Virus record (IMG/VR): IMGVR_UViG_3300034093_001553
Coordinates: 1-51,554 of that record
Length of the DNA stretch: 51,554 nt
From: a virus
Reading direction: 5' to 3' (one strand)
Below are positions 1-51,554 of the stretch, piece by piece; position 1 is the first letter of the stretch; every line of letters begins with the position of its first letter. The position numbers and the translations under genes are program-made. The notes below the pieces were generated by a model that saw nothing but the letters and a program-made list of their open reading frames with translations, was not told where the DNA came from and made no database searches.

Positions 1-24
1 ATTTCTTTATTGCAAGTTTTACAC

Positions 25-318
25 TTATCCACGAAGCGACTCCATGGTAACAATTTTACTCAAACTTTCACCAAGGTCTTGATCATGCCCAACAATGTGT
101 AGTTGTTGAAAACTACGATCCTTCTGTTTATCATACATATGAGTTTGTACCACGGTACCACCGTTGGCTCTAAAGATGTTAAAGCGAATTGGCTCACCGT
201 CTAGTTCGTGGCTGTCTCTTGTGCTAACAATTGAGTTTCTGCTAAGTTTAGAACTAACATATTCAACGTCGTCATCTCTGTTCAACCAGTTGAGAAGTCG
301 TCGCTTAAGCCATCTCAT
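25..318 (-). CDS. hypothetical protein, 97 aa
   Basis: I do not recognise this protein. It starts with a basic stretch (MRWLKRRLLNWLNRDD) and is otherwise polar, with no signal peptide, membrane segment or catalytic motif that I can see. Its ATG overlaps the stop of the upstream 66-aa gene as ATGA, so the two are very probably co-transcribed and translationally coupled. It is the last complete gene at the left edge of the window; function unknown. Confidence 0.7.
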   Translation of the reverse strand: MRWLKRRLLNWLNRDDDVEYVSSKLSRNSIVSTRDSHELDGEPIRFNIFRANGGTVVQTHMYDKQKDRSFQQLHIVGHDQDLGESLSKIVTMESLRG

Positions 319-515
319 GCAACTAATCCCTGAGCTAATGTACGCATTTCTTCATCAGTCATAAAAAAGTTGTATGTTGATGTATCAATAACATCGCCAT
401 CTTTAAGACTTTCTTGTATAAACTCGATGGAGTTTAAATCTGCAGGGCTTAGACATTTGTGCGATTTAACACGGAGTCTAAATGCTTGATTTTCTTTAAC
501 TGTAAAATTTTTCAT
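315..515 (-). CDS. hypothetical protein, 66 aa
   Basis: A small polar protein of unknown function. It sits between the nucleotidyltransferase gene and the 97-aa gene with ATGA overlaps at both ends (512-515 and 315-318), which is the strongest support that it is real. No motif is recognised. Confidence 0.65.
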   Translation of the reverse strand: MKNFTVKENQAFRLRVKSHKCLSPADLNSIEFIQESLKDGDVIDTSTYNFFMTDEEMRTLAQGLVA

Positions 516-976
516 ATTTTTGTCCTTTCTGATTCTGCCACACGTTTGCGTAGACTGCTACTACTAAATGAATGATCTCGTTTATTGAATACATGTTGGA
601 TACCCCGCCCAGCACCTTCGTTGCGGCCTGTAAAGTTAGTATCTTCGTACTCAACTCCTAGTATACGCACATCTACGGGCAATGTCAATATCAAATCAAT
701 TAAATCTTGCTCAGTGCTATACACAACAATTTCGTCAACAAATCGACACGCACCTAATGTTAATTGTCTTTCTACAATGCTTTGAACAGGTTTATTTTTA
801 GTATCGGGTCTATTAATAGTTGGATCAGTCTGTAATCCGCAAATTAGATAGTCACAATGATTCCTTGCTTCTGCTAGCATAGCAATGTGCCCAGCATGTA
901 GTAAATCAAAGGTACTAAACGTAATACCAATTTTCTTACCTTGATCTTTTAAATCTTTAATACGATTAAATATCAT
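512..976 (-). CDS. cytidylyltransferase-like nucleotidyltransferase
   Basis: The 154-aa protein has the nucleotidyltransferase superfamily signature: HAGH at residues 27-30 after a beta strand (IGITFSTFDLLHAGH), and a C-terminal SSSSLRKR (about 138-145) matching the ISSTxxR-type nucleotide-binding motif. This is the single-domain size of glycerol-3-phosphate cytidylyltransferase (TagD) and the RfaE nucleotidyl domain. The family transfers CMP or AMP from an NTP to a phosphorylated small molecule. The substrate cannot be read from sequence; a role in modifying host surface sugars or cofactors is inference. It overlaps the upstream 80-aa gene by 11 bp. Confidence 0.85.
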   Translation of the reverse strand: MIFNRIKDLKDQGKKIGITFSTFDLLHAGHIAMLAEARNHCDYLICGLQTDPTINRPDTKNKPVQSIVERQLTLGACRFVDEIVVYSTEQDLIDLILTLPVDVRILGVEYEDTNFTGRNEGAGRGIQHVFNKRDHSFSSSSLRKRVAESERTKI

Positions 977-1208
977 CCGATAATATCCTTATAACTTTTT
1001 TCTTTTTTTGTTCACGGAGCCATTCTTCTTCTCCGGCAAATGTTGGGCAGTCCCTTAGTGCATCGTCTAGTATCCATTTTATTCTATATAAATCTTGTTT
1101 AGTATAGAAGCCTGTATATCCGTCGTTATACGGACTGATACATTCGTATCTAGCACAATTAATTTGTTTAACGATGTCTGGAACATCCCATGATTTTTTG
1201 AATCCCAT
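966..1208 (-). CDS. hypothetical protein, 80 aa, leaderless start
   Basis: Unrecognised small protein, rich in aromatic and charged residues, ending in a KKKK stretch. Its ATG lies only six bases after a perfect TATAAT box (1215-1220), so transcription should begin at or within a base of the A of the start codon; there is no room for a Shine-Dalgarno sequence. It is the first gene of a four-gene minus-strand unit that runs to the left edge of the window. Confidence 0.7.
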   Translation of the reverse strand: MGFKKSWDVPDIVKQINCARYECISPYNDGYTGFYTKQDLYRIKWILDDALRDCPTFAGEEEWLREQKKKKVIRILSDDI

Positions 1209-1214
1209 GTATAT

Positions 1215-1243
1215 ATTATACAGACAAAAAAAGGGCCTGTCAA
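1215..1243 (-). promoter_or_regulatory. sigma70 promoter, -35 in terminator loop
   Basis: Reading the minus strand, TTGACA (1243-1238) is followed by a 17-bp spacer and TATAAT (1220-1215), both perfect consensus boxes. The -35 hexamer is exactly the six-base loop of the terminator hairpin of the upstream GroES-like gene. The predicted start point coincides with the ATG at 1208. Confidence 0.85.
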
Positions 1244-1251
1244 GGCCCTTT
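1226..1251 (-). terminator. rho-independent terminator after groES-like gene
   Basis: On the minus strand a perfect 8-bp stem (AAAGGGCC with GGCCCTTT), a 6-base loop, and a total run of seven T residues. It starts 14 bases after the stop of the GroES-like gene and is a textbook intrinsic terminator. It overlaps the next promoter. Confidence 0.9.
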
Positions 1252-1265
1252 GGTGTATTAATTAA

Positions 1266-1646
1266 TTACATTCCTGGAATGTTAAAGTTCATATTTGAAC
1301 CAGCGCCGATCGCGGTCCTGACATCAACATCGTCTGGTAGTTCGTCTGATGCTAACAGAATTGCTTTAAGCTCAACCATTCGAAGTTCAACTAGTGTACC
1401 ATCTTCTTGTTCGTGTTCGATTGTTCTAGTCCAGCGTCCGTGTTCAATTAAAATCCACTCACCTACTTTGACTTCATCTTGTTCTGGGCCTACTGCCCAA
1501 ACACGACCCCATCGAGGTTTTACACCAGATGATTTACCGTTATCAGAATGTAGCAAAATACCTGATGCAGTTTTTTGCATGCCAAATTCCATATCGCAAA
1601 CTAATACATTATTCCTTAACGGAACAATTTTTCCTAGTACTTTCAT
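1266..1646 (-). CDS. GroES-like co-chaperonin
   Basis: The 126-aa protein begins KVLGKIVPLRNNVLVCDM and continues with TASGILLHSDNGKSSG, matching the N-terminal strand and the mobile loop region of GroES (typically PLxDRVxV ... TAGGIxLP), and then has the G(R)VxAVGP strand. GroES-like co-chaperonins (T4 gp31 is the functional model) form a heptameric cap on the host GroEL to fold phage capsid protein. It is longer than GroES (about 97 aa) owing to an acidic insertion and C-terminal extension. It shares an ATGA overlap with the upstream 85-aa gene and is followed by a strong terminator. Confidence 0.85.
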   Translation of the reverse strand: MKVLGKIVPLRNNVLVCDMEFGMQKTASGILLHSDNGKSSGVKPRWGRVWAVGPEQDEVKVGEWILIEHGRWTRTIEHEQEDGTLVELRMVELKAILLASDELPDDVDVRTAIGAGSNMNFNIPGM

Positions 1647-1900
1647 TTAGTCCTCTTTGTAGATTGCTCTTCAATTTTAACATCTGTTTTTGTTTTAACT
1701 GGTTCAACTTCTTTTCTAGCTTTAGGATTACTCTCATAATATTCAGCAACAATGTCTTCACGCTTGCGAACAATCTGTCCGCCTGCCCCTAACTCATCAC
1801 CTCGGGCGTTAACTCGAACATTACCAACAGCGGGCATTAATTCGTGCTGCCTAACGAGTTTTTCCATATCTACTTCTTTACCTTGCATCGATCTAACCAT
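1643..1900 (-). CDS. hypothetical protein, 85 aa, charged
   Basis: A small protein with a glycine-containing middle (VNARGDELGAGGQIVRKRE) and a lysine/glutamate-rich tail. It has a good ribosome binding site (AAGGAG seven bases before the ATG) and an ATGA overlap with the GroES-like gene. No enzyme motif is visible. The arrangement next to gp31-like groES suggests a head or assembly role, but that is only inference. Confidence 0.7.
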   Translation of the reverse strand: MVRSMQGKEVDMEKLVRQHELMPAVGNVRVNARGDELGAGGQIVRKREDIVAEYYESNPKARKEVEPVKTKTDVKIEEQSTKRTK

Positions 1901-1910
1901 TTTATTCTCC

Positions 1911-2426
1911 TTATTTTAGGAATTCTTTGATATCCAAATTATATTTAATACTGTCAATTTTATGAACACCTATGAGGTATAAACAATAACTGGCAACACT
2001 ACTGCCTCTACCTACACCCCATACTATATTATGTTCACGCATAGTATCTACCAAGTATTTAAGGTATCTTAACAGGTCCGTCATATTATGTTGGCGGAAC
2101 AGTTCTATTTCTTCAATTAATCGTTCGTAGTTTTCTTTTGGACATTGATTAACTAAAAAGGCTTCTATGTCTAATGTTTTGTATTCTGTGGGCATAAACC
2201 AATCACGTTGATTTACTAAATCAAACTCTTCAACGCTTAATTCCGAATCTGTGTAAGTTGACAAAAAATCAAAGTTGTCTTTATTTGTGTTCTTTGCGGC
2301 ATTGAATCGTTCTACTGTTTTTTGATCTAAGTAGATGTTTTTAAAATTTTTAATTTTATTTGTGTATATGTTTTCAAATAACTCTTCTGGAGTTAAAAAC
2401 ACTGCGCCGTAATCGTTGATTTCCAT
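1911..2426 (-). CDS. DnaE-like (Pol III alpha) palm fragment
   Basis: The 171-aa protein ends with WGVGRGSSVASYCLYLIG (residues 136-153), followed by a HKIDSIKYNLDIKEFL stretch. This matches the C-family polymerase motif PGRGSxxxSLVAYxLGIxxxDPLxYxLxFERFLN near the start of the DnaE palm. The rest of the polymerase is absent: the catalytic aspartates that follow in DnaE are not present, because the protein stops right after this motif. It may be a regulatory or clamp-interacting derivative rather than a polymerase. A sigma70 promoter ends six bases before the ATG, implying a leaderless mRNA. Confidence 0.7.
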   Translation of the reverse strand: MEINDYGAVFLTPEELFENIYTNKIKNFKNIYLDQKTVERFNAAKNTNKDNFDFLSTYTDSELSVEEFDLVNQRDWFMPTEYKTLDIEAFLVNQCPKENYERLIEEIELFRQHNMTDLLRYLKYLVDTMREHNIVWGVGRGSSVASYCLYLIGVHKIDSIKYNLDIKEFLK

Positions 2427-2432
2427 ACTTAC

Positions 2433-2461
2433 ATTTTACAGGCAAACGACACAGATGTCAA
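2433..2461 (-). promoter_or_regulatory. sigma70 promoter, leaderless type
   Basis: Minus strand: TTGACA (2461-2456), 17-bp spacer, TAAAAT (2438-2433), six bases, then the ATG of the DnaE-like gene at 2426. The -35 overlaps the last bases of the upstream 80-aa gene. Confidence 0.75.
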
Positions 2462-2700
2462 GAGCTTCGATTAATATAATCGTCTAAATGCTTATTTTGG
2501 TTGAGAATCTTTTGGCTGCTTTGAGCATGCCTACGCCTTTGCTCATCTTTGTAGGCTTCGAGTATGATGTTAATTTGTTCGCATACTCCGCCCATTCCGC
2601 TACGTGCGGCAATAAAATACTTCTGCATTAGCTCAGTAATCTTATTGTCTAAGTCTTCGGTTTTAATTGCTGTTAAATCTGGAAGCAGCGGGTTGAACAT
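2458..2700 (-). CDS. hypothetical protein, 80 aa
   Basis: Mostly helical-looking polar protein (TEDLDNKITELMQKYFIA and a later EAYKDEQRRRHAQ helix). It starts one base after the stop of the structural protein at 2702, in the same direction. It may be a small virion or assembly protein by position, but no homology is recognised. Confidence 0.65.
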   Translation of the reverse strand: MFNPLLPDLTAIKTEDLDNKITELMQKYFIAARSGMGGVCEQINIILEAYKDEQRRRHAQSSQKILNQNKHLDDYINRSS

Positions 2701-2701
2701 T

Positions 2702-3280
2702 TTATCTTAATTGCCAAACTAAAATTTTAGCACCACCTAATGAATTACTTGGAGATTTGATCAATTCCCATACAATTGGTGTTGTTTGATTATAAGTTAA
2801 CGGTAATGACCAGGTAGTTGCTAATAAAGTAATATTGCCTCCACCAAAACTAACTGTTGTAGTACTTGTTGACGTTGGAGTAATTTCTAATCTAATGGTT
2901 CCGACTCTTCCTAAACTTTCATCTGGCCAGTTATCTACGGTGAATACATAGTCACCCGGAGCAGTTATTGAAAATTGTTGATACGTGCCCTCGTCGTAAT
3001 TAACAAAAAACGTAGTAGTAGTAGTCTCGTCCGTTCTATCTTTTACCTGTTCAGAACAACTTTGAAAAGATGCACGTTTGATAACACTTCCGCCAAAATC
3101 GTTTTGGTCATTTAAACTTACAGAGTTAGTTTGCAATTCTGTAAGTTCTTTAGATGCTGAAAGAAACGCATTTTGAATTCTTGAAAAATTACTGCGAAAT
3201 CCTTGAGAATCATTGTCTTCTCCTGCAACAGGAAAGTTTACATTGATTTGATTGCTAAAATTGGTAACTGTACTAGGCAC
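2702..3280 (-). CDS. virion structural protein (tail/fibre-associated)
   Basis: The 192-aa protein opens with VTNFSNQINVNFPVAGEDND and QGFRSNFSRIQNAF, an N-terminal segment of the sort shared by fibre and baseplate proteins of marine T4-like phages, followed by a Thr/Ser-rich beta region. The start is a GTG codon preceded by a clear CGGAG ribosome binding site. It lies directly downstream of the tail fibre gene (26 bp away) with a late-promoter-like GTAAATA in between. Assignment as structural is from composition and position; the exact place in the virion is unknown. Confidence 0.65.
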   Translation of the reverse strand: MPSTVTNFSNQINVNFPVAGEDNDSQGFRSNFSRIQNAFLSASKELTELQTNSVSLNDQNDFGGSVIKRASFQSCSEQVKDRTDETTTTTFFVNYDEGTYQQFSITAPGDYVFTVDNWPDESLGRVGTIRLEITPTSTSTTTVSFGGGNITLLATTWSLPLTYNQTTPIVWELIKSPSNSLGGAKILVWQLR

Positions 3281-3302
3281 TATTAACTCCGATATTTTTT
3301 AT

Positions 3303-3309
3303 TATTTAC
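3303..3309 (-). promoter_or_regulatory. late-promoter-like GTAAATA
   Basis: GTAAATA on the minus strand, 22 bases before the GTG start at 3280. It differs from the T4 late box TATAAATA at two positions, but variants of NTAAATA recur before all the structural genes in this window. Confidence 0.4.
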
Positions 3310-5696
3310 TGAATTTTCTTTTTCAGCTCTTCAACTTCGGCTGACAATTCTTTAATAGCTTCGATTAACAACGGAATAAATTTTTCATACTGTACTGTTA
3401 AGTAATCTGCATTAACCGGAGCAGTGGTTACAATTTCAGGCAATATTTTTTGAGTAGCTTGAGCACTTACACCGACTTGTCTCTTATCTTTATAACCAAA
3501 ACTAAGAGCAGTTTCATTAGGTGTATAATAGAATCCACTCAAAGATTTAACTTTATCTAGTGCATTTGGAATGTCTTCTAATCTGTTCTTTAATCTGTCA
3601 TCTGAGTAATAAGCTGTAATTTCACCTGCGGAATAAACATCACCGATAACATATAATGTTTGACCAATTCCAACCCCGCCTGCAACATATAGCGCATTTG
3701 ATGCTACAGTGGTAGTACTGGCTAATGTACTGGCTAATGTTAGTGTATTATTATAACTAGGAGCATTAGTGCCGTTACTGACTAATACATTACCTGGGGT
3801 ACCTTCACCAAAGAAACTTGTTTGTCCAGGCGCTACCTGATAAGGAACTTGTCCAGCAGTTCCACCTGCAAGGTTAGTTGCAGTACTAGCTGATATTGCA
3901 GTTCCTGCATTTGCAACATTAAGTGCTGTATTAGCATATCCAACTATAAATGTATTAGTGTTTACAAATAATGGTCCTCCTACAATAGTGCCATTACTAA
4001 TTAATAGTTGCCCCGCAGTTCCTGGACCAAAAAACGATGTCACTCCTGTTGATGTCTGATACGGAATTTGATTTACTGTACCACCTGCAAGATTGGTTGC
4101 TGTATTAGCGGTTAACGCTGCCGTAGCTGATGCAACATTAAGTGCTGTATTAGCATATCCGACTATAAATGTATTAGTGTTTACAAATCTTGGACCTAGT
4201 GTGTTTACACCTCTACTCACTAGAATATCATTGTCATTGCCTACGTTAGTAAATTTAGTAGAACTAGATGCATCTTGGAATAACACTGTACCGGTTGATC
4301 CACCAGAAATATTTACCGCAGTTCCTATAGTTGCATTTAATACATATACTGTTCCACCAACCCATAGGTCTCCACCAATACCTGCTCCTCCTACAATTTG
4401 TAAAGCACCAGTACTAGTTGATGTGGCGTTTGTTGAATTATAGGTTCTGATAATATCATCGGTCTGTACCAACGTTGTTGTAACTGTTGTATATTGAATT
4501 GTTAATTTGTCAGCAATAATCTCACCACCAACATACAAACTACCACCAATTCCTACTCCACCCGCTACTACTAATGCACCTGTAAAAGTAGATGTTGCTG
4601 TAGTTGTTCCTGCAAGTGTTAATGTATTGTTATAACTAGGAGCACTAGTGCCATTACTTACTAGAACATTTCCTGCTGTACCTGGACCGTAGAAACTTGT
4701 TACACCTGGGGCTGTTTGATAAGGAACCTGACCAGCTGTTCCGTTTCTTAAATTTGTTGCAGTACCAACGAAATCAACATACAAGGAACCTCCAACATAA
4801 AGATCACCACCAATGCCTACGCCACCTGCTACGGCTAGTGCTCCAGTAATAGTTGAGGTTGCTGTAGTAGTATTTGTTAAGGTCATCCCCCCAGCAGTTA
4901 AATTCTTAGTATTGGCATTGTACGAAAAGTCTAATGTAGATCCAAGCTGTGCGTACCCTCCTGCTCCAACTACCATAGTTGGATAACGAATTCCCGAAGA
5001 TGTAGTTAATTGTACAATATACTCATTATCACTATATCGTGAATAACCAACCTGTAAAGTTGATGTGCTTGCCCAAGCGGCTGTGCCACCACTAACTTGC
5101 AAAACTTGACTATCTGATCCAATTGGAATAAAACCAGTTTGGCTTGTAGCAACTTGGATAGGAATTGATCCAACAGCGCCACCTGCAAGATCAGTTGCAG
5201 TTGTTAGCGTTAACCCTCGACTACCTGTGAATCCAATGTCACCTTGGGTACCTGTACTGCCTGTGTATCCAGTAAGACCTTGAGTACCTGTACTACCGGT
5301 ATATCCTATCGGACCTCTTTGCAATACAAAATCAAATATTGCGGCATACGGTGTTCCAACATTGGTCACTGATGCAGTTGAAGTAGATATAGTTACTAAT
5401 CCAACGGCAACAGTAGCCGCAGTTCCAGTACTACCTGTGTATCCGGTAATACCCTGGGTACCAGTACTACCTGTATATCCTACTAAACCTTGACTACCTG
5501 TATAGCCAGTACTACCTACAAAACCAACTTGTCCTCTTGATCCAGAATAACCAACAGTTAAACTTAATAATGCTCGCGCTTGCGGAACAGTAAGATACTG
5601 CGCTACAGCCGAATCCTGAACAACAATAAGGGTATTGGCTTCGCTAGGCGTTGTTAACTGCGGTAAATTTACGAGATCTGGACGAGGTGTGGTCAT
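3306..5696 (-). CDS. collagen-like tail fibre with S74 chaperone domain
   Basis: A 796-aa adhesin-type protein. Residues about 50-90 and 130-165 are Gly-X-Y-like repeats (GYTGSTGTQG and variants). The middle is built of repeated beta modules carrying GGVGIGGDLYVGG-type strands alternating with TNLAGGT...QVPYQ units. The last 100 residues, beginning YYSDDRLKNRLEDI, form a peptidase S74 intramolecular chaperone domain with the self-cleavage serine in SDDRLK and a terminal coiled coil (EAIKELSAEVEELKKK). Such domains trimerise fibres and then cleave themselves off. It probably contacts the host surface. A CTAAATA late-type box lies 20 bases upstream of the ATG. Confidence 0.92.
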   Translation of the reverse strand: MTTPRPDLVNLPQLTTPSEANTLIVVQDSAVAQYLTVPQARALLSLTVGYSGSRGQVGFVGSTGYTGSQGLVGYTGSTGTQGITGYTGSTGTAATVAVGLVTISTSTASVTNVGTPYAAIFDFVLQRGPIGYTGSTGTQGLTGYTGSTGTQGDIGFTGSRGLTLTTATDLAGGAVGSIPIQVATSQTGFIPIGSDSQVLQVSGGTAAWASTSTLQVGYSRYSDNEYIVQLTTSSGIRYPTMVVGAGGYAQLGSTLDFSYNANTKNLTAGGMTLTNTTTATSTITGALAVAGGVGIGGDLYVGGSLYVDFVGTATNLRNGTAGQVPYQTAPGVTSFYGPGTAGNVLVSNGTSAPSYNNTLTLAGTTTATSTFTGALVVAGGVGIGGSLYVGGEIIADKLTIQYTTVTTTLVQTDDIIRTYNSTNATSTSTGALQIVGGAGIGGDLWVGGTVYVLNATIGTAVNISGGSTGTVLFQDASSSTKFTNVGNDNDILVSRGVNTLGPRFVNTNTFIVGYANTALNVASATAALTANTATNLAGGTVNQIPYQTSTGVTSFFGPGTAGQLLISNGTIVGGPLFVNTNTFIVGYANTALNVANAGTAISASTATNLAGGTAGQVPYQVAPGQTSFFGEGTPGNVLVSNGTNAPSYNNTLTLASTLASTTTVASNALYVAGGVGIGQTLYVIGDVYSAGEITAYYSDDRLKNRLEDIPNALDKVKSLSGFYYTPNETALSFGYKDKRQVGVSAQATQKILPEIVTTAPVNADYLTVQYEKFIPLLIEAIKELSAEVEELKKKIQ
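3911..3969. repeat. direct repeat inside tail fibre gene, copy 1
   Basis: About 58 bases here recur at 4130-4188 with a single visible substitution. They encode the ALNVA..., IVGYANT and NTNTFIVG segments of the fibre's beta modules. Near-identity at synonymous positions points to recent duplication or recombination between modules. Confidence 0.8.
4130..4188. repeat. direct repeat inside tail fibre gene, copy 2
   Basis: Second copy of the repeat at 3911-3969, 219 bases apart, in the same reading frame. It could mediate expansion or loss of fibre modules by homologous recombination. Confidence 0.8.
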
Positions 5697-5716
5697 GTTA
5701 TTTTTTTCACTTACAC

Positions 5717-5723
5717 TATTTAG
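5717..5723 (-). promoter_or_regulatory. late-promoter-like CTAAATA before tail fibre
   Basis: CTAAATA on the minus strand inside the 12-base palindrome CACTATTTAGTG, 20 bases upstream of the fibre ATG. A similar palindromic box occurs at 11777-11783. Confidence 0.45.
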
Positions 5724-5735
5724 TGGATTTTTAGC

Positions 5736-7307
5736 TTATGCGAGCCTTGAACTCCTGTTCAATAATAGATATTTAGCACCTTCTGGCCCTGTGCTTTCCT
5801 CCACTATTATCCTATCTATTTCAAAATTAACAGTGTTAAATTTAAAACCGCTTTCATTTATTTTTCTAATTATAGTTGCACTTCGCCCGGGCAATGTAAA
5901 ACATAAAGGAACAAAGGGTATATATCCCGGTTTAATTGTATCTCCTGCCTGTACAAATTTAGTAAAGCTAGGGTTTCTTACACTAGTAATAACAGTCCCA
6001 CTGGAAAACTTTGCCCTCATATTTGCAATGCTTGGGGGATAATATGTATTTCCGTTAAATGTTATTTCTTTAGATATGCTAATTTTATCAGAGTTAACAT
6101 GTTTGTCAATGATATCTACATATATTATTTCGTGCTTTACAGTACCGTTGTTATTTTTAGCTACAGCAACTTTAAGTTCACCTAATGAAATTTTTCTTCT
6201 ATAAAAATTAGTTGAAATAATGTTAGCATAGTCAGTCATTGATATCTGTTTAACTCCAAAATCGATGACTAATTTTAAATCTTCTTGTTTGCCAAAATAA
6301 GGATCGAACGGTCTGTACAACAATTCGGGTATAAAGATTTCTTCGTTTCTAATGAAGTCTGTAAATTCAGTTCTCTTATCTTGAGATAAAAATGGTCTGC
6401 AATAAATTTCTGTATATTTTGTATTGTCAGTCTGATTAACATTGATAGAAAATCTACCATTTAATAAATTGTTGTTGTTGGTATCAGTAACTGATATTAT
6501 ACAGGTGCTTGTTAGGACAACAGTGGTTAATCCTGGATTAGGTTCAGCACGACCACTAATGGTTCCGTCTTTATTTAAAGTAAGGCCTGTAGGCAACGCT
6601 CCGTCAGTTAATGAATAATTTAAATATAATGAAGAAGTAGAAAACTGACCTCTAACGTAGAGTTCGCTGATTTCTCCTGGAACTAACGTACCTATAGTTC
6701 CTGTAGTTTCCCACGGCTGCGGCACCTCTAACTCTTTAAATGGCAAAATTGTTAGAGTAAATGTACTTGTGCTGATAAAGTTTGCCTCATCTCGTGCAGT
6801 AATTACATACTGTGTTGATGTATTTCCTAGTCTAGCGGCATTAGTTATTGATCCGGTAACTGGACTAAACCGTAGTCCGTCTGGCAATCCTGGGCTAACC
6901 AACCAAGTTTTTGTTCTATAACCACCTGTTCCTGTTACAGGAATAACTGGAGCAGTGGGAACAGTAGCAGTTAATGTTACGCTGTTAATTTCTAATGATG
7001 TACGTAATTGATTAACCACTGCTAATCTAAACGGATAATTTGCTGTTTGTAGATCAAGCCCTGCACCTGAATCATTAACTGATATTACATAACTAACATC
7101 GTCAGTTAACGTTGTAGGAGTTCCAGTAATTATTCCAGTAGATGAGTTAAAATTTAATCCCGGAAATATGCTAGGATTAATAGTATATACTAGAGGTGCA
7201 GTGCCGCCTTCGGCAGCAATTGGCGCAAATGGTGTAACTGCTTGGTCAATAATTAAGACCGAAAGAGAAACCGTTTGAGTAGTAGTTAATGTTGATAGAA
7301 CGGGCAT
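5736..7307 (-). CDS. structural protein with putative Ig (He_PIG-like) repeats
   Basis: A 523-aa protein whose first 300 residues hold three repeats of the putative-Ig type, each with a signature such as PGLNFNSSTGIITGTP, PDGLRFSPVTGSITNA and PTGLTLNKDGTISGRA, followed by YVIS/YVIT strands. The remaining 220 residues have no repeat that I recognise. Such repeats are common in virion surface proteins and adhesins. It lies between the tail fibre and a small acidic protein in the late module. The start ATG sits at the foot of an inverted repeat (7309-7344). Confidence 0.8.
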   Translation of the reverse strand: MPVLSTLTTTQTVSLSVLIIDQAVTPFAPIAAEGGTAPLVYTINPSIFPGLNFNSSTGIITGTPTTLTDDVSYVISVNDSGAGLDLQTANYPFRLAVVNQLRTSLEINSVTLTATVPTAPVIPVTGTGGYRTKTWLVSPGLPDGLRFSPVTGSITNAARLGNTSTQYVITARDEANFISTSTFTLTILPFKELEVPQPWETTGTIGTLVPGEISELYVRGQFSTSSLYLNYSLTDGALPTGLTLNKDGTISGRAEPNPGLTTVVLTSTCIISVTDTNNNNLLNGRFSINVNQTDNTKYTEIYCRPFLSQDKRTEFTDFIRNEEIFIPELLYRPFDPYFGKQEDLKLVIDFGVKQISMTDYANIISTNFYRRKISLGELKVAVAKNNNGTVKHEIIYVDIIDKHVNSDKISISKEITFNGNTYYPPSIANMRAKFSSGTVITSVRNPSFTKFVQAGDTIKPGYIPFVPLCFTLPGRSATIIRKINESGFKFNTVNFEIDRIIVEESTGPEGAKYLLLNRSSRLA

Positions 7308-7308
7308 A

Positions 7309-7344
7309 TTTTAGGAATTTACCTTATACGGTATTTACCTAAAA
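7309..7344 (-). promoter_or_regulatory. double inverted repeat with late box before structural gene
   Basis: TTTTAGG (7309-7315) pairs with CCTAAAA (7338-7344), and inside it TACC pairs with GGTA around TTATAC, giving an 11-bp interrupted hairpin. The minus strand also carries GTAAATA (7338-7332), a late-type box, and the AAGG that is the only candidate ribosome binding site for the ATG at 7307 overlaps the inner stem. Confidence 0.5.
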
Positions 7345-7356
7345 TGCTAGTCTTGT

Positions 7357-7578
7357 TTAATGCAGTGTTCGCGGTTCAAATTGATGTATATCTTTAATAC
7401 CAAATATTCTTAGTATTTTTTTAATAGAACGGGGCGGATCGTCCATTAAATCTTCTGGAAGCATCATAGTTTTTAAGTCACCGTTTGCATCAATGATAAA
7501 ACCGTAGTCACCATCATTAAAATCATCGTCATCATCCTCGGGTATCTCTTCAACTACAAGTTCATTATTTTTAGGCAT
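7357..7578 (-). CDS. hypothetical acidic protein, 73 aa
   Basis: A small protein with a strongly acidic centre (EEIPEDDDDDFNDGDYG) and a basic tail. I place the start at the ATG at 7578, because a longer in-frame form would need a TTG at 7593 and the GGGGA before 7578 is the better ribosome binding site. A perfect TATAAATA late promoter lies 18 bases upstream, so it is probably a late, virion-related protein. Confidence 0.65.
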   Translation of the reverse strand: MPKNNELVVEEIPEDDDDDFNDGDYGFIIDANGDLKTMMLPEDLMDDPPRSIKKILRIFGIKDIHQFEPRTLH

Positions 7579-7596
7579 ATTATTTTTCCCCAATGG

Positions 7597-7604
7597 TATT
7601 TATA
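7597..7604 (-). promoter_or_regulatory. T4-type late promoter TATAAATA
   Basis: Perfect TATAAATA on the minus strand upstream of the acidic 73-aa gene. It is four bases away from a divergent TTAAATA on the plus strand. Confidence 0.75.
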
Positions 7605-7608
7605 GAGG

Positions 7609-7615
7609 TTAAATA
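7609..7615 (+). promoter_or_regulatory. late-type box TTAAATA (divergent)
   Basis: TTAAATA on the plus strand, 30 bases before the ATG of the Ala/Lys-rich protein at 7646, back to back with the minus-strand late promoter. Confidence 0.4.
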
Positions 7616-7645
7616 AAGTATACTTTAATTTAAAGGAATTTTAAA

Positions 7646-7981
7646 ATGTTTAAAGCAATCAAAGAGTTTTTTGTAGGTAAACCACCTGCTCCGGCCCCAG
7701 TCGAAGTTGAGGCACCTAGAATTATAGAAGCTACGGTTGAATTAGCACCTGCAGTTGTTGCCGCTACAGTAGTAGTAGCAGAAAACGCAGTTGTACCAGA
7801 AGCTGTAGTAGCAGTTGAAGGTGCCGGAGTTGTTGAAATTACTGCTAAAAAGCCACGTAAACCACGTGCTCCTAAGGCAGAAATTCCAGTTAAGCCAGCC
7901 GTAAAAAAAGCAGCCCCTGTTAAGAAGGCTGCTGTTAAAAAACCAGCTGCTCGCTCTGTAGTTAAATCAAAGAAGGTTTAA
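7646..7981 (+). CDS. Ala/Pro/Lys-rich, histone-H1-like protein
   Basis: One of the few plus-strand genes. The 111-aa product has an N-terminal helix (MFKAIKEFFVGK), an alanine/valine/glutamate-rich middle and a basic tail from about residue 68 made of KKP, KPRAPKA and PVKKAAVKKPAA units that resemble the C-terminal tails of histone H1 and bacterial histone-like proteins. It may bind DNA non-specifically, for example during packaging; this is inference. The AAAGGA ribosome binding site is good. Its last 15 bases overlap the 3' end of the UvdE gene tail to tail. Confidence 0.7.
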   Translation: MFKAIKEFFVGKPPAPAPVEVEAPRIIEATVELAPAVVAATVVVAENAVVPEAVVAVEGAGVVEITAKKPRKPRAPKAEIPVKPAVKKAAPVKKAAVKKPAARSVVKSKKV

Positions 7982-8995
7982 TTCTTTAGCCTGTTTGTGT
8001 AAAGCAAAGCTGGCTAAATTTTTACCCTTCGATTCGGCCATGATGTCGAATTGATCTAGGAAGCTCAAAGCCCATTCATTGACTGCTGTATTCCAGTAAA
8101 AATCTGAATGTGCTCTGAGCTTTCCCTTTTTGTAGCCATCTTCCATCAACGGAAGAAGAGCGGGGCGCTGTGATCCGGAATGGCCTGTAAGTAGGTCTTC
8201 ACGGCTGACGGAGTAATGAATAACAGGGCGAGTACCACGCCAGCTATCAATAACCCTTTTAACACGGTCGTCATTTTCATTTATATATTCTCCTGTGTGT
8301 ATCCAATGATGGTGTATGTCTAGCACCAAAGCGAGATCGTCGACGAGCTCAAGGCTTGAGTCGACGCCCCACGATATTTCATCGTTCTCGATTGTGATGC
8401 AGTTTCTTGCTTCGGGGCTGAGTCTTGGGATAACTGCTTTGATACCTTTTGGGCCTCGTCTACCCGATATGTGTACATTGATTTTAAAGTCCTGAAAGGT
8501 TTGTCCATAACCCATCCAACGTGCCATGTCAGCATGATATTCAAACTCCTCTATTGAACGATTTACAATATCGTCTGACTCACTTGCCAGAACAGTAAAC
8601 TGGCCAGGATGAAAAGACAACCTAACACCCCTCTTGCGAGCCAAAGTTCCCACGGCTCCAAATGCTCTTTCGCAATAGGCTCGTATATCGGGAAGCCGCC
8701 AAAACCAGCTCCAATCTGACTGAGTGTACACAGGCAAGATATCGCTGCCGAGTCGTACCATTCTAAGATTTTCATCAAGTGTTCCTACCTTTTCAACAAG
8801 TTTACGGACACTCTCAATATTACCCGTCATTAGGTCATAGAGTTTTTGTTCCGCAACTTCCTTGCTCTGTCTATTTAACCAAGCAACGGTGGTACTACCT
8901 GTGTTATACTTTTTAGCATCATCTTTGGGTTTGATACCATCTACCTGTCCTGCGTGATCAATCCACTTGCAGGCAAAGCCGATTTTCTTAGTCAT
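7967..8995 (-). CDS. uvdE: UV-damage endonuclease (UvdE family)
   Basis: The 342-aa protein matches UvdE/UVDE, a TIM-barrel metal enzyme that nicks DNA 5' to UV photoproducts and other lesions. Visible family features include MRLGSDILP-type strand (about 79-88), SFHPGQF (127-133), NVHISG (173-178), ENDE (203-206) and DIHHH (226-230), which supply metal-binding His and acidic residues. Length is normal for the family. It overlaps the upstream 55-aa gene by 8 bp. A phage in sunlit water would benefit from its own repair nuclease; that ecological reading is inference. Confidence 0.93.
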   Translation of the reverse strand: MTKKIGFACKWIDHAGQVDGIKPKDDAKKYNTGSTTVAWLNRQSKEVAEQKLYDLMTGNIESVRKLVEKVGTLDENLRMVRLGSDILPVYTQSDWSWFWRLPDIRAYCERAFGAVGTLARKRGVRLSFHPGQFTVLASESDDIVNRSIEEFEYHADMARWMGYGQTFQDFKINVHISGRRGPKGIKAVIPRLSPEARNCITIENDEISWGVDSSLELVDDLALVLDIHHHWIHTGEYINENDDRVKRVIDSWRGTRPVIHYSVSREDLLTGHSGSQRPALLPLMEDGYKKGKLRAHSDFYWNTAVNEWALSFLDQFDIMAESKGKNLASFALHKQAKELNLL

Positions 8996-9155
8996 TTTTT
9001 ACTTTCTGGATGCACCATGTGCCATCCTTGTTATCAATCCAATCTAATGTGTCGCCTTCTACCCAACCTTGTAAGTCGAGCATATCTTGAGGCAACGGCA
9101 AAATAAGATCTCCTGTTTTAGGATCTTCTTCAACGGTAACTGTCCATTGTGACAT
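8988..9155 (-). CDS. small protein, 55 aa, possibly AbrB/SpoVT-like
   Basis: A short gene that I translated by hand: it begins MSQWTVTVEEDPKTG, has LILPLPQDML and GWVEGDTLDWI, and ends with QKVKND. The pattern of a strand, a P-x-D-(x)-L turn and G-W-x-x-GD-x-L is like AbrB/SpoVT swapped-hairpin DNA-binding domains and small conserved phage proteins. It overlaps its neighbours by TAATG upstream and by 8 bp with uvdE downstream, which supports it strongly. Confidence 0.7.
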   Translation of the reverse strand: MSQWTVTVEEDPKTGDLILPLPQDMLDLQGWVEGDTLDWIDNKDGTWCIQKVKND

Positions 9156-9391
9156 TAATACTCCTTGGTAAGTGCGTGGTGAACTAAAAATTGTTTAAAA
9201 GCCTTGTAGACAGCAGCCGCTTCATTATTGTCTGCTTCTATTTTTACACCTCTAACATAAAACCCATCTTTTGTAACTTTCAGCATTTCTGCCTGACCTG
9301 TGTGAAATGTGATGTTGTTTTCTGGAGGAGCAGTCACTGATAAAACTGGCCTAGGTAGCGGATTATCGATAACATAGTATGTTGCTGTCAT
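9155..9391 (-). CDS. hypothetical protein, 78 aa, leaderless start
   Basis: Unrecognised protein. A longer form from a GTG at 9406 is possible in frame, but that codon overlaps the TATAAT box, so the ATG at 9391 (giving MTATYYVIDN) is the start. The ATG lies six bases after the -10, implying a leaderless mRNA. It is the first gene of a small unit with the 55-aa protein and uvdE. Confidence 0.7.
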   Translation of the reverse strand: MTATYYVIDNPLPRPVLSVTAPPENNITFHTGQAEMLKVTKDGFYVRGVKIEADNNEAAAVYKAFKQFLVHHALTKEY

Positions 9392-9397
9392 ACTAAT

Positions 9398-9426
9398 ATT
9401 ATACACTATATTTTAAAAATAGTCAA
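9398..9426 (-). promoter_or_regulatory. sigma70 promoter, leaderless type
   Basis: Minus strand: TTGACT (9426-9421), 17-bp spacer, TATAAT (9403-9398), six bases, ATG at 9391. It probably drives the 78-aa gene, the 55-aa gene and uvdE. Confidence 0.8.
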
Positions 9427-9618
9427 TCACCAATGACGAATAGTATTTGCCATAATAAAAAAGCAGGTAACAATGTGGATTGCTACCCAAAAGGTTTTTA
9501 AAAACAAGGCAATACGTGCTTCTCTTAGTGTGAGTATAGGAACATCTGGGCGATCATTGTCGGTGTTTCCCATAAGGTGCCCAGTTGCTCGAGCCCATAT
9601 TTTTTCTAAACTATTCAA
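9427..9618 (-). CDS. small single-span membrane protein, 63 aa
   Basis: The C-terminal part (IALFLKTFWVAIHIVTCFFI, about 36-55) is a single hydrophobic segment that should span the membrane; the N-terminal half is polar. The start codon is a TTG overlapping the stop of the upstream APS kinase fusion by 8 bp. Function unknown; size and topology are holin-like, but many phage membrane proteins look like this. Confidence 0.55.
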   Translation of the reverse strand: MNSLEKIWARATGHLMGNTDNDRPDVPILTLREARIALFLKTFWVAIHIVTCFFIMANTIRHW

Positions 9619-10405
9619 GCCCTAATCCTTTTCGAATTTTAGTAGCACTAATATCAGTAATTGATTCATCAAATGTTTCTTCGCCTGCTGTATAACCAAC
9701 ACCGCGGCCCCAACCAATGTGTACAATGTTAGGAACAACTTGGATTTCATACTGTCCTTGATACAATGGATCTAGATCACGTTTGATAAAACTTTTAACT
9801 TTAGCAACTTCAAACGGATTGCTACCCTGCCATCCTTGTACGTCACGCACCTGAACAATAACCTGTCCAGTCTTGGCTAGCAGTCTTTCGAATAATGCAC
9901 GATGTCCGTCATGCCACGGTTGCCAACGACCTAACATCTGTACTGTTTCTTTCTTCCAATCAAATACAGGACGTCTGCGATTATCTATAATATGTGCGGC
10001 AACAAACTCACCCCACTTTTCTGCCTTCTGTTCAGTGATGCGAAAGTCATAAACTTCAGGTTCTACAAACATAGCATTAGTATCTGCATAGCGGCTTTCA
10101 CGTATAGTATCGACCCACACAGTCCAATCTGCTTTAAAGTTGTTACGCATTTCAACTAAAGGCGCAACAAAATCACATATTACATAATGACATTCTGTCA
10201 TTGCATCTGCTAGTTCGCGCATACGCAAACTCTGACGAATACGACCTTCATGACTAAAGTCCCAGTCGTTATATTTTTTACGCACATCATCAGCATTGAG
10301 CCATCCTACTTTTTTCTTTTCAGCTTGTAAATGATCTACAATGTGTTGTGCTAGATATGTCTTGCCTGCTCCTGGCAGGCCCATTATTAAAATTCGTGTT
10401 ACCAT
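9611..10405 (-). CDS. APS kinase-like / nucleotidyltransferase fusion
   Basis: A 264-aa two-domain protein. The N-terminal domain has a P-loop (GLPGAGKT, 9-16) and the LNADDVRKKYNDWDFS segment typical of adenylylsulfate kinase (CysC), which makes PAPS from APS and ATP. The C-terminal domain from about 155 has GRWQPWHDGHRALFE (HDGH at 165-168) and ends ISATKIRKGL, the two nucleotide-binding motifs of the cytidylyl/adenylyltransferase superfamily to which ATP sulfurylase-like enzymes belong. The next gene upstream is sulfotransferase-like, which uses PAPS, so the pair may act together. The kinase could also act on another phosphorylated substrate. Confidence 0.8.
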   Translation of the reverse strand: MVTRILIMGLPGAGKTYLAQHIVDHLQAEKKKVGWLNADDVRKKYNDWDFSHEGRIRQSLRMRELADAMTECHYVICDFVAPLVEMRNNFKADWTVWVDTIRESRYADTNAMFVEPEVYDFRITEQKAEKWGEFVAAHIIDNRRRPVFDWKKETVQMLGRWQPWHDGHRALFERLLAKTGQVIVQVRDVQGWQGSNPFEVAKVKSFIKRDLDPLYQGQYEIQVVPNIVHIGWGRGVGYTAGEETFDESITDISATKIRKGLGLE

Positions 10406-10407
10406 TT

Positions 10408-11001
10408 TTATATCTCTTTTTTATATCGTATGAATCTATTAATTTCGGTTAGTAATTTATCATAATTACTAGGTAATGGAGTCTTCGTGCTCAATTCATC
10501 GTTATATTGTTGTTCCTCATATATAATTACTGTATCAAATGTTATAGGCATTTTTTCTAATTCATCAATATCGCTAAGGCAGCGGCTAATACATGTTATC
10601 ATACGTTTATAGTTAATTTCTATAGGACCAGAATAGTCTTTTAGGTTATTGTTGTCATAATGATAAAGATTTCTCATTTCTGCAATATATACACTAGCTA
10701 CATGTGAAATTATATTTTTTCTAATGATCTTTACATTGTATGTACTTCTATTATATATTTTATTAGTTAACCAGTCTGGATATTTTTTAATATCAAATGA
10801 ATGAAATTTTATTACATATTGATCATTGTATTGTGCAAAGTCTAAAAATTCATTAAATTCAGTCTGATCTTTTGTATATGTAAGATCAAAAAAATGTTTA
10901 ATGCCTAGGTCATAACCAACTTGCCTACAAGTTACAATAGATCCTGACCTAGGCGGCCCAATTAATACAATTGGAAATTTTGTAACATTATTTAAGATCA
11001 T
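10408..11001 (-). CDS. sulfotransferase-like protein
   Basis: The 197-aa protein starts PIVLIGPPRSGSIVTCRQVG; the PPRSGS loop (16-21) is the 5'-phosphosulfate loop of PAPS-dependent sulfotransferases. A later NVKIIRKNIISHVASVY segment fits the 3'-phosphate-binding strand-helix, where R and S contact PAPS. It is shorter than typical sulfotransferases (about 250-300 aa). It is followed two bases after its stop by the APS kinase fusion. The acceptor is unknown; cell-surface glycan is one possibility. Confidence 0.7.
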   Translation of the reverse strand: MILNNVTKFPIVLIGPPRSGSIVTCRQVGYDLGIKHFFDLTYTKDQTEFNEFLDFAQYNDQYVIKFHSFDIKKYPDWLTNKIYNRSTYNVKIIRKNIISHVASVYIAEMRNLYHYDNNNLKDYSGPIEINYKRMITCISRCLSDIDELEKMPITFDTVIIYEEQQYNDELSTKTPLPSNYDKLLTEINRFIRYKKEI

Positions 11002-11187
11002 TTATGCCTCATTTTTTACCCACAGTTCGAGTGCCTTGGCAGGATAGATCTGTACAGAACCTTTTTCGGTGTCGCTTTCGACCGCATACCCTTCCGGAGT
11101 TAACTCAGTTGAATATGTACCAACAACTGTTCCGTGCCACTTTGACCCAGAAACCTTTTTGACTAGATCGCCTAATTTAAATTTCAT
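11002..11187 (-). CDS. R67-like (DfrB) dihydrofolate reductase homologue
   Basis: The 61-aa protein is a clear homologue of plasmid type II dihydrofolate reductase: [13 protein letters not shown], then [22 protein letters not shown], then [12 protein letters not shown]. Lys11 aligns with the active-site Lys32 of R67, and Gln46-Ile47-Tyr48 with the Gln67-Ile68-Tyr69 that line its pore. R67 is an SH3-like homotetramer that reduces dihydrofolate with NADPH and is insensitive to trimethoprim. The long N-terminal tail of R67 is missing but is dispensable there. It overlaps the PTPS-like gene as ATGA, and FolE is elsewhere in the window, consistent with pterin/folate supply for phage dTMP synthesis. 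Confidence 0.85.
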
Positions 11188-11690
11188 GCAAATAAATCCT
11201 CATTCCATTCACGGTGACCTTCACGATAAGCCATATTAGCCTGTGTCTCACGTACTTCTACGCGATAGCACCATAGGCGCTGACTTTCACCTTCACCCCA
11301 GAAGTCTGGAATGTAAACACCATTGACATACTTGTAGAGTTGATCAGCTAGCCCTTCACAACCTAGTTTAGGAAGGATTGTAAGTTTAGCCAACTTACGG
11401 CGTTCCATTTCCTTATAGAAGTCTAACTCGGGATCGTCCTCTGCTACTAATAGTGTATGATCGAATTGACTTTCTAAAATACCTTTTAGTTCTTTTAGAC
11501 CACCATAGTCGGCCGCCCAATTGCGAGCGTCTAGGTCGTTAGTGCCGAAGTAAAATTTCATGTTAAATGAATAACCGTGAATTAGATTACAGTGACTATC
11601 AGCTCGCCATTGCCTGTAGGCGCATGGGAATGAGTCGTGATATTCTTTTGTTGATGTGTACTTGTATTGTACGGATTGAAGATTTGCCAT
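11184..11690 (-). CDS. 6-pyruvoyl-tetrahydropterin synthase/QueD family
   Basis: The 168-aa protein has the PTPS/QueD fold motifs: [16 protein letters not shown] (31-46), DYGGLK (61-66), FDHTLL (76-81) and VEVRET near the C terminus. Family members act on 7,8-dihydroneopterin triphosphate, the product of FolE. Two of the three usual zinc-binding histidines seem replaced by tyrosine (Tyr25 for the first, Tyr40 in HGY for HGH), as in a branch of the family also seen in cyanobacteria and phages, so the reaction may differ. A good AAAGGAG ribosome binding site precedes the ATG. Confidence 0.85.
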
Positions 11691-11776
11691 CTCTAGTCTC
11701 CTTTGTAAGGTAGCAAGTTTGACGACATGCAGAGTTTATAAAGCGGGATGAATGTGCGTGAAAGTCCGCTGCCTAC

Positions 11777-11783
11777 TATTTAG
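11777..11783 (-). promoter_or_regulatory. possible late-type box CTAAATA
   Basis: CTAAATA within the palindrome TACTATTTAGTA, just after the clpP stop and about 87 bases before the PTPS-like start. The 98-base gap it lies in also holds TATAAA and a possible GCGG/CCGC stem, but nothing decisive. Confidence 0.3.
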
Positions 11784-11788
11784 TAAGC

Positions 11789-12385
11789 CTATCGACGAGA
11801 AACAATTTTATCGCATAATCCATAGGACAATGCTTCTTCTGCACTCATAAAGGTATCTCTATCCATATCTTTTTCAAAATCTGCATAGCTTTTACCTGCT
11901 GTATTATGTTCAACATATAGCTTAGTGAGCATGTCCTTCATCTTAGTGATCTCTTGGTATTGAATAGCAATATCACTTTGCATACCTCGAGCACCACCAC
12001 TTGGCTGATGAATCATATGACGAGCATGTGGCAACATATAACGTTTGCCCGGTGTACCTGCTTGTGCAAGGAATGATCCCATGCTACATGCCTGTCCTAG
12101 TACATAAGTGCATACATCAGGTTTGACAAATTGCATAACATCATAGATAGCCATGCCAGCAGTGATAACACCACCCGGGCTGTTGATGTAAAAGTGAATA
12201 TCCTTCTCAGAATCGGCACTCTCTAAATGTAGGATCTGTGCAACAATAAGATTACTGCTGACATCATCTACACCACCGTTAAGGAACACAATGCGTTCGT
12301 TGAGCAAGCGGCTAAAAATATCAAAGGCACGTTCGCCTTGACCGGTCTTTTCGACCACCATTGGGACTAAATTATTTTGAATCAT
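11789..12385 (-). CDS. clpP: ClpP-like serine protease
   Basis: The 198-aa protein is full-length ClpP without a long propeptide. The catalytic Ser101 lies in GQACSMGSF, His126 in [10 protein letters not shown] and the probable Asp177 in [11 protein letters not shown]; the INSPGG strand (68-72) is also present. ClpP forms a 14-subunit barrel that degrades proteins delivered by a Clp ATPase; no such ATPase is in the window, so it would depend on the host's or on genes elsewhere. It may process virion proteins or remove host factors. It overlaps the upstream 80-aa gene by 14 bp. Confidence 0.95.
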
Positions 12386-12614
12386 TGTTTAAATTAAAAT
12401 GTTGTTTAATAGATTGTACACTCATATCTACGGTGCAGTCAACTATACTTTCTTGAAAAGTAGTATAAGCACAGTGCTTTGGAGTATTTTGTACAGCAGT
12501 GATGCAGGCATTGATAATAGTCATGGTGAGATTTTCTACGTGTTCGATGCTCATCCACTTGCCGCTACAATCTGTTCCTTCTTGTGAGATAAATTCTTTA
12601 ATTCTTTCGTTCAT
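12372..12614 (-). CDS. hypothetical protein, 80 aa
   Basis: Small polar protein with several cysteines (Cys16, 36, 48, 60), no clear zinc-finger spacing. It overlaps clpP downstream and shares an ATGA junction with the 141-aa gene upstream. Function unknown. Confidence 0.65.
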
Positions 12615-13036
12615 TGATATTCTTTGTCTAATTTAACACCGGTAAGACCGGCCACTGTTTGGAACTTTTCCCAGGCTTGTTTAGCCATAGGATTGCGTTC
12701 TAGTTCATCACTGGGCAAGCAGGTCTCTAACCAGAACTCGCTACGACGAGATGGACGTACTCCGAACTTACGTGGCTGGTGGAATTTACCTTGCTCCCAT
12801 AATGAGATACTAACATCTCGAAACTTGTCTTCGTCGTCCTTACTGCGGAAATTGTAAGATCCCCATTCGGGATTGCTCATACCACCTAGACAGTAGCCTT
12901 CCCAAATTCCTGCCCACTGTTCGTCATCTCGTGGATCGAAATCTGTACGAGAAATCACTACTAATACATCTTCAATGTCTACCCGTCCCTCAACAATGTC
13001 AAGGATACACCGGCTATAACTTAATCCGATTTTCAT
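12611..13036 (-). CDS. hypothetical protein, 141 aa
   Basis: A tryptophan- and aspartate-rich soluble protein (DPRDDEQWAGIWEGYCLGG, then WGSYNF). No catalytic motif is recognised. ATGA overlaps at both ends place it firmly in the same operon as clpP. Confidence 0.7.
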   Translation of the reverse strand: MKIGLSYSRCILDIVEGRVDIEDVLVVISRTDFDPRDDEQWAGIWEGYCLGGMSNPEWGSYNFRSKDDEDKFRDVSISLWEQGKFHQPRKFGVRPSRRSEFWLETCLPSDELERNPMAKQAWEKFQTVAGLTGVKLDKEYQ

Positions 13037-13347
13037 ACAATTACACTTTCATCTCTGTGTGTTTTAAAAACATTTTGTCCGCATTTACGAATAGCATCAA
13101 CTAGCACCTGTGGGCTGTCTTTTGCTATCATTTCTAAATCTTCTTGCTCCATGTCGCTTTCAAATGCCCAGATCTCTGGAAAACGTTGAGGATTTGCTCT
13201 GGCTCTTAGTATAGCATGTCTTGGTATAGGAAAGTCAACCTTTTTCTCCCCTTTTAAATATGCCATAACCTTTTTACGTTCATAGTCTGTGACGTTAAAG
13301 ATCCACTCAAATCCTAGACTATCAAAATAACACATATAGGCAGTCAT
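13033..13347 (-). CDS. hypothetical protein, 104 aa
   Basis: Soluble protein of unknown function starting MTAYMCYFDSLGFEWIFNV. It starts at the last base of the upstream gene's stop (TAATG type junction) and overlaps the downstream gene as ATGA. Confidence 0.7.
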   Translation of the reverse strand: MTAYMCYFDSLGFEWIFNVTDYERKKVMAYLKGEKKVDFPIPRHAILRARANPQRFPEIWAFESDMEQEDLEMIAKDSPQVLVDAIRKCGQNVFKTHRDESVIV

Positions 13348-13721
13348 TACTCGTCACCTTCTCTAGCGTGTTGATCACACGAAGTATAAATCCAACTATT
13401 ACCTCTGGTCTTTCCAGGTGCGCCACAGGTTTCGCAGACACGTTGACTAAATCCTTCAGCAAACCAAATAAAGTGCCGCACTCGATCATCACCACCATCA
13501 CCGTAGAATCGTAGGCCGCCATACTTTTCTTTAACCTGTGCTACTACAAAAGGTTCGGTTCCTTCTGCGGCATTATGTTTAAGATGAAATGTAATCTGGC
13601 TGCAAAGGCTATCAATCAAATCATACCAACCATCACCGCACTCAAATCCCCAAAAACTTTCGCGGTTGGCAAAAATCTCAGGATAGTTTGTGTATAGTTT
13701 ATCTGCTAGTTCGTCTCTCAT
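13347..13721 (-). CDS. hypothetical protein with Cys motif, 124 aa
   Basis: The C-terminal part contains CETCGAPG followed about 20 residues later by CDQH, which could form a small zinc-binding knuckle. The middle has the motif VAQVKEKYGGLRFYGDGG, which recurs in small phage proteins. Function unknown. It is embedded in an operon by 1-4 bp overlaps. Confidence 0.7.
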   Translation of the reverse strand: MRDELADKLYTNYPEIFANRESFWGFECGDGWYDLIDSLCSQITFHLKHNAAEGTEPFVVAQVKEKYGGLRFYGDGGDDRVRHFIWFAEGFSQRVCETCGAPGKTRGNSWIYTSCDQHAREGDE

Positions 13722-13969
13722 TTTTCTTCCTTATCCTGATCGTATTGTTTAATCATTCTGTAAACAGGTTCCATCCGCTCTTCAAAGACATGAGGTGCTA
13801 ATTGTTCAACAGCTTTCATATCCCATTGAGTAGGAAAGTGACGCAATGCTCCTCGAGCACGATCTCTAATGCCGCCTGCTACTCGCGGAGTTAGTTTAGG
13901 ATCGCATAATTCTTCTAACAGACGCTTTGCCTGCATTACAGCACGATATCTTTCATCGGGCAATGTCAT
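13718..13969 (-). CDS. hypothetical protein, 83 aa
   Basis: Arg/Glu-rich helical protein (YRAVMQAKRLLEELCDP). Starts directly after the upstream stop and overlaps the next gene as ATGA. Not recognised. Confidence 0.65.
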   Translation of the reverse strand: MTLPDERYRAVMQAKRLLEELCDPKLTPRVAGGIRDRARGALRHFPTQWDMKAVEQLAPHVFEERMEPVYRMIKQYDQDKEEK

Positions 13970-14503
13970 TTAAGCACCATTAGGAGAGCCAAACATAACA
14001 TCTTCTTTTTTAAGAAATTCACGAAGAAGATGTTCTACAAATTCATTTAATGTAATATCACGTTCGTGTGCCATCTGCATCATTTGAAACATAGTGTCGT
14101 CATCAAGATCCAACGGAACTTGCACACGAGTATCGTACTTTATACCATTAACAATAGCCTGGGCTTTTTCCAAAAAATCTTCAGTAGTTTCAAGATCAAC
14201 ATAGTCAACATCATCCCATGCTTCTTTGCGACTAACATCACGACGTTTAGCTTCTTTCTTATTCTTCTTGGCATAATCAGAATTGATCAAACGATATGCT
14301 CGTTGATTAACATAGTCGTGAGCTTGTGCTTCGTAGACTTCCTGTGTTTTAGTGTCAAAGATAATGGTAAGACTGTGACCATCTTGCTCACCGTTCCAGC
14401 TGTCTAGCATATAGGCATCGTGCCCGTAGCACTGCCAACCGTAATCACTGCCTTCAGTGATACGATAGTTAACTGTTTCCATAAATTCTTTAAGGCTGAT
14501 CAT
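13970..14503 (-). CDS. hypothetical protein with ribbon-helix-helix-like tail, 177 aa
   Basis: The first 125 residues form a domain that is paralogous to the start of the 200-aa protein at 25745-26347 (shared ITEGSDYGW/FTTGDNWGF, DTKTQEVYEA/DNDTNEVVYL and AWDDVxY motifs). The last 45 residues (VQVPLDLDDDTMFQMMQMA, then ITLNEFVEHLLREFL) look like an Arc/CopG ribbon-helix-helix DNA-binding unit: one strand and two helices. It may therefore be a regulator, but this is inferred from pattern only. Confidence 0.65.
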   Translation of the reverse strand: MISLKEFMETVNYRITEGSDYGWQCYGHDAYMLDSWNGEQDGHSLTIIFDTKTQEVYEAQAHDYVNQRAYRLINSDYAKKNKKEAKRRDVSRKEAWDDVDYVDLETTEDFLEKAQAIVNGIKYDTRVQVPLDLDDDTMFQMMQMAHERDITLNEFVEHLLREFLKKEDVMFGSPNGA

Positions 14504-14960
14504 TTGCGGGTTCCTTGGTTAGTTCGCAGATTAAAATAAAGTGGTCGTAGGCTTTCTTAACCGCTTCATTATATTGTAGCATCTTTGCTTCTTCTTGTAA
14601 AGCCTTTACGCCTGCTTCGGCAATTTCTCTGGCACTAGGAATTTCAATATAATAGCGTTCGTCTCCGAATGCCTTGTTTAGATTGTCCCAAGCCTTCTTT
14701 TGCTTTTCAGTAATAGGTTTACGGTGCGGTCGCATCTCACTGGCCTTTACAATAGCTGAAGATATTGCGTCCTCGGCTACTCGACTTGCGGCAATTAGCG
14801 AGGCATAATCAGGTTGAATGTTAAACCTACGGCTGGATCCCCCAGGGTAGCACATGACCAAGTGATTGCCTTTAGGGAAACTGTCCAAAAGAGTACTATC
14901 GTACTCAGCAACAGGCACATATCTACGACCGATCTTTTCATAGTATACCTTCTTGGTCAT
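14490..14960 (-). CDS. hypothetical protein, 156 aa
   Basis: N-terminal beta region (KVYYEKIGRRYVPVAEYD) with a GNHLVMCYPGGSSRRFNI segment, then long charged helices. No catalytic motif is recognised. It overlaps the genes on both sides by 14-23 bp. Confidence 0.7.
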   Translation of the reverse strand: MTKKVYYEKIGRRYVPVAEYDSTLLDSFPKGNHLVMCYPGGSSRRFNIQPDYASLIAASRVAEDAISSAIVKASEMRPHRKPITEKQKKAWDNLNKAFGDERYYIEIPSAREIAEAGVKALQEEAKMLQYNEAVKKAYDHFILICELTKEPANDQP

Positions 14961-15231
14961 TTTTCAATCCATTACTGTGTTTGTCATTGGGAGTATCAAC
15001 ATCTTGGAATAGACGTTTTTCTTGTTGTGTTAGTTCTTTAAAAGTTTTACGAGGGTTGCCGCACATTACGCAGTTTGGATTCCCGCAGTTCATGGCATGA
15101 CGTTTGGCAAACCTATGTGGCTCACTGATATCCGATCCTGCAGATTTTGCAATTTTAGTCTGCTTCTTTACAGCATTCTCATCTTTGAGCAATCGTTTGC
15201 TATGTTTAAATTTGTCTTCTTCAGTGCTCAT
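14938..15231 (-). CDS. small protein with CGNPxCxxCGNPR motif, 97 aa
   Basis: Contains HAMNCGNPNCVMCGNPRK (about 45-62), with three cysteines and nearby histidine that could hold a zinc ion. Small basic proteins with this motif occur widely in T4-like phages; I know no assigned function. The rest is charged and probably partly disordered. Confidence 0.7.
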   Translation of the reverse strand: MSTEEDKFKHSKRLLKDENAVKKQTKIAKSAGSDISEPHRFAKRHAMNCGNPNCVMCGNPRKTFKELTQQEKRLFQDVDTPNDKHSNGLKNDQEGIL

Positions 15232-15240
15232 ACTAATTCC

Positions 15241-15435
15241 TTACACAATTTTAGCTGACCTTTTTCGACATTCCTCTTTAACCTGAGGAGGAATGTCCGG
15301 ATGCCATTCTGCCATTCCACAGTCGTATACTCGTTGAGTTGGCAGACCGTTTCCAATTACTACTAAACCAATCATAACTAGGCTTAGTCCTAAAAAGATA
15401 ATTGCAAGTCCAATGATTTTTAAAAGTTTAATCAC
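15241..15435 (-). CDS. small membrane protein, 64 aa
   Basis: Residues about 4-29 (LLKIIGLAIIFLGLSLVMIG) form one strong transmembrane segment or uncleaved signal anchor, followed by a polar domain with two cysteines that might form a disulfide in the periplasm. It overlaps the upstream 406-aa gene by ATGA. Holin- or spanin-like roles cannot be judged. Confidence 0.65.
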   Translation of the reverse strand: MIKLLKIIGLAIIFLGLSLVMIGLVVIGNGLPTQRVYDCGMAEWHPDIPPQVKEECRKRSAKIV

Positions 15436-16652
15436 TTATACACTTTCAAAATAACAATGTCCTCGCTGAACCGGCCGTTGAGCTGTGTCTCCGTAGTCTT
15501 AACACTCTTGGCAAACCAAGTCTCAAAACGCTTCTGCGTATTTTGCTCCTTGAACTCTTTAATCTGTTCTGGAGGCTTACGCAGAGTCTTTTGCGTACTC
15601 TTGTCAGTAAATTCTGTAATACTAGAATTCTTAACACTGAGTCCTGTACTAGACTTAGCAATGTAATAACCAACCTTACGAGTCTTTGTATTATATACAA
15701 CTACGCCTTGAGCACCAATAATCGTTGCAGGAGGAGCACTGGTAATACCTAGCTTGGCGTCGCTCAACATGAACTTCAGCTTCTTAACCAGTTCTTCTGC
15801 AGGCTTAACCTTAGCGGCACGTGGCTTCTTAAGTACTTTCTGTTCTGCGGCAATCTGTTCACAGGCGGCCATGATGTTAGCATAGAACTCAATTAGCTTG
15901 TTAACATTCTTACGGCTGTTATGCTTGTAGGCTTCTTTCAACTGATCATCAGCTTGACCACTAGACAATTCTAACAGTTCATCGTAATTACGTTGGAAAT
16001 AACCTTTGATGATACGACTGTGAGCAGCCTTGGCACCCTTGCCTTTGAGCAAATTAACAATCTTAAATGCCTTAGGATCAAACGTATCTGGGTCTGTAAT
16101 CCAAGCATCAATAGCGGCATCAATTTCTTCACTCATACCACCTGCGGCTTCACGCAGACGATCTTGAATAGTAGGAACATAGACTGCTGTTGTCTTAGCA
16201 GACTTCACAGGCTCGTCAGACTCAACTTCATCGTCCGAACCTTGGTCGATGACCTTTTGGATTTCTGTCTTAAGCCAATCTGTTGAATTCTTGCCTTCGT
16301 TAAAACCTGCGTGAACTGCTGGCATACCACGTAGTAGGCAAGCTGCCAATGCACCCATGGTGGTTCCACAACGGCTATCTTTGGTATCTTTAAATGCTTT
16401 AATAACATCTTTGTCATAACTGTTATGTCCCATCCAGTTAATAACTGCGGGCTTCAATTCTTTGGCAGACTTTTCCAAACGATACCAAGCCATAGCTTGG
16501 TGGAAGAATCTAGTAAATTGAATACTAGTCCAGTCTGAGGCACCATCCCACTTTGGACTGTAATCACGTTTGGCATTCTCACGGATGCTCACGCTTGTGA
16601 CTTTTTCTTTTTTAACTTTGGGTTTAATCTTAACGCCTGCTACTATTGCCAT
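15432..16652 (-). CDS. large hypothetical protein, 406 aa
   Basis: A soluble, lysine-rich protein with three visible parts: residues 1-130 (with MGHNSYDKDVIKAFKDTKDS), an acidic hinge around 140-150, and a lysine/alanine-rich linker near 285-300 leading to a beta-rich C-terminal domain (GVVVYNTKTRKVGYYIAK). I do not recognise the family. It has its own consensus sigma70 promoter and an AAGGAG ribosome binding site, so it should be highly expressed early. Confidence 0.8.
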   Translation of the reverse strand: MAIVAGVKIKPKVKKEKVTSVSIRENAKRDYSPKWDGASDWTSIQFTRFFHQAMAWYRLEKSAKELKPAVINWMGHNSYDKDVIKAFKDTKDSRCGTTMGALAACLLRGMPAVHAGFNEGKNSTDWLKTEIQKVIDQGSDDEVESDEPVKSAKTTAVYVPTIQDRLREAAGGMSEEIDAAIDAWITDPDTFDPKAFKIVNLLKGKGAKAAHSRIIKGYFQRNYDELLELSSGQADDQLKEAYKHNSRKNVNKLIEFYANIMAACEQIAAEQKVLKKPRAAKVKPAEELVKKLKFMLSDAKLGITSAPPATIIGAQGVVVYNTKTRKVGYYIAKSSTGLSVKNSSITEFTDKSTQKTLRKPPEQIKEFKEQNTQKRFETWFAKSVKTTETQLNGRFSEDIVILKVYK

Positions 16653-16684
16653 AACGTACTCCTTGTTTGCTAGTGTATGTACTT

Positions 16685-16713
16685 ATTATACACTGATTTT
16701 CACTCTATGTCAA
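16685..16713 (-). promoter_or_regulatory. sigma70 promoter for the 406-aa gene
   Basis: Minus strand: TTGACA (16713-16708), 17-bp spacer, TATAAT (16690-16685), both perfect. The leader to the ATG at 16652 is about 25 bases and contains AAGGAG. Confidence 0.88.
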
Positions 16714-16997
16714 GAGTCGGTTTTACCAATGTAGTCCGAATATTTGAGCAAAAACATTGTCCGTTTTGGTTCATTGAAGAAATCCAAATGTATACGTTTT
16801 ACACAATAGTTGGTATTGTAACTAACGTCTCTGCGATCAACATCGTGTTTAAACCATTCTTCGTGTGTTCTGCTAGTAAAGCCCAACACTTCTTGCATCC
16901 TGTTGCGAATTAACAACACGCTAGGAGGATACTCTTTGGCAATTTGGTTATAGATTTTAAGCCAGTTTGCTTCAGTTAGTATTACAGGTTTGCTCAT
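16710..16997 (-). CDS. hypothetical protein, 95 aa
   Basis: Soluble protein (LTEANWLKIYNQIAKEYPPS at 7-26, and DFFNEPKRTMFLLKYSDYI near the end). Function unknown. Its stop codon overlaps the -35 box of the next promoter; it shares a one-base junction with the upstream gene. Confidence 0.7.
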   Translation of the reverse strand: MSKPVILTEANWLKIYNQIAKEYPPSVLLIRNRMQEVLGFTSRTHEEWFKHDVDRRDVSYNTNYCVKRIHLDFFNEPKRTMFLLKYSDYIGKTDS

Positions 16998-17536
16998 TAG
17001 AACTCATTATTTTGATCCACAACTATCCAACCAAGTTGTTTTAGGTCTTTTCGAATCTCATCAGTTACAACCATTTCCGGAACATACCCGTTTGGGAAGG
17101 CTATGTTTATTTCCGGATTGTATCCAGTGTCGTTTCGAATACCACTACAATACCAATCAATGTAATCACCTTCTTGTCGCATATCTGCCACAATACCGCC
17201 AGCACGTCTCCAAGATGCTCCCCAAGTTTGGTTCTTGAGAATAGGCATAACGTCTAACTTTTGGAAGTCATTGTTGCAGATTGCGGCGTAGAGATTTTGA
17301 GCATAACTATCACTTGTCCGGACTTTTTCCAAAATCCATTCAGTGCTACGTAAGTCATACTCCATGTTATCCTTTTGCCATGCAGGATCGATCATATTTT
17401 CTTCATCTTGTTGTCGTGCAGATTTGTAAAGATTAAGATAGTCTTCTCTAGGCTCTTTACCGTCTTCTTCACAACGTTTTATATAGCCTTCGGCTTGAAA
17501 AGTATGTCGCTCAGGACTCTTTGAGATTTTGCTCAT
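16997..17536 (-). CDS. hypothetical protein, 179 aa
   Basis: Soluble protein with a charged helical first half and a region GASWRRAGGIVADMRQEGDY followed by IDWYCSG. I do not recognise it. It overlaps the upstream zinc-ribbon gene by 26 bp. Confidence 0.7.
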   Translation of the reverse strand: MSKISKSPERHTFQAEGYIKRCEEDGKEPREDYLNLYKSARQQDEENMIDPAWQKDNMEYDLRSTEWILEKVRTSDSYAQNLYAAICNNDFQKLDVMPILKNQTWGASWRRAGGIVADMRQEGDYIDWYCSGIRNDTGYNPEINIAFPNGYVPEMVVTDEIRKDLKQLGWIVVDQNNEF

Positions 17537-17693
17537 TGGGTTTTAAAGGTCTAGTTCTACAAAATAAACATTCTCGATCATTACAGATATCTTCTAACCA
17601 TTCATTACATGGTTCGCAATAAAAGCTATCAAAATTTGCGGCATACGATGTGCGAATCCCGCATGTTGGGCATTTTAGGTCATTTAGGTCCAT
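17511..17693 (-). CDS. small zinc-ribbon protein, 60 aa
   Basis: Three Cys pairs, CPTCG (9-13), CEPC (26-29) and CLFC (42-45), plus a lone Cys37, arranged as a zinc ribbon with an extra knuckle. Such small proteins often bind nucleic acid or protein. It overlaps both neighbours. Confidence 0.7.
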   Translation of the reverse strand: MDLNDLKCPTCGIRTSYAANFDSFYCEPCNEWLEDICNDRECLFCRTRPLKPNEQNLKES

Positions 17694-18520
17694 AGGCTAT
17701 CTCTTGCTTTGATTAAACGTATCATCATAGCTTCATCTTCTTTTTCGTAATCACGTTCAATTTTTTGAAGAAGCTTATGAGCCTTGTTGCTCATCTTTTC
17801 TAGTTCAGGCGTCTTCTTATTTCCAAACAATTTACCACCGTTAAGAACACGACTCTTTTCGCAGTAATCACTCCAGCCACTTATATCGTATGCGTCTGGA
17901 CGGTTGCGATATGTAACAGTCCACCACGTGTACAGCTCTTTGAGCTCCTTGGCGCGGATGGCTTGACCAGTCGGCTTGCCATAGTCTGGATGATCTGGTT
18001 CACACCAGTCAGTGTTAGTCAAGGTCATAGCCCAGTCGAGATGGTCTATGCCTGCTTGGGGACAACGCCAAGTTCTCCAACGCCACCAACCACTGGCCCA
18101 GAATGGAGGATTGTATTTGGCACGGTCTTCTTTACTGCCCCATGCAATGTGACTCCATGCTGATTCTACTTCGATAAAATCTACAAGCTCATTGAACAAG
18201 CAAGGGAGAAAACGATTACCAACATCTTTCCACTGACCGGGTCTAATGTCTTTAGGGTGTGCAGTAAGACTATGAGTACGACTAACCCAGCGATTATTGA
18301 TATAGTACTTAACATCGTAAATTTTCCTAATGGGCCAGGTTACAAAATCCTGAAGGTGGCTCAGGCCTTCTTCCGCTAGCCAGTAGCGGAAGTTGTGTTT
18401 CATTTGAGCCGCAGTGGTCCAGTTATCCCATTCTTCGCTGGTTCCGGCACTAAGTTTTTTAGTACCGCGAACCCAATCTGCAAAGGGACTGCAACTCCAG
18501 TAATTCGTGTGCTGTGCCAT
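17684..18520 (-). CDS. hypothetical protein, Trp-rich, 278 aa
   Basis: Remarkably tryptophan- and aromatic-rich soluble protein (SGWWRWRTWRCPQAG near 143-157). It has the look of a conserved phage protein and ends in long charged helices. No catalytic motif is recognised. It is joined to the upstream gene by a one-base overlap. Confidence 0.75.
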   Translation of the reverse strand: MAQHTNYWSCSPFADWVRGTKKLSAGTSEEWDNWTTAAQMKHNFRYWLAEEGLSHLQDFVTWPIRKIYDVKYYINNRWVSRTHSLTAHPKDIRPGQWKDVGNRFLPCLFNELVDFIEVESAWSHIAWGSKEDRAKYNPPFWASGWWRWRTWRCPQAGIDHLDWAMTLTNTDWCEPDHPDYGKPTGQAIRAKELKELYTWWTVTYRNRPDAYDISGWSDYCEKSRVLNGGKLFGNKKTPELEKMSNKAHKLLQKIERDYEKEDEAMMIRLIKARDSLWT

Positions 18521-18957
18521 TATACTCTTTCGTATGTTTGTGCAAATATATCTTTTTTAACTACACCGTAGTCGTTATTACCATGGCGAACAATGACGTC
18601 TTCGCCTGTATTATATTGTAACTTCTCTCCCCATGATGTGTCAACCGTTCCGGAATGATCTGCCAATTTAGCCACTTTGATGATCTTTTTTGGTGTACAA
18701 ACACCATTGCCCAAGTCATCTTTAAGTTCAGTAAACTTTTCTGGACTAATAGGATATTGTTCACCTTTTGGTCCAGTCATAATATAGAATCCTTTTGGAT
18801 ACTTGACTGGACCTTCAAGTGTGTCAATAGTGCCAGGCTTGTCAGCAATCTCATAACGTTCTTTGGCAGGACGTTTGTAGGCTTTAAAACTGGCCATATC
18901 AAACCAAGAGTCAGTGATATTCTTGCCTTCTACAATATTGATAAATTCTCTAATCAT
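18520..18957 (-). CDS. hypothetical protein with PGDYG-like repeats, 145 aa
   Basis: After a short N-terminal helix (MIREFINIVEG) the protein contains two copies of one module: ADKPGTIDTLEG...ITGPKGEQYPI and ADHSGTVDTSWGE...VRHGNNDYGVVKKDIFAQTYE. The second ends in the G-NDYG-x-V-K-x-x-x-F-x-x-TY pattern known from small PGDYG-type domains. Role unknown. It overlaps the Bax-inhibitor-like gene by ATGA. Confidence 0.65.
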   Translation of the reverse strand: MIREFINIVEGKNITDSWFDMASFKAYKRPAKERYEIADKPGTIDTLEGPVKYPKGFYIMTGPKGEQYPISPEKFTELKDDLGNGVCTPKKIIKVAKLADHSGTVDTSWGEKLQYNTGEDVIVRHGNNDYGVVKKDIFAQTYERV

Positions 18958-19667
18958 TTTTTATCGCCAAACAAGTTTAATAAGTTAATAAACAAGTTGA
19001 TAAAGTCCATATACAAAGTCAATGCTCCGCGAACTTCTGCAACATCACTAGTTTCTACGCTTAATTCTTCACGAATCTTTTGTGTATCATAGGCAGTCAA
19101 TCCAAGGAAGATGATAATAGCTAATGCGGAGATTACACTACCGATTAATCCATTATCAACTAATCCTGGCCAAAAACTTGCTAAAATTAAATTAAAAATG
19201 CTGGCAATGATAATAGCAATCACTCCAACAAACAAAAATTTACCAAGACTGTCTAAACTCTGTTTGGTAAAGTAGCCATAACCACTCATAACACCAAACA
19301 AGATAGCCGCACCCATGAAGGCTGATACAATACTACCCATAGTGAATACAGCAAAGATCATAGAAAAACTTAACCCCATCAATGCCGCAAAACCATGCAG
19401 GCATAACTGTGCTACGCTCTTACTTGGGTTATTAGCCAATACCATACTAACGCCAAAGATTGCAACTAATGGTGCAAAAATTACAATCCATTTTAATATA
19501 CCTGTAAAAAAGAATGCCAACAACTCTGGGCTTGTACCCACAAAGTAACTGACAAACATTGATACAATAACAGCAAGACTCATATGTCCGTAGACACGAC
19601 CCATTGCTGAATTAATTTCGCTGGCAGAACGATATTCAATTCCACCTGTATAAGTTGTTCCAAACAT
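18954..19667 (-). CDS. Bax inhibitor-1 (BI-1/YccA-YbhL) family membrane protein
   Basis: With the start at the ATG at 19667 (AAAGGA ribosome binding site; the longer form would use a TTG) the protein is 237 aa. It has about seven membrane spans and family motifs: an N-terminal NSAMGRVYGHMSLAV, GLTAYDTQKIREE in the last loop, and ALTLYMDFINLFINLL at the end. BI-1 proteins are pH-sensitive calcium leak channels or, in bacteria, partners of the FtsH protease (YccA). A phage copy could protect phage membrane proteins from FtsH; that is inference. Confidence 0.9.
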   Translation of the reverse strand: MFGTTYTGGIEYRSASEINSAMGRVYGHMSLAVIVSMFVSYFVGTSPELLAFFFTGILKWIVIFAPLVAIFGVSMVLANNPSKSVAQLCLHGFAALMGLSFSMIFAVFTMGSIVSAFMGAAILFGVMSGYGYFTKQSLDSLGKFLFVGVIAIIIASIFNLILASFWPGLVDNGLIGSVISALAIIIFLGLTAYDTQKIREELSVETSDVAEVRGALTLYMDFINLFINLLNLFGDKK

Positions 19668-19668
19668 A

Positions 19669-20037
19669 TTATTTTCCTTTAACAAATTGAGCCAATTCGG
19701 GCGGCTTCCATCCCAAAGGTTTTAACACCTTTCCATCTTCACGCTTACGAACCTTGCCAGTTTCTTTGTCAATCTTGGCAAAGTTAGTATTCATAACTTC
19801 TTTCCATGCACCTTCAGCATCCCATCCGGCACTATGGATAGCACCAATGGTTACAACTAGGATATCTATGAGAGCATCTAATTGTTCTACCTTATCTTCT
19901 GATAATGTAGCCTCTAACAATTCCTGATGCTCTTCATTGATAAGATTAATATACATTGCATATTGTTTTTCATCAAACCTGTCAACTGATTGATCGCAGG
20001 CTCGCATAAATTTTTCTTGATCTCTAAACGGGTTCAT
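19669..20037 (-). CDS. MazG-like NTP pyrophosphohydrolase
   Basis: The 122-aa all-helical protein has the EExxE...ExxD pattern of the MazG/PRA-PH superfamily: NEEHQELLEA (33-42) and EQLDALIDILVVTIG. The tail GKVRKREDGKVLKPLGW is typical of the phage branch. Such enzymes hydrolyse non-canonical or regulatory nucleotides to monophosphate and PPi. It sits one base before the BI-1 start. Confidence 0.8.
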   Translation of the reverse strand: MNPFRDQEKFMRACDQSVDRFDEKQYAMYINLINEEHQELLEATLSEDKVEQLDALIDILVVTIGAIHSAGWDAEGAWKEVMNTNFAKIDKETGKVRKREDGKVLKPLGWKPPELAQFVKGK

Positions 20038-20039
20038 TT

Positions 20040-20792
20040 TTATCCTTCAATTGAATTCATTAAATCACTTACTACTTTAGATCTAGTCTTTGGAGTTTTT
20101 TCCCCTAGGATAGCTAGACCATGTATTTCATTTTGATAATTAACCAACATAACCAAACATCTGCCTGCCTTGTTGGTGAATCCTGTTTTACTAATCATTA
20201 TACTATTATACTTGTTAATGTCGGGATTTGTATTCCTGATTGGCAAGTTAACATACTTTTTCTTAGTTTCAACTTTTATACTATCATTAGCTGAAGATGA
20301 CAGTTCCATAATTATAGGAAATTTACGTAGACTGTAAACAAAATTTACTAGGTCATCTGCGGTACTAACATTTCCTGCTTTTAACCCACTAGCATCTTCT
20401 ATCTTGGTATTTTTTAAATTCCTATCACTGATCATAGTGTTAACATCTTTAATAAAACGTTCATAACCACCTGGATAGGTATGTGCAAGAGTTTCTGCGG
20501 CTCTATTATCACTAGCAATTAACATTGCCTTCATTAGCTCAAATCGAGTAACCATTGTACCTACTGGAAAACGTCCGTTAGCCTTGCTTTGAACTTTTAC
20601 TTTTTCAGATAGATCTAATTGTTCTTCTAATATCAGTGCCGCGGTAAACAATTTAGTAACACTGGCAATAGGAACAATTTCGTTATGTTGACTAGCAGTA
20701 GTCATTTCTGCATTGGTAAAATTATACAATGCATAGGTTCCTGCATGACTAGGAAAACATATCAGTAGAACTATGGCCAATAAAAAACGCAT
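20040..20792 (-). CDS. PBP7-like D-Ala-D-Ala endopeptidase (S11), secreted
   Basis: With the start at the ATG at 20792 (the GGGGG before it is the ribosome binding site; the GTG at 20798 overlaps the upstream stop) the protein is 250 aa. It has a cleavable signal peptide (hydrophobic MRFLLAIVLLICFPSHA) and the penicillin-binding motifs SVTK (44-47), SDN (94-96) and KTG (202-204) of peptidase S11, the family of PbpG and DacA. In Gram-negative bacteria these trim peptidoglycan cross-links in the periplasm. A phage copy may help lysis, entry or wall remodelling. It is strong evidence for a host with periplasm. Confidence 0.9.
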   Translation of the reverse strand: MRFLLAIVLLICFPSHAGTYALYNFTNAEMTTASQHNEIVPIASVTKLFTAALILEEQLDLSEKVKVQSKANGRFPVGTMVTRFELMKAMLIASDNRAAETLAHTYPGGYERFIKDVNTMISDRNLKNTKIEDASGLKAGNVSTADDLVNFVYSLRKFPIIMELSSSANDSIKVETKKKYVNLPIRNTNPDINKYNSIMISKTGFTNKAGRCLVMLVNYQNEIHGLAILGEKTPKTRSKVVSDLMNSIEG

Positions 20793-20794
20793 GA

Positions 20795-21031
20795 TCACCC
20801 CCTAAGGCTGGTTGTTGTCTTATTTACTGTCGGTCCATTGCTAACAAAGTCGATACCGGCCATTTTGCCTTCGTATAGTTTACCATTCCAGGTCATTGGA
20901 AGTTTAACACTTTTATTTAAGACTACAATTAGACTTTTTTGTTCTTTAAACTCAAAAACTACAGCTTCTACTGTTTTACTTGAGTTTGCTTGTTTAACGG
21001 TACAAGTTTCACCGTATCTTACCACTTCCAT
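20795..21031 (-). CDS. hypothetical protein, 78 aa
   Basis: Small beta-rich protein with VVLNKSVKLPMTWNGKLYEG and GIDFVSNGP. Not recognised as an enzyme. It overlaps the upstream gene by 23 bp; the GGGGG that serves as ribosome binding site for the next gene is part of its last codons. Confidence 0.7.
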   Translation of the reverse strand: MEVVRYGETCTVKQANSSKTVEAVVFEFKEQKSLIVVLNKSVKLPMTWNGKLYEGKMAGIDFVSNGPTVNKTTTSLRG

Positions 21032-21317
21032 CTTTGCCCCATCTTAGATAAAATTCGCTTAACTTCTTTGCTTCTAGTTCTGCCGTTATAGCATACTTAT
21101 ATCCGTATGTTCCTGGATCTAACTGCCTATGCCACTCGGGTTGATCTACAGCATTTTCCATGACAAATTTGCCTTGTTCGCTTTCTTGCCATTTCCACAT
21201 TGGTTCGGCAGCATATAGATCTGGATCTTCAACGTCGCCCATTGTAAATTGATGAACTACTACCTTGTGAATTTCTTTCACAATATCGTTTTCAACTTTA
21301 TATCTTAATGCTGCCAT
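21009..21317 (-). CDS. hypothetical protein, 102 aa
   Basis: Soluble protein with VVHQFTMGDVEDPDLYAAEP and a WHRQLDPGTYGYKYAI stretch. Function unknown. It overlaps the upstream gene by 13 bp and the downstream one by 23 bp. Confidence 0.7.
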   Translation of the reverse strand: MAALRYKVENDIVKEIHKVVVHQFTMGDVEDPDLYAAEPMWKWQESEQGKFVMENAVDQPEWHRQLDPGTYGYKYAITAELEAKKLSEFYLRWGKDGSGKIR

Positions 21318-21640
21318 ATTAAATGAAATAAGGTTATAAACTTTTCAGCATCACGTTTGTATTTAAATTGCCACATGTCCCATGCAGTCCTATTGCAGTC
21401 TTTCCATTTTGATAGTTCTTTATCAGTCCACTCAACAATATCATCTAACATGATAGATCCTGAATTAATAGTATAGGATCCTCCTGAATCATGATGCCAT
21501 TCTTCTTCAAGAGTTAATCTCCATTGATTTTTTACTTTTGTAAGAACTGGTTTAATACTAGGACCTTTTTCCATTGAATATTTTAAATCGCTGTATTCTG
21601 GATACGCTTGTCCTAGCATGTGGACCCATGCAGAACTCAT
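21305..21640 (-). CDS. hypothetical protein, 111 aa
   Basis: Tryptophan-rich soluble protein (WRLTLEEEWHHDSGG, AWDMWQFKYKRDAEKF). It starts in the stop codon of the upstream gene. Not recognised. Confidence 0.7.
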   Translation of the reverse strand: MSSAWVHMLGQAYPEYSDLKYSMEKGPSIKPVLTKVKNQWRLTLEEEWHHDSGGSYTINSGSIMLDDIVEWTDKELSKWKDCNRTAWDMWQFKYKRDAEKFITLFHLIWQH

Positions 21641-22134
21641 TATACTTTTTTCTTCTTAAAGTATCTGCGTTTAGGTTTATCGTCTTTGAGATTTAGCGGA
21701 CTATGGCTAACATCTTGTTTAGACTTTTCTAAGGCTGCATGGATAGCATCTGGACTAATGTTATCATCTTCTTTGTAAAAGTCATCTAATGTACTGCCCA
21801 TACCATCATGTCCGTCACCGTCATAATCTTCACCAGCATCCGAAACAAATGCCATTCCAGTCCTGGCCAACATTCGATGTGCGGCATCTGGATTAGTAAA
21901 AGCATCACGCAACGATCCAACGTGGCCGTCTTTAGTTTGACTGATAGTTTGCCATGTTCGAATCTCAAGCAACGGTTCTATCTCTGTAGGAATGGATACA
22001 ACATAGTGCATATCATTATATCCCTCAATATTAAATGATTTAACTACAGTACCTTGTGTGGATTTATCATTAGCTCGACGAACACCGTAAATCCAAACAA
22101 CATCACCCACATTATATTTTTTCTTAACTGTCAT
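21640..22134 (-). CDS. hypothetical protein, 164 aa
   Basis: N-terminal SH3-like beta region (KYNVGDVVWIYGV... QGTVVKSF... HYVVSIP), an acidic middle containing DYDGDGHDGMG, and a basic tail (KPKRRYFKKKKV). Possibly nucleic-acid associated; no defined family. Confidence 0.65.
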   Translation of the reverse strand: MTVKKKYNVGDVVWIYGVRRANDKSTQGTVVKSFNIEGYNDMHYVVSIPTEIEPLLEIRTWQTISQTKDGHVGSLRDAFTNPDAAHRMLARTGMAFVSDAGEDYDGDGHDGMGSTLDDFYKEDDNISPDAIHAALEKSKQDVSHSPLNLKDDKPKRRYFKKKKV

Positions 22135-22138
22135 ATTT

Positions 22139-22309
22139 TTAACCCGCAGGTTGTTTTACTGCTTCTTTAGCTTCAAGTAGGTCTTTGACAAACTTAATTG
22201 CTTTTCTGTCAGAATCGTAAACGAATTCTTGATCTTCATCTTCGTCAGTACGTAGAGTTACAATAACTCCGTTACGTACCTTTCGAATTTCTATGCTTTC
22301 AAACAACAT
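22139..22309 (-). CDS. small protein, 56 aa
   Basis: A short gene translated by hand: MLFESIEIRKVRNGVIVTL, then an acidic RTDEDEDQ and a helix DRKAIKFVKDLLEAKEA. It fills the gap between neighbours closely (four and twelve bases), has an AAAGGAA ribosome binding site and codon use like its neighbours. Function unknown. Confidence 0.65.
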   Translation of the reverse strand: MLFESIEIRKVRNGVIVTLRTDEDEDQEFVYDSDRKAIKFVKDLLEAKEAVKQPAG

Positions 22310-22321
22310 GGGGTTCCTTTC

Positions 22322-23110
22322 TTATTGTGGAACTGATAAATTATAGTTAAAGTGGAAAATACCAATATGTGCTGTTTCCCTACTTAGTTCCTGATCACAC
22401 CATATTTGATACCCGGCCTTTTGGGCTTGCTGACAGAAGAAAATATCTTCGCCAATCTCAAGATTTAATGATGGAATAAATTCTTGCAGATAGTGAGGTT
22501 GAGGAATCCGTTCATAGACTTCTCTCTTACATAGTACCATACCGTGCGGTAGTACATCGATTAATTCCATAGGCGGACTTTGATCCGTAGTTTGGAATTC
22601 TGTAAACTTACCAGCACTTCCGCTCATGCCGGTAAAGTTAGGGTTAGGAAAACGTCTGCGACGATAGTTAGCACCTACAATCTCTTTGCCACGTGCTAAC
22701 AAACGCATTGGCGCATCGATTGGGAATTTCATATCGCTGTCAACCCACCAAATGTAATCAAAGTCTGACTTCAAGAAGATGTCAACTAAGTTACGACGAG
22801 CAATAGTGATAACTGATCCAATGTTAAACGCACAGTTGATCTTAACACCGTTGGCAACCATATTAGCAGCCGCCATGGCCAAATGTTGTGCAAATTCTGC
22901 ATTAACCATTTCCATTGCTGGAACGGCAATCATAACACTTGGCGGTTTACCACCTTGTTGTGCTTGTGGAGCCGGACGGAAGTTAGTTGGCATTGCCTGT
23001 CCAGGTGCTCCTGGTCGATTAAATGCCGTCTGCATAGCCGCAGTTGCCGCAGTGGGAGTCGGTGCAGGAGTAGATGCCCGACTTGGAATATTCAGTTTAC
23101 CTTTTTTCAT
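22322..23110 (-). CDS. GT-A-type glycosyltransferase-like protein
   Basis: After a Pro/Ala/Gln-rich, probably disordered N terminus (1-57), the protein has a Rossmann-like GT-A core: VMIAVPAMEMVNAEF, SVITIARRNLVDIFL, and the metal/nucleotide-sugar motif WWVDSDMKF (DSD at 124-126), followed by GANYRRRRFPNPNF and a GEDIFFCQQAQKAGY segment with the acid that often serves as catalytic base. Acceptor unknown; phage DNA, virion or host glycan are possible. It has its own promoter and good AAAGGA ribosome binding site. Confidence 0.8.
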   Translation of the reverse strand: MKKGKLNIPSRASTPAPTPTAATAAMQTAFNRPGAPGQAMPTNFRPAPQAQQGGKPPSVMIAVPAMEMVNAEFAQHLAMAAANMVANGVKINCAFNIGSVITIARRNLVDIFLKSDFDYIWWVDSDMKFPIDAPMRLLARGKEIVGANYRRRRFPNPNFTGMSGSAGKFTEFQTTDQSPPMELIDVLPHGMVLCKREVYERIPQPHYLQEFIPSLNLEIGEDIFFCQQAQKAGYQIWCDQELSRETAHIGIFHFNYNLSVPQ

Positions 23111-23127
23111 GTATTTCCTTTGTGTTT

Positions 23128-23156
23128 ATTATACTTGTTATTTGTTGAATGAGCAA
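23128..23156 (-). promoter_or_regulatory. probable promoter for glycosyltransferase
   Basis: Minus strand TATAAT (23133-23128) with a 17-bp spacer to TTGCTC (23156-23151), a weak -35 that is part of the folE-distal hairpin. Confidence 0.55.
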
Positions 23157-23171
23157 GAACTATTTTGCTCA
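23150..23171 (-). terminator. hairpin after folE
   Basis: TGAGCAA pairs perfectly with TTGCTCA around an 8-base loop directly after the folE stop. It lacks a T tract, so termination would be weak; its 3' arm supplies the next -35 box, like the terminator-promoter fusion near 1230. Confidence 0.5.
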
Positions 23172-23909
23172 TTATCTAGGTGCAAATTCTTGTTGTAATT
23201 TGATATTATCAAAAAACTCTTTTTTGGTATTGCCATCGTCTTTAAATGCGCCTTTGAGTACTGTAGTCTGGGTCAGACTAGAATGTGCCATAATGCCACG
23301 ATTCTCACAGCAACCGTGTACTGCCTGGATGTAAACACCTAGGTCTTTGGCTCCTGTAGCCTTTTCAATTTCCCTAGCAATGTCATTACATAGTTCTTCT
23401 TGTAATGTACCACGGCGAGCACACCACTGAGCAATACGAGTATACTTACTAAGACCAATGAGCTTTTCTGCGGCAATGATACCAATATAAGCAACACCAG
23501 ATACAGGCTGGTGATGATGGCTACACATACTTCGTAGCTCACTTCTAACCACAAGCATACCTTCATATCGGTCTGCGGAGTCGTTTGGAAATGCTGTTGC
23601 GTCTGGTGCTGGTTCATATCTTCCTGCCATTATTTCATTAAAGTACATTTTAGCAAGGCGTCTTGCTGTACCTTTACTATTAGGATCGTTTTCTCTATCT
23701 ATTAATAAAGTATCTAGCACACCTTCGAATGCTACTGCCGCTTCGTCAATCAGTCTAGGAATATCTTCTTCACGAACATAGTCGCTGATATTATCTCCGG
23801 CCCAAAATCTTTTGCCATTGCGTCTCATTACTGCACCCAAATAGCCATGCATTGAGCCTTCTTCATAGCCCTTGTCGTCTATGTTGTTTAATGTCACTGG
23901 TTCACTCAT
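23172..23909 (-). CDS. folE: GTP cyclohydrolase I
   Basis: The 245-aa protein has the FolE core: RSMCSHHHQPVSGVAYIG (zinc ligands Cys129 and His132), IGLSKYTRIAQWCARR, and VHGCCENRG (third ligand Cys200) followed by SLTQTTVLKGAF. FolE converts GTP to dihydroneopterin triphosphate, the precursor of folate and queuosine/deazapurine nucleotides; in this window PTPS/QueD-like and DfrB-like genes could use its products. It is driven by a sigma70 promoter with a 45-base leader and GGAG ribosome binding site. Confidence 0.95.
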   Translation of the reverse strand: MSEPVTLNNIDDKGYEEGSMHGYLGAVMRRNGKRFWAGDNISDYVREEDIPRLIDEAAVAFEGVLDTLLIDRENDPNSKGTARRLAKMYFNEIMAGRYEPAPDATAFPNDSADRYEGMLVVRSELRSMCSHHHQPVSGVAYIGIIAAEKLIGLSKYTRIAQWCARRGTLQEELCNDIAREIEKATGAKDLGVYIQAVHGCCENRGIMAHSSLTQTTVLKGAFKDDGNTKKEFFDNIKLQQEFAPR

Positions 23910-23955
23910 TTTTAATTTTCTCCGATGTTAAGGCAGAGGATTGCCATATAATTCT

Positions 23956-23984
23956 ATTGTACTTTATTTAGATTGATCTGTCAA
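23956..23984 (-). promoter_or_regulatory. sigma70 promoter for folE
   Basis: Minus strand: TTGACA (23984-23979), 17-bp spacer, TACAAT (23961-23956). Confidence 0.8.
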
Positions 23985-23989
23985 CACCA

Positions 23990-24961
23990 TTAATATTTTG
24001 TGTACCATTGATATGCACTATCGATGATTGTCCCAATATCACTGTGTTCTGGTTCCCAACCTAAATCTCTTTTAGCCTTTGATGAATCTGCAATCAATAT
24101 TGCAGGATCGCCAAGGCGTTTAATTCCATAATTAAGAAATGCAAATCCATATTTTTCTCCAACATAGTCTGCAATTTGTTTGTTACTAATACCCTGTGCT
24201 GATCCAAGATTGAATACATGAAATCCAGGATTGTATTCCAGGTAATCAATAACTTTAATGTGTGCCTGTGCTAGATCTAAAACGTGTACATAATCTCTAA
24301 TACAAGTACCATCTGGAGTATTATAGTCGTCTCCGAATATGTTAAATGCTCTGCCTTTGATACTAGATTCTAATGCTCTGGCTATAATATGTGTGCCTCC
24401 AGGTTCCTCGCCTAAATCATTTTCATTAGGCCATGCACCTGCCGCATTGAAGTATCTAAAACAAATACTATTAATATCGTAGGCATTACTGTAATCTCTC
24501 AGCATTGTTTCAACTATTAACTTGGTACGACCGTAGGGACTAATTGGATTAAGTGGATGACTTTCTGGAATAGGTAACTCTTGCGGCTCACCATAGACAC
24601 TGGCACTGCTACTAAAAAGAATTGTAGGCTTCTTTTTAAAATCTTTAATATGATTCAACAGTCTAATTGTTGAGCTAATATTATTTTCATAATACTCGGC
24701 AGGATTGTAGACGCTGGGCTCTACCAAACTTGTTCCTGCACAATGCACAATGATGTCAGGAGATAGATTGCTTATTGCACAAAGCCCAACGTCGCTGGCA
24801 AAATTATTGCAGGTAAATCCATCTAAGCCCTTCATAGTATGATAGCGATAGACACGATCTATTAAGTGAACTTTATTATTGCTATCAGCATATTTAAATG
24901 CTCGTGCAATGTGACTACCTATGTAACCACACCCTCCAGTGACAACTATAGTTTTGCTCAT
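23990..24961 (-). CDS. galE: UDP-glucose 4-epimerase
   Basis: The 323-aa protein is a standard extended short-chain dehydrogenase: NAD-binding TGGCGYIGSH (8-17), SSSASVYG (117-124), and the catalytic Tyr143 and Lys147 in SPYGRTK. The later FNIFGDDYNTPDGTCIRDYVHV segment is a GalE hallmark. It interconverts UDP-glucose and UDP-galactose. Its ATG overlaps the stop of the dehydrogenase gene (ATGA), so the two form a sugar-nucleotide module that probably feeds a surface glycan. Confidence 0.92.
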   Translation of the reverse strand: MSKTIVVTGGCGYIGSHIARAFKYADSNNKVHLIDRVYRYHTMKGLDGFTCNNFASDVGLCAISNLSPDIIVHCAGTSLVEPSVYNPAEYYENNISSTIRLLNHIKDFKKKPTILFSSSASVYGEPQELPIPESHPLNPISPYGRTKLIVETMLRDYSNAYDINSICFRYFNAAGAWPNENDLGEEPGGTHIIARALESSIKGRAFNIFGDDYNTPDGTCIRDYVHVLDLAQAHIKVIDYLEYNPGFHVFNLGSAQGISNKQIADYVGEKYGFAFLNYGIKRLGDPAILIADSSKAKRDLGWEPEHSDIGTIIDSAYQWYTKY

Positions 24962-25761
24962 GACAATCTAAGTAATAAATTCTTCTTTAATGCTGATTCA
25001 AGCACCTGCATAGTAACACCTAAGTCTTTTGACAGAGATAGTAGTGCTTCGGTATCCTTGGGCAAACAATGTCCACCAAATCCAAATGTTCCATCCGGAC
25101 CTGGTACCCGCATATGGCTATCTCCAATCCGGCAATCTAAATTAATCATTGTAGCAATGACATTATAATCCAACCCAGCAGCCTCTGCCACTCTATGAAG
25201 TTCATTCATGAATACAACTTTAGTGGCTAGAAAACTGTTTATAGCATATTTGGTTAAAGCGGCTTCACCGATGTCACAATGTACAATGGTTTTTAGATTC
25301 TGTTGACTAATTTTAGTAAAGCGCTCGGCTTCATTCATATAGGCTTTGATACTACCACCTATGATAGCAAAAGAGCCGTTGAGGTAATCTTGCATAGCCT
25401 TTGAAGCTGTGAGGAATTCGGGTACATGAACTAGGTTTGGGTACTGTTCATTTAACTTTTGATATGCATTTGGAGGAGCCGTGCATTTGCTAATAATAAC
25501 TCCAGTGTATCTAATATTATGTAACCTGGCTAGCACATCTTCAAGAATAGATGTATTACAATTTCCATCATCGTCACGTGGTGTAGGAACACAGACAAAT
25601 ACTGCCTCTGCCCCTGCAAGATCATTGTAGGCAGAGTTGTGACCTTTATCGGGATCTATAATTACCAAGTCTATAAATCTATCGGATAAGGAATTAAGGA
25701 TTGCAGACCCTACATAACCTAATCCAATGATTCCAATTCTAACTTCAGGAAAGGAGTTCAC
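24958..25761 (-). CDS. UDP-glucose 6-dehydrogenase-like, short
   Basis: The 267-aa protein has the NAD-binding GLGYVGSA (13-20), VFVCVPTP (54-61) and the catalytic cysteine Cys232 in GFGGHCLPKDT. These define the UDP-glucose/GDP-mannose dehydrogenase family, which makes UDP-glucuronate. Usual length is about 390 aa; here the C-terminal UDP-binding domain is missing, so it may be a minimal form or need a partner. The start is a GTG. It overlaps the upstream gene by 17 bp. Confidence 0.82.
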   Translation of the reverse strand: MNSFPEVRIGIIGLGYVGSAILNSLSDRFIDLVIIDPDKGHNSAYNDLAGAEAVFVCVPTPRDDDGNCNTSILEDVLARLHNIRYTGVIISKCTAPPNAYQKLNEQYPNLVHVPEFLTASKAMQDYLNGSFAIIGGSIKAYMNEAERFTKISQQNLKTIVHCDIGEAALTKYAINSFLATKVVFMNELHRVAEAAGLDYNVIATMINLDCRIGDSHMRVPGPDGTFGFGGHCLPKDTEALLSLSKDLGVTMQVLESALKKNLLLRLS

Positions 25762-26347
25762 GCTCTATAATCTCTTTAACAACTTCAGTGTCCATCCAGC
25801 TCACTTCTGATCCTTCACCCCAACTGGGTTTCATTGTTTGTTGAAAGTGATTTGCTTTTTCAACAGCTTCTTCAAGAGAATTTGCTCCGACATCGAAGGT
25901 ATATCTAACATCAAGTTTTACAGTATATTGTTTCATAGTGGCCTCATTGGTCTGGTTGGTAGAGAAATATTCTTTAAAGTCTATAACAGGTAGATTAGTA
26001 TAATCAAGATTTATAATGTTTTCAATGTATTCAAGCATCAATTCTTCAGTGAGTACATTGGTATATGTAACATCATCCCAGGCAATGTTCCAATCCTCGC
26101 CCAATTCCTTACAGTAGAAGTCTTTATACTCTGGGTGAATCCATTGGAATGCCAGTGGTTGTCCGGGGACCTCTGCACCTAGGTACACTACTTCATTGGT
26201 ATCATTGTCATAGACGCAATGTCCGCATGGTCGATCATTTTGATCTTTGAAAGTAATGTGTGACGAATCACTGAAAGTTTTAAAACCCCAGTTATCACCT
26301 GTGGTAAATTTGTGACCAATGACTTCGAGTACTGATTTAAGATTCAT
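25745..26347 (-). CDS. hypothetical protein, paralogue of 13970 gene, 200 aa
   Basis: The first 125 residues (MNLKSVLEVIGHKFTTGDNWGF, and AWDDVTYTNV) match the N-terminal domain of the 177-aa protein at 13970-14503. The C-terminal 65 residues (QYTVKLDVRYTFDVGANSLEEAVEKA) form a ferredoxin-like beta-alpha-beta unit in place of that protein's helix-ribbon tail. Function unknown; a shared domain with exchanged tails suggests a modular family. Confidence 0.65.
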   Translation of the reverse strand: MNLKSVLEVIGHKFTTGDNWGFKTFSDSSHITFKDQNDRPCGHCVYDNDTNEVVYLGAEVPGQPLAFQWIHPEYKDFYCKELGEDWNIAWDDVTYTNVLTEELMLEYIENIINLDYTNLPVIDFKEYFSTNQTNEATMKQYTVKLDVRYTFDVGANSLEEAVEKANHFQQTMKPSWGEGSEVSWMDTEVVKEIIERELLS

Positions 26348-26571
26348 TTAGTTAGCCCTGCAAAAATAAGTTCACGCTCTGTAACACTGGCCACGGGTTG
26401 TAGCCATCCATTTTTTATAGCTTCCATAATCATTAATTTATATTGCCTCGGACAATCATTGCTGATTTCAAATCCTGCTCGAGGGGTAATAGTTATTCCG
26501 TCTTGAATTGTAAAATTAGGATCTTCTTGCCTAATAGTATGTACTTGACTGCGGTAAAAAGTGTAGCTCAT
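26344..26571 (-). CDS. hypothetical protein, 75 aa, leaderless start
   Basis: Small soluble protein (ITPRAGFEISNDCPRQYKLM and NGWLQPVASV). The ATG is six bases after a TATACT box, so the mRNA should be leaderless. ATGA overlap with the 200-aa gene makes it the first gene of a four-gene unit that may continue through the dehydrogenase and galE. Confidence 0.7.
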   Translation of the reverse strand: MSYTFYRSQVHTIRQEDPNFTIQDGITITPRAGFEISNDCPRQYKLMIMEAIKNGWLQPVASVTERELIFAGLTK

Positions 26572-26577
26572 TCTACT

Positions 26578-26606
26578 AGTATAGCAGAATATTCAGCGGT
26601 TGTCAA
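26578..26606 (-). promoter_or_regulatory. sigma70 promoter, leaderless type
   Basis: Minus strand: TTGACA (26606-26601), 17-bp spacer, TATACT (26583-26578), six bases, ATG at 26571. Confidence 0.82.
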
Positions 26607-27341
26607 CTACCAGTTAATCCAATCTTTGTTTCTGTAAGGCTTACCAGTTTCGGCTGCTGGAAGATATCGGACAACTTTCTTTTTGACCCGCTGTAGGATT
26701 GGATGGTTGTGGTCGTTCTCAAATGCTTTGAGATACATACGCCAAGAGTTATGGCGTCTTTTCTTGCTCTTTTGATTTTCGTTGAGATAGTCAACTACCG
26801 TTTTCTTATCTTTATCAAACTTGTCCATAAGTTCACAGGCAATGTTAAATCCGTAGGCATCTATTTCATCTGAGCAACCTAAATACTCTTGTTCTTCTCT
26901 AATTTCACTTTTTTCAGCATTGCTGGCGTAATCTGGAAGTTGTTTAAAGTTCCTTCTTCTAAACTGGCGCATGTGGATAATTTCATGTAGCAGAGTGTCT
27001 GCTATAGTTGTACACATGCTGGCAAATCTTTTAGGAGTTAAATTTATTATCTTTTCATCAGCACGATATTGGAATAACACTTCAATACACTTTTTGTAAT
27101 CTTCATCGTATGCGCTGTGATAGCATCCACCTACATATACAAACCCTTGTTCTACTTTTGGACTGAATGCTTTACGCACTCTAACGGGCAGGTGTTTTTT
27201 TAATAATGTAGTTACTTTTTTATGGAATTGATCAACTGTTAGTGGTTTCTTTACTATTTCAGGTGCCAAGGTATGTATCAGCGTGATTATGCTGTTTCGA
27301 TTTAACACAGACCAGTCGAAGTTTTCTGTTGAAGTAGCCAT
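26607..27341 (-). CDS. HExxH zinc metallopeptidase-like protein
   Basis: The 244-aa protein carries HEIIH (119-123) in a helix, followed by MRQ and, downstream, SDEIDAYGFNIA with an acid that could be the third ligand. It is a zincin; the overall pattern is closest to SprT-like or phage minimal metallopeptidases. A second protein with HEMVHVRQ lies at 47893-48291. Target unknown. A 74-base gap separates it from the desaturase operon; no strong terminator is visible there. Confidence 0.7.
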   Translation of the reverse strand: MATSTENFDWSVLNRNSIITLIHTLAPEIVKKPLTVDQFHKKVTTLLKKHLPVRVRKAFSPKVEQGFVYVGGCYHSAYDEDYKKCIEVLFQYRADEKIINLTPKRFASMCTTIADTLLHEIIHMRQFRRRNFKQLPDYASNAEKSEIREEQEYLGCSDEIDAYGFNIACELMDKFDKDKKTVVDYLNENQKSKKRRHNSWRMYLKAFENDHNHPILQRVKKKVVRYLPAAETGKPYRNKDWINW

Positions 27342-27415
27342 TTTCCATCCAGAGTATACTAGTAATTATCACCTGTATGCTTCTATTATATACTGCTTTA
27401 ATAAAAAAATGTATT

Positions 27416-28234
27416 TTATTTTACTCTGTATTTTTTAAAATTATCAAAATTTAAAGTTAATATGCTCAAAATACCTATTATTATTCCCGGAATATCAATT
27501 TCCCACCACTTGTTACCCATATACCAAGAATTTGGAATCTTATGATGATTTTGGTGCCAGCCGTCAAACGCAAAATATCCCCAGAATAAGTTATTATTAG
27601 ATTCGTCGTTGAGCTGTACTGTTCTATAATTTCCTAAATTGTCATGCGGACCGTGAAGTTTAGAATTTAAATAGTTTTTTATTAAAACAACAAGGGCTAT
27701 CCCTGGCATCCAAATTGTCAAAAACCATTCTACAGAAGTTAACATAATTATAAGAAACCATGTACTAACAATTATAAAAAGACCACATTTACTAAAAAAT
27801 ATTTGAACCTTGTCATTGAGCAAGTCATACGCATATTTTAAACTAAAATTATGATAAGGGTACAGAAATTGTATCTTCCATCTATTTAAATATAATGGAG
27901 AATGTGGGTCTAATTCAGTGTCCGCAAATTTATGATGCAATCTATGTTGTGCAGAGAATACAATAGAATTGCCTAATAGACTTTGATTAGCAATCCATAG
28001 TCCTATTATGTCAAGCCATTTCGGTGCGTTCCACGCTTTATGAGCAAATCTTCTATGATGAAATATTTGTTCTGCACACCCTACTAGATAATATACACTA
28101 AAAATTTTCCAGTATTCTGTCCAAGGTAGAGTTATAAGAGCGTATACTAAACAAATATAGGAGAATATAGATGCAATTAATACTATAGGTCTATGAAAAT
28201 TTATGAAATTTTCAATTTTTTTAAATTGGTTCAT
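27416..28234 (-). CDS. membrane fatty-acid desaturase 9 of 9
   Basis: Last gene of the operon (numbered in order of transcription), 272 aa. It has the three histidine boxes of acyl-CoA/acyl-ACP Delta9-type desaturases: HRRFAH (60-65, preceded by an extra His59), HRLHH (97-101) and HQNHH (227-231), with FADTELDPHSP after box 2 and KWWEIDIPG after box 3, and four membrane segments. The family binds two irons and inserts double bonds (or acetylenic bonds) with O2 and electrons from a ferredoxin-type donor. It starts on the last base of the aminotransferase stop. It lacks the GEG usually found before box 3 (FDG here). Confidence 0.9.
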   Translation of the reverse strand: MNQFKKIENFINFHRPIVLIASIFSYICLVYALITLPWTEYWKIFSVYYLVGCAEQIFHHRRFAHKAWNAPKWLDIIGLWIANQSLLGNSIVFSAQHRLHHKFADTELDPHSPLYLNRWKIQFLYPYHNFSLKYAYDLLNDKVQIFFSKCGLFIIVSTWFLIIMLTSVEWFLTIWMPGIALVVLIKNYLNSKLHGPHDNLGNYRTVQLNDESNNNLFWGYFAFDGWHQNHHKIPNSWYMGNKWWEIDIPGIIIGILSILTLNFDNFKKYRVK

Positions 28235-29055
28235 TATAGGAAATTAGTAATACAAATTCTATTTACATTACCTTTCTTAAAGAAGTTGTATATCGGGTCA
28301 GAAGTAGTAGCCAAATAAATTACATCAGACGGAGTTAGTCCATGTGTTTTACAAAATAATTCCTGTTGATGTTTATGTTTTTTATGTAGATAATCTAAAC
28401 TGAAACTTTTAAATAATTCCATTGTTAATTTTAAATTATTGCTATTAAAATAAAAGTTTCTTAACAAACCCCCTAGTGGTATAGACGGCGTTCTTCTAAA
28501 AACATAACCAATCCTAAGTTCCGATAATCCAAACATTTTGCTTAAACCAACATATACTGAATTAATATTTTCATTTACTTCTATTTTTTCTACATGGCAT
28601 GATCCTATGTATGCACAGTCTAATGCAATGTCTTGATGAGTGTTTATTATTTCATTCCAATTGCTGATATAATTTCCATCTATGCTGCTTGGGTTTGACA
28701 CATATAAGATATCCCCATCATTATAATTTACATTTTTAGGTAGATTTAATTGTAACCAATCGTATTCGCCTTCGAATACTTTTATTGACTTATTTCTGCA
28801 CTCCACTGCTAGAGTAGTTAATCCCTCAGTAATTCCGTTAATTGGATACATAAAAGGAAACTCTGTTAAGTCTATTATCGGGGACATATACTTAACTATT
28901 AATTCTTTTGTGTTTCTAAGTAGTTGTTGTTTAGTGTCTATATTTTCCTCAGCAGAATAATTTTTTAAAATAAATTCTTGTGCAAACTGTTTTATATCCT
29001 CATCGAGATATGCTGTTATTTTTCTGCTTTTAGGTAATTGATCAATTAGTGTCAT
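28234..29055 (-). CDS. PLP-dependent class I/II aminotransferase-like, short
   Basis: A 273-aa fold-type-I PLP enzyme. It has NGITEGL (73-79), NPSSIDG (121-127), DCAY (146-149) and the PLP lysine Lys173 in GLSKMFGLSELRIGY, with the conserved Arg181. The catalytic core is therefore intact, but the protein is about 100 residues shorter than typical class I/II enzymes and has a reduced C-terminal small domain. In this operon it could put an amino group on the product or condense an acyl thioester with an amino acid. It overlaps its neighbours by ATGA and by one base, between desaturases 8 and 9. Confidence 0.82.
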   Translation of the reverse strand: MTLIDQLPKSRKITAYLDEDIKQFAQEFILKNYSAEENIDTKQQLLRNTKELIVKYMSPIIDLTEFPFMYPINGITEGLTTLAVECRNKSIKVFEGEYDWLQLNLPKNVNYNDGDILYVSNPSSIDGNYISNWNEIINTHQDIALDCAYIGSCHVEKIEVNENINSVYVGLSKMFGLSELRIGYVFRRTPSIPLGGLLRNFYFNSNNLKLTMELFKSFSLDYLHKKHKHQQELFCKTHGLTPSDVIYLATTSDPIYNFFKKGNVNRICITNFL

Positions 29056-29777
29056 TTAGCTAATCTTAAAAATTTGCATAAGGGTTTTAAAAATTTTCCA
29101 GGATCAGAATCGCTATTTTTCCAAGGGTGGTCATGATGATTTTTATGATAGTCTGCTAGAGAAAACCATGCCCATATAAAGTTATTATAAGGCCTTTTCT
29201 TTATAGGGTCATGTTCAAGGATTGAATTAGAAGTTTGTTCAATGACAAATATTAATCCTGATGCCATAATTAATCCCAGTGCTACGTCTATTGAAATTAA
29301 AGATATAGCTAGTATTGTACCCCATATTATGTAAGTCTTATTTCTATATAGAAAATAAAAAAATCTATAATCATCTTCTGGATAGTCTTTAATTAACGAT
29401 CGATATTTAAGCATAGTGTTATCTACGTTATATACCCACCCCATAAAACATCGAATTACTCCATTAGCCGGACCAAAATAATCTTTTTCTGTATCAGAAT
29501 AGCGGTGATGATATCTATGGCTTAGTGTCCATCCTAATATATCTCCTCTAAGAGCAAATAGGAATATAAATCCAATAACGTTTTCTCCAAGTTTTGTGAA
29601 GTTAAGTTGTTTATGGACTATTCCTCTATGAGCTAGATTAAATGCAAATAGATAGCTTAGAATGTAAAAAAATATACATGACGCAATAGTTAGTTGCGAA
29701 ATATCTACAAATATGGGAGACAATATTGTTATTAGCAATATTGGGACTATAACCAAGAACTTATATAAGTTCCCCAT
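29052..29777 (-). CDS. membrane fatty-acid desaturase 8 of 9
   Basis: 241 aa, with histidine boxes HRGIVH (50-55), HRYHH (87-91) and HKNHH (211-215). The usual DPHSP after box 2 is changed to DYFGP, and ADY replaces GEG before box 3, so it is the most divergent of the nine and may do something other than simple desaturation. Four membrane segments are visible. It starts one base after the ACP stop and overlaps the aminotransferase gene by ATGA. Confidence 0.85.
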   Translation of the reverse strand: MGNLYKFLVIVPILLITILSPIFVDISQLTIASCIFFYILSYLFAFNLAHRGIVHKQLNFTKLGENVIGFIFLFALRGDILGWTLSHRYHHRYSDTEKDYFGPANGVIRCFMGWVYNVDNTMLKYRSLIKDYPEDDYRFFYFLYRNKTYIIWGTILAISLISIDVALGLIMASGLIFVIEQTSNSILEHDPIKKRPYNNFIWAWFSLADYHKNHHDHPWKNSDSDPGKFLKPLCKFLRLAK

Positions 29778-29778
29778 T

Positions 29779-30021
29779 TTATTTTTTTATTAATTCGGAG
29801 ACAGCTTCAGCTAACCCGCCTAGAGTTCTAACTCCGTCTAATCTATCTTCCGGGATAAGAATTTTAAATTCATCCTCAATGAGCATTACTATTTCCATTG
29901 CGTCTAAACTATCTCCGCCGAGGTCGTCTATAATATGAGTGGTTCCGCTCATTTCAATTTTTGATTTCTTGAAATGTTTTTTGGCAATGCCAACTACTTT
30001 ATTTAAAATTTCTGTTTCCAT
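29779..30021 (-). CDS. acyl carrier protein
   Basis: The 80-aa protein is a typical ACP: acidic, four helices, and the phosphopantetheine attachment serine Ser38 in DLGGDSLDAMEIVMLIED. Such a domain carries growing or modified acyl chains as thioesters. It is encoded inside the desaturase operon and overlaps desaturase 7 by 23 bp, which suggests that the desaturases and ketosynthase act on chains bound to this ACP. A holo-ACP synthase gene is at 40304-40600. Confidence 0.95.
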   Translation of the reverse strand: METEILNKVVGIAKKHFKKSKIEMSGTTHIIDDLGGDSLDAMEIVMLIEDEFKILIPEDRLDGVRTLGGLAEAVSELIKK

Positions 30022-30787
30022 GTCTAATATCCTTTGAAATAAGTTTTCCTAATAATCCTTCTAAATCTAATTCCCACCATTTGTTGGTTAAAATTAGCTT
30101 TGCAGGATCTGCATGATGATTATTATGCCACCCAAATCCTAGAGTAATAATACCTAATACTATATTATTTTGACTAGATTCGTCTGTGTCGTAATTCCTG
30201 TAATTTCCTGGAAAGTTATTCAAATGTAAAATACTATTTACAGTTCCTAACCTTACATGCTCGATGATATATGCAATCAGGTATCCATATAGTATATCTA
30301 AATTTATTAGATAAAGCAACCCCATAAAGATTAAATTTATAAAGATGAAATGTTTGGTTGTAAAATTAATTGCATTATCTTTTGATGCTTTGGCAAAATT
30401 AACTATACTGGCTCGATCTTCAAAAATGCTTTCTATTCTTTTTTTATTTAAACTCCAGAAATAGAATGCTTGTAAGAAACCATTTTTAGGACTATGTATG
30501 TCTCCGGCAGTATCAGTGTGCCTGTGGTGGTGCCTGTGTTGTACCTGCCAATATACAGTACTACTATATGCGCTAATGGTTGTCCAAAATGCTAAGATCC
30601 AGTGTACAGGTCTACTTACGCTGAATTGATTATGTGCAAAGTATCTATGGCCTGCCGTGCCATTTCCGAATGCAATTAACAACCACATTAAAAATATGAA
30701 TAGTTTTTCTTCTATTAAAAATGCCGACACTACTCCTAATATAGTAAGTGTTACATTAAAAACGATATATTGTAGAGTCTTTTCCAT
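29999..30787 (-). CDS. membrane fatty-acid desaturase 7 of 9
   Basis: 262 aa, with boxes HRYFAH (47-52), HRHHH (84-88; extra His) and HNNHH (221-225), TDTAGDIHSP after box 2 and NKWWELDLEG after box 3. Box 1 also lies in a GHRYFAH context typical of acyl desaturases. It overlaps desaturase 6 by 32 bp and the ACP gene by 23 bp. Confidence 0.92.
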   Translation of the reverse strand: MEKTLQYIVFNVTLTILGVVSAFLIEEKLFIFLMWLLIAFGNGTAGHRYFAHNQFSVSRPVHWILAFWTTISAYSSTVYWQVQHRHHHRHTDTAGDIHSPKNGFLQAFYFWSLNKKRIESIFEDRASIVNFAKASKDNAINFTTKHFIFINLIFMGLLYLINLDILYGYLIAYIIEHVRLGTVNSILHLNNFPGNYRNYDTDESSQNNIVLGIITLGFGWHNNHHADPAKLILTNKWWELDLEGLLGKLISKDIRHGNRNFK

Positions 30788-31568
30788 CTTTAACTATAAA
30801 AAATTTATCAACAAACCATGCACATATATCAAATTCACCTTTATTAAAGGCTTGATTATACTTGGTAGGATCGTGATGATGATTGTTATGATACCCTTCT
30901 CCCAGGCTTCCCCAAGCCATAAAATGATTGTTGTGACTGTTATCGGGAGTATTGTAAGTCCTATAACTTCCAGGAATTTTTAAATGGTCCAATCCTACAA
31001 CTGCTAAATTTGCCGCAAGGTGATAATGGCCGGCAGGTAATAAAAAGCCGAATAAAAATAACTTCCAATCTATTAGAAGTGTTACAATTGCAATAACATA
31101 CCAAAATTTAAAATAATGGCGTTCAATGAATATCAGCGTAGGATCCTTCATTAAATCCTTAACACGGAATTCAACACCTTTTTTTGCAAACCATTTATAT
31201 CCTCTAAATTCCCACGCACCTGTAATAGTATGCCAGAAACTAGTAACTGGGCTATGTGTATCTTTTTCAGTATCTGCAAACAAGTGATGATGCCGATGGT
31301 TCATTGCATAAACTATAGGACTCTTGGATGCTAACAAAATTGTCCAGTAAGAAAGCAGTTTATGTTTAAACAGTGTTGTCTGAAAACTTCTGTGAGTAAA
31401 ATATCTATGAAAGGCAATATTGTTTCCAATTACTTTATTAAATTGTGCTATAAAATATGAAACCCAAAATAATGTCCAATCGTTTATTGATATGCAATAC
31501 CATATGCTAAATGGAATACTCAACCAAGCGGCTGAAAGTAATATTCTATGTTTCCATTCTGTTTTCAT
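30756..31568 (-). CDS. membrane fatty-acid desaturase 6 of 9
   Basis: 270 aa, with boxes HRYFTH (54-59), HRHHH (91-95) and HNNHH (227-231) in GEGYHNNHH, and ADTEKDTHSP after box 2. Four to five membrane segments. ATGA overlap with desaturase 5. All residues expected for di-iron binding are present, so it should be active. Confidence 0.92.
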   Translation of the reverse strand: MKTEWKHRILLSAAWLSIPFSIWYCISINDWTLFWVSYFIAQFNKVIGNNIAFHRYFTHRSFQTTLFKHKLLSYWTILLASKSPIVYAMNHRHHHLFADTEKDTHSPVTSFWHTITGAWEFRGYKWFAKKGVEFRVKDLMKDPTLIFIERHYFKFWYVIAIVTLLIDWKLFLFGFLLPAGHYHLAANLAVVGLDHLKIPGSYRTYNTPDNSHNNHFMAWGSLGEGYHNNHHHDPTKYNQAFNKGEFDICAWFVDKFFIVKDGKDSTIYRF

Positions 31569-32299
31569 TTTTTTAGAAGTTTAATAATTTGGTAAGATGG
31601 ATCAACTTCAGTCCATTTGTTTTTAAGATTTGCATTGCCTGGATTTATATGATGATTCTTATGGAGGGTACTTCCTCCGGATAAAAATGCCAACCACGTT
31701 ATATTTATAGCAGTATATTCTCCATCTACTTTTTTATGTAGCAGTGAATTAATTAACATCTCTGAATGGAATGTTAAGATCATAGCAGCCAACAACGACA
31801 TTCCAATAGATGGACTGATAAGAAATACCAATACTAATGATGCAAGTACAAAGTGTTTACATAGTTTTTCTATCTTGATTAATTGAGTATCTTTTAAGTA
31901 ATCTCTTATAACAAAAACAGGAACATCCATGGGTTTCAATAACCATCCAAAATATGAAACATAAAATCCCTTACTGGGAGAGTGTGGGTCTAGTGTAGTG
32001 TCACTGTGAGCATGATGGTATCTGTGTATCCTAGACCAAGTAATAGGACCACCCATTAACCCAAAACATCCTATTACTGCCAATGCATACTTTATGTATC
32101 TGTTCTTTGGTTCCCAAGTCTTGTGTGAAAACAGTTTGTGAAATCCTGCTTGTATGCCTGCCCAATATATTAGTATATAGAATATTAAAAAATAAAAAAT
32201 ATTAATACCAATAAAAGGCAATAGTATTAAAAATAAAATCTGTAATGGAAGATTGAATTTAAGATAATATGATCTAGATACATCTGCTAAAGAGTTCAT
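31565..32299 (-). CDS. membrane fatty-acid desaturase 5 of 9 (variant box 1)
   Basis: 244 aa, with boxes HKLFSH (54-59), HRYHH (92-96) and HKNHH (213-217). The usual Arg of box 1 is Lys, and GGSTLHKNHH replaces GEGxHNNHH, so it belongs to a divergent subgroup with desaturase 8 (both HKNHH). The histidine ligands are all kept. ATGA overlaps on both sides. Confidence 0.88.
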   Translation of the reverse strand: MNSLADVSRSYYLKFNLPLQILFLILLPFIGINIFYFLIFYILIYWAGIQAGFHKLFSHKTWEPKNRYIKYALAVIGCFGLMGGPITWSRIHRYHHAHSDTTLDPHSPSKGFYVSYFGWLLKPMDVPVFVIRDYLKDTQLIKIEKLCKHFVLASLVLVFLISPSIGMSLLAAMILTFHSEMLINSLLHKKVDGEYTAINITWLAFLSGGSTLHKNHHINPGNANLKNKWTEVDPSYQIIKLLKK

Positions 32300-33063
32300 T
32301 TTAAAAACTTGTTAATTATTACGGCACTCATATCCCATTCTTTCGGTTGTTTAGTAAATGCAAAATTATATTCTCCAGGTTTAGCATGATGATTGTTATG
32401 CAACCCTTCTCCTAATGTTAACCAGTTCCAGAAATGACTGTTGACAGTTTCATCATCGGTATTAAAATTTCTGTATCCTTGGCTTGGCAAGTGCAGGGGT
32501 AGACTTAATACAGCAGAGCTCCACCAACTAAATCCAGCAGGTATCATATAACAGAACAGAACAAGGTTAATATCAATTGCGGCAAGTATCAATACATATG
32601 ACAATATAACCAACAAATAATATTTGTGCAACTTAATTAGAAAAGGATTCTTAAGCAGGTCTTTAATCATGCCTAACGGTACTACCTTTGTAGGATCATC
32701 TTTATACCAGTGCCAAAAACTTCTCCAATATCCTATTTCGTGAGGACTGTGTAAATCTTTGCCTCTGTCACTGTTAAGATGATGGTACCTATGTACTGAG
32801 ACATATTGTAAGGTTGTTCCTGTAGTACTTAATGTAGCTAACACTGCTACAATCTTTTCTTTCCACGGTTGCATTTTAAAACTTCTATGTGTGAAATATC
32901 TATGTTGTCCAATGCTTGCTCCTACTTTGCTAATCAACAATACTGCAAACACTAAAGATAGATAGTATTCCATACTTGCAAGATATGTAAGGTATATCAA
33001 ACCAGGTAAAATAGCAAATGTGTTAATCTGCTGTAATGTTCTTAGTATTATTATATTATTCAT
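32296..33063 (-). CDS. membrane fatty-acid desaturase 4 of 9
   Basis: 255 aa, with boxes HRYFTH (54-59), HRYHH (91-95) and HNNHH (222-226) in GEGLHNNHH, and SDRGKDLHSP after box 2. Closely follows the classical acyl desaturase pattern. ATGA overlaps on both sides. Confidence 0.92.
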   Translation of the reverse strand: MNNIIILRTLQQINTFAILPGLIYLTYLASMEYYLSLVFAVLLISKVGASIGQHRYFTHRSFKMQPWKEKIVAVLATLSTTGTTLQYVSVHRYHHLNSDRGKDLHSPHEIGYWRSFWHWYKDDPTKVVPLGMIKDLLKNPFLIKLHKYYLLVILSYVLILAAIDINLVLFCYMIPAGFSWWSSAVLSLPLHLPSQGYRNFNTDDETVNSHFWNWLTLGEGLHNNHHAKPGEYNFAFTKQPKEWDMSAVIINKFLK

Positions 33064-33821
33064 GATTTTTTCATAAAAAGTTTTTCAATAATTATTGCAG
33101 GAAAGTCAAATTGACCTTTCTCTGTTACATATGAGTAGGACCCTGCATTAGCATGATGCTGGTTATGATAACCTTCATTCCATGTAAACCACTTTAAGAA
33201 TGTATTGTTGCTACTTTTATCATTAGTATTAAACGGTCGTGTACCGTATTCGGGGCGATGCCCTAGTACATTTACTAAACCGGCAGCTATAAAATTATGT
33301 ATAATCATGTAACTTATTAACCATCCAGTTAGTGCAGGTCCTAGGATAACTAATGATAATACAAGCAATACCGTGTTTATTTTAAAATAATATTTATGTA
33401 TCCATCTATGCACCGGATCTCTAATTAAATCTGACACAAATTTATTCTCAATAGAGTATTTTTCATTTCTGACATAGAATACTACTTTCCACCAAGGACT
33501 TGTTATATGGGGATCTCGCTCAGTATCACTGTATGCATGATGTTGTCTGTGAACTCCGGCGTAGGTTATACTAGTACCGTATAGTAAAGGTGTAGCAAAC
33601 GCATGTAACACATACTCTTTCCATCGTTCAGTCTTATAACTCTTATGGCACCATAGTCGATGCAGTGCTACTTCGTTGCCCACTGCGTTAAAGATTTTTG
33701 CAATGATCATACCTAGTACTAACATAGGAAAACTAAAATTGGTGATGAGAGTAAACAATAATATAGTAAAATGAATGCCAAGCAATAGCATCAGTTTATG
33801 GTGAAAGGTTAATTTTATCAT
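33060..33821 (-). CDS. membrane fatty-acid desaturase 3 of 9
   Basis: 253 aa, with boxes HRLWCH (54-59), HRQHH (91-95) and HNQHH (219-223). It is a close paralogue of desaturase 2 (35626-36429): they share YGTSITYAGVHRQHHAYSD, ERDPHIT-PWWKVVFYVRNE and VNVLGHRPEYG, and their DNA is similar in long stretches. The two copies flank the ferritin-like genes. ATGA overlaps with both neighbours. Confidence 0.92.
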   Translation of the reverse strand: MIKLTFHHKLMLLLGIHFTILLFTLITNFSFPMLVLGMIIAKIFNAVGNEVALHRLWCHKSYKTERWKEYVLHAFATPLLYGTSITYAGVHRQHHAYSDTERDPHITSPWWKVVFYVRNEKYSIENKFVSDLIRDPVHRWIHKYYFKINTVLLVLSLVILGPALTGWLISYMIIHNFIAAGLVNVLGHRPEYGTRPFNTNDKSSNNTFLKWFTWNEGYHNQHHANAGSYSYVTEKGQFDFPAIIIEKLFMKKS

Positions 33822-34699
33822 AGATAGCTCTCGTAGTTAATTAAAAGGTCATTGTTTTTTAAAAATGATTCTAAATCGTGATCTTGAAAAAGATAATAAA
33901 ATTTTCCAAAGTCGAATAACTCCTTAACTGTAGAAATGGTATAATCTTTTGCCCGCTTGCTGTGTTTCATATCTTCGAAGTGGTCTAAGAAATTTATTCC
34001 ATAAGATTGCATAATTTTTTGATATTGGTGTGCAGTATGTACTCCAACTCCATTTTTCAGAATTTGTTTTATTCTTAATAATAAGATTTTTGTTATTTTG
34101 TCTTTGTTATCTAAATTAAAAATAATCTTCTTACCTAAATTTATATGGTTAGATTCGTCTGTAGCAACTTTTGTTAAACATTGGTTTACCAACGGATTCA
34201 TTGACATTCGAGCCTGAAGTCTCATATCGCCAATGATTAATGTTTCATTTATAAAATGTTTAAAAATTTGAAAATCTAAGTTATCTTCATAAAAATGAGA
34301 CCAGAACTCTTTACTCATTAGTTGATTTTTACGTTCAATGTATTCTTTTTTTATATCCTTTTCCGGAAATAACAGTATTAATAAATTTAAATAAATTAAA
34401 GAATGTTTGTATTCATCATTGGCTATTTTTAAAAAAATAAATTTTCTATCTACTTCATTGCTCTGAGCATACCACTGATATAACCATTCTACTGATTTTT
34501 CTTCTGTTAAGCAGGTTATTATAAAATCTTCAAATACTATATCTTTTTCAATTTTTAATTTTATTTGAGACGGTATGTTACAATTTTCTAAGAAACTGTA
34601 ATTATTATGACCTAAGATATCTTCATCATTAGCTGTATTTTCTTCTAATGATTCTCCTAATAAGGTTTCTAATGTTGGCAATCTGTCCAAATTTATCAT
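33818..34699 (-). CDS. ferritin-like diiron protein B
   Basis: A 293-aa soluble, all-helical protein with a complete diiron carboxylate set: Glu66/67, ExxH at 96-99 (DEYKH), Glu152 (NETLIIGD) and ExxH at 182-185 (DESNH). This E...ExxH...E...ExxH order is shared by ferritin-like oxygenases such as AurF-type N-oxygenases and soluble acyl-ACP desaturases. It is a paralogue of protein A next to it (similar N-terminal GHNNYSFLENCNI/GLNHYSYFENLNL). It may act on the ACP-bound chain or on the amine made by the aminotransferase; which is unknown. Confidence 0.75.
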   Translation of the reverse strand: MINLDRLPTLETLLGESLEENTANDEDILGHNNYSFLENCNIPSQIKLKIEKDIVFEDFIITCLTEEKSVEWLYQWYAQSNEVDRKFIFLKIANDEYKHSLIYLNLLILLFPEKDIKKEYIERKNQLMSKEFWSHFYEDNLDFQIFKHFINETLIIGDMRLQARMSMNPLVNQCLTKVATDESNHINLGKKIIFNLDNKDKITKILLLRIKQILKNGVGVHTAHQYQKIMQSYGINFLDHFEDMKHSKRAKDYTISTVKELFDFGKFYYLFQDHDLESFLKNNDLLINYESYL

Positions 34700-34708
34700 A
34701 TGGTCCTG

Positions 34709-35626
34709 TTATGTTTCATTAGTTTGTCGTTCATTTTTTAATGCATGGTACTGGTCTAACACACCTGCATTTTTTAATGTTGTTTCAAAATCACTGTCTA
34801 CTATTCCAAATATCTGACCATACTTATAGTACATTGGAACCATTGTCAATATAAAATCTTTATTTCGGTTACTACCTTTTATGTTTTCTATCACATTATT
34901 GTAGTTAAGATTGTATTGTTGACAATACTGTTTAACGTAGTGCAAAAGAAAACTAGGATAGAACTTTGAAAACAATGCCTGAAAACTTGTATAAAGTGTA
35001 TCCTTATACATAGATTTATAGCGTTCAATTTTTCCTTCTCCGATAAAAATAGTACCGTATTGTAAGTGTTCTATTTCATCAGATACAATAGATTCTAGAA
35101 CTTTCTTCAAAGGTTCTAAGGTCGTGTTTTGTTTAATCTGCTCAACATACGCTAACACTTCGATTTCTTTAATTGTGTACCCAAATAAAGACGAAGATAA
35201 TGTTTCATTCTGATATTCAAATTTTCTTAGATTATCGTAGCTATTTTTAAAAGATAAAAATTCTTTATTCAATGTTTCACTATCAAATAATTGATTGATG
35301 ATACTAACTAATAACGAAAAATGCTCTTGTTCTTCATACGCTTCTTTAAGGAAGAATAATCTCTTAACAGGATCTGTAGTTAGTTTATAGAGCTCAGTTA
35401 GCCAAAATGCAGCATTTTCTTCCTTCCATGCCATCATTATAAGTGAATTTGTATCAACAAATGCAGATATTTTTTCTTTATCTTCCGTGCTTAAATTTAA
35501 ATTTTCAAAATAAGAATAATGATTTAATCCTAGTGGGTTGGCGCTGTTTTTATCAATAAAGCATTTAGGTAAATTAAAATTTGTATCTAGACTTAAATCA
35601 CAACATGTAGGTAATGTGCTTGCCAT
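34709..35626 (-). CDS. ferritin-like diiron protein A
   Basis: A 305-aa all-helical protein with diiron ligands Glu69/70, ExxH at 99-102 (EEQEH), Glu154 or Glu156 and ExxH at 184-187 (DEIEH). Same family as protein B, from which it has diverged strongly. It starts on the last base of the desaturase 2 stop and lies nine bases before the start of protein B. Substrate unknown. Confidence 0.75.
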   Translation of the reverse strand: MASTLPTCCDLSLDTNFNLPKCFIDKNSANPLGLNHYSYFENLNLSTEDKEKISAFVDTNSLIMMAWKEENAAFWLTELYKLTTDPVKRLFFLKEAYEEQEHFSLLVSIINQLFDSETLNKEFLSFKNSYDNLRKFEYQNETLSSSLFGYTIKEIEVLAYVEQIKQNTTLEPLKKVLESIVSDEIEHLQYGTIFIGEGKIERYKSMYKDTLYTSFQALFSKFYPSFLLHYVKQYCQQYNLNYNNVIENIKGSNRNKDFILTMVPMYYKYGQIFGIVDSDFETTLKNAGVLDQYHALKNERQTNET

Positions 35627-36429
35627 TATTTAGAACTCCAAATGAATTTTGCAATTTTCTTTTGTTCTTTTTTCATAAACAGTAGATAGATTATCCATGC
35701 ACCAACATCTAAGTTAGTTTTCTTTGTCATAAATGTCCACGAATTGGGGTTTGCATGATGATGATTATGTAATCCCTCATTGAGGCTGAATAGTTGTACT
35801 ATCCAATTATTTGCACTCTGGTCATCAGTTGCAAACGGACGTGATCCGTATTCAGGACGATGTCCTAATACATTTAGTACACCGGCAGCAATAAAACTAT
35901 GAATGACTATGTAACTTAATATCCATCCAGTCCATACCGGACCTAGTGTCAGCAAGAAAGTTATTAATAAGATACTGTTAATTTTCCAATAGTTTTTATG
36001 TATCCATCTATGTACGGGGTCCCTAACTAAATCTTTAACAAACTTAGATTCAATTTCGTAATCCTCATTTCTGACATAGAATACCACTTTCCACCAAGGT
36101 CTTGTTATATGGGGGTCACGTTCGGTATCACTGTATGCATGATGTTGCCTATGAACCCCGGCGTAGGTTATACTAGTGCCGTATAACAAGGGCGTTGAGA
36201 ATACGTGCAATACATATTCTTTCCATCGGTCTGTTTGATAAGACCTATGAGCCCATAATCGATGTAATCCAGCTTCATTGCCTATCAAATGCCAAATCTT
36301 ATGTACTAAAAACATTGTTAAAAAAACAGTCCAATCCCAATGAAATACTAATACCCACGCATAGAGTAACAGGTGTATGCTTAGTAGTAGCATTAATTTG
36401 TTATGAAAAGTTAATTTTTGTGTGAACAT
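35626..36429 (-). CDS. membrane fatty-acid desaturase 2 of 9
   Basis: 267 aa, with boxes HRLWAH (56-61), HRQHH (93-97) and HNHHH (221-225). It is the close paralogue of desaturase 3. A basic C-terminal extension (KKEQKKIAKFIWSSK) is missing from desaturase 3. It begins 11 bases after the ketosynthase stop. Confidence 0.92.
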   Translation of the reverse strand: MFTQKLTFHNKLMLLLSIHLLLYAWVLVFHWDWTVFLTMFLVHKIWHLIGNEAGLHRLWAHRSYQTDRWKEYVLHVFSTPLLYGTSITYAGVHRQHHAYSDTERDPHITRPWWKVVFYVRNEDYEIESKFVKDLVRDPVHRWIHKNYWKINSILLITFLLTLGPVWTGWILSYIVIHSFIAAGVLNVLGHRPEYGSRPFATDDQSANNWIVQLFSLNEGLHNHHHANPNSWTFMTKKTNLDVGAWIIYLLFMKKEQKKIAKFIWSSK

Positions 36430-36440
36430 TGAAATATGCT

Positions 36441-37601
36441 TTATGTTTTATCTACTCTGATTCCACCACTGACACCGCCAAAACCAAAACTTAATTTTGC
36501 AAAATTTAATGTTTCTTTATAAATTGGATTCTTTAACACAATGGTATGCTTACAATCGACTGTGTCGTCGGTGCCAGAAGTATACGGAATCCAACCTTGA
36601 TTTAACCCTGCTAACGAATACGCTAGTTCAATTCCGGCGGAACTAGACATAGTATGTCCCACGGATCCCTTTAATCCATAAATGTATGTTTCATAGGGTA
36701 GGGAATCTAGAGCTAATATCTCTGCTTCATCGCCTACTTTAGTTGCAGTAACGTGACAGTTGATTGAATCAAGTTTAATATTATTATTATCTGTAATTTC
36801 GTTTAGCAAGAACTTCCCTGCAGAACCGTCCGGGCTAGGTGCAGTTAAATTATAGTAATCGTTGTATAAACTAATTTTTCCAATAGTCCCAAGATTTTTT
36901 CTAACATTATTTTCTTTGGTTAAAATATAACAAGCAACTCCTTCACCTAATGCCATTCCGGATCTGTCAACATCAAATGGCTTTACTGAGTCCTTGGTAC
37001 ATACTCCCATGCTATTAAAGATGTAGGTAGTGTATGGGTGTGTTGCACAGTCGACACCAAATACTAACACCGCCTCACATTGATTTGAATTTAAAAACTT
37101 TTCAGCAATATCAAATGCCGTTATAAACGCACTACATGCTTGATTGATCATAAAACTAGGACCTGTTAGTCCAAGATGCCTACTTACAGTTGTGCAGATA
37201 GAACTTTGTGTCACTGTTGCCCCCCAACGAGGACTAATCATTCTTTTCTCTGCAAATAGTGCTTTCCAAACCATGCCGCCTGTTTCTTGAGACCCTTGCA
37301 AGGTTACTCCTATTACAGGTGTATTTTTTGGTAAGTCCATCCCTTCCGCACATCTTCCCGCGGCCAGTACAGCTAACTTAATTGCCCGTGGCATATTAGA
37401 TTCTAGATAATTTAATTTTTCTAATTCTAAATCTAAGTCATCATCCGTTAATGGAATATCAAATTTAGGAAGTCCTGTTAAAGGTGCATTTTCGTGCCTT
37501 GTAAAATTAGCAGAATTACCTTTTAGATAATTTTCAATGCAATTACTATAACTAGTTCCATTAGCATCTAAGAGTTCAACATTGTTAATTACAGTTTTCA
37601 T
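36441..37601 (-). CDS. beta-ketoacyl-ACP synthase (KAS II/chain-length-factor like)
   Basis: A 386-aa thiolase-fold ketosynthase. The nucleophile Cys156 lies in INQACSAFI; His283 and His316 complete the triad, in CHVTATKVGDEAE and KGSVGHTMSSSAG (Lys311 also conserved). FGFGG is near the C terminus. The usual HGTGT is HVTAT, so the second histidine loop is atypical but the catalytic His is kept. KS enzymes extend or initiate ACP-bound chains by decarboxylative condensation. As the only KS in the operon it probably starts or extends the chain; whether malonyl-ACP comes from the host is unknown. It overlaps desaturase 1 by ATGA. Confidence 0.92.
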   Translation of the reverse strand: MKTVINNVELLDANGTSYSNCIENYLKGNSANFTRHENAPLTGLPKFDIPLTDDDLDLELEKLNYLESNMPRAIKLAVLAAGRCAEGMDLPKNTPVIGVTLQGSQETGGMVWKALFAEKRMISPRWGATVTQSSICTTVSRHLGLTGPSFMINQACSAFITAFDIAEKFLNSNQCEAVLVFGVDCATHPYTTYIFNSMGVCTKDSVKPFDVDRSGMALGEGVACYILTKENNVRKNLGTIGKISLYNDYYNLTAPSPDGSAGKFLLNEITDNNNIKLDSINCHVTATKVGDEAEILALDSLPYETYIYGLKGSVGHTMSSSAGIELAYSLAGLNQGWIPYTSGTDDTVDCKHTIVLKNPIYKETLNFAKLSFGFGGVSGGIRVDKT

Positions 37602-38365
37602 TTTTTAACTAATTTAATAAATTGAGCAGGTAGATCAATTTCCCACCACTTTTCGCCTTGTTTCCATCGATAAGGTCTAGCATGATGATTATTATGCCAC
37701 CCTTCTCCTAGACTCATTATATTTGCAATCCAACTATTTTTTGCAGTGTCGTTAGTTTCATGATTTGTATATCCATGTATGTGTCCAATGACAGTTACTG
37801 CTGATACTCCATTAAGACAACCAGTAGCCGGCATAGCGTATGCAAAAATTACCAACCAGGGATTAATCAACATTAACAGTATAACATATACAAATATAAT
37901 TGTAAAGTAGTTTCTATGTAAAAATACAATTAGTGGGTCTTGTACCACATCTCGGATTAGTTTTTTACTAATGTCAGCCCTATTCCAGTCATAGATATAT
38001 GCCTTCCACCATCCTATGTGTCTAGGAGAATGTGGATCTTTATCAGTATCGGCATGTAGGTGATGGTATCTATGTAGTGCTACCCAACTAATGATAGACC
38101 CTAATGTAGCAAGTGTTCCGGTTATTGCTAATAATATTTCTACCGGTCTAGAAGTCTTATAAGTCCGATGACTAAAGTATCTATGATACCCAGCGTTTGC
38201 TCCGATAACTCCAAAAATTAAAAACGATACGATAAATGTGGAAAAATAACCTACACTAAAATCAACAACGAGGTAACAAATGCCTATGATAGATAACAAG
38301 ATGTTAACTAACTGTAGAGATTTAATTTGTGTGTTGAAATTTTGTTTTAGGAAAAAAGAAAACAT
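37598..38365 (-). CDS. membrane fatty-acid desaturase 1 of 9
   Basis: First gene of the operon. 255 aa, with boxes HRYFSH (61-66), HRYHH (98-102) and HNNHH (224-228) in GEGWHNNHHARP, ADTDKDPHSP after box 2 and KWWEIDLP after box 3, four to five membrane segments. The most canonical of the nine, close in pattern to Delta9 acyl desaturases of cyanobacteria and proteobacteria. The ATG is preceded by a GTGCTA/TAGCAC hairpin and late-type boxes. Confidence 0.92.
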   Translation of the reverse strand: MFSFFLKQNFNTQIKSLQLVNILLSIIGICYLVVDFSVGYFSTFIVSFLIFGVIGANAGYHRYFSHRTYKTSRPVEILLAITGTLATLGSIISWVALHRYHHLHADTDKDPHSPRHIGWWKAYIYDWNRADISKKLIRDVVQDPLIVFLHRNYFTIIFVYVILLMLINPWLVIFAYAMPATGCLNGVSAVTVIGHIHGYTNHETNDTAKNSWIANIMSLGEGWHNNHHARPYRWKQGEKWWEIDLPAQFIKLVKK

Positions 38366-38389
38366 GTGTGCTACAACCTATTATAGCAC

Positions 38390-38397
38390 GTATTTAT
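38390..38397 (-). promoter_or_regulatory. late-type box CATAAATA before desaturase operon
   Basis: CATAAATA (7 of 8 to the T4 late box) on the minus strand, about 25 bases before the ATG of desaturase 1. A TATAAT lies a little downstream without a good -35. Confidence 0.4.
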
Positions 38398-38416
38398 GTA
38401 AAATTTTTAATGAAGT

Positions 38417-38424
38417 AATTTATA
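38417..38424 (-). promoter_or_regulatory. late-type box TATAAATT
   Basis: A second 7-of-8 match to TATAAATA, just inside the end of the ATP-grasp gene. Confidence 0.3.
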
Positions 38425-39352
38425 TGGTAGGGTACAACAACTCTCTGACCAATTCTTCGTAGATATTCCAACCTGGCGGCTGTAAAGAAAATTGGACAAA
38501 TGTATCCGTTGATTCTGTAAATGGAGAAGTGTTAATTTCTCCCAACACCCAACCATCATCAGTTTCTAGAAAGTCAATGCCTGCATGTTTTAAATTATAC
38601 AACTTACATATTTTTTTAGACATTTTAACTAGGCTAGAATCTACTGTTTTACTAACATCGTATGCCTTAGTTTCTGTAATGCTATTCTCGTAATTAGATT
38701 TCCAGTGAGCTTCACTCCTTCTAAGAAAAGCTCTTACCATTTCACCATTAATAAGCTGTATACGCACACAGTCAGAAAATTTATTATTTTTTGATACAAA
38801 CTTTTGCACAAAGAAATCTTCGTACGAATCACCTAGAGGTGACCTAGAGTTCATTAATGATATTATAGAATACAAGTCGCAAAATTCTAATAAGTTCTTT
38901 ATTAAATAATGCCCCTGGCCTAACCCGGAATTAGGTATTTTTACTACGCACGGATATCCTATTTCTTGTTCAATAAATTTGGCAATAGATCCTGTAAAGT
39001 TATTTCCAGGACCTCCTAATGTGTTAAGATCTATAATTTTAGGAACCGGGATTCCAATTTTAGCACAATCGATTGCCGACAAAAACTTGTCATCAGCCCT
39101 TGACGAATCTTTGATATTGTTGATTACATGCACTCCCTTTGACTCTAAGATAGTTAAAAATCTATAGTGAGATACATTTACAGGACCTATCATATTAAAA
39201 ACGCTAGTAGGAATTTGTTTGTTAAATTGTATACTAGGTGTAACTGGTATAACCTCTACTCCAAATTTCTTTCCTGCGTTTTTCCAGTCTTCTATTTCAG
39301 CGAGCCGCCAAGGGAGTATTGTCTGTGAAACATTAAAAGACAAATAGATCAT
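38420..39352 (-). CDS. ATP-grasp ligase (RimK/LysX-like)
   Basis: The 310-aa protein has the ATP-grasp core: YPCVVKIPNSGLGQGHYLIKN (about 133-153; ATP-binding lysine and glycine-rich loop), DFFVQKFV, and the metal site GIDFLETDDGWVLGEINTSP near 264-283, with E and N ligands. Family members ligate carboxylic acids to amines via acyl phosphates. It may couple an amino acid to another molecule made by the cluster. Not contiguous with the operon (54-base gap), but in the same direction. Confidence 0.82.
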   Translation of the reverse strand: MIYLSFNVSQTILPWRLAEIEDWKNAGKKFGVEVIPVTPSIQFNKQIPTSVFNMIGPVNVSHYRFLTILESKGVHVINNIKDSSRADDKFLSAIDCAKIGIPVPKIIDLNTLGGPGNNFTGSIAKFIEQEIGYPCVVKIPNSGLGQGHYLIKNLLEFCDLYSIISLMNSRSPLGDSYEDFFVQKFVSKNNKFSDCVRIQLINGEMVRAFLRRSEAHWKSNYENSITETKAYDVSKTVDSSLVKMSKKICKLYNLKHAGIDFLETDDGWVLGEINTSPFTESTDTFVQFSLQPPGWNIYEELVRELLYPTI

Positions 39353-39408
39353 AAATTTTCTGTTAGAGATAAAGAATTATTACAGGACATAATGCATTAT
39401 TTTTTGAA

Positions 39409-39768
39409 TTACAAATTGATATTTTTAATAATTCCTTCGGTAATGGGATCATTGTTGGGGTTATAATGTACAAATTTTGTTGATTCTCTGACAATACCCG
39501 AAACTTCGTTATAGGTTTTATTTACGGTGTAATTGTTAATAACATGCTCATCTTCTGAAACGATTCTTAGAAGTCCTGGTAAAGAATCCCAAATGTATGT
39601 AACAGTCCTAGTTAACTGGTCCGCACTAAACTCTGTGGTTGGTGTCAATAAAAAATTTGTATCTATATATGAAGATTTTATGTGCTCTGAATATTCAGAA
39701 GGTTTTTCCCAAAAAGCTACAGATGTATTAGGCCTGTGCTCTATTGTTTGCATCTTTATTGACATCAT
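39409..39768 (-). CDS. unknown protein, paralogue 1 of a 119-aa pair
   Basis: Shares with its upstream neighbour (39765-40124) the motifs RPNTSVAFWEKP/RPNVDVPFWDRS and LTRTVTYIWDSLPGLLRIVSED/LTRLRVHWWNAIPGLIETLAED, and exactly equal length. Function unknown. The two genes overlap by ATGA. The pair looks like a tandem duplication that has diverged. Confidence 0.7.
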   Translation of the reverse strand: MMSIKMQTIEHRPNTSVAFWEKPSEYSEHIKSSYIDTNFLLTPTTEFSADQLTRTVTYIWDSLPGLLRIVSEDEHVINNYTVNKTYNEVSGIVRESTKFVHYNPNNDPITEGIIKNINL

Positions 39769-40124
39769 TCGACTCCTGGAAAGGTTCCTTCTGATATATT
39801 TATTCCGTCACTGTCGTACGTTATAAAATATAATAGTCCCTTTTCTATTCCTAATGACTCATTGTATTCTTTATTTTTTCTCAGAATATCTTTTAGATTA
39901 AGATCTTCCGCTAATGTTTCTATTAATCCAGGAATTGCATTCCACCAATGGACTCTTAATCTAGTTAATCCGTCTTCGGATACAGTTAAACTCTCTGATT
40001 CTAATAGGCCTGTAGTCTTATATGTTTCTGTGTAATAATCTTCATCTACTAGTGATCTATCCCAAAAAGGTACATCTACATTTGGCCTAGTTTCTTCCCG
40101 CCACATTTTTATTTTTATTGTCAT
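39765..40124 (-). CDS. unknown protein, paralogue 2 of a 119-aa pair
   Basis: Second member of the pair with a 40-residue stretch of recognisable similarity to the downstream copy. It has a good AGGAAG ribosome binding site. No motif suggests an enzyme; both may be small beta-rich binding proteins. Confidence 0.7.
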   Translation of the reverse strand: MTIKIKMWREETRPNVDVPFWDRSLVDEDYYTETYKTTGLLESESLTVSEDGLTRLRVHWWNAIPGLIETLAEDLNLKDILRKNKEYNESLGIEKGLLYFITYDSDGINISEGTFPGVE

Positions 40125-40204
40125 TTTATTCTTCCTAAATTAGTCGATTTCTAGCGTACAATTGGTTCTCAGCTCGAGTGTAATTGTGTGCTTTATCAAT
40201 GTGA

Positions 40205-40226
40205 GACCTTTCTTTAAAAGAAGGTC
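40205..40226. repeat. 22-base hairpin in a 179-base gap
   Basis: GACCTTTCTT and its partner AAGAAGGTC form a near-perfect inverted repeat (10 of 11 pairs) in the 40125-40303 gap between the AcpS gene and the 119-aa pair. No T tract follows, so it may be a processing or attenuation site; a TATAAT lies about 20 bases upstream on the minus strand without a good -35. Otherwise I see nothing in the gap. Confidence 0.45.
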
Positions 40227-40303
40227 GCTAAAATTATATCAACATTTGGGTTTTCTATTCTCCATATTTTTTTAATCCAGGTACTATGGCAATCTTCTTT
40301 TTA

Positions 40304-40600
40304 TTATTTATTTAAAAATGCCACTGCAAATACATATTCTCTTTCATGACTTATACTCACTGCTAGTTTATCATTTCCTAATACATAAGGTTTTCCAGAA
40401 TTGTCAGTTAAAATGCTGATATTGACTGCCCCTGCTGCTTTAAAAATTGCTTCTTTAGCGGCCCATCTTCCTGATAGATATTCTAGCTTATTTGTTTTTT
40501 TAGAATATTCTTCTAGTTCTAACGGTGTAAGTACTTTTAACGCCCACCTTTCTAACTTTTTTGAAAATCTATTAATTTTAACTACGTCACATCCTATCAT
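40304..40600 (-). CDS. acpS: holo-ACP synthase (4'-phosphopantetheinyl transferase)
   Basis: The 98-aa protein is a compact AcpS: MIGCDVVKINRF (Asp5 as the metal ligand), LTPLELEEY, and SGRWAAKEAIFKA (Glu50 and Lys54), then SISHE near the end. It transfers phosphopantetheine from CoA to the serine of apo-ACP. It is shorter than host AcpS (about 120 aa). Its presence lets the phage activate its own ACP (29779-30021). It overlaps the upstream GNAT-like gene by ATGA. Confidence 0.9.
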   Translation of the reverse strand: MIGCDVVKINRFSKKLERWALKVLTPLELEEYSKKTNKLEYLSGRWAAKEAIFKAAGAVNISILTDNSGKPYVLGNDKLAVSISHEREYVFAVAFLNK

Positions 40601-41181
40601 ATTAATTTCCTAAATTCATTTTTACAACACGCATGTGTTATCACTAATGAATATTTGCTCTTATTTGCAATCGACGACATAAGAGATTGATAAATTTCAT
40701 ATTTTGAATTACCAAACGGTTCTATAATTTCTGCAGGATGAAAATGATATCTGTCAAATATGAGTTCTTGTGATAATAATCTGTTTCTAGAAAGATTTAC
40801 TGGAACATGTCTGGATACGTAATAGAAGTCGTAAGCGTTTTGTTCTTCTGCTATCAGCATCATTTTATTCATAATCATACTATAACTTCTAGAAATTTTT
40901 CTGTTTTGTGTTAAATCATACGATGTATAAGAAATTGGTATAGACCAAAATGGAATCTTTGCCCAAAAATACATTATACCAAAACCTATAAATTTATTAT
41001 CTATATGATGTCCTATGATTTTCCCGGGAAACTTTCCTGATAACACCTCATCAATTTTTGAAATGTGCATATCCATAATTCCAGAGGATCTGATATCGAT
41101 ACCGTATAGATCCGTATTGTACTGTATTACATTTACAATGTTTTCTCGGTCTTGTTGATCACATACATAAATTTCTTCCAT
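40597..41181 (-). CDS. GNAT-like acyltransferase, 194 aa
   Basis: The order of a strand (NKFIGFGIMYFWAK), helix and YDFYYVSRHVP resembles GNAT N-acyltransferases, and it seems distantly related to the plus-strand 194-aa protein at 42180 (YYYIRALDK; both end in a FxxKxI tail). If it is a GNAT it could release the chain from ACP onto an amine. Weak similarity only. Confidence 0.5.
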   Translation of the reverse strand: MEEIYVCDQQDRENIVNVIQYNTDLYGIDIRSSGIMDMHISKIDEVLSGKFPGKIIGHHIDNKFIGFGIMYFWAKIPFWSIPISYTSYDLTQNRKISRSYSMIMNKMMLIAEEQNAYDFYYVSRHVPVNLSRNRLLSQELIFDRYHFHPAEIIEPFGNSKYEIYQSLMSSIANKSKYSLVITHACCKNEFRKLI

Positions 41182-41226
41182 ATCTTTATTTACATAAGTA
41201 GTTAGTACAGATATTTATTTTTAAGA

Positions 41227-42183
41227 ATGAAACCATACACATTGGATAATAATTTAGTCTACGGATATAATGATGGTATCTTTAATCCTAACGATAAAAC
41301 TAAGATTGACTCTTTACAATGTTCTTATGCTAGGGTACAAAGACTTCCGGGAACGTTTCAGGAAGAATGCCATAAAGTTGCAAAAATATTATCTGTAGAA
41401 TCTCAGAAATTAACTAGAATTCCTATGGTGTTCCTTAGCGGAGGGTATGATAGTGAAGTAGTAGCTAAATCATTTATAGAAACTAATTTAGATTTTCAAC
41501 CTATTACTTTTCGATTTAAGAATAACCTTAATCGTCACGAGATGTACTACATAGATAAATTCTCTAAACGTCATAATCTCAATGTTATGTATATTGATAT
41601 GGACATACAAGAATGGATGTCGAGCACCGAGGCGCTTGAGATGTTTAACGTTAGTCATTGTCATTTTCCAGAATTGCTACCTCACATGAAACTAATGGAC
41701 ATTGTATGGAATAATTGCAAAGGTCTTCCTATATTAGGAAACGGTGATTTATATGTATCAAGAGAAATTAATCCTATTTGGAGATTACATGATAGTAGTG
41801 CTGAAAAATATGTGTGGAACTATTTAGAATATGAATACATCTTAGCATGGTTTAGGTTTGCTGTTGCAAAACAAATTTTAGGAGGGATAGGGTTTTTCCA
41901 ACATACACCCGAAATTACTCTTAGTATGATTTTAGAACCTGAGATACAAAATGTGTGCAATAATAATAATCGACATAGAATGAGTTCTAGGTCTACAAAA
42001 TATCTCATTTATAAAAAATACTGGCCTGATTTAGAAGATAGAATTAAGTATGACGGCGGCGAACTTTCTCGAGGATTATATTATAAATTTATGTTTGATC
42101 ATACACTGTCTAGGATGATTCCATATTTGGATGTCTGGAGAGAATCATTTACGCAATTTCAAAATAGGTTAATGCCATTATGA
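41227..42183 (+). CDS. asparagine-synthetase-like PP-loop ATPase
   Basis: The 318-aa protein has the PP-loop SGGYDS (71-76) after the strand IPMVFL, and further elements of the asparagine synthase / N-type ATP pyrophosphatase family (adenylation of a carboxylate or similar). The glutamine-hydrolysing N-terminal domain of AsnB is missing. It could activate an acid for amide formation. Plus strand, with no strong ribosome binding site, next to GNAT-like genes. Confidence 0.8.
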   Translation: MKPYTLDNNLVYGYNDGIFNPNDKTKIDSLQCSYARVQRLPGTFQEECHKVAKILSVESQKLTRIPMVFLSGGYDSEVVAKSFIETNLDFQPITFRFKNNLNRHEMYYIDKFSKRHNLNVMYIDMDIQEWMSSTEALEMFNVSHCHFPELLPHMKLMDIVWNNCKGLPILGNGDLYVSREINPIWRLHDSSAEKYVWNYLEYEYILAWFRFAVAKQILGGIGFFQHTPEITLSMILEPEIQNVCNNNNRHRMSSRSTKYLIYKKYWPDLEDRIKYDGGELSRGLYYKFMFDHTLSRMIPYLDVWRESFTQFQNRLMPL

Positions 42184-42764
42184 CTATTAGATCACTAGTA
42201 TCCGCTGATAGCGACAGTATCTTTAAATTATTACACAATCAGAATACTGTTATGGATCAAGAAATTGACAAAGAATCTAGGCATATATTAGATATGAAGA
42301 TTTTTAATTATACTCAGTGGATAGATGACCCTTACACTAAGACCTTAGTATATGAAGATGATGGCATTGTACATGCTGCTATATTTGCACATTTTAACTT
42401 TTATATCAATGCATGGAAGATTGAATTAATTTTATCTGATTTAAAGAATTTTTCAGGTGGTAAGATTACTTCTATGTTAATATCTGAAATGATTGATTAT
42501 GCAGAATCTAGAGGTTTTTATCAGTATTATTATATTAGAGCACTTGATAAATTAATGATGGATAAAAGTTGGGATAAAAAAGATAGCAATAACTTTCTAT
42601 GGTCTAGATATCAAAAAGGTATTGATGAATGTGTAAAAGCATATTCTAGACCCGTTACTGGTGTATACTGGGACTGGTTATTCAATAATAGATGTAAATC
42701 TAATGATACAGTAGTTGTACATAGATTTCTACCTGCCAAATATAGAAAAATTATATTAGAGTAA
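42180..42764 (+). CDS. GNAT-like acyltransferase, 194 aa (plus strand)
   Basis: Follows the PP-loop gene by an ATGA overlap, so the two are co-translated. It has GNAT-like strands and helices (LVYEDDGIVHAAIFAHFNF; FYQYYYIRALDK) and equal length to the 40597 protein. Its end overlaps the minus-strand neighbour tail to tail by nine bases. Function inferred weakly. Confidence 0.55.
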   Translation: MTIRSLVSADSDSIFKLLHNQNTVMDQEIDKESRHILDMKIFNYTQWIDDPYTKTLVYEDDGIVHAAIFAHFNFYINAWKIELILSDLKNFSGGKITSMLISEMIDYAESRGFYQYYYIRALDKLMMDKSWDKKDSNNFLWSRYQKGIDECVKAYSRPVTGVYWDWLFNNRCKSNDTVVVHRFLPAKYRKIILE

Positions 42765-43292
42765 TCCGTCTGCTAGATACGATTCTTTATTCAATTCTAA
42801 CACCCATTGATGGGTATAATATATTTCCTTCATTCCTAATGGTTCTAGATGCTTGATAAGAGATACGTGATCCCATCTTTTTCTAGACAATGCTTTGTAC
42901 CATGTATAGTTATAATGATTAATAGTTATCCACTGATGCTTATATTCCCAAGATTCTTTAATACATATGGGAAGAATGTTTTTTGAAATAATAGTGTGAT
43001 GTCTATGCTGTGGCAATACGTAAAATCGTGTACCTAATAATACAGTATCATTGTAATAAGGATTCCAGCCAGCACTACCAATATATTTTCCATCTTCAGT
43101 TATAACAAAATAACCTCCAGTTTTATACCTACCCTCTTTAAGGATGTAAAATAAATTTGAATTAGATGATGCATAATCAGGATGATAATTTTTAATAATA
43201 TCTTTGTTATCTTCCATCATGCTGAGACCATTTTTTAAAATCTCCATAACATCATAGTTAGTATCATCTGTAATCTTGTGAATTTCTCTCAT
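42756..43292 (-). CDS. GNAT-like acetyltransferase, 178 aa
   Basis: GGYFVITEDGKYIGSAGWNPY and RFYVLPQHRHHTIIS fit the beta3-beta4 strands and the acetyl-CoA pyrophosphate-binding region of GNAT enzymes, and ITINHYNYTWYKALSRK fits their beta5-alpha5 segment. Target unknown. It overlaps the upstream iron-oxygenase-like gene by ATGA. Confidence 0.6.
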   Translation of the reverse strand: MREIHKITDDTNYDVMEILKNGLSMMEDNKDIIKNYHPDYASSNSNLFYILKEGRYKTGGYFVITEDGKYIGSAGWNPYYNDTVLLGTRFYVLPQHRHHTIISKNILPICIKESWEYKHQWITINHYNYTWYKALSRKRWDHVSLIKHLEPLGMKEIYYTHQWVLELNKESYLADGLL

Positions 43293-43843
43293 AGTACTTT
43301 GATTAAAAATTCTGGAATTTTTTTAAATAATGATATACTTAAACATATTCTTTTTCTAGTTATTCCTTCAACGCTGTGAAAACATTGATTATTCATAAGT
43401 ATCCATTCGTGTTTTTTAAATTCAAAAACATCTATAGGTTCTGCTAAATCTCTTTCTAATCTGTTACCTGGAATAATTATTTTGCTTTTTAATTCATCGG
43501 TTGTTTTATAAAATGTAGTTGTTACGCAATCCCCGCCAGTGTCTAATACATACATTAGATTATAATTTCTCGGTACACCCCTAAATGAAGGACCGTCAAT
43601 ATGAGGTTCGAACGTACCTTGGCTAACAGTCTGAATAGCACAATTGTCTATTGATTTATCAATAGATTCCTTGGCCCACCGCAGATAAAAAATTTCAGAA
43701 AATGATTTCTTCATTTCAAAAAGTCCCATCCCAGATCTATATTCTAAAAAGTTTTCTGAATTGTTTTTCACTACCGTTAATATATTTTGTTCAATATCGT
43801 CGGGCAATTTACAAAATGGTAAATTTGTTTTAGCAGTAAACAT
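43289..43843 (-). CDS. 2-oxoglutarate/Fe(II) oxygenase-like protein 1
   Basis: 184 aa with a cupin-type iron facial triad: His81 and Asp83 (EPHIDG), His156 (NQCFHSVEG), and Arg165 (RKRICLSI) for 2-oxoglutarate. The order HxD...H...R with about 70 residues between is that of asparaginyl/prolyl hydroxylase-like dioxygenases. Substrate unknown. It shares an ATGA junction with the GNAT-like gene. Confidence 0.75.
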   Translation of the reverse strand: MFTAKTNLPFCKLPDDIEQNILTVVKNNSENFLEYRSGMGLFEMKKSFSEIFYLRWAKESIDKSIDNCAIQTVSQGTFEPHIDGPSFRGVPRNYNLMYVLDTGGDCVTTTFYKTTDELKSKIIIPGNRLERDLAEPIDVFEFKKHEWILMNNQCFHSVEGITRKRICLSISLFKKIPEFLIKVL

Positions 43844-43880
43844 AATTTATATTACTTGTAACTTCAATTTGCTGGTATCC

Positions 43881-44417
43881 TTATTCAAGACTTTCTAATA
43901 CTTCTTCGTAAGAATGATTGGCCCACAAGTATCCAATAAAAACTCTTGATTCGGGATTAACACGTTGAACTGAGTGTATTTGAGAAACATCTAACAAATA
44001 TGCTTCATTGGATGAGGCTACAAATCTATCAGTTTCGATCAAATCATTTTGAGTATATATGTTTGATTCTTTGCGATTTGGGTATTTTATAGATACCACT
44101 TTATCACTTTTAGTCTTGTAGAAAGTTGTAATGTCGTTATCAGCAGATATATAATAGTTTAGACCAGTTTTAACGCCGTGGTCTCGATGCGGTAGTAATA
44201 TTCCTCTTCCGTGTATTTCTGAAAATCTAATGTAGTCGGGCGGAATTTTGAATGGATTTCTAGTATGTTGACTTTTAAATAACAATTTATTTGCTATTTT
44301 TCGATATTCTAATAGAACGGTTCCTGACTGATAAGACGAAGTTAATTCTTCACTTTTAAACTTAAACCAGTCATCGCATACTGGATTTAAAAAATCTTGT
44401 TTTATTTTTATATACAT
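43881..44417 (-). CDS. 2-oxoglutarate/Fe(II) oxygenase-like protein 2
   Basis: 178 aa with His77-x-Asp79 (LLPHRDHG), His148 (SQIHSVQRV) and Arg158 (ESRVFIGY). The same fold pattern as protein 1, with which it shares little other sequence. It has a perfect TATAAATA late promoter 57 bases upstream and no good ribosome binding site. Confidence 0.72.
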   Translation of the reverse strand: MYIKIKQDFLNPVCDDWFKFKSEELTSSYQSGTVLLEYRKIANKLLFKSQHTRNPFKIPPDYIRFSEIHGRGILLPHRDHGVKTGLNYYISADNDITTFYKTKSDKVVSIKYPNRKESNIYTQNDLIETDRFVASSNEAYLLDVSQIHSVQRVNPESRVFIGYLWANHSYEEVLESLE

Positions 44418-44473
44418 GTTTTACCAGTTTTTAATTGTTGGAATTTTTTGTCTATATTTGTTTCATAACAGAA

Positions 44474-44481
44474 TATTTATA
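44474..44481 (-). promoter_or_regulatory. T4-type late promoter TATAAATA
   Basis: Perfect late box on the minus strand for the gene starting at 44417. The 18 bases TTATAAATATTCTGTTAT are identical to the late promoter before tRNA-Leu (51126-51133). Confidence 0.78.
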
Positions 44482-44496
44482 AGCAGCCTTTTCTAT

Positions 44497-44504
44497 TATA
44501 AATA
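44497..44504 (+). promoter_or_regulatory. T4-type late promoter TATAAATA (plus)
   Basis: Perfect late box on the plus strand, only four bases before the ATG at 44509, and back to back with the minus-strand late promoter. Transcription would begin at or near the start codon. Confidence 0.75.
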
Positions 44505-44508
44505 TTTC

Positions 44509-45135
44509 ATGACTGAGTATTATAAATTTTTAAATTTACCAAGTAATCCTTTAAAAGATAAAGATAAGCTACTGAAAACAATTAGCAAAAATTTAATGCC
44601 ACAGATAGCAATGGATCCTTATGAATGGTTAACAGATGAGATTTTAGATATATTTCATCGTCTCGGAGTTAACCCTTCAACTATGGTAGTTTTTAAAATG
44701 GAAGCTGTGGGGCGAGATCATTCTCGAGCACTAATGCATACTGATATTATCAGAGATAACAATGACTGGAAAATAATTAATTGCGGAATTAATTGGGAAA
44801 TTACAGACATAGATGCAGAACTTACATGGTGGACAACAAGTAAACAGGCGTTGTATCCTACTGATCCTAATTACTTTAATTTAAATCCGCATGGCATACA
44901 TTACCAAGGAAGATTAAAGTTCGGAGTAGACCTATCTACAGATATTAGATTAGATAGCGTTAACACACTATCTACTCCACTATTAGTTAGAACAAATATT
45001 CCCCATACTGTAACAATACCTAAGAAAGAATCTTATCCTAGTCAAACGAGGTGTTCTATTAGCGTTAGATTTGATCCCGACTTTAGTACATGGGAAGAAG
45101 CTGTTGATTTTTTTAAACCCTTAATTAGAGTCTAA
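44509..45135 (+). CDS. 2-oxoglutarate/Fe(II) oxygenase-like protein 3
   Basis: The start is set at 44509 by the late promoter just before it; a longer frame from 44416 is not supported. The 208-aa protein has His77-x-Asp79 (ALMHTDI), His166 (NIPHTV) and Arg181 (QTRCSISVRF). It is the third such protein in 2 kb. Its end overlaps dCMP deaminase tail to tail by 15 bp. Confidence 0.68.
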   Translation: MTEYYKFLNLPSNPLKDKDKLLKTISKNLMPQIAMDPYEWLTDEILDIFHRLGVNPSTMVVFKMEAVGRDHSRALMHTDIIRDNNDWKIINCGINWEITDIDAELTWWTTSKQALYPTDPNYFNLNPHGIHYQGRLKFGVDLSTDIRLDSVNTLSTPLLVRTNIPHTVTIPKKESYPSQTRCSISVRFDPDFSTWEEAVDFFKPLIRV

Positions 45136-45645
45136 TACTTGTTGAACTCCGACACCGCTCTTCTCTAAAAACTTAATACCCGAATCATCTCTATAATTTT
45201 TATTATAATAAACGCTGTTAATTCCAGACTGATAGATAAGTTTAGCACACTCAATACAAGGACTATGAGTAACAAATAAAGTTGCCCCTAATCCACTGTT
45301 AGTTGATTTTGCAAGTTTTGCAATAGCATTTGATTCAGCATGAAGCACCTCAGGCTTTGTTTTTAACCGATAACGACCTTGCATTTCGTTACCGTCAGCA
45401 TCTAAATAAGATCCTTCGTAAGGCCAACCTTCTTCAATCTCTTCTGGACTTAGCCAGCCACCAGCACTACACCATTCTACATTTTCGCAATCGTTATCCC
45501 AACCTGCGGGCATACCGTTATAGCCATAGCTAATAACAGTATCGTCTTTGACAACTACAGCACCAACTTGAAGTCTGCGAGCATGACTTAACTGAGCAGT
45601 ACGGCTTGCCCAATCCATGTATAATTTTATAAATTTATCTTTCAT
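45121..45645 (-). CDS. dCMP deaminase
   Basis: With the start at 45645 (AAGGAAAAAT ATG; the longer frame runs through tRNA-Arg) the protein is 174 aa. It has the zinc deaminase motifs HAESNA (102-107) and HSPCIECA (127-134; Cys130 and Cys133), after an extended insertion (60-100) that carries CSAGGW. dCMP deaminase makes dUMP for thymidylate synthesis, as in T4 gene cd. It lies between oxygenase 3 and tRNA-Arg. Confidence 0.93.
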   Translation of the reverse strand: MKDKFIKLYMDWASRTAQLSHARRLQVGAVVVKDDTVISYGYNGMPAGWDNDCENVEWCSAGGWLSPEEIEEGWPYEGSYLDADGNEMQGRYRLKTKPEVLHAESNAIAKLAKSTNSGLGATLFVTHSPCIECAKLIYQSGINSVYYNKNYRDDSGIKFLEKSGVGVQQVLDSN

Positions 45646-45654
45646 ATTTTTCCT

Positions 45655-45729
45655 TGGCCGGTCCTGCAGGAATCGAACCCACACCGCTTGGTTCGAAGCC
45701 AAGCATTCTATCCATTGAACTAAGGACCG
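45655..45729 (-). tRNA. tRNA-Arg (TCG)
   Basis: Full cloverleaf on the minus strand with 7-bp acceptor stem CGGTCCT/AGGACCG, anticodon stem CTTGG/CCAAG, loop CTTCGAA, G discriminator and encoded CCA. Its 5' end overlaps the stop of the P-loop kinase gene by 10 bp. Confidence 0.92.
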
Positions 45730-46190
45730 GTTATATATTGTATTTCTTTAAAGCCTTCATCCTCAGTTGGATCTTCCCAAGTTCCGATCATGCTATAGAT
45801 AACATGATCCGGAATCTCTTTGCCAGGCCGGTTCATCAATCGTCGCATGAGTTCTGTATGCTCTGGTGTTTTGAATACCACAGCAATATGTTCATAGTCG
45901 GGCAACATATTGAACTTGCGAGCACGACTTTTAATTGTAGTACTAGTTTGATCCCAAATAATGTCACGACCAATTTCTCGTGCCACAACAACTTCTTTAG
46001 CCATTAGATCCACAGCAGTGGGCATGAAATCTGCAAACACTTCGCTGTAGGTACGACCTACTTCCTTTGCGTAGATTTCAACCCACTTGTCTGTACTAAC
46101 TTTTGCACAAGAGAAAGCCCAGGCCTGCTTATCTACCCAAGTAGATTTGCCGGACCCAGGCACTCCAATCAATTGATAACACTTTGGCAT
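45720..46190 (-). CDS. P-loop kinase (polynucleotide-kinase-like)
   Basis: The 156-aa protein has the Walker A GVPGSGKST (9-17), a VSTDKWVEIYA lid-like region and a DIIWDQTST segment fitting the kinase domain of T4 polynucleotide kinase-type enzymes (AAA_33). The phosphatase half is absent. It may phosphorylate RNA ends (for example in tRNA repair) or another substrate. Its last codons and the TAG stop lie within the tRNA-Arg gene. Confidence 0.8.
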   Translation of the reverse strand: MPKCYQLIGVPGSGKSTWVDKQAWAFSCAKVSTDKWVEIYAKEVGRTYSEVFADFMPTAVDLMAKEVVVAREIGRDIIWDQTSTTIKSRARKFNMLPDYEHIAVVFKTPEHTELMRRLMNRPGKEIPDHVIYSMIGTWEDPTEDEGFKEIQYITGP

Positions 46191-46191
46191 A

Positions 46192-46308
46192 TTATATTAC
46201 CTCTACAATATGATATCCTGAATTAGGATAAGTTTCTAATAACCATTCTAACATACCCGGTTCAACGGGCAGTCGGATGGAGTTAAACTTGTTAGTAATG
46301 TAAGTCAT
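46192..46308 (-). CDS. very small protein, 38 aa
   Basis: Translated by hand: MTYITNKFNSIRLPVEPG, then MLEWLLETYPNSGYHIVEVI. It fits between neighbours with one base on each side, as in the rest of the operon, so I consider it likely real. No function visible. Confidence 0.5.
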   Translation of the reverse strand: MTYITNKFNSIRLPVEPGMLEWLLETYPNSGYHIVEVI

Positions 46309-46309
46309 A

Positions 46310-46915
46310 TTACATTGTCGGCCCATTGCCGTTCTTAAAACCCACACTACCACCTTCTTCTTCAATACGCTTTAACACGTCTTCAAAAAGTATAGGAGCA
46401 AAGTCTGGAGTTTGTTCTACGCAAACGCAGTGGTATCTAACATCGTTCTCATCACCGTATAAAACTTCTCCGGTCTTAGCATCAACACCACGGGCCTTTT
46501 TCACACGATTTGCGTGAGTATGTCCGTGAATGTTAACTCCGAAGCGTCCCATTGAGTCACTGTGTAACGGAATATGACTTAAGATCATTCCGTTCATAAC
46601 GTGATAAGCACGTAATTCACGGAAGTAAGTCCTATACTCGTCATCACGGAAGATGTCGTGATTACCGCGGATCAATACCTTGTCGCCGTTTAAACGATGT
46701 AGGATTCTCAATGCCTTACGGTTAATAACAACGTCACCTAAATGATAAACTTTGTCAGTGGGTTTTACCCTGTCGTTCCACGCCTTGACCATAGCTTCGT
46801 CCATTTCCTCAGCAGAGTCCCACGGACGTAACTTTGTAACACCATCGTTGCGTGTAAAGCGGCAGACGCCGGTATGTCCGAAATGCGTGTCGCTAACTAA
46901 AAATACACTAGGCAT
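46310..46915 (-). CDS. calcineurin-like metallophosphoesterase
   Basis: The 201-aa protein has all metal-binding blocks in order: SDTHFGH (8-14), HLGDVV, RGNHD, and NIHGHTHAN near 129-137. The family cleaves phosphoesters of nucleotides, nucleic acids or proteins. Substrate unknown. It overlaps the 68-aa gene by 8 bp. Confidence 0.9.
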   Translation of the reverse strand: MPSVFLVSDTHFGHTGVCRFTRNDGVTKLRPWDSAEEMDEAMVKAWNDRVKPTDKVYHLGDVVINRKALRILHRLNGDKVLIRGNHDIFRDDEYRTYFRELRAYHVMNGMILSHIPLHSDSMGRFGVNIHGHTHANRVKKARGVDAKTGEVLYGDENDVRYHCVCVEQTPDFAPILFEDVLKRIEEEGGSVGFKNGNGPTM

Positions 46916-47114
46916 CTTGCCCTCCTTTCTTTCTTAAAATCCAACCGTTATAGTTGGGGTCTTTTACTTCGTCGACTCCAAATATTCCGCATACTTCAAA
47001 GTCGCTGCCTTTGATGGTTACAAAGGTACCAACTGTTTTAGCAAACGACAGTGCTTCATCTAGGGTCGTACATGCATTTAAAGTTAAATTATTTTTACTT
47101 AAAACTTTATACAT
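46908..47114 (-). CDS. hypothetical protein, 68 aa
   Basis: Small soluble protein with an LDEALSFAK helix and a DPNYNGWILRKK end. Not recognised. Tightly packed with the phosphoesterase gene. Confidence 0.65.
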   Translation of the reverse strand: MYKVLSKNNLTLNACTTLDEALSFAKTVGTFVTIKGSDFEVCGIFGVDEVKDPNYNGWILRKKGGQDA

Positions 47115-47120
47115 TAAATT

Positions 47121-47678
47121 TCATCTTCTTTTTAATCTACGTTCTCGACGTTCTGCCGCCAATGTAAAAACTTTCTCATTGTCGTTGGTCCAATCTATTG
47201 CTTTCTTAGGAATGATCAAACCAGACTCAAGAGTTACACCATTAATAGTATGAGGCTCGTTTTCATCATAGGTCCAGCCTAGCACCTTCATCATGCGATG
47301 CTTGACTAACAGGTTAGGACTACGAAAACCTTCACAATCAGTAAAGCCCATCATAACACCAACTTCGCAGACCGCCCCACTACGACAAACACCTGCTACA
47401 CAATGAACAACTACATTCATTCGATTGGCTAGAGCGTGTTGTAACAGTCGAACAAGTTCTGCAGCCTGCTCGTGACTGCACTTCATAGCTTCTTCTAGCA
47501 CTTCGTCCTTTTCTTCAACATCCAAAAATTGAAATTGATGAACTTCTTTGAACTTGTGCATAGGGGTAGGGAAGTCTCCGGGCGGATCCACAATCTGAAT
47601 CAGCATACTATTTTCGCCGGCATTGTGATGCCGCCCCCTAGGAATATCTCCTAGACTTACATTTTCAATCCATGGCAT
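47121..47678 (-). CDS. protein tyrosine/dual-specificity phosphatase-like
   Basis: I choose the ATG at 47678 because a perfect AGGAGG lies between it and the ATG at 47693. The 185-aa protein has the PTP signature HCVAGVCRSG (Cys93, Arg99) after the strand MNVVV, and an upstream LDVEEKD with a possible general acid. It lies in an operon with the phosphoesterase. Substrate could be host phosphoprotein or small molecule. Confidence 0.85.
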   Translation of the reverse strand: MPWIENVSLGDIPRGRHHNAGENSMLIQIVDPPGDFPTPMHKFKEVHQFQFLDVEEKDEVLEEAMKCSHEQAAELVRLLQHALANRMNVVVHCVAGVCRSGAVCEVGVMMGFTDCEGFRSPNLLVKHRMMKVLGWTYDENEPHTINGVTLESGLIIPKKAIDWTNDNEKVFTLAAERRERRLKRR

Positions 47679-47686
47679 AATGCCTC

Positions 47687-47893
47687 CTAACATTCTAAAT
47701 CAATGTGACGACCTTTGTCTAAATCTAAACGAAGGTTTCTACTTACACGTTCCGCTATGACCTGGTCAAGTCTGCGTTCTTCAATTTTTTTGGCGTAATC
47801 TTGTTCTCGCTGTTTTTCTAAACGAGCCTGATCCAAGCGGTACTGTTCTTGGTTATATTTTATAACACTTTGTTCTGCTCTTGAAATTTCCAT
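47687..47893 (-). CDS. coiled-coil protein, 68 aa
   Basis: Almost wholly charged helix (EQYRLDQARLEKQREQ) with heptad-like spacing; no other motif. Starts on the last base of the metallopeptidase stop. Confidence 0.65.
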   Translation of the reverse strand: MEISRAEQSVIKYNQEQYRLDQARLEKQREQDYAKKIEERRLDQVIAERVSRNLRLDLDKGRHIDLEC

Positions 47894-48291
47894 TATTCTA
47901 CGGCCCTCCTAAAAATAAGTTCCTGCTTTGAAAACGCATCTTGTTCCCAAGGCATATCCAAATACTTAGTCTTCTTGCCGTATTTCTTTCCACGCCAGTA
48001 ATTAACACCATTTTCAACTTTAAGAATACCTTTGGCCATTTGGCGTACATGGACCATTTCGTGTGCAAGTGTTACACCCATGTCGGCAAACCAACCTGGC
48101 TTAACAACTACAACATAGGCATCTAATCCATGTAATGGCATGGTCATTCCTTGACCATCACACTCATTGGCAACTCGAACCAGCAAAACTTTTTTGCTGT
48201 TTTCCAATTTAAGTTGTTTAATCATAGAAGGCAAAATTGCCTCTATGAATTTACGTTTCTTTACGCTACGAGTTTCAACTAGAAATTCCAT
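47893..48291 (-). CDS. HExxH metallopeptidase-like protein, 132 aa
   Basis: HEMVHVRQ at 77-84, like the HEIIHMRQ of the larger zincin at 26607-27341, sharing the HExxHxRQ extension. SprT-like minimal peptidase; zinc third ligand not clear. It has a consensus sigma70 promoter and an AAGGAG ribosome binding site. Confidence 0.75.
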   Translation of the reverse strand: MEFLVETRSVKKRKFIEAILPSMIKQLKLENSKKVLLVRVANECDGQGMTMPLHGLDAYVVVVKPGWFADMGVTLAHEMVHVRQMAKGILKVENGVNYWRGKKYGKKTKYLDMPWEQDAFSKQELIFRRAVE

Positions 48292-48315
48292 TATATTACT
48301 CCTTGCTATGTATAT

Positions 48316-48344
48316 ATTATAGCATGGTTTTACCAGTTTGTCAA
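48316..48344 (-). promoter_or_regulatory. sigma70 promoter for metallopeptidase unit
   Basis: Minus strand: TTGACA (48344-48339), 17-bp spacer, TATAAT (48321-48316), both perfect. It is two bases from a plus-strand late promoter, giving a divergent early/late pair. Confidence 0.88.
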
Positions 48345-48346
48345 CC

Positions 48347-48354
48347 TATAAATA
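48347..48354 (+). promoter_or_regulatory. T4-type late promoter TATAAATA (plus)
   Basis: Perfect late box six bases before the ATG at 48361, so this mRNA would also be leaderless or nearly so. Confidence 0.75.
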
Positions 48355-48360
48355 TATATT

Positions 48361-48567
48361 ATGAAGCCAAAAACCCACCTTGAAGAGATCCAAATAGAGC
48401 TTGACGAGTTGCTTGAACTCTGTTATAAGGGTGAGAAAATGGAAACATTAATCTATCAACGTGGGCTATTATCTGGGTGGTTGGCAAGAATTGCTTCTAC
48501 GGACTACATTGTCCGCAACGAAATCAAAGAAAGATTATATAACGCAAAAAGAAAAATCTCACCGTAG
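48361..48567 (+). CDS. hypothetical protein, 68 aa, late leaderless
   Basis: Helical, charged small protein (THLEEIQIELDELLELCYKG). Plus strand, driven by a late promoter and facing the tRNA cluster. Function unknown. Confidence 0.65.
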   Translation: MKPKTHLEEIQIELDELLELCYKGEKMETLIYQRGLLSGWLARIASTDYIVRNEIKERLYNAKRKISP

Positions 48568-48600
48568 AACTATGTTACTAGAGGGTGAGGCCATATTGTT

Positions 48601-48676
48601 TGGAGCGGCTAACGAGGTTCGAACTCGTGACGTCTTGCTTGGCAAGCAAGTACTCTACCAACTGAGCTACAGCCGC
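48601..48676 (-). tRNA. tRNA-Gly (GCC)
   Basis: Acceptor GCGGCTG/TAGCCGC, anticodon stem CTTGC/GCAAG with loop TTGCCAA, discriminator T and CCA encoded. Confidence 0.93.
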
Positions 48677-48684
48677 ATTAAAAA

Positions 48685-48692
48685 TATTTATA
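48685..48692 (-). promoter_or_regulatory. late-type box TATAAATA before tRNA-Gly
   Basis: Perfect TATAAATA between tRNA-Cys and tRNA-Gly; predicted start just at the 5' end of tRNA-Gly. May be chance in AT-rich spacer. Confidence 0.45.
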
Positions 48693-48701
48693 ATTTGATA
48701 T

Positions 48702-48779
48702 TGGAGCAACGGGTCAGATTTGAACTGACGGTTTTACGGATTTGCAATCCGTTGCATTGGGCCTCTCTGCCACCGTTGC
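48702..48779 (-). tRNA. tRNA-Cys (GCA)
   Basis: Acceptor GCAACGG/CCGTTGC, anticodon stem ACGGA/TCCGT with loop TTGCAAA, CCA encoded; 78 nt with an enlarged D loop. Confidence 0.9.
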
Positions 48780-48780
48780 A

Positions 48781-49446
48781 TTAAAGATATTTCTTTTGTC
48801 TTAGTATAGGGGGTTTTGTGTTAGTGTCTATTTTTGTTACAAAAAAGACCTGTGTTAATCTAGGATCAGAATCTGAATAATAACTGTTTACACCGTGAGC
48901 AGAACTTGAATCAAATGCAATCAACCGATTGTAGACATTATTAAATCTAATTGTTTCAATATACGCATCCCTGTGTCTTTGAATACGATTATTATAATCG
49001 GAATCTATACCATTTTTATAAAAATCCTGTTTAGCATTAGATAGGTCTAATTTTTCTTTATCAACTAATTTAAAAATAGAAGTTCCACAATTTAAATCTA
49101 TTTTGGGGGTTAAGAAAATAACCCCGGCAAAAATAACATTTTCATCATAATGAACCCAACCCATGTTCTTTGGTGACATCGGATTAGAATCAACAGACGG
49201 TATTAATTGAAAACTTGTGTCTATCTCGTAACTAATAGATTCGGAATCTAAATCAAAGAATACTGAAAGTAGTTTATTACAAAATTGATTAAAAAAATTC
49301 CTATCTAATTCATCTAAACGCTTTGTTCGTTTTCCTGGATAGTTTCCTTCCAAGGGAGTTGTATATTCCTGCTTTAGTGCAAGTGCTCGAACACTGTCCG
49401 GATCACTATAAAAGTCATCAATACATAGGGCAGGAATATTATTCAT
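48781..49446 (-). CDS. DUF6445-like 2OG/Fe oxygenase-like protein
   Basis: 221 aa with WVHYDEN (His-x-Asp), and RLIAFDSSSAHGVNSYY followed by RLTQVFFV (His and Arg), giving the HxD...H...R set of Fe(II) oxygenases. The family with this N-terminal PALCIDDFYSDPDSVRALAL is seen in phages and bacteria; substrate unknown. Fourth such protein in the window. Confidence 0.7.
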   Translation of the reverse strand: MNNIPALCIDDFYSDPDSVRALALKQEYTTPLEGNYPGKRTKRLDELDRNFFNQFCNKLLSVFFDLDSESISYEIDTSFQLIPSVDSNPMSPKNMGWVHYDENVIFAGVIFLTPKIDLNCGTSIFKLVDKEKLDLSNAKQDFYKNGIDSDYNNRIQRHRDAYIETIRFNNVYNRLIAFDSSSAHGVNSYYSDSDPRLTQVFFVTKIDTNTKPPILRQKKYL

Positions 49447-49452
49447 ATAAAT

Positions 49453-49683
49453 TTAACGAATTCGTTTGAGGTATTCTCGTCCGACTCTGCCTTCTTGGAT
49501 ATCGAGTAATGCGGCAACAGGAGCATTTAACTGCCCTTTGTTTTCAGCATGACGATGTTGTCGTGCTAGTTCTCTAGCTCTAACAGCCGCAATCAATACT
49601 AGATCAAATCGATTGCCTCCAACCATTTCCACACATGTTTCAGTGTCAATTGTTGTACCGCGACTTAGTTGTTTAATAGCCAT
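49453..49683 (-). CDS. rpoZ: RNA polymerase omega-subunit homologue
   Basis: The 76-aa protein matches bacterial RpoZ in its conserved core: VGGNRFDLVLIAAVRAREL (20-38; E. coli has NRFDLVLVAARRARQ) and APVAALLDIQEGRVGREYL (54-72). Omega wraps the C terminus of beta' and aids assembly and ppGpp binding. A phage copy could replace or compete with the host subunit to redirect RNA polymerase. It lies next to the tRNA cluster, six bases before the DUF6445-like gene. Confidence 0.85.
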   Translation of the reverse strand: MAIKQLSRGTTIDTETCVEMVGGNRFDLVLIAAVRARELARQHRHAENKGQLNAPVAALLDIQEGRVGREYLKRIR

Positions 49684-49706
49684 ATATACCTTTACGTTTA
49701 AAAAAA

Positions 49707-49785
49707 TGGTAGCGGGGGCAGGATTCGCACCTACGATCTCCAGCTTATGAGACTGGCGGGGACGACTAGACTCCCCTACCCCGCG
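49707..49785 (-). tRNA. tRNA-Met-type (CAT)
   Basis: Acceptor CGCGGGG/CCCCGCT with C1:T72 mismatch, anticodon stem CCAGT/GCTGG with loop CTCATAA, CCA encoded. The C1 mismatch is initiator-like, but the anticodon stem lacks three G:C pairs, so elongator Met or lysidine-type Ile (AUA) are also possible. Confidence 0.85.
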
Positions 49786-49789
49786 ATAA

Positions 49790-49942
49790 TTAACTTGCTA
49801 CTATATGCGGAATATATGGCACTGCTCGTGGTCCGCCGTACAGTTGTTCAAAAAGTTTTTTAGCCTCTTGCGGAGTATCCGCATAGATTCTTTTCTTTTC
49901 TTCACCTTGTGGCGTTCTCACAGTTGCTTCATACATTGGCAT
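49790..49942 (-). CDS. small protein, 50 aa, between tRNAs
   Basis: Translated by hand: MPMYEATVRTPQGEEKKRI, then ADTPQEAKKLFEQLYG and a proline-rich end. Preceded by AAGGAAACAAT ATG. It sits between tRNA-Met and tRNA-Pro. Beta-alpha pattern; function unknown. Confidence 0.6.
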   Translation of the reverse strand: MPMYEATVRTPQGEEKKRIYADTPQEAKKLFEQLYGGPRAVPYIPHIVAS

Positions 49943-49956
49943 ATTGTTTCCTTAAA

Positions 49957-50033
49957 TGGTCGGAGTACAAGGATTCGAACCTTGGACCCCCTGGTCCCAA
50001 ACCAGGTGCGCTACCAGACTGCGCCACACTCCG
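49957..50033 (-). tRNA. tRNA-Pro (TGG)
   Basis: Acceptor CGGAGTG/TACTCCG, anticodon stem CCTGG/CCAGG with loop TTTGGGA, CCA encoded. Confidence 0.93.
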
Positions 50034-50039
50034 AAATAC

Positions 50040-50115
50040 TGGTACATCGTGACGGGCTCGAACCGCCGACAGCCTGCGTGTAAGGCAGGAACTCTACCAA
50101 CTGAGTTAACGATGC
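50040..50115 (-). tRNA. tRNA-Val (TAC)
   Basis: Acceptor GCATCGT/ACGATGT, anticodon stem CCTGC/GCAGG with loop CTTACAC, CCA encoded. G1:T72 wobble. Confidence 0.92.
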
Positions 50116-50122
50116 AAAAATT

Positions 50123-50196
50123 TGGAGCGGGATAAGAGAATCGAACTCTTGACCGAAGATTGGAAATCTGCTGTTTTACCATTAAACTAATCCCGC
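50123..50196 (-). tRNA. tRNA-Gly (TCC)
   Basis: Acceptor GCGGGAT/ATCCCGC, loop TTTCCAA with anticodon stem GCAGA/TCTTC carrying one C:T mismatch, CCA encoded. Confidence 0.88.
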
Positions 50197-50501
50197 ATAC
50201 TTTATTAGAATACACTTATGCCTTTTTCGTCAGAAGATGGTGGCCGGTCCTTACTACTCAAACTATGTTCAAGTTAAATGTATTTTAATAAAGTGTCTAG
50301 CTACTCACACCACATGAGCCCTAGACTGAGCAGTTACTCTGTCCATAACATTTATTCTTTTGGAAAGGTGTTATACCTCACCTAATGCGTTCCCGCCACT
50401 CCACAACAGAGTACGGATGGTCAATGCATTACACACCTGGCACTCTCTATGGTGACTGCCCCACCCCTCTTCGCTAACGGGCAGAGGTGCCCGGGTTTCT
50501 T
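50197..50501 (-). ncRNA. candidate structured RNA between tRNAs
   Basis: A 305-base gap between tRNA-Gly and tRNA-Thr holds no open reading frame that I can support. On the minus strand it forms several clear stems: GTCTAG/CTAGAC (50295-50300 with 50321-50326) enclosing CTCA/TGAG, AGGTG/CACCT (50366-50383), and near 50456-50489 two alternative pairings (CTGCCC/GGGCAG or CCTCT/AGAGG) that share bases. T4 has two stable RNAs of unknown role (RNA C and D) in its tRNA cluster, which makes a small RNA here plausible. Confidence 0.45.
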
Positions 50502-50576
50502 TGGTGCCGACTATCGGATTCGAACTGATGACCTATCGCTTACAAGGCGATTGCACTACCACTGTGCTAAGTCGGC
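50502..50576 (-). tRNA. tRNA-Thr (TGT)
   Basis: Acceptor GCCGACT/AGTCGGC, anticodon stem ATCGC/GCGAT with loop CTTGTAA, CCA encoded; one A:C mismatch in the T stem. Confidence 0.92.
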
Positions 50577-50584
50577 TTTAATTA

Positions 50585-50761
50585 TTAATCTTTTGTAGTA
50601 TCGTTAACTTGACTTGACCGAGCAATTCTTTCAAATTCTTCATCTTCAATTTGTTGTTCTTCGACTATCCTAGGATCAGGCTTGCGAAAAATTGCATCAA
50701 AGTTATTAGCAAATTGTCGTTGACTAACGCTGTATGGCCTGGGGCTACTACCTTTTGACAT
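50585..50761 (-). CDS. small protein, 58 aa, between tRNAs
   Basis: Translated by hand: MSKGSSPRPYSVSQRQFANN, then FDAIFRKPDPRIVEEQ and an acidic end. Good AAGGAT ribosome binding site. Small proteins with this SKGSSPRP start occur in T4-like phages; function unknown. Confidence 0.68.
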   Translation of the reverse strand: MSKGSSPRPYSVSQRQFANNFDAIFRKPDPRIVEEQQIEDEEFERIARSSQVNDTTKD

Positions 50762-50781
50762 ATTTAAATCCTTAATAAAAC

Positions 50782-50857
50782 TGGCTCCCCAGGGTGGGAT
50801 CGAACCACCGACACCCTGATTAACAGTCAGGTGCTTCTACCGCTGAGCTACTAGGGA
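50782..50857 (-). tRNA. tRNA-Asn (GTT)
   Basis: Acceptor TCCCTAG/CTGGGGA, anticodon stem CCTGA/TCAGG with loop CTGTTAA, G discriminator, CCA encoded. Confidence 0.93.
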
Positions 50858-50863
50858 ATAAAC

Positions 50864-50939
50864 TGGTGGAGGTGACAGGGATCGAACCTGCGACATCCAG
50901 CTTGCAAAGCTGGCGCTCTCCCAACTGAGCTACACCCCC
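50864..50939 (-). tRNA. tRNA-Ala (TGC)
   Basis: Acceptor GGGGGTG/CACCTCC, anticodon stem CCAGC/GCTGG with loop TTTGCAA, CCA encoded. Confidence 0.93.
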
Positions 50940-50940
50940 A

Positions 50941-51027
50941 TATAGAAACACACTATAAAACACCCTGGTTGTTAAGTGTCACTACTAGCCCGATACCACC
51001 CGGGGTAAGCGTGTAATGTGTTTATAT
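50941..51027 (-). ncRNA. candidate small structured RNA
   Basis: AAACACA (50946-50952) pairs perfectly with TGTGTTT (51017-51023), closing an 78-base element; inside are ACAC/GTGT (50960-50963 with 50976-50979) and CCCG/CGGG (50989-50992 with 51001-51004). It lies between tRNA-Ala and tRNA-Leu and does not fit a tRNA cloverleaf. It could be a small RNA or a decayed tRNA. Confidence 0.4.
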
Positions 51028-51028
51028 A

Positions 51029-51105
51029 TGGTGCCCAGGGCGAGACTCGAACTCGCAAAATTTGGCTTCTAAGACCAACACGTATACCAATTCCATCACC
51101 TGGGC
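51029..51105 (-). tRNA. tRNA-Leu (TAG) with short variable loop
   Basis: Acceptor GCCCAGG/CCTGGGC, D arm with the Leu-like AATTGGTATACG, anticodon stem TTGGT/GCCAA with loop CTTAGAA, T stem GCGAG/CTCGC, CCA encoded. The variable region is only ATTTT, whereas Leu tRNAs normally have a 12-20-base arm there. 77 nt in total. Confidence 0.88.
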
Positions 51106-51125
51106 ATAAAACTATTATAACAGAA

Positions 51126-51133
51126 TATTTATA
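51126..51133 (-). promoter_or_regulatory. T4-type late promoter TATAAATA before tRNA-Leu
   Basis: Perfect late box 20 bases upstream of tRNA-Leu. The surrounding 18 bases are identical to the promoter at 44474-44481. Confidence 0.6.
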
Positions 51134-51142
51134 AACTGTCAA

Positions 51143-51232
51143 TGGTCCCGCAGTGAGGAATCGAACCCCATCCTGGACCTTATCTAGATTAATCGGATAT
51201 AAGCCGACCTGCTCTCCTTGAGCTACTGCGGG
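51143..51232 (-). tRNA. tRNA-Ile-anticodon (TAT) with long variable arm
   Basis: Acceptor CCCGCAG/CTGCGGG, anticodon stem GTCGG/CCGAT with loop CTTATAT, T stem TGGGG/CCTCA, CCA encoded. Between the anticodon and T stems lie about 21 bases that can form a short ATCT/GGAT stem, a class II feature not normal for Ile. The D loop is short (AAGGA). 90 nt. Confidence 0.78.
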
Positions 51233-51241
51233 TAAAACTAT

Positions 51242-51317
51242 TGGCGTCCCGTACCAGATTCGAACTGGTGTAGTCACCGTGAAAGGGTGGTGTCCTAGGC
51301 CTCTAGACGAACGGGAC
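51242..51317 (-). tRNA. tRNA-Glu (TTC)
   Basis: Acceptor GTCCCGT/ACGGGAC, anticodon stem CCACC/GGTGA with loop CTTTCAC, G discriminator, CCA encoded. Confidence 0.93.
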
Positions 51318-51554
51318 ATTTAATACCATTAATTATATTGTTACGTTATGGACAGCAATCGCCCTGCTGTCGTTTGTCAACTGTATCATATCCTATTATT
51401 TAAATAATATTTGTGGAGTTCTGATATTGTTCGGACGCTTATTACTAAGACCGCTAAGTCTATGATTCGTCGTCTCCGCTTCTGTTAAGGTTATAGCAGA
51501 ACTAGGTTCTGCAATGAGCCGGCACTCACCTATATTGCATTGAATGACACTGGG
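51318..51554 (-). ncRNA. candidate structured RNA at window edge
   Basis: No supported reading frame. Two perfect 7-bp hairpins: GACAGCA/TGCTGTC (51351-51371) and GCAGAAC/GTTCTGC with a TAG loop (51496-51512), plus AGAC/GTCT near 51450-51463. The stretch continues the tRNA cluster and is cut by the end of the window, so its nature and even its strand are uncertain. Confidence 0.35.

What the first reader, a model, noticed from the sequence alone, without database searches (positions are those of the whole stretch)
27416..38365. Phage operon with nine fatty-acid desaturases, ACP, ketosynthase, two diiron proteins and an aminotransferase
Seen: 14 minus-strand genes with 1-4 bp overlaps or very short gaps; each of nine membrane proteins has all three histidine boxes (HxxxxH, HRxHH, HxxHH), yet they differ widely from each other. 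The operon also has an ACP with DSL serine, a KS with Cys-His-His, two ExxH/ExxH diiron proteins and a PLP enzyme. Known: several desaturases plus ACP and KS occur together in bacterial polyyne and polyunsaturated lipid pathways. Inferred: the phage makes a highly desaturated ACP-bound chain (polyene, polyyne or similar) during infection, perhaps as a toxin against competitors, a membrane modifier or a signal. I know of no described phage system like this. No acyl-AMP ligase, thioesterase or rubredoxin was seen.
Basis: partly seen in the sequence, partly recalled or inferred. Interest (0 to 1): 0.97.

Follow-up and report, generated by a model that had tools for sequence, protein, structure and literature searches.

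The report
Phage gene cluster of many desaturases
Several otherwise unrelated phages carry the same movable set of genes, with seven to eleven fatty-acid desaturases plus their own acyl carrier protein, its activating enzyme and a ketosynthase, which looks like a dedicated pathway for a highly unsaturated fatty molecule of unknown identity, probably made late in infection.

Summary
Window 27416-38365 (minus strand) carries 14 tightly packed genes: nine SCD-type membrane desaturases, an acyl carrier protein (ACP), a ketosynthase (KS), two ferritin-like diiron proteins and a small PLP enzyme. All nine desaturases keep nine metal-ligand-type histidines and are under strong purifying selection. 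It is not a chimera: two other viral contigs with otherwise unrelated backbones carry it, with ligase, KS, seven desaturases and ACP in the same order. Smaller ACP/PPTase/desaturase islands occur in further viral contigs; a desaturase-PLP pair occurs in Pelagibacter phage Mosig and relatives. The island is AT-richer than its surroundings, and T4-type late-promoter-like motifs precede its operons. Best reading: a mobile phage biosynthetic cluster that builds a multiply desaturated ACP-bound chain and probably couples it to an amine. It fails the definition of a bacterial polyyne cluster (no acyl-AMP ligase; no rubredoxin in the window). Product, host and benefit are unknown; polyene, polyyne and membrane-lipid roles stay open.

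The parts
37598..38365 (-). Desaturase D1 (SCD/DesA type), first gene of the tight operon; orthologues in G001 and G002
36441..37601 (-). FabF-like ketosynthase, Cys156-His283-His316; orthologues 99% (G001) and 72% (G002)
35626..36429 (-). Desaturase D2; orthologues in G001 and G002
34709..35626 (-). Ferritin-like diiron protein A; orthologue 88% in G002, none in G001
33818..34699 (-). Ferritin-like diiron protein B; distant relatives in G002, none in G001
33060..33821 (-). Desaturase D3; orthologues in G001 and G002
32296..33063 (-). Desaturase D4; orthologues in G001 and G002
31565..32299 (-). Desaturase D5; orthologues in G001 and G002
30756..31568 (-). Desaturase D6, the most conserved; orthologues 98% (G001) and 87% (G002)
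29999..30787 (-). Desaturase D7; orthologues in G001 and G002
29779..30021 (-). Acyl carrier protein with DSL serine (Ser38)
29052..29777 (-). Desaturase D8, overlapping the start of the PLP gene; orthologue in G001 only
28234..29055 (-). Small PLP enzyme of HisC/aminotransferase I-II type, Lys173; homologues in Pelagibacter phage Mosig and relatives, beside a desaturase gene in Mosig and six more contigs
27416..28234 (-). Desaturase D9, diverged; orthologue in G001 only
38391..38398 (-). CATAAATA, T4-type late-promoter-like motif 33 nt before D1; AATAAATA at 26 and 32 nt before D1 in G001 and G002
   Evidence: motif definition PMC2984593
38420..39352 (-). RimK/LysX-like ATP-grasp ligase, just upstream of D1 in all three contigs
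39409..40124 (-). Two 119-aa proteins of unknown function (39409-39768, 39765-40124) between ligase and PPTase; two orthologues in G002, one distant relative in G001
40304..40600 (-).
40597..41181 (-). GNAT-fold acyltransferase, no Pfam match by sequence
41227..42183 (+). PP-loop (N-type) ATP pyrophosphatase-like protein
   Evidence: weak matches; SGG.DS motif
42180..42764 (+). Second GNAT-like protein, related to the first by alignment only
42756..43292 (-). GNAT acetyltransferase (Pfam Acetyltransf_1)
43289..45135 (.). Three small proteins (43289-43843 -, 43881-44417 -, 44416-45135 +) that I read by eye as possible 2OG/Fe oxygenases; no Pfam match; the first and third have 84-89% orthologues in G002
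   Evidence: family assignment is inference

Best explanation
A mobile biosynthetic cassette of phages that makes a multiply desaturated acyl product. The phage AcpS-type PPTase turns the phage ACP into its holo form. The FabF-like KS takes a host fatty-acid intermediate and loads or extends it on that ACP. At least seven conserved, non-interchangeable SCD-type diiron membrane desaturases (nine here) then oxidise the ACP-bound chain step by step to a polyene, polyyne or mixed chain. Optional tailoring enzymes (ferritin-like diiron proteins in the window and G002, a Rieske protein in G001, the PLP enzyme with D8/D9) modify it. The ATP-grasp ligase and the GNATs release it by amide formation with an amine or amino acid. 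Expression comes late in infection from T4-type late-promoter-like sites. Shown: gene content, conservation, order, selection, intact catalytic residues and the promoter-like motif. Inferred: the ACP as carrier during desaturation, the order of steps, the amide release, the late timing and any benefit to the phage. Unknown: chain length, bond type, electron donor, host.
For: Orthologous islands sit in two other viral contigs whose backbones share almost nothing with the window. Ligase-D1-KS-D2-D3-D4-D5-D6-D7-ACP runs in the same order in all three, and the desaturases fall into one-to-one orthologous groups. All desaturases keep their histidine boxes and show dN/dS 0.02-0.11 (window-G001); KS 0.02, ACP 0.06, PPTase (window-G002) 0.10. 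ACP and a PPTase are encoded with the KS in all three contigs, and PPTase, ACP, desaturases and PP-loop recur in further contigs. SCD assignment E 4e-34, KS FabF-like E 6e-21, ATP-grasp LysX-like E 5e-7, GNAT fold. NATAAATA stands within 80 nt upstream of 12 of 25 island transcription units, against a shuffle mean of 2.0 and maximum of 6 in 500, and before D1 in all three contigs. In G001 a rubrerythrin and a rubredoxin gene follow the operon; rubredoxin is a standard gene of polyyne clusters.
Against: No enzyme for free fatty acid activation (AMP-binding) was found in any of the three records, and no thioesterase was identified, so loading and release are guesses. No ferredoxin or reductase was recognised in the window island. 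Membrane desaturases of this fold can also act on CoA- or lipid-bound chains, or hydroxylate or epoxidise. In pelagiphage-like contigs the desaturase-PLP pair occurs without a detected KS or ACP, so that pair may do something else. The unit starts in the motif test were my own choice, and no T4-type major capsid gene (gp23) was found in the three records, so T4-type late transcription is not established.
Confidence: 0.55

Rival explanations
1. Membrane-lipid remodelling: the desaturases act on phospholipid- or CoA-bound chains of the host to change its membrane during infection, and KS, ACP and PPTase supply unusual chains for membranes.
For: Single phage desaturases are described and interpreted this way (PMC7678222; Roitman 2018 cited in PMC11480375). 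fabF and stearoyl-CoA desaturase were filed under lipid biosynthesis in freshwater pelagimyophages. The desaturases are SCD-like, a family best known for CoA- or lipid-bound substrates (general knowledge).
Against: Seven to eleven diverged desaturases, seven of them in fixed order, with a private ACP, PPTase, ligase and GNATs exceed what fluidity control needs; a few suffice in cyanobacteria (general knowledge).
Confidence: 0.22
2. Modification of a phage macromolecule: the acyl chain is made on the ACP and the ligase or GNATs attach it to a virion protein, a surface glycan or a nucleic acid, so that the product is a modified particle and not a free metabolite.
For: RimK/LysX-type ligases act on protein or carrier-protein ends (general knowledge). 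Late-promoter-like motifs would time the island with virion genes. Two small unknown proteins sit between ligase and PPTase. The PLP enzyme's homologue in phage Mosig lies in an island next to tail-fibre genes.
Against: No target protein or site was identified; membrane desaturation of the chain before attachment would be unusual; the 119-aa proteins keep no common C-terminus (the G001 relative ends differently).
Confidence: 0.12
3. Assembly chimera or decaying bacterial passenger DNA without function in the phage.
For: The island differs in G+C from its surroundings (32-33% against 38-41%); the window is a linear fragment.
Against: The same island lies in two other viral contigs with different flanks; all genes are open and under purifying selection.
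Confidence: 0.02

Closest known systems
Bacterial alkyne/polyyne clusters (jamABC; caryoynencin, collimonin, cepacin, protegencin)
   Same: Several membrane desaturases encoded with a stand-alone ACP; rubredoxin beside the G001 copy
   Different: No acyl-AMP ligase and no identified thioesterase; has its own KS, AcpS-type PPTase, ATP-grasp ligase, GNATs and ferritin-like diiron proteins; 7-11 desaturases instead of three; phage-borne
Single phage acyl desaturases (cyanophage lipid desaturases; Lake Baikal Nitrospirota viruses)
   Same: SCD/DesA-type desaturase carried by an aquatic phage
   Different: One desaturase seen as membrane tuning; no operon of many desaturases with ACP, KS and PPTase reported in the passages read
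Freshwater pelagimyophages of group PMP-D (fonsimyophages)
   Same: fabF and stearoyl-CoA desaturase genes plus a 2OG-Fe dioxygenase reported (PMC7029224)
   Different: Only a one-line mention; number of desaturases, ACP and PPTase not stated; sequences could not be compared here, so it may or may not be the same island
Pelagibacter phage Mosig desaturase-PLP pair
   Same: Homologous PLP enzyme (38-39% identity) overlapped by a desaturase gene
   Different: One short desaturase; no KS or ACP found around it; other neighbours (MoaA-like, carbamoyltransferase, TauD-like)
Type II PUFA/aryl-polyene/fatty-acid synthesis ketosynthases
   Same: KS is FabF-like with an intact triad
   Different: No chain-length factor, ketoreductase or dehydratase genes; unsaturation would come from desaturases, not from the synthase

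Membership tests
Bacterial polyyne biosynthetic cluster | Fatty acyl-AMP ligase (JamA) | tested here: not met
   No PF00501 match in the window record, G001 or G002; the records may be fragments. Definition from PMC8406139
Bacterial polyyne biosynthetic cluster | Stand-alone acyl carrier protein | tested here: met
   PF00550 in all three records
Bacterial polyyne biosynthetic cluster | At least three fatty acid desaturases | tested here: met
   Nine here, eleven in G001, seven in G002; orthology to the polyyne desaturases themselves was not tested
Bacterial polyyne biosynthetic cluster | Rubredoxin | tested here: not met
   None in the window or G002; one beside the cluster in G001
Bacterial polyyne biosynthetic cluster | Thioesterase | not tested
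   No thioesterase among the annotated island genes, but no dedicated thioesterase search was run
SCD/DesA-type membrane desaturase | Three histidine boxes plus the extra His, nine His ligands in all | tested here: met
   Nine invariant histidines in all nine window proteins; SCD1 E 4e-34
SCD/DesA-type membrane desaturase | Desaturase activity and substrate carrier | not testable with these tools
   Needs biochemistry
Beta-ketoacyl-ACP synthase (FabF type) | Cys-His-His triad and KS domains | tested here: met
   Pfam ketoacyl-synt N and C; FabF 4r8e E 6e-21; C156/H283/H316
AcpS-type phosphopantetheinyl transferase | ACPS domain with N-terminal IG.D and WA.KEA motifs | tested here: met
   PF01648 E 2e-12; TIGR00556 above cut-off; TIGR00516 AcpS below its cut-off; motifs kept in three contigs
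Aldehyde-deformylating oxygenase | Significant sequence or fold match | tested here: inconclusive
   Best fold neighbours of diiron A, but E 5e-3 and model pLDDT 69.5; no sequence match
HisC-like aminotransferase | Full-length domain and PLP lysine | tested here: inconclusive
   Lysine and its motif present, but only the central part matches and the protein has 273 aa against about 350

The most novel reading that the evidence does not exclude
Phages carry a horizontally exchanged, late-expressed gene cluster that makes a previously unknown small molecule (a poly-desaturated, possibly polyyne, acyl amide) by a carrier-protein pathway found so far only in viruses, released at lysis to act on competitors or neighbouring cells.
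Probability: 0.25. Interest if true: 0.97.

Novelty: new variant of a known kind. Interest (0 to 1): 0.86.

Why it matters
Phage metabolic genes are usually one or a few host-derived genes that tune host metabolism. A conserved island with a private ACP, PPTase and KS and seven to eleven non-redundant desaturases, exchanged between unrelated phages, would mean that phages run specialised-metabolite pathways of their own. PHROGs holds no family matching its KS, PPTase, PLP enzyme, diiron protein, ligase, GNAT or PP-loop protein. The order-conserved desaturases would also be a compact enzyme set for poly-desaturated chains, and expression with mass spectrometry could test this directly.

Tried and rejected
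KS, desaturase D6, ATP-grasp ligase and a D6 DNA motif as bait in viral contigs returned only the same two contigs; the diiron protein as a single-sequence bait found nothing, although G002 holds an 88% orthologue, so these pattern scans miss relatives. TAL-effector matches of the PLP profile are repeat artefacts. PDB sequence search gave no usable relative for the diiron proteins. Aldehyde-deformylating activity was considered because of the best fold neighbours but the match is weak. A LysW-like carrier role for the 119-aa proteins was considered: one ends in Glu in the window and G002 but its G001 relative does not. A T4 gp23 search and a terminase search to place the backbones were negative. 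Two scripts read a wrong window record and were replaced. Literature searches found no description of such a phage operon, but subscription papers are not held.
Full report
OBSERVATION. Gaps and overlaps run from -32 to +11 bp inside 27416-38365. Pfam FA_desaturase finds eight of nine, seven above the cut-off; the ninth (27416-28234) matches NCBIfam DesA. Together they hit stearoyl-CoA desaturase at E 4e-34. Nine histidines are invariant across all nine, as expected for the SCD metal ligands (ligand count from general knowledge), while pairs share 26-37% identity except D2/D3 at 64%. Catalytic residues of ACP, KS and PLP enzyme are present. This is far beyond chance.

Upstream of D1 lies a RimK/LysX-like ATP-grasp ligase (38420-39352). 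Then come two 119-aa proteins, an AcpS-type PPTase (40304-40600), a GNAT-fold protein, a PP-loop-like protein (41227-42183) and two further GNAT-like proteins. Three small proteins up to 45135 look to me like 2OG oxygenases but match no Pfam family.

NOT A CHIMERA, AND MOBILE. Two other IMG/VR contigs hold the island: G001 (3300013006_001903, 52.6 kb) and G002 (3300027712_001262, 112.9 kb). Outside the island the three contigs share very little. The window flanks carry a phage tail fibre, a phage-type DNA polymerase fragment, GroES-like and ClpP-type genes and 13 tRNAs. G002 carries tail fibres, ribonucleotide reductase and about two dozen tRNA genes. G001 is the least clearly phage by its genes (tRNAs, glycosyltransferase); that it is viral rests mainly on IMG/VR. 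Ligase, D1, KS, D2, D3, D4, D5, D6, D7 and ACP keep one order in all three. G001 adds two desaturases and a Rieske protein and lacks the diiron proteins. G002 lacks D8, PLP and D9 and has an extra, truncated diiron gene. Identities are mosaic. Window-G001 is 84-99% in the operon but 23-54% in PPTase, GNAT and PP-loop; window-G002 is 52-87% for desaturases but 85-90% for PPTase, GNAT and PP-loop. The island has 32-34% G+C; the rest has 36-41%.

SELECTION. dN/dS between window and G001 is 0.02-0.11 for all nine desaturases, 0.02 for KS, 0.06 for ACP and 0.10 for PLP; diiron A and PPTase (window-G002) are 0.13 and 0.10. Every desaturase is being kept.

WIDER FAMILY. AcpS as bait gave further viral contigs. 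G003-G006 combine PPTase and ACP with one to three desaturases and no KS. In the two read in detail (L117, L119) there are also GNATs and a PP-loop protein, plus proteins that I read by eye as Rieske-like and radical-SAM-like. In L117 the order desaturase-GNAT-desaturase-Rieske-like-PP-loop recalls the second module of G001. The PLP enzyme as bait gave nine contigs beyond G001; in six of them, as in Pelagibacter phage Mosig, one short desaturase gene overlaps the PLP start. In the tree, phage desaturases stand largely apart from 55 bacterial ones; the orthologous groups are well supported, the deep branching is not, and long branches are a warning.

EXPRESSION. T4-like cyanophages use NATAAATA as late promoter (PMC2984593). 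This motif stands 26-33 nt before D1 in all three contigs and within 80 nt of 12 of 25 island unit starts (shuffles: mean 2.0, maximum 6 of 500). It also precedes a tail-fibre gene in G002 and in Mosig. T4 gp23 was not found in the three records, so the late reading rests on the motif alone.

MECHANISM. See Best explanation. Loading is the weakest step: no acyl-AMP ligase is present, so I infer that the KS takes chains from host fatty-acid synthesis. Electron donors are unknown; G001 has rubrerythrin and rubredoxin genes right behind D9, and G002 has a ferredoxin-oxidoreductase-like gene elsewhere. The diiron A model resembles aldehyde-deformylating oxygenases, but weakly.

COMPARISON AND NOVELTY. 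The polyyne-cluster definition (seven genes, PMC8406139) is not met, so I do not file it there; it may still work in a similar way. Precedents in phages are single desaturases and a one-line mention of fabF with stearoyl-CoA desaturase in freshwater pelagimyophages, which might be the same island seen in passing; I could not compare sequences. In the phage reference collection only distant ketosynthases and three records with distant desaturases appear, and no relative of the diiron, first GNAT or PP-loop proteins. I call it a new variant of a known kind (a phage-carried biosynthetic cluster), with an appreciable chance that the pathway is of a new kind.

Noticed in passing
G001 contig about 520-1117 (L009:18433-18894 and just beyond): Rubrerythrin gene followed by a separate 45-aa rubredoxin frame, directly behind the orthologue of D9.
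   Followed up: partly
L017:15143-17074 (G002 34142-36073): A DnaK-like protein of 643 aa in G002, up to 69% identical to records in the phage collection (some probably bacterial contamination) and about 55% to 635-642 kb uncultured phages.
   Followed up: partly
L015:5575-21610 (Pelagibacter phage Mosig): Island annotated with MoaA-like enzymes, carbamoyltransferase, nitroreductases, taurine dioxygenase, GNAT, hydroxylases, desaturase and PLP enzyme next to tail-fibre genes: another unexplained biosynthetic or modification cluster.
   Followed up: no
G009 (contig of L124, 141.7 kb): Five scattered desaturase genes and an AcpS-like gene but no ACP or KS match; two genes are 74-78% identical to window backbone genes.
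   Followed up: partly
window 45655-51317; G002 21-254 and 17733-22000: tRNA genes lie beside the island in the window and on both sides of it in G002, which suggests a tRNA-rich insertion hot spot.
   Followed up: partly
window 23172-25761: Genes that read by eye as GTP cyclohydrolase I, UDP-glucose epimerase and UDP-glucose dehydrogenase just outside the island.
   Followed up: no
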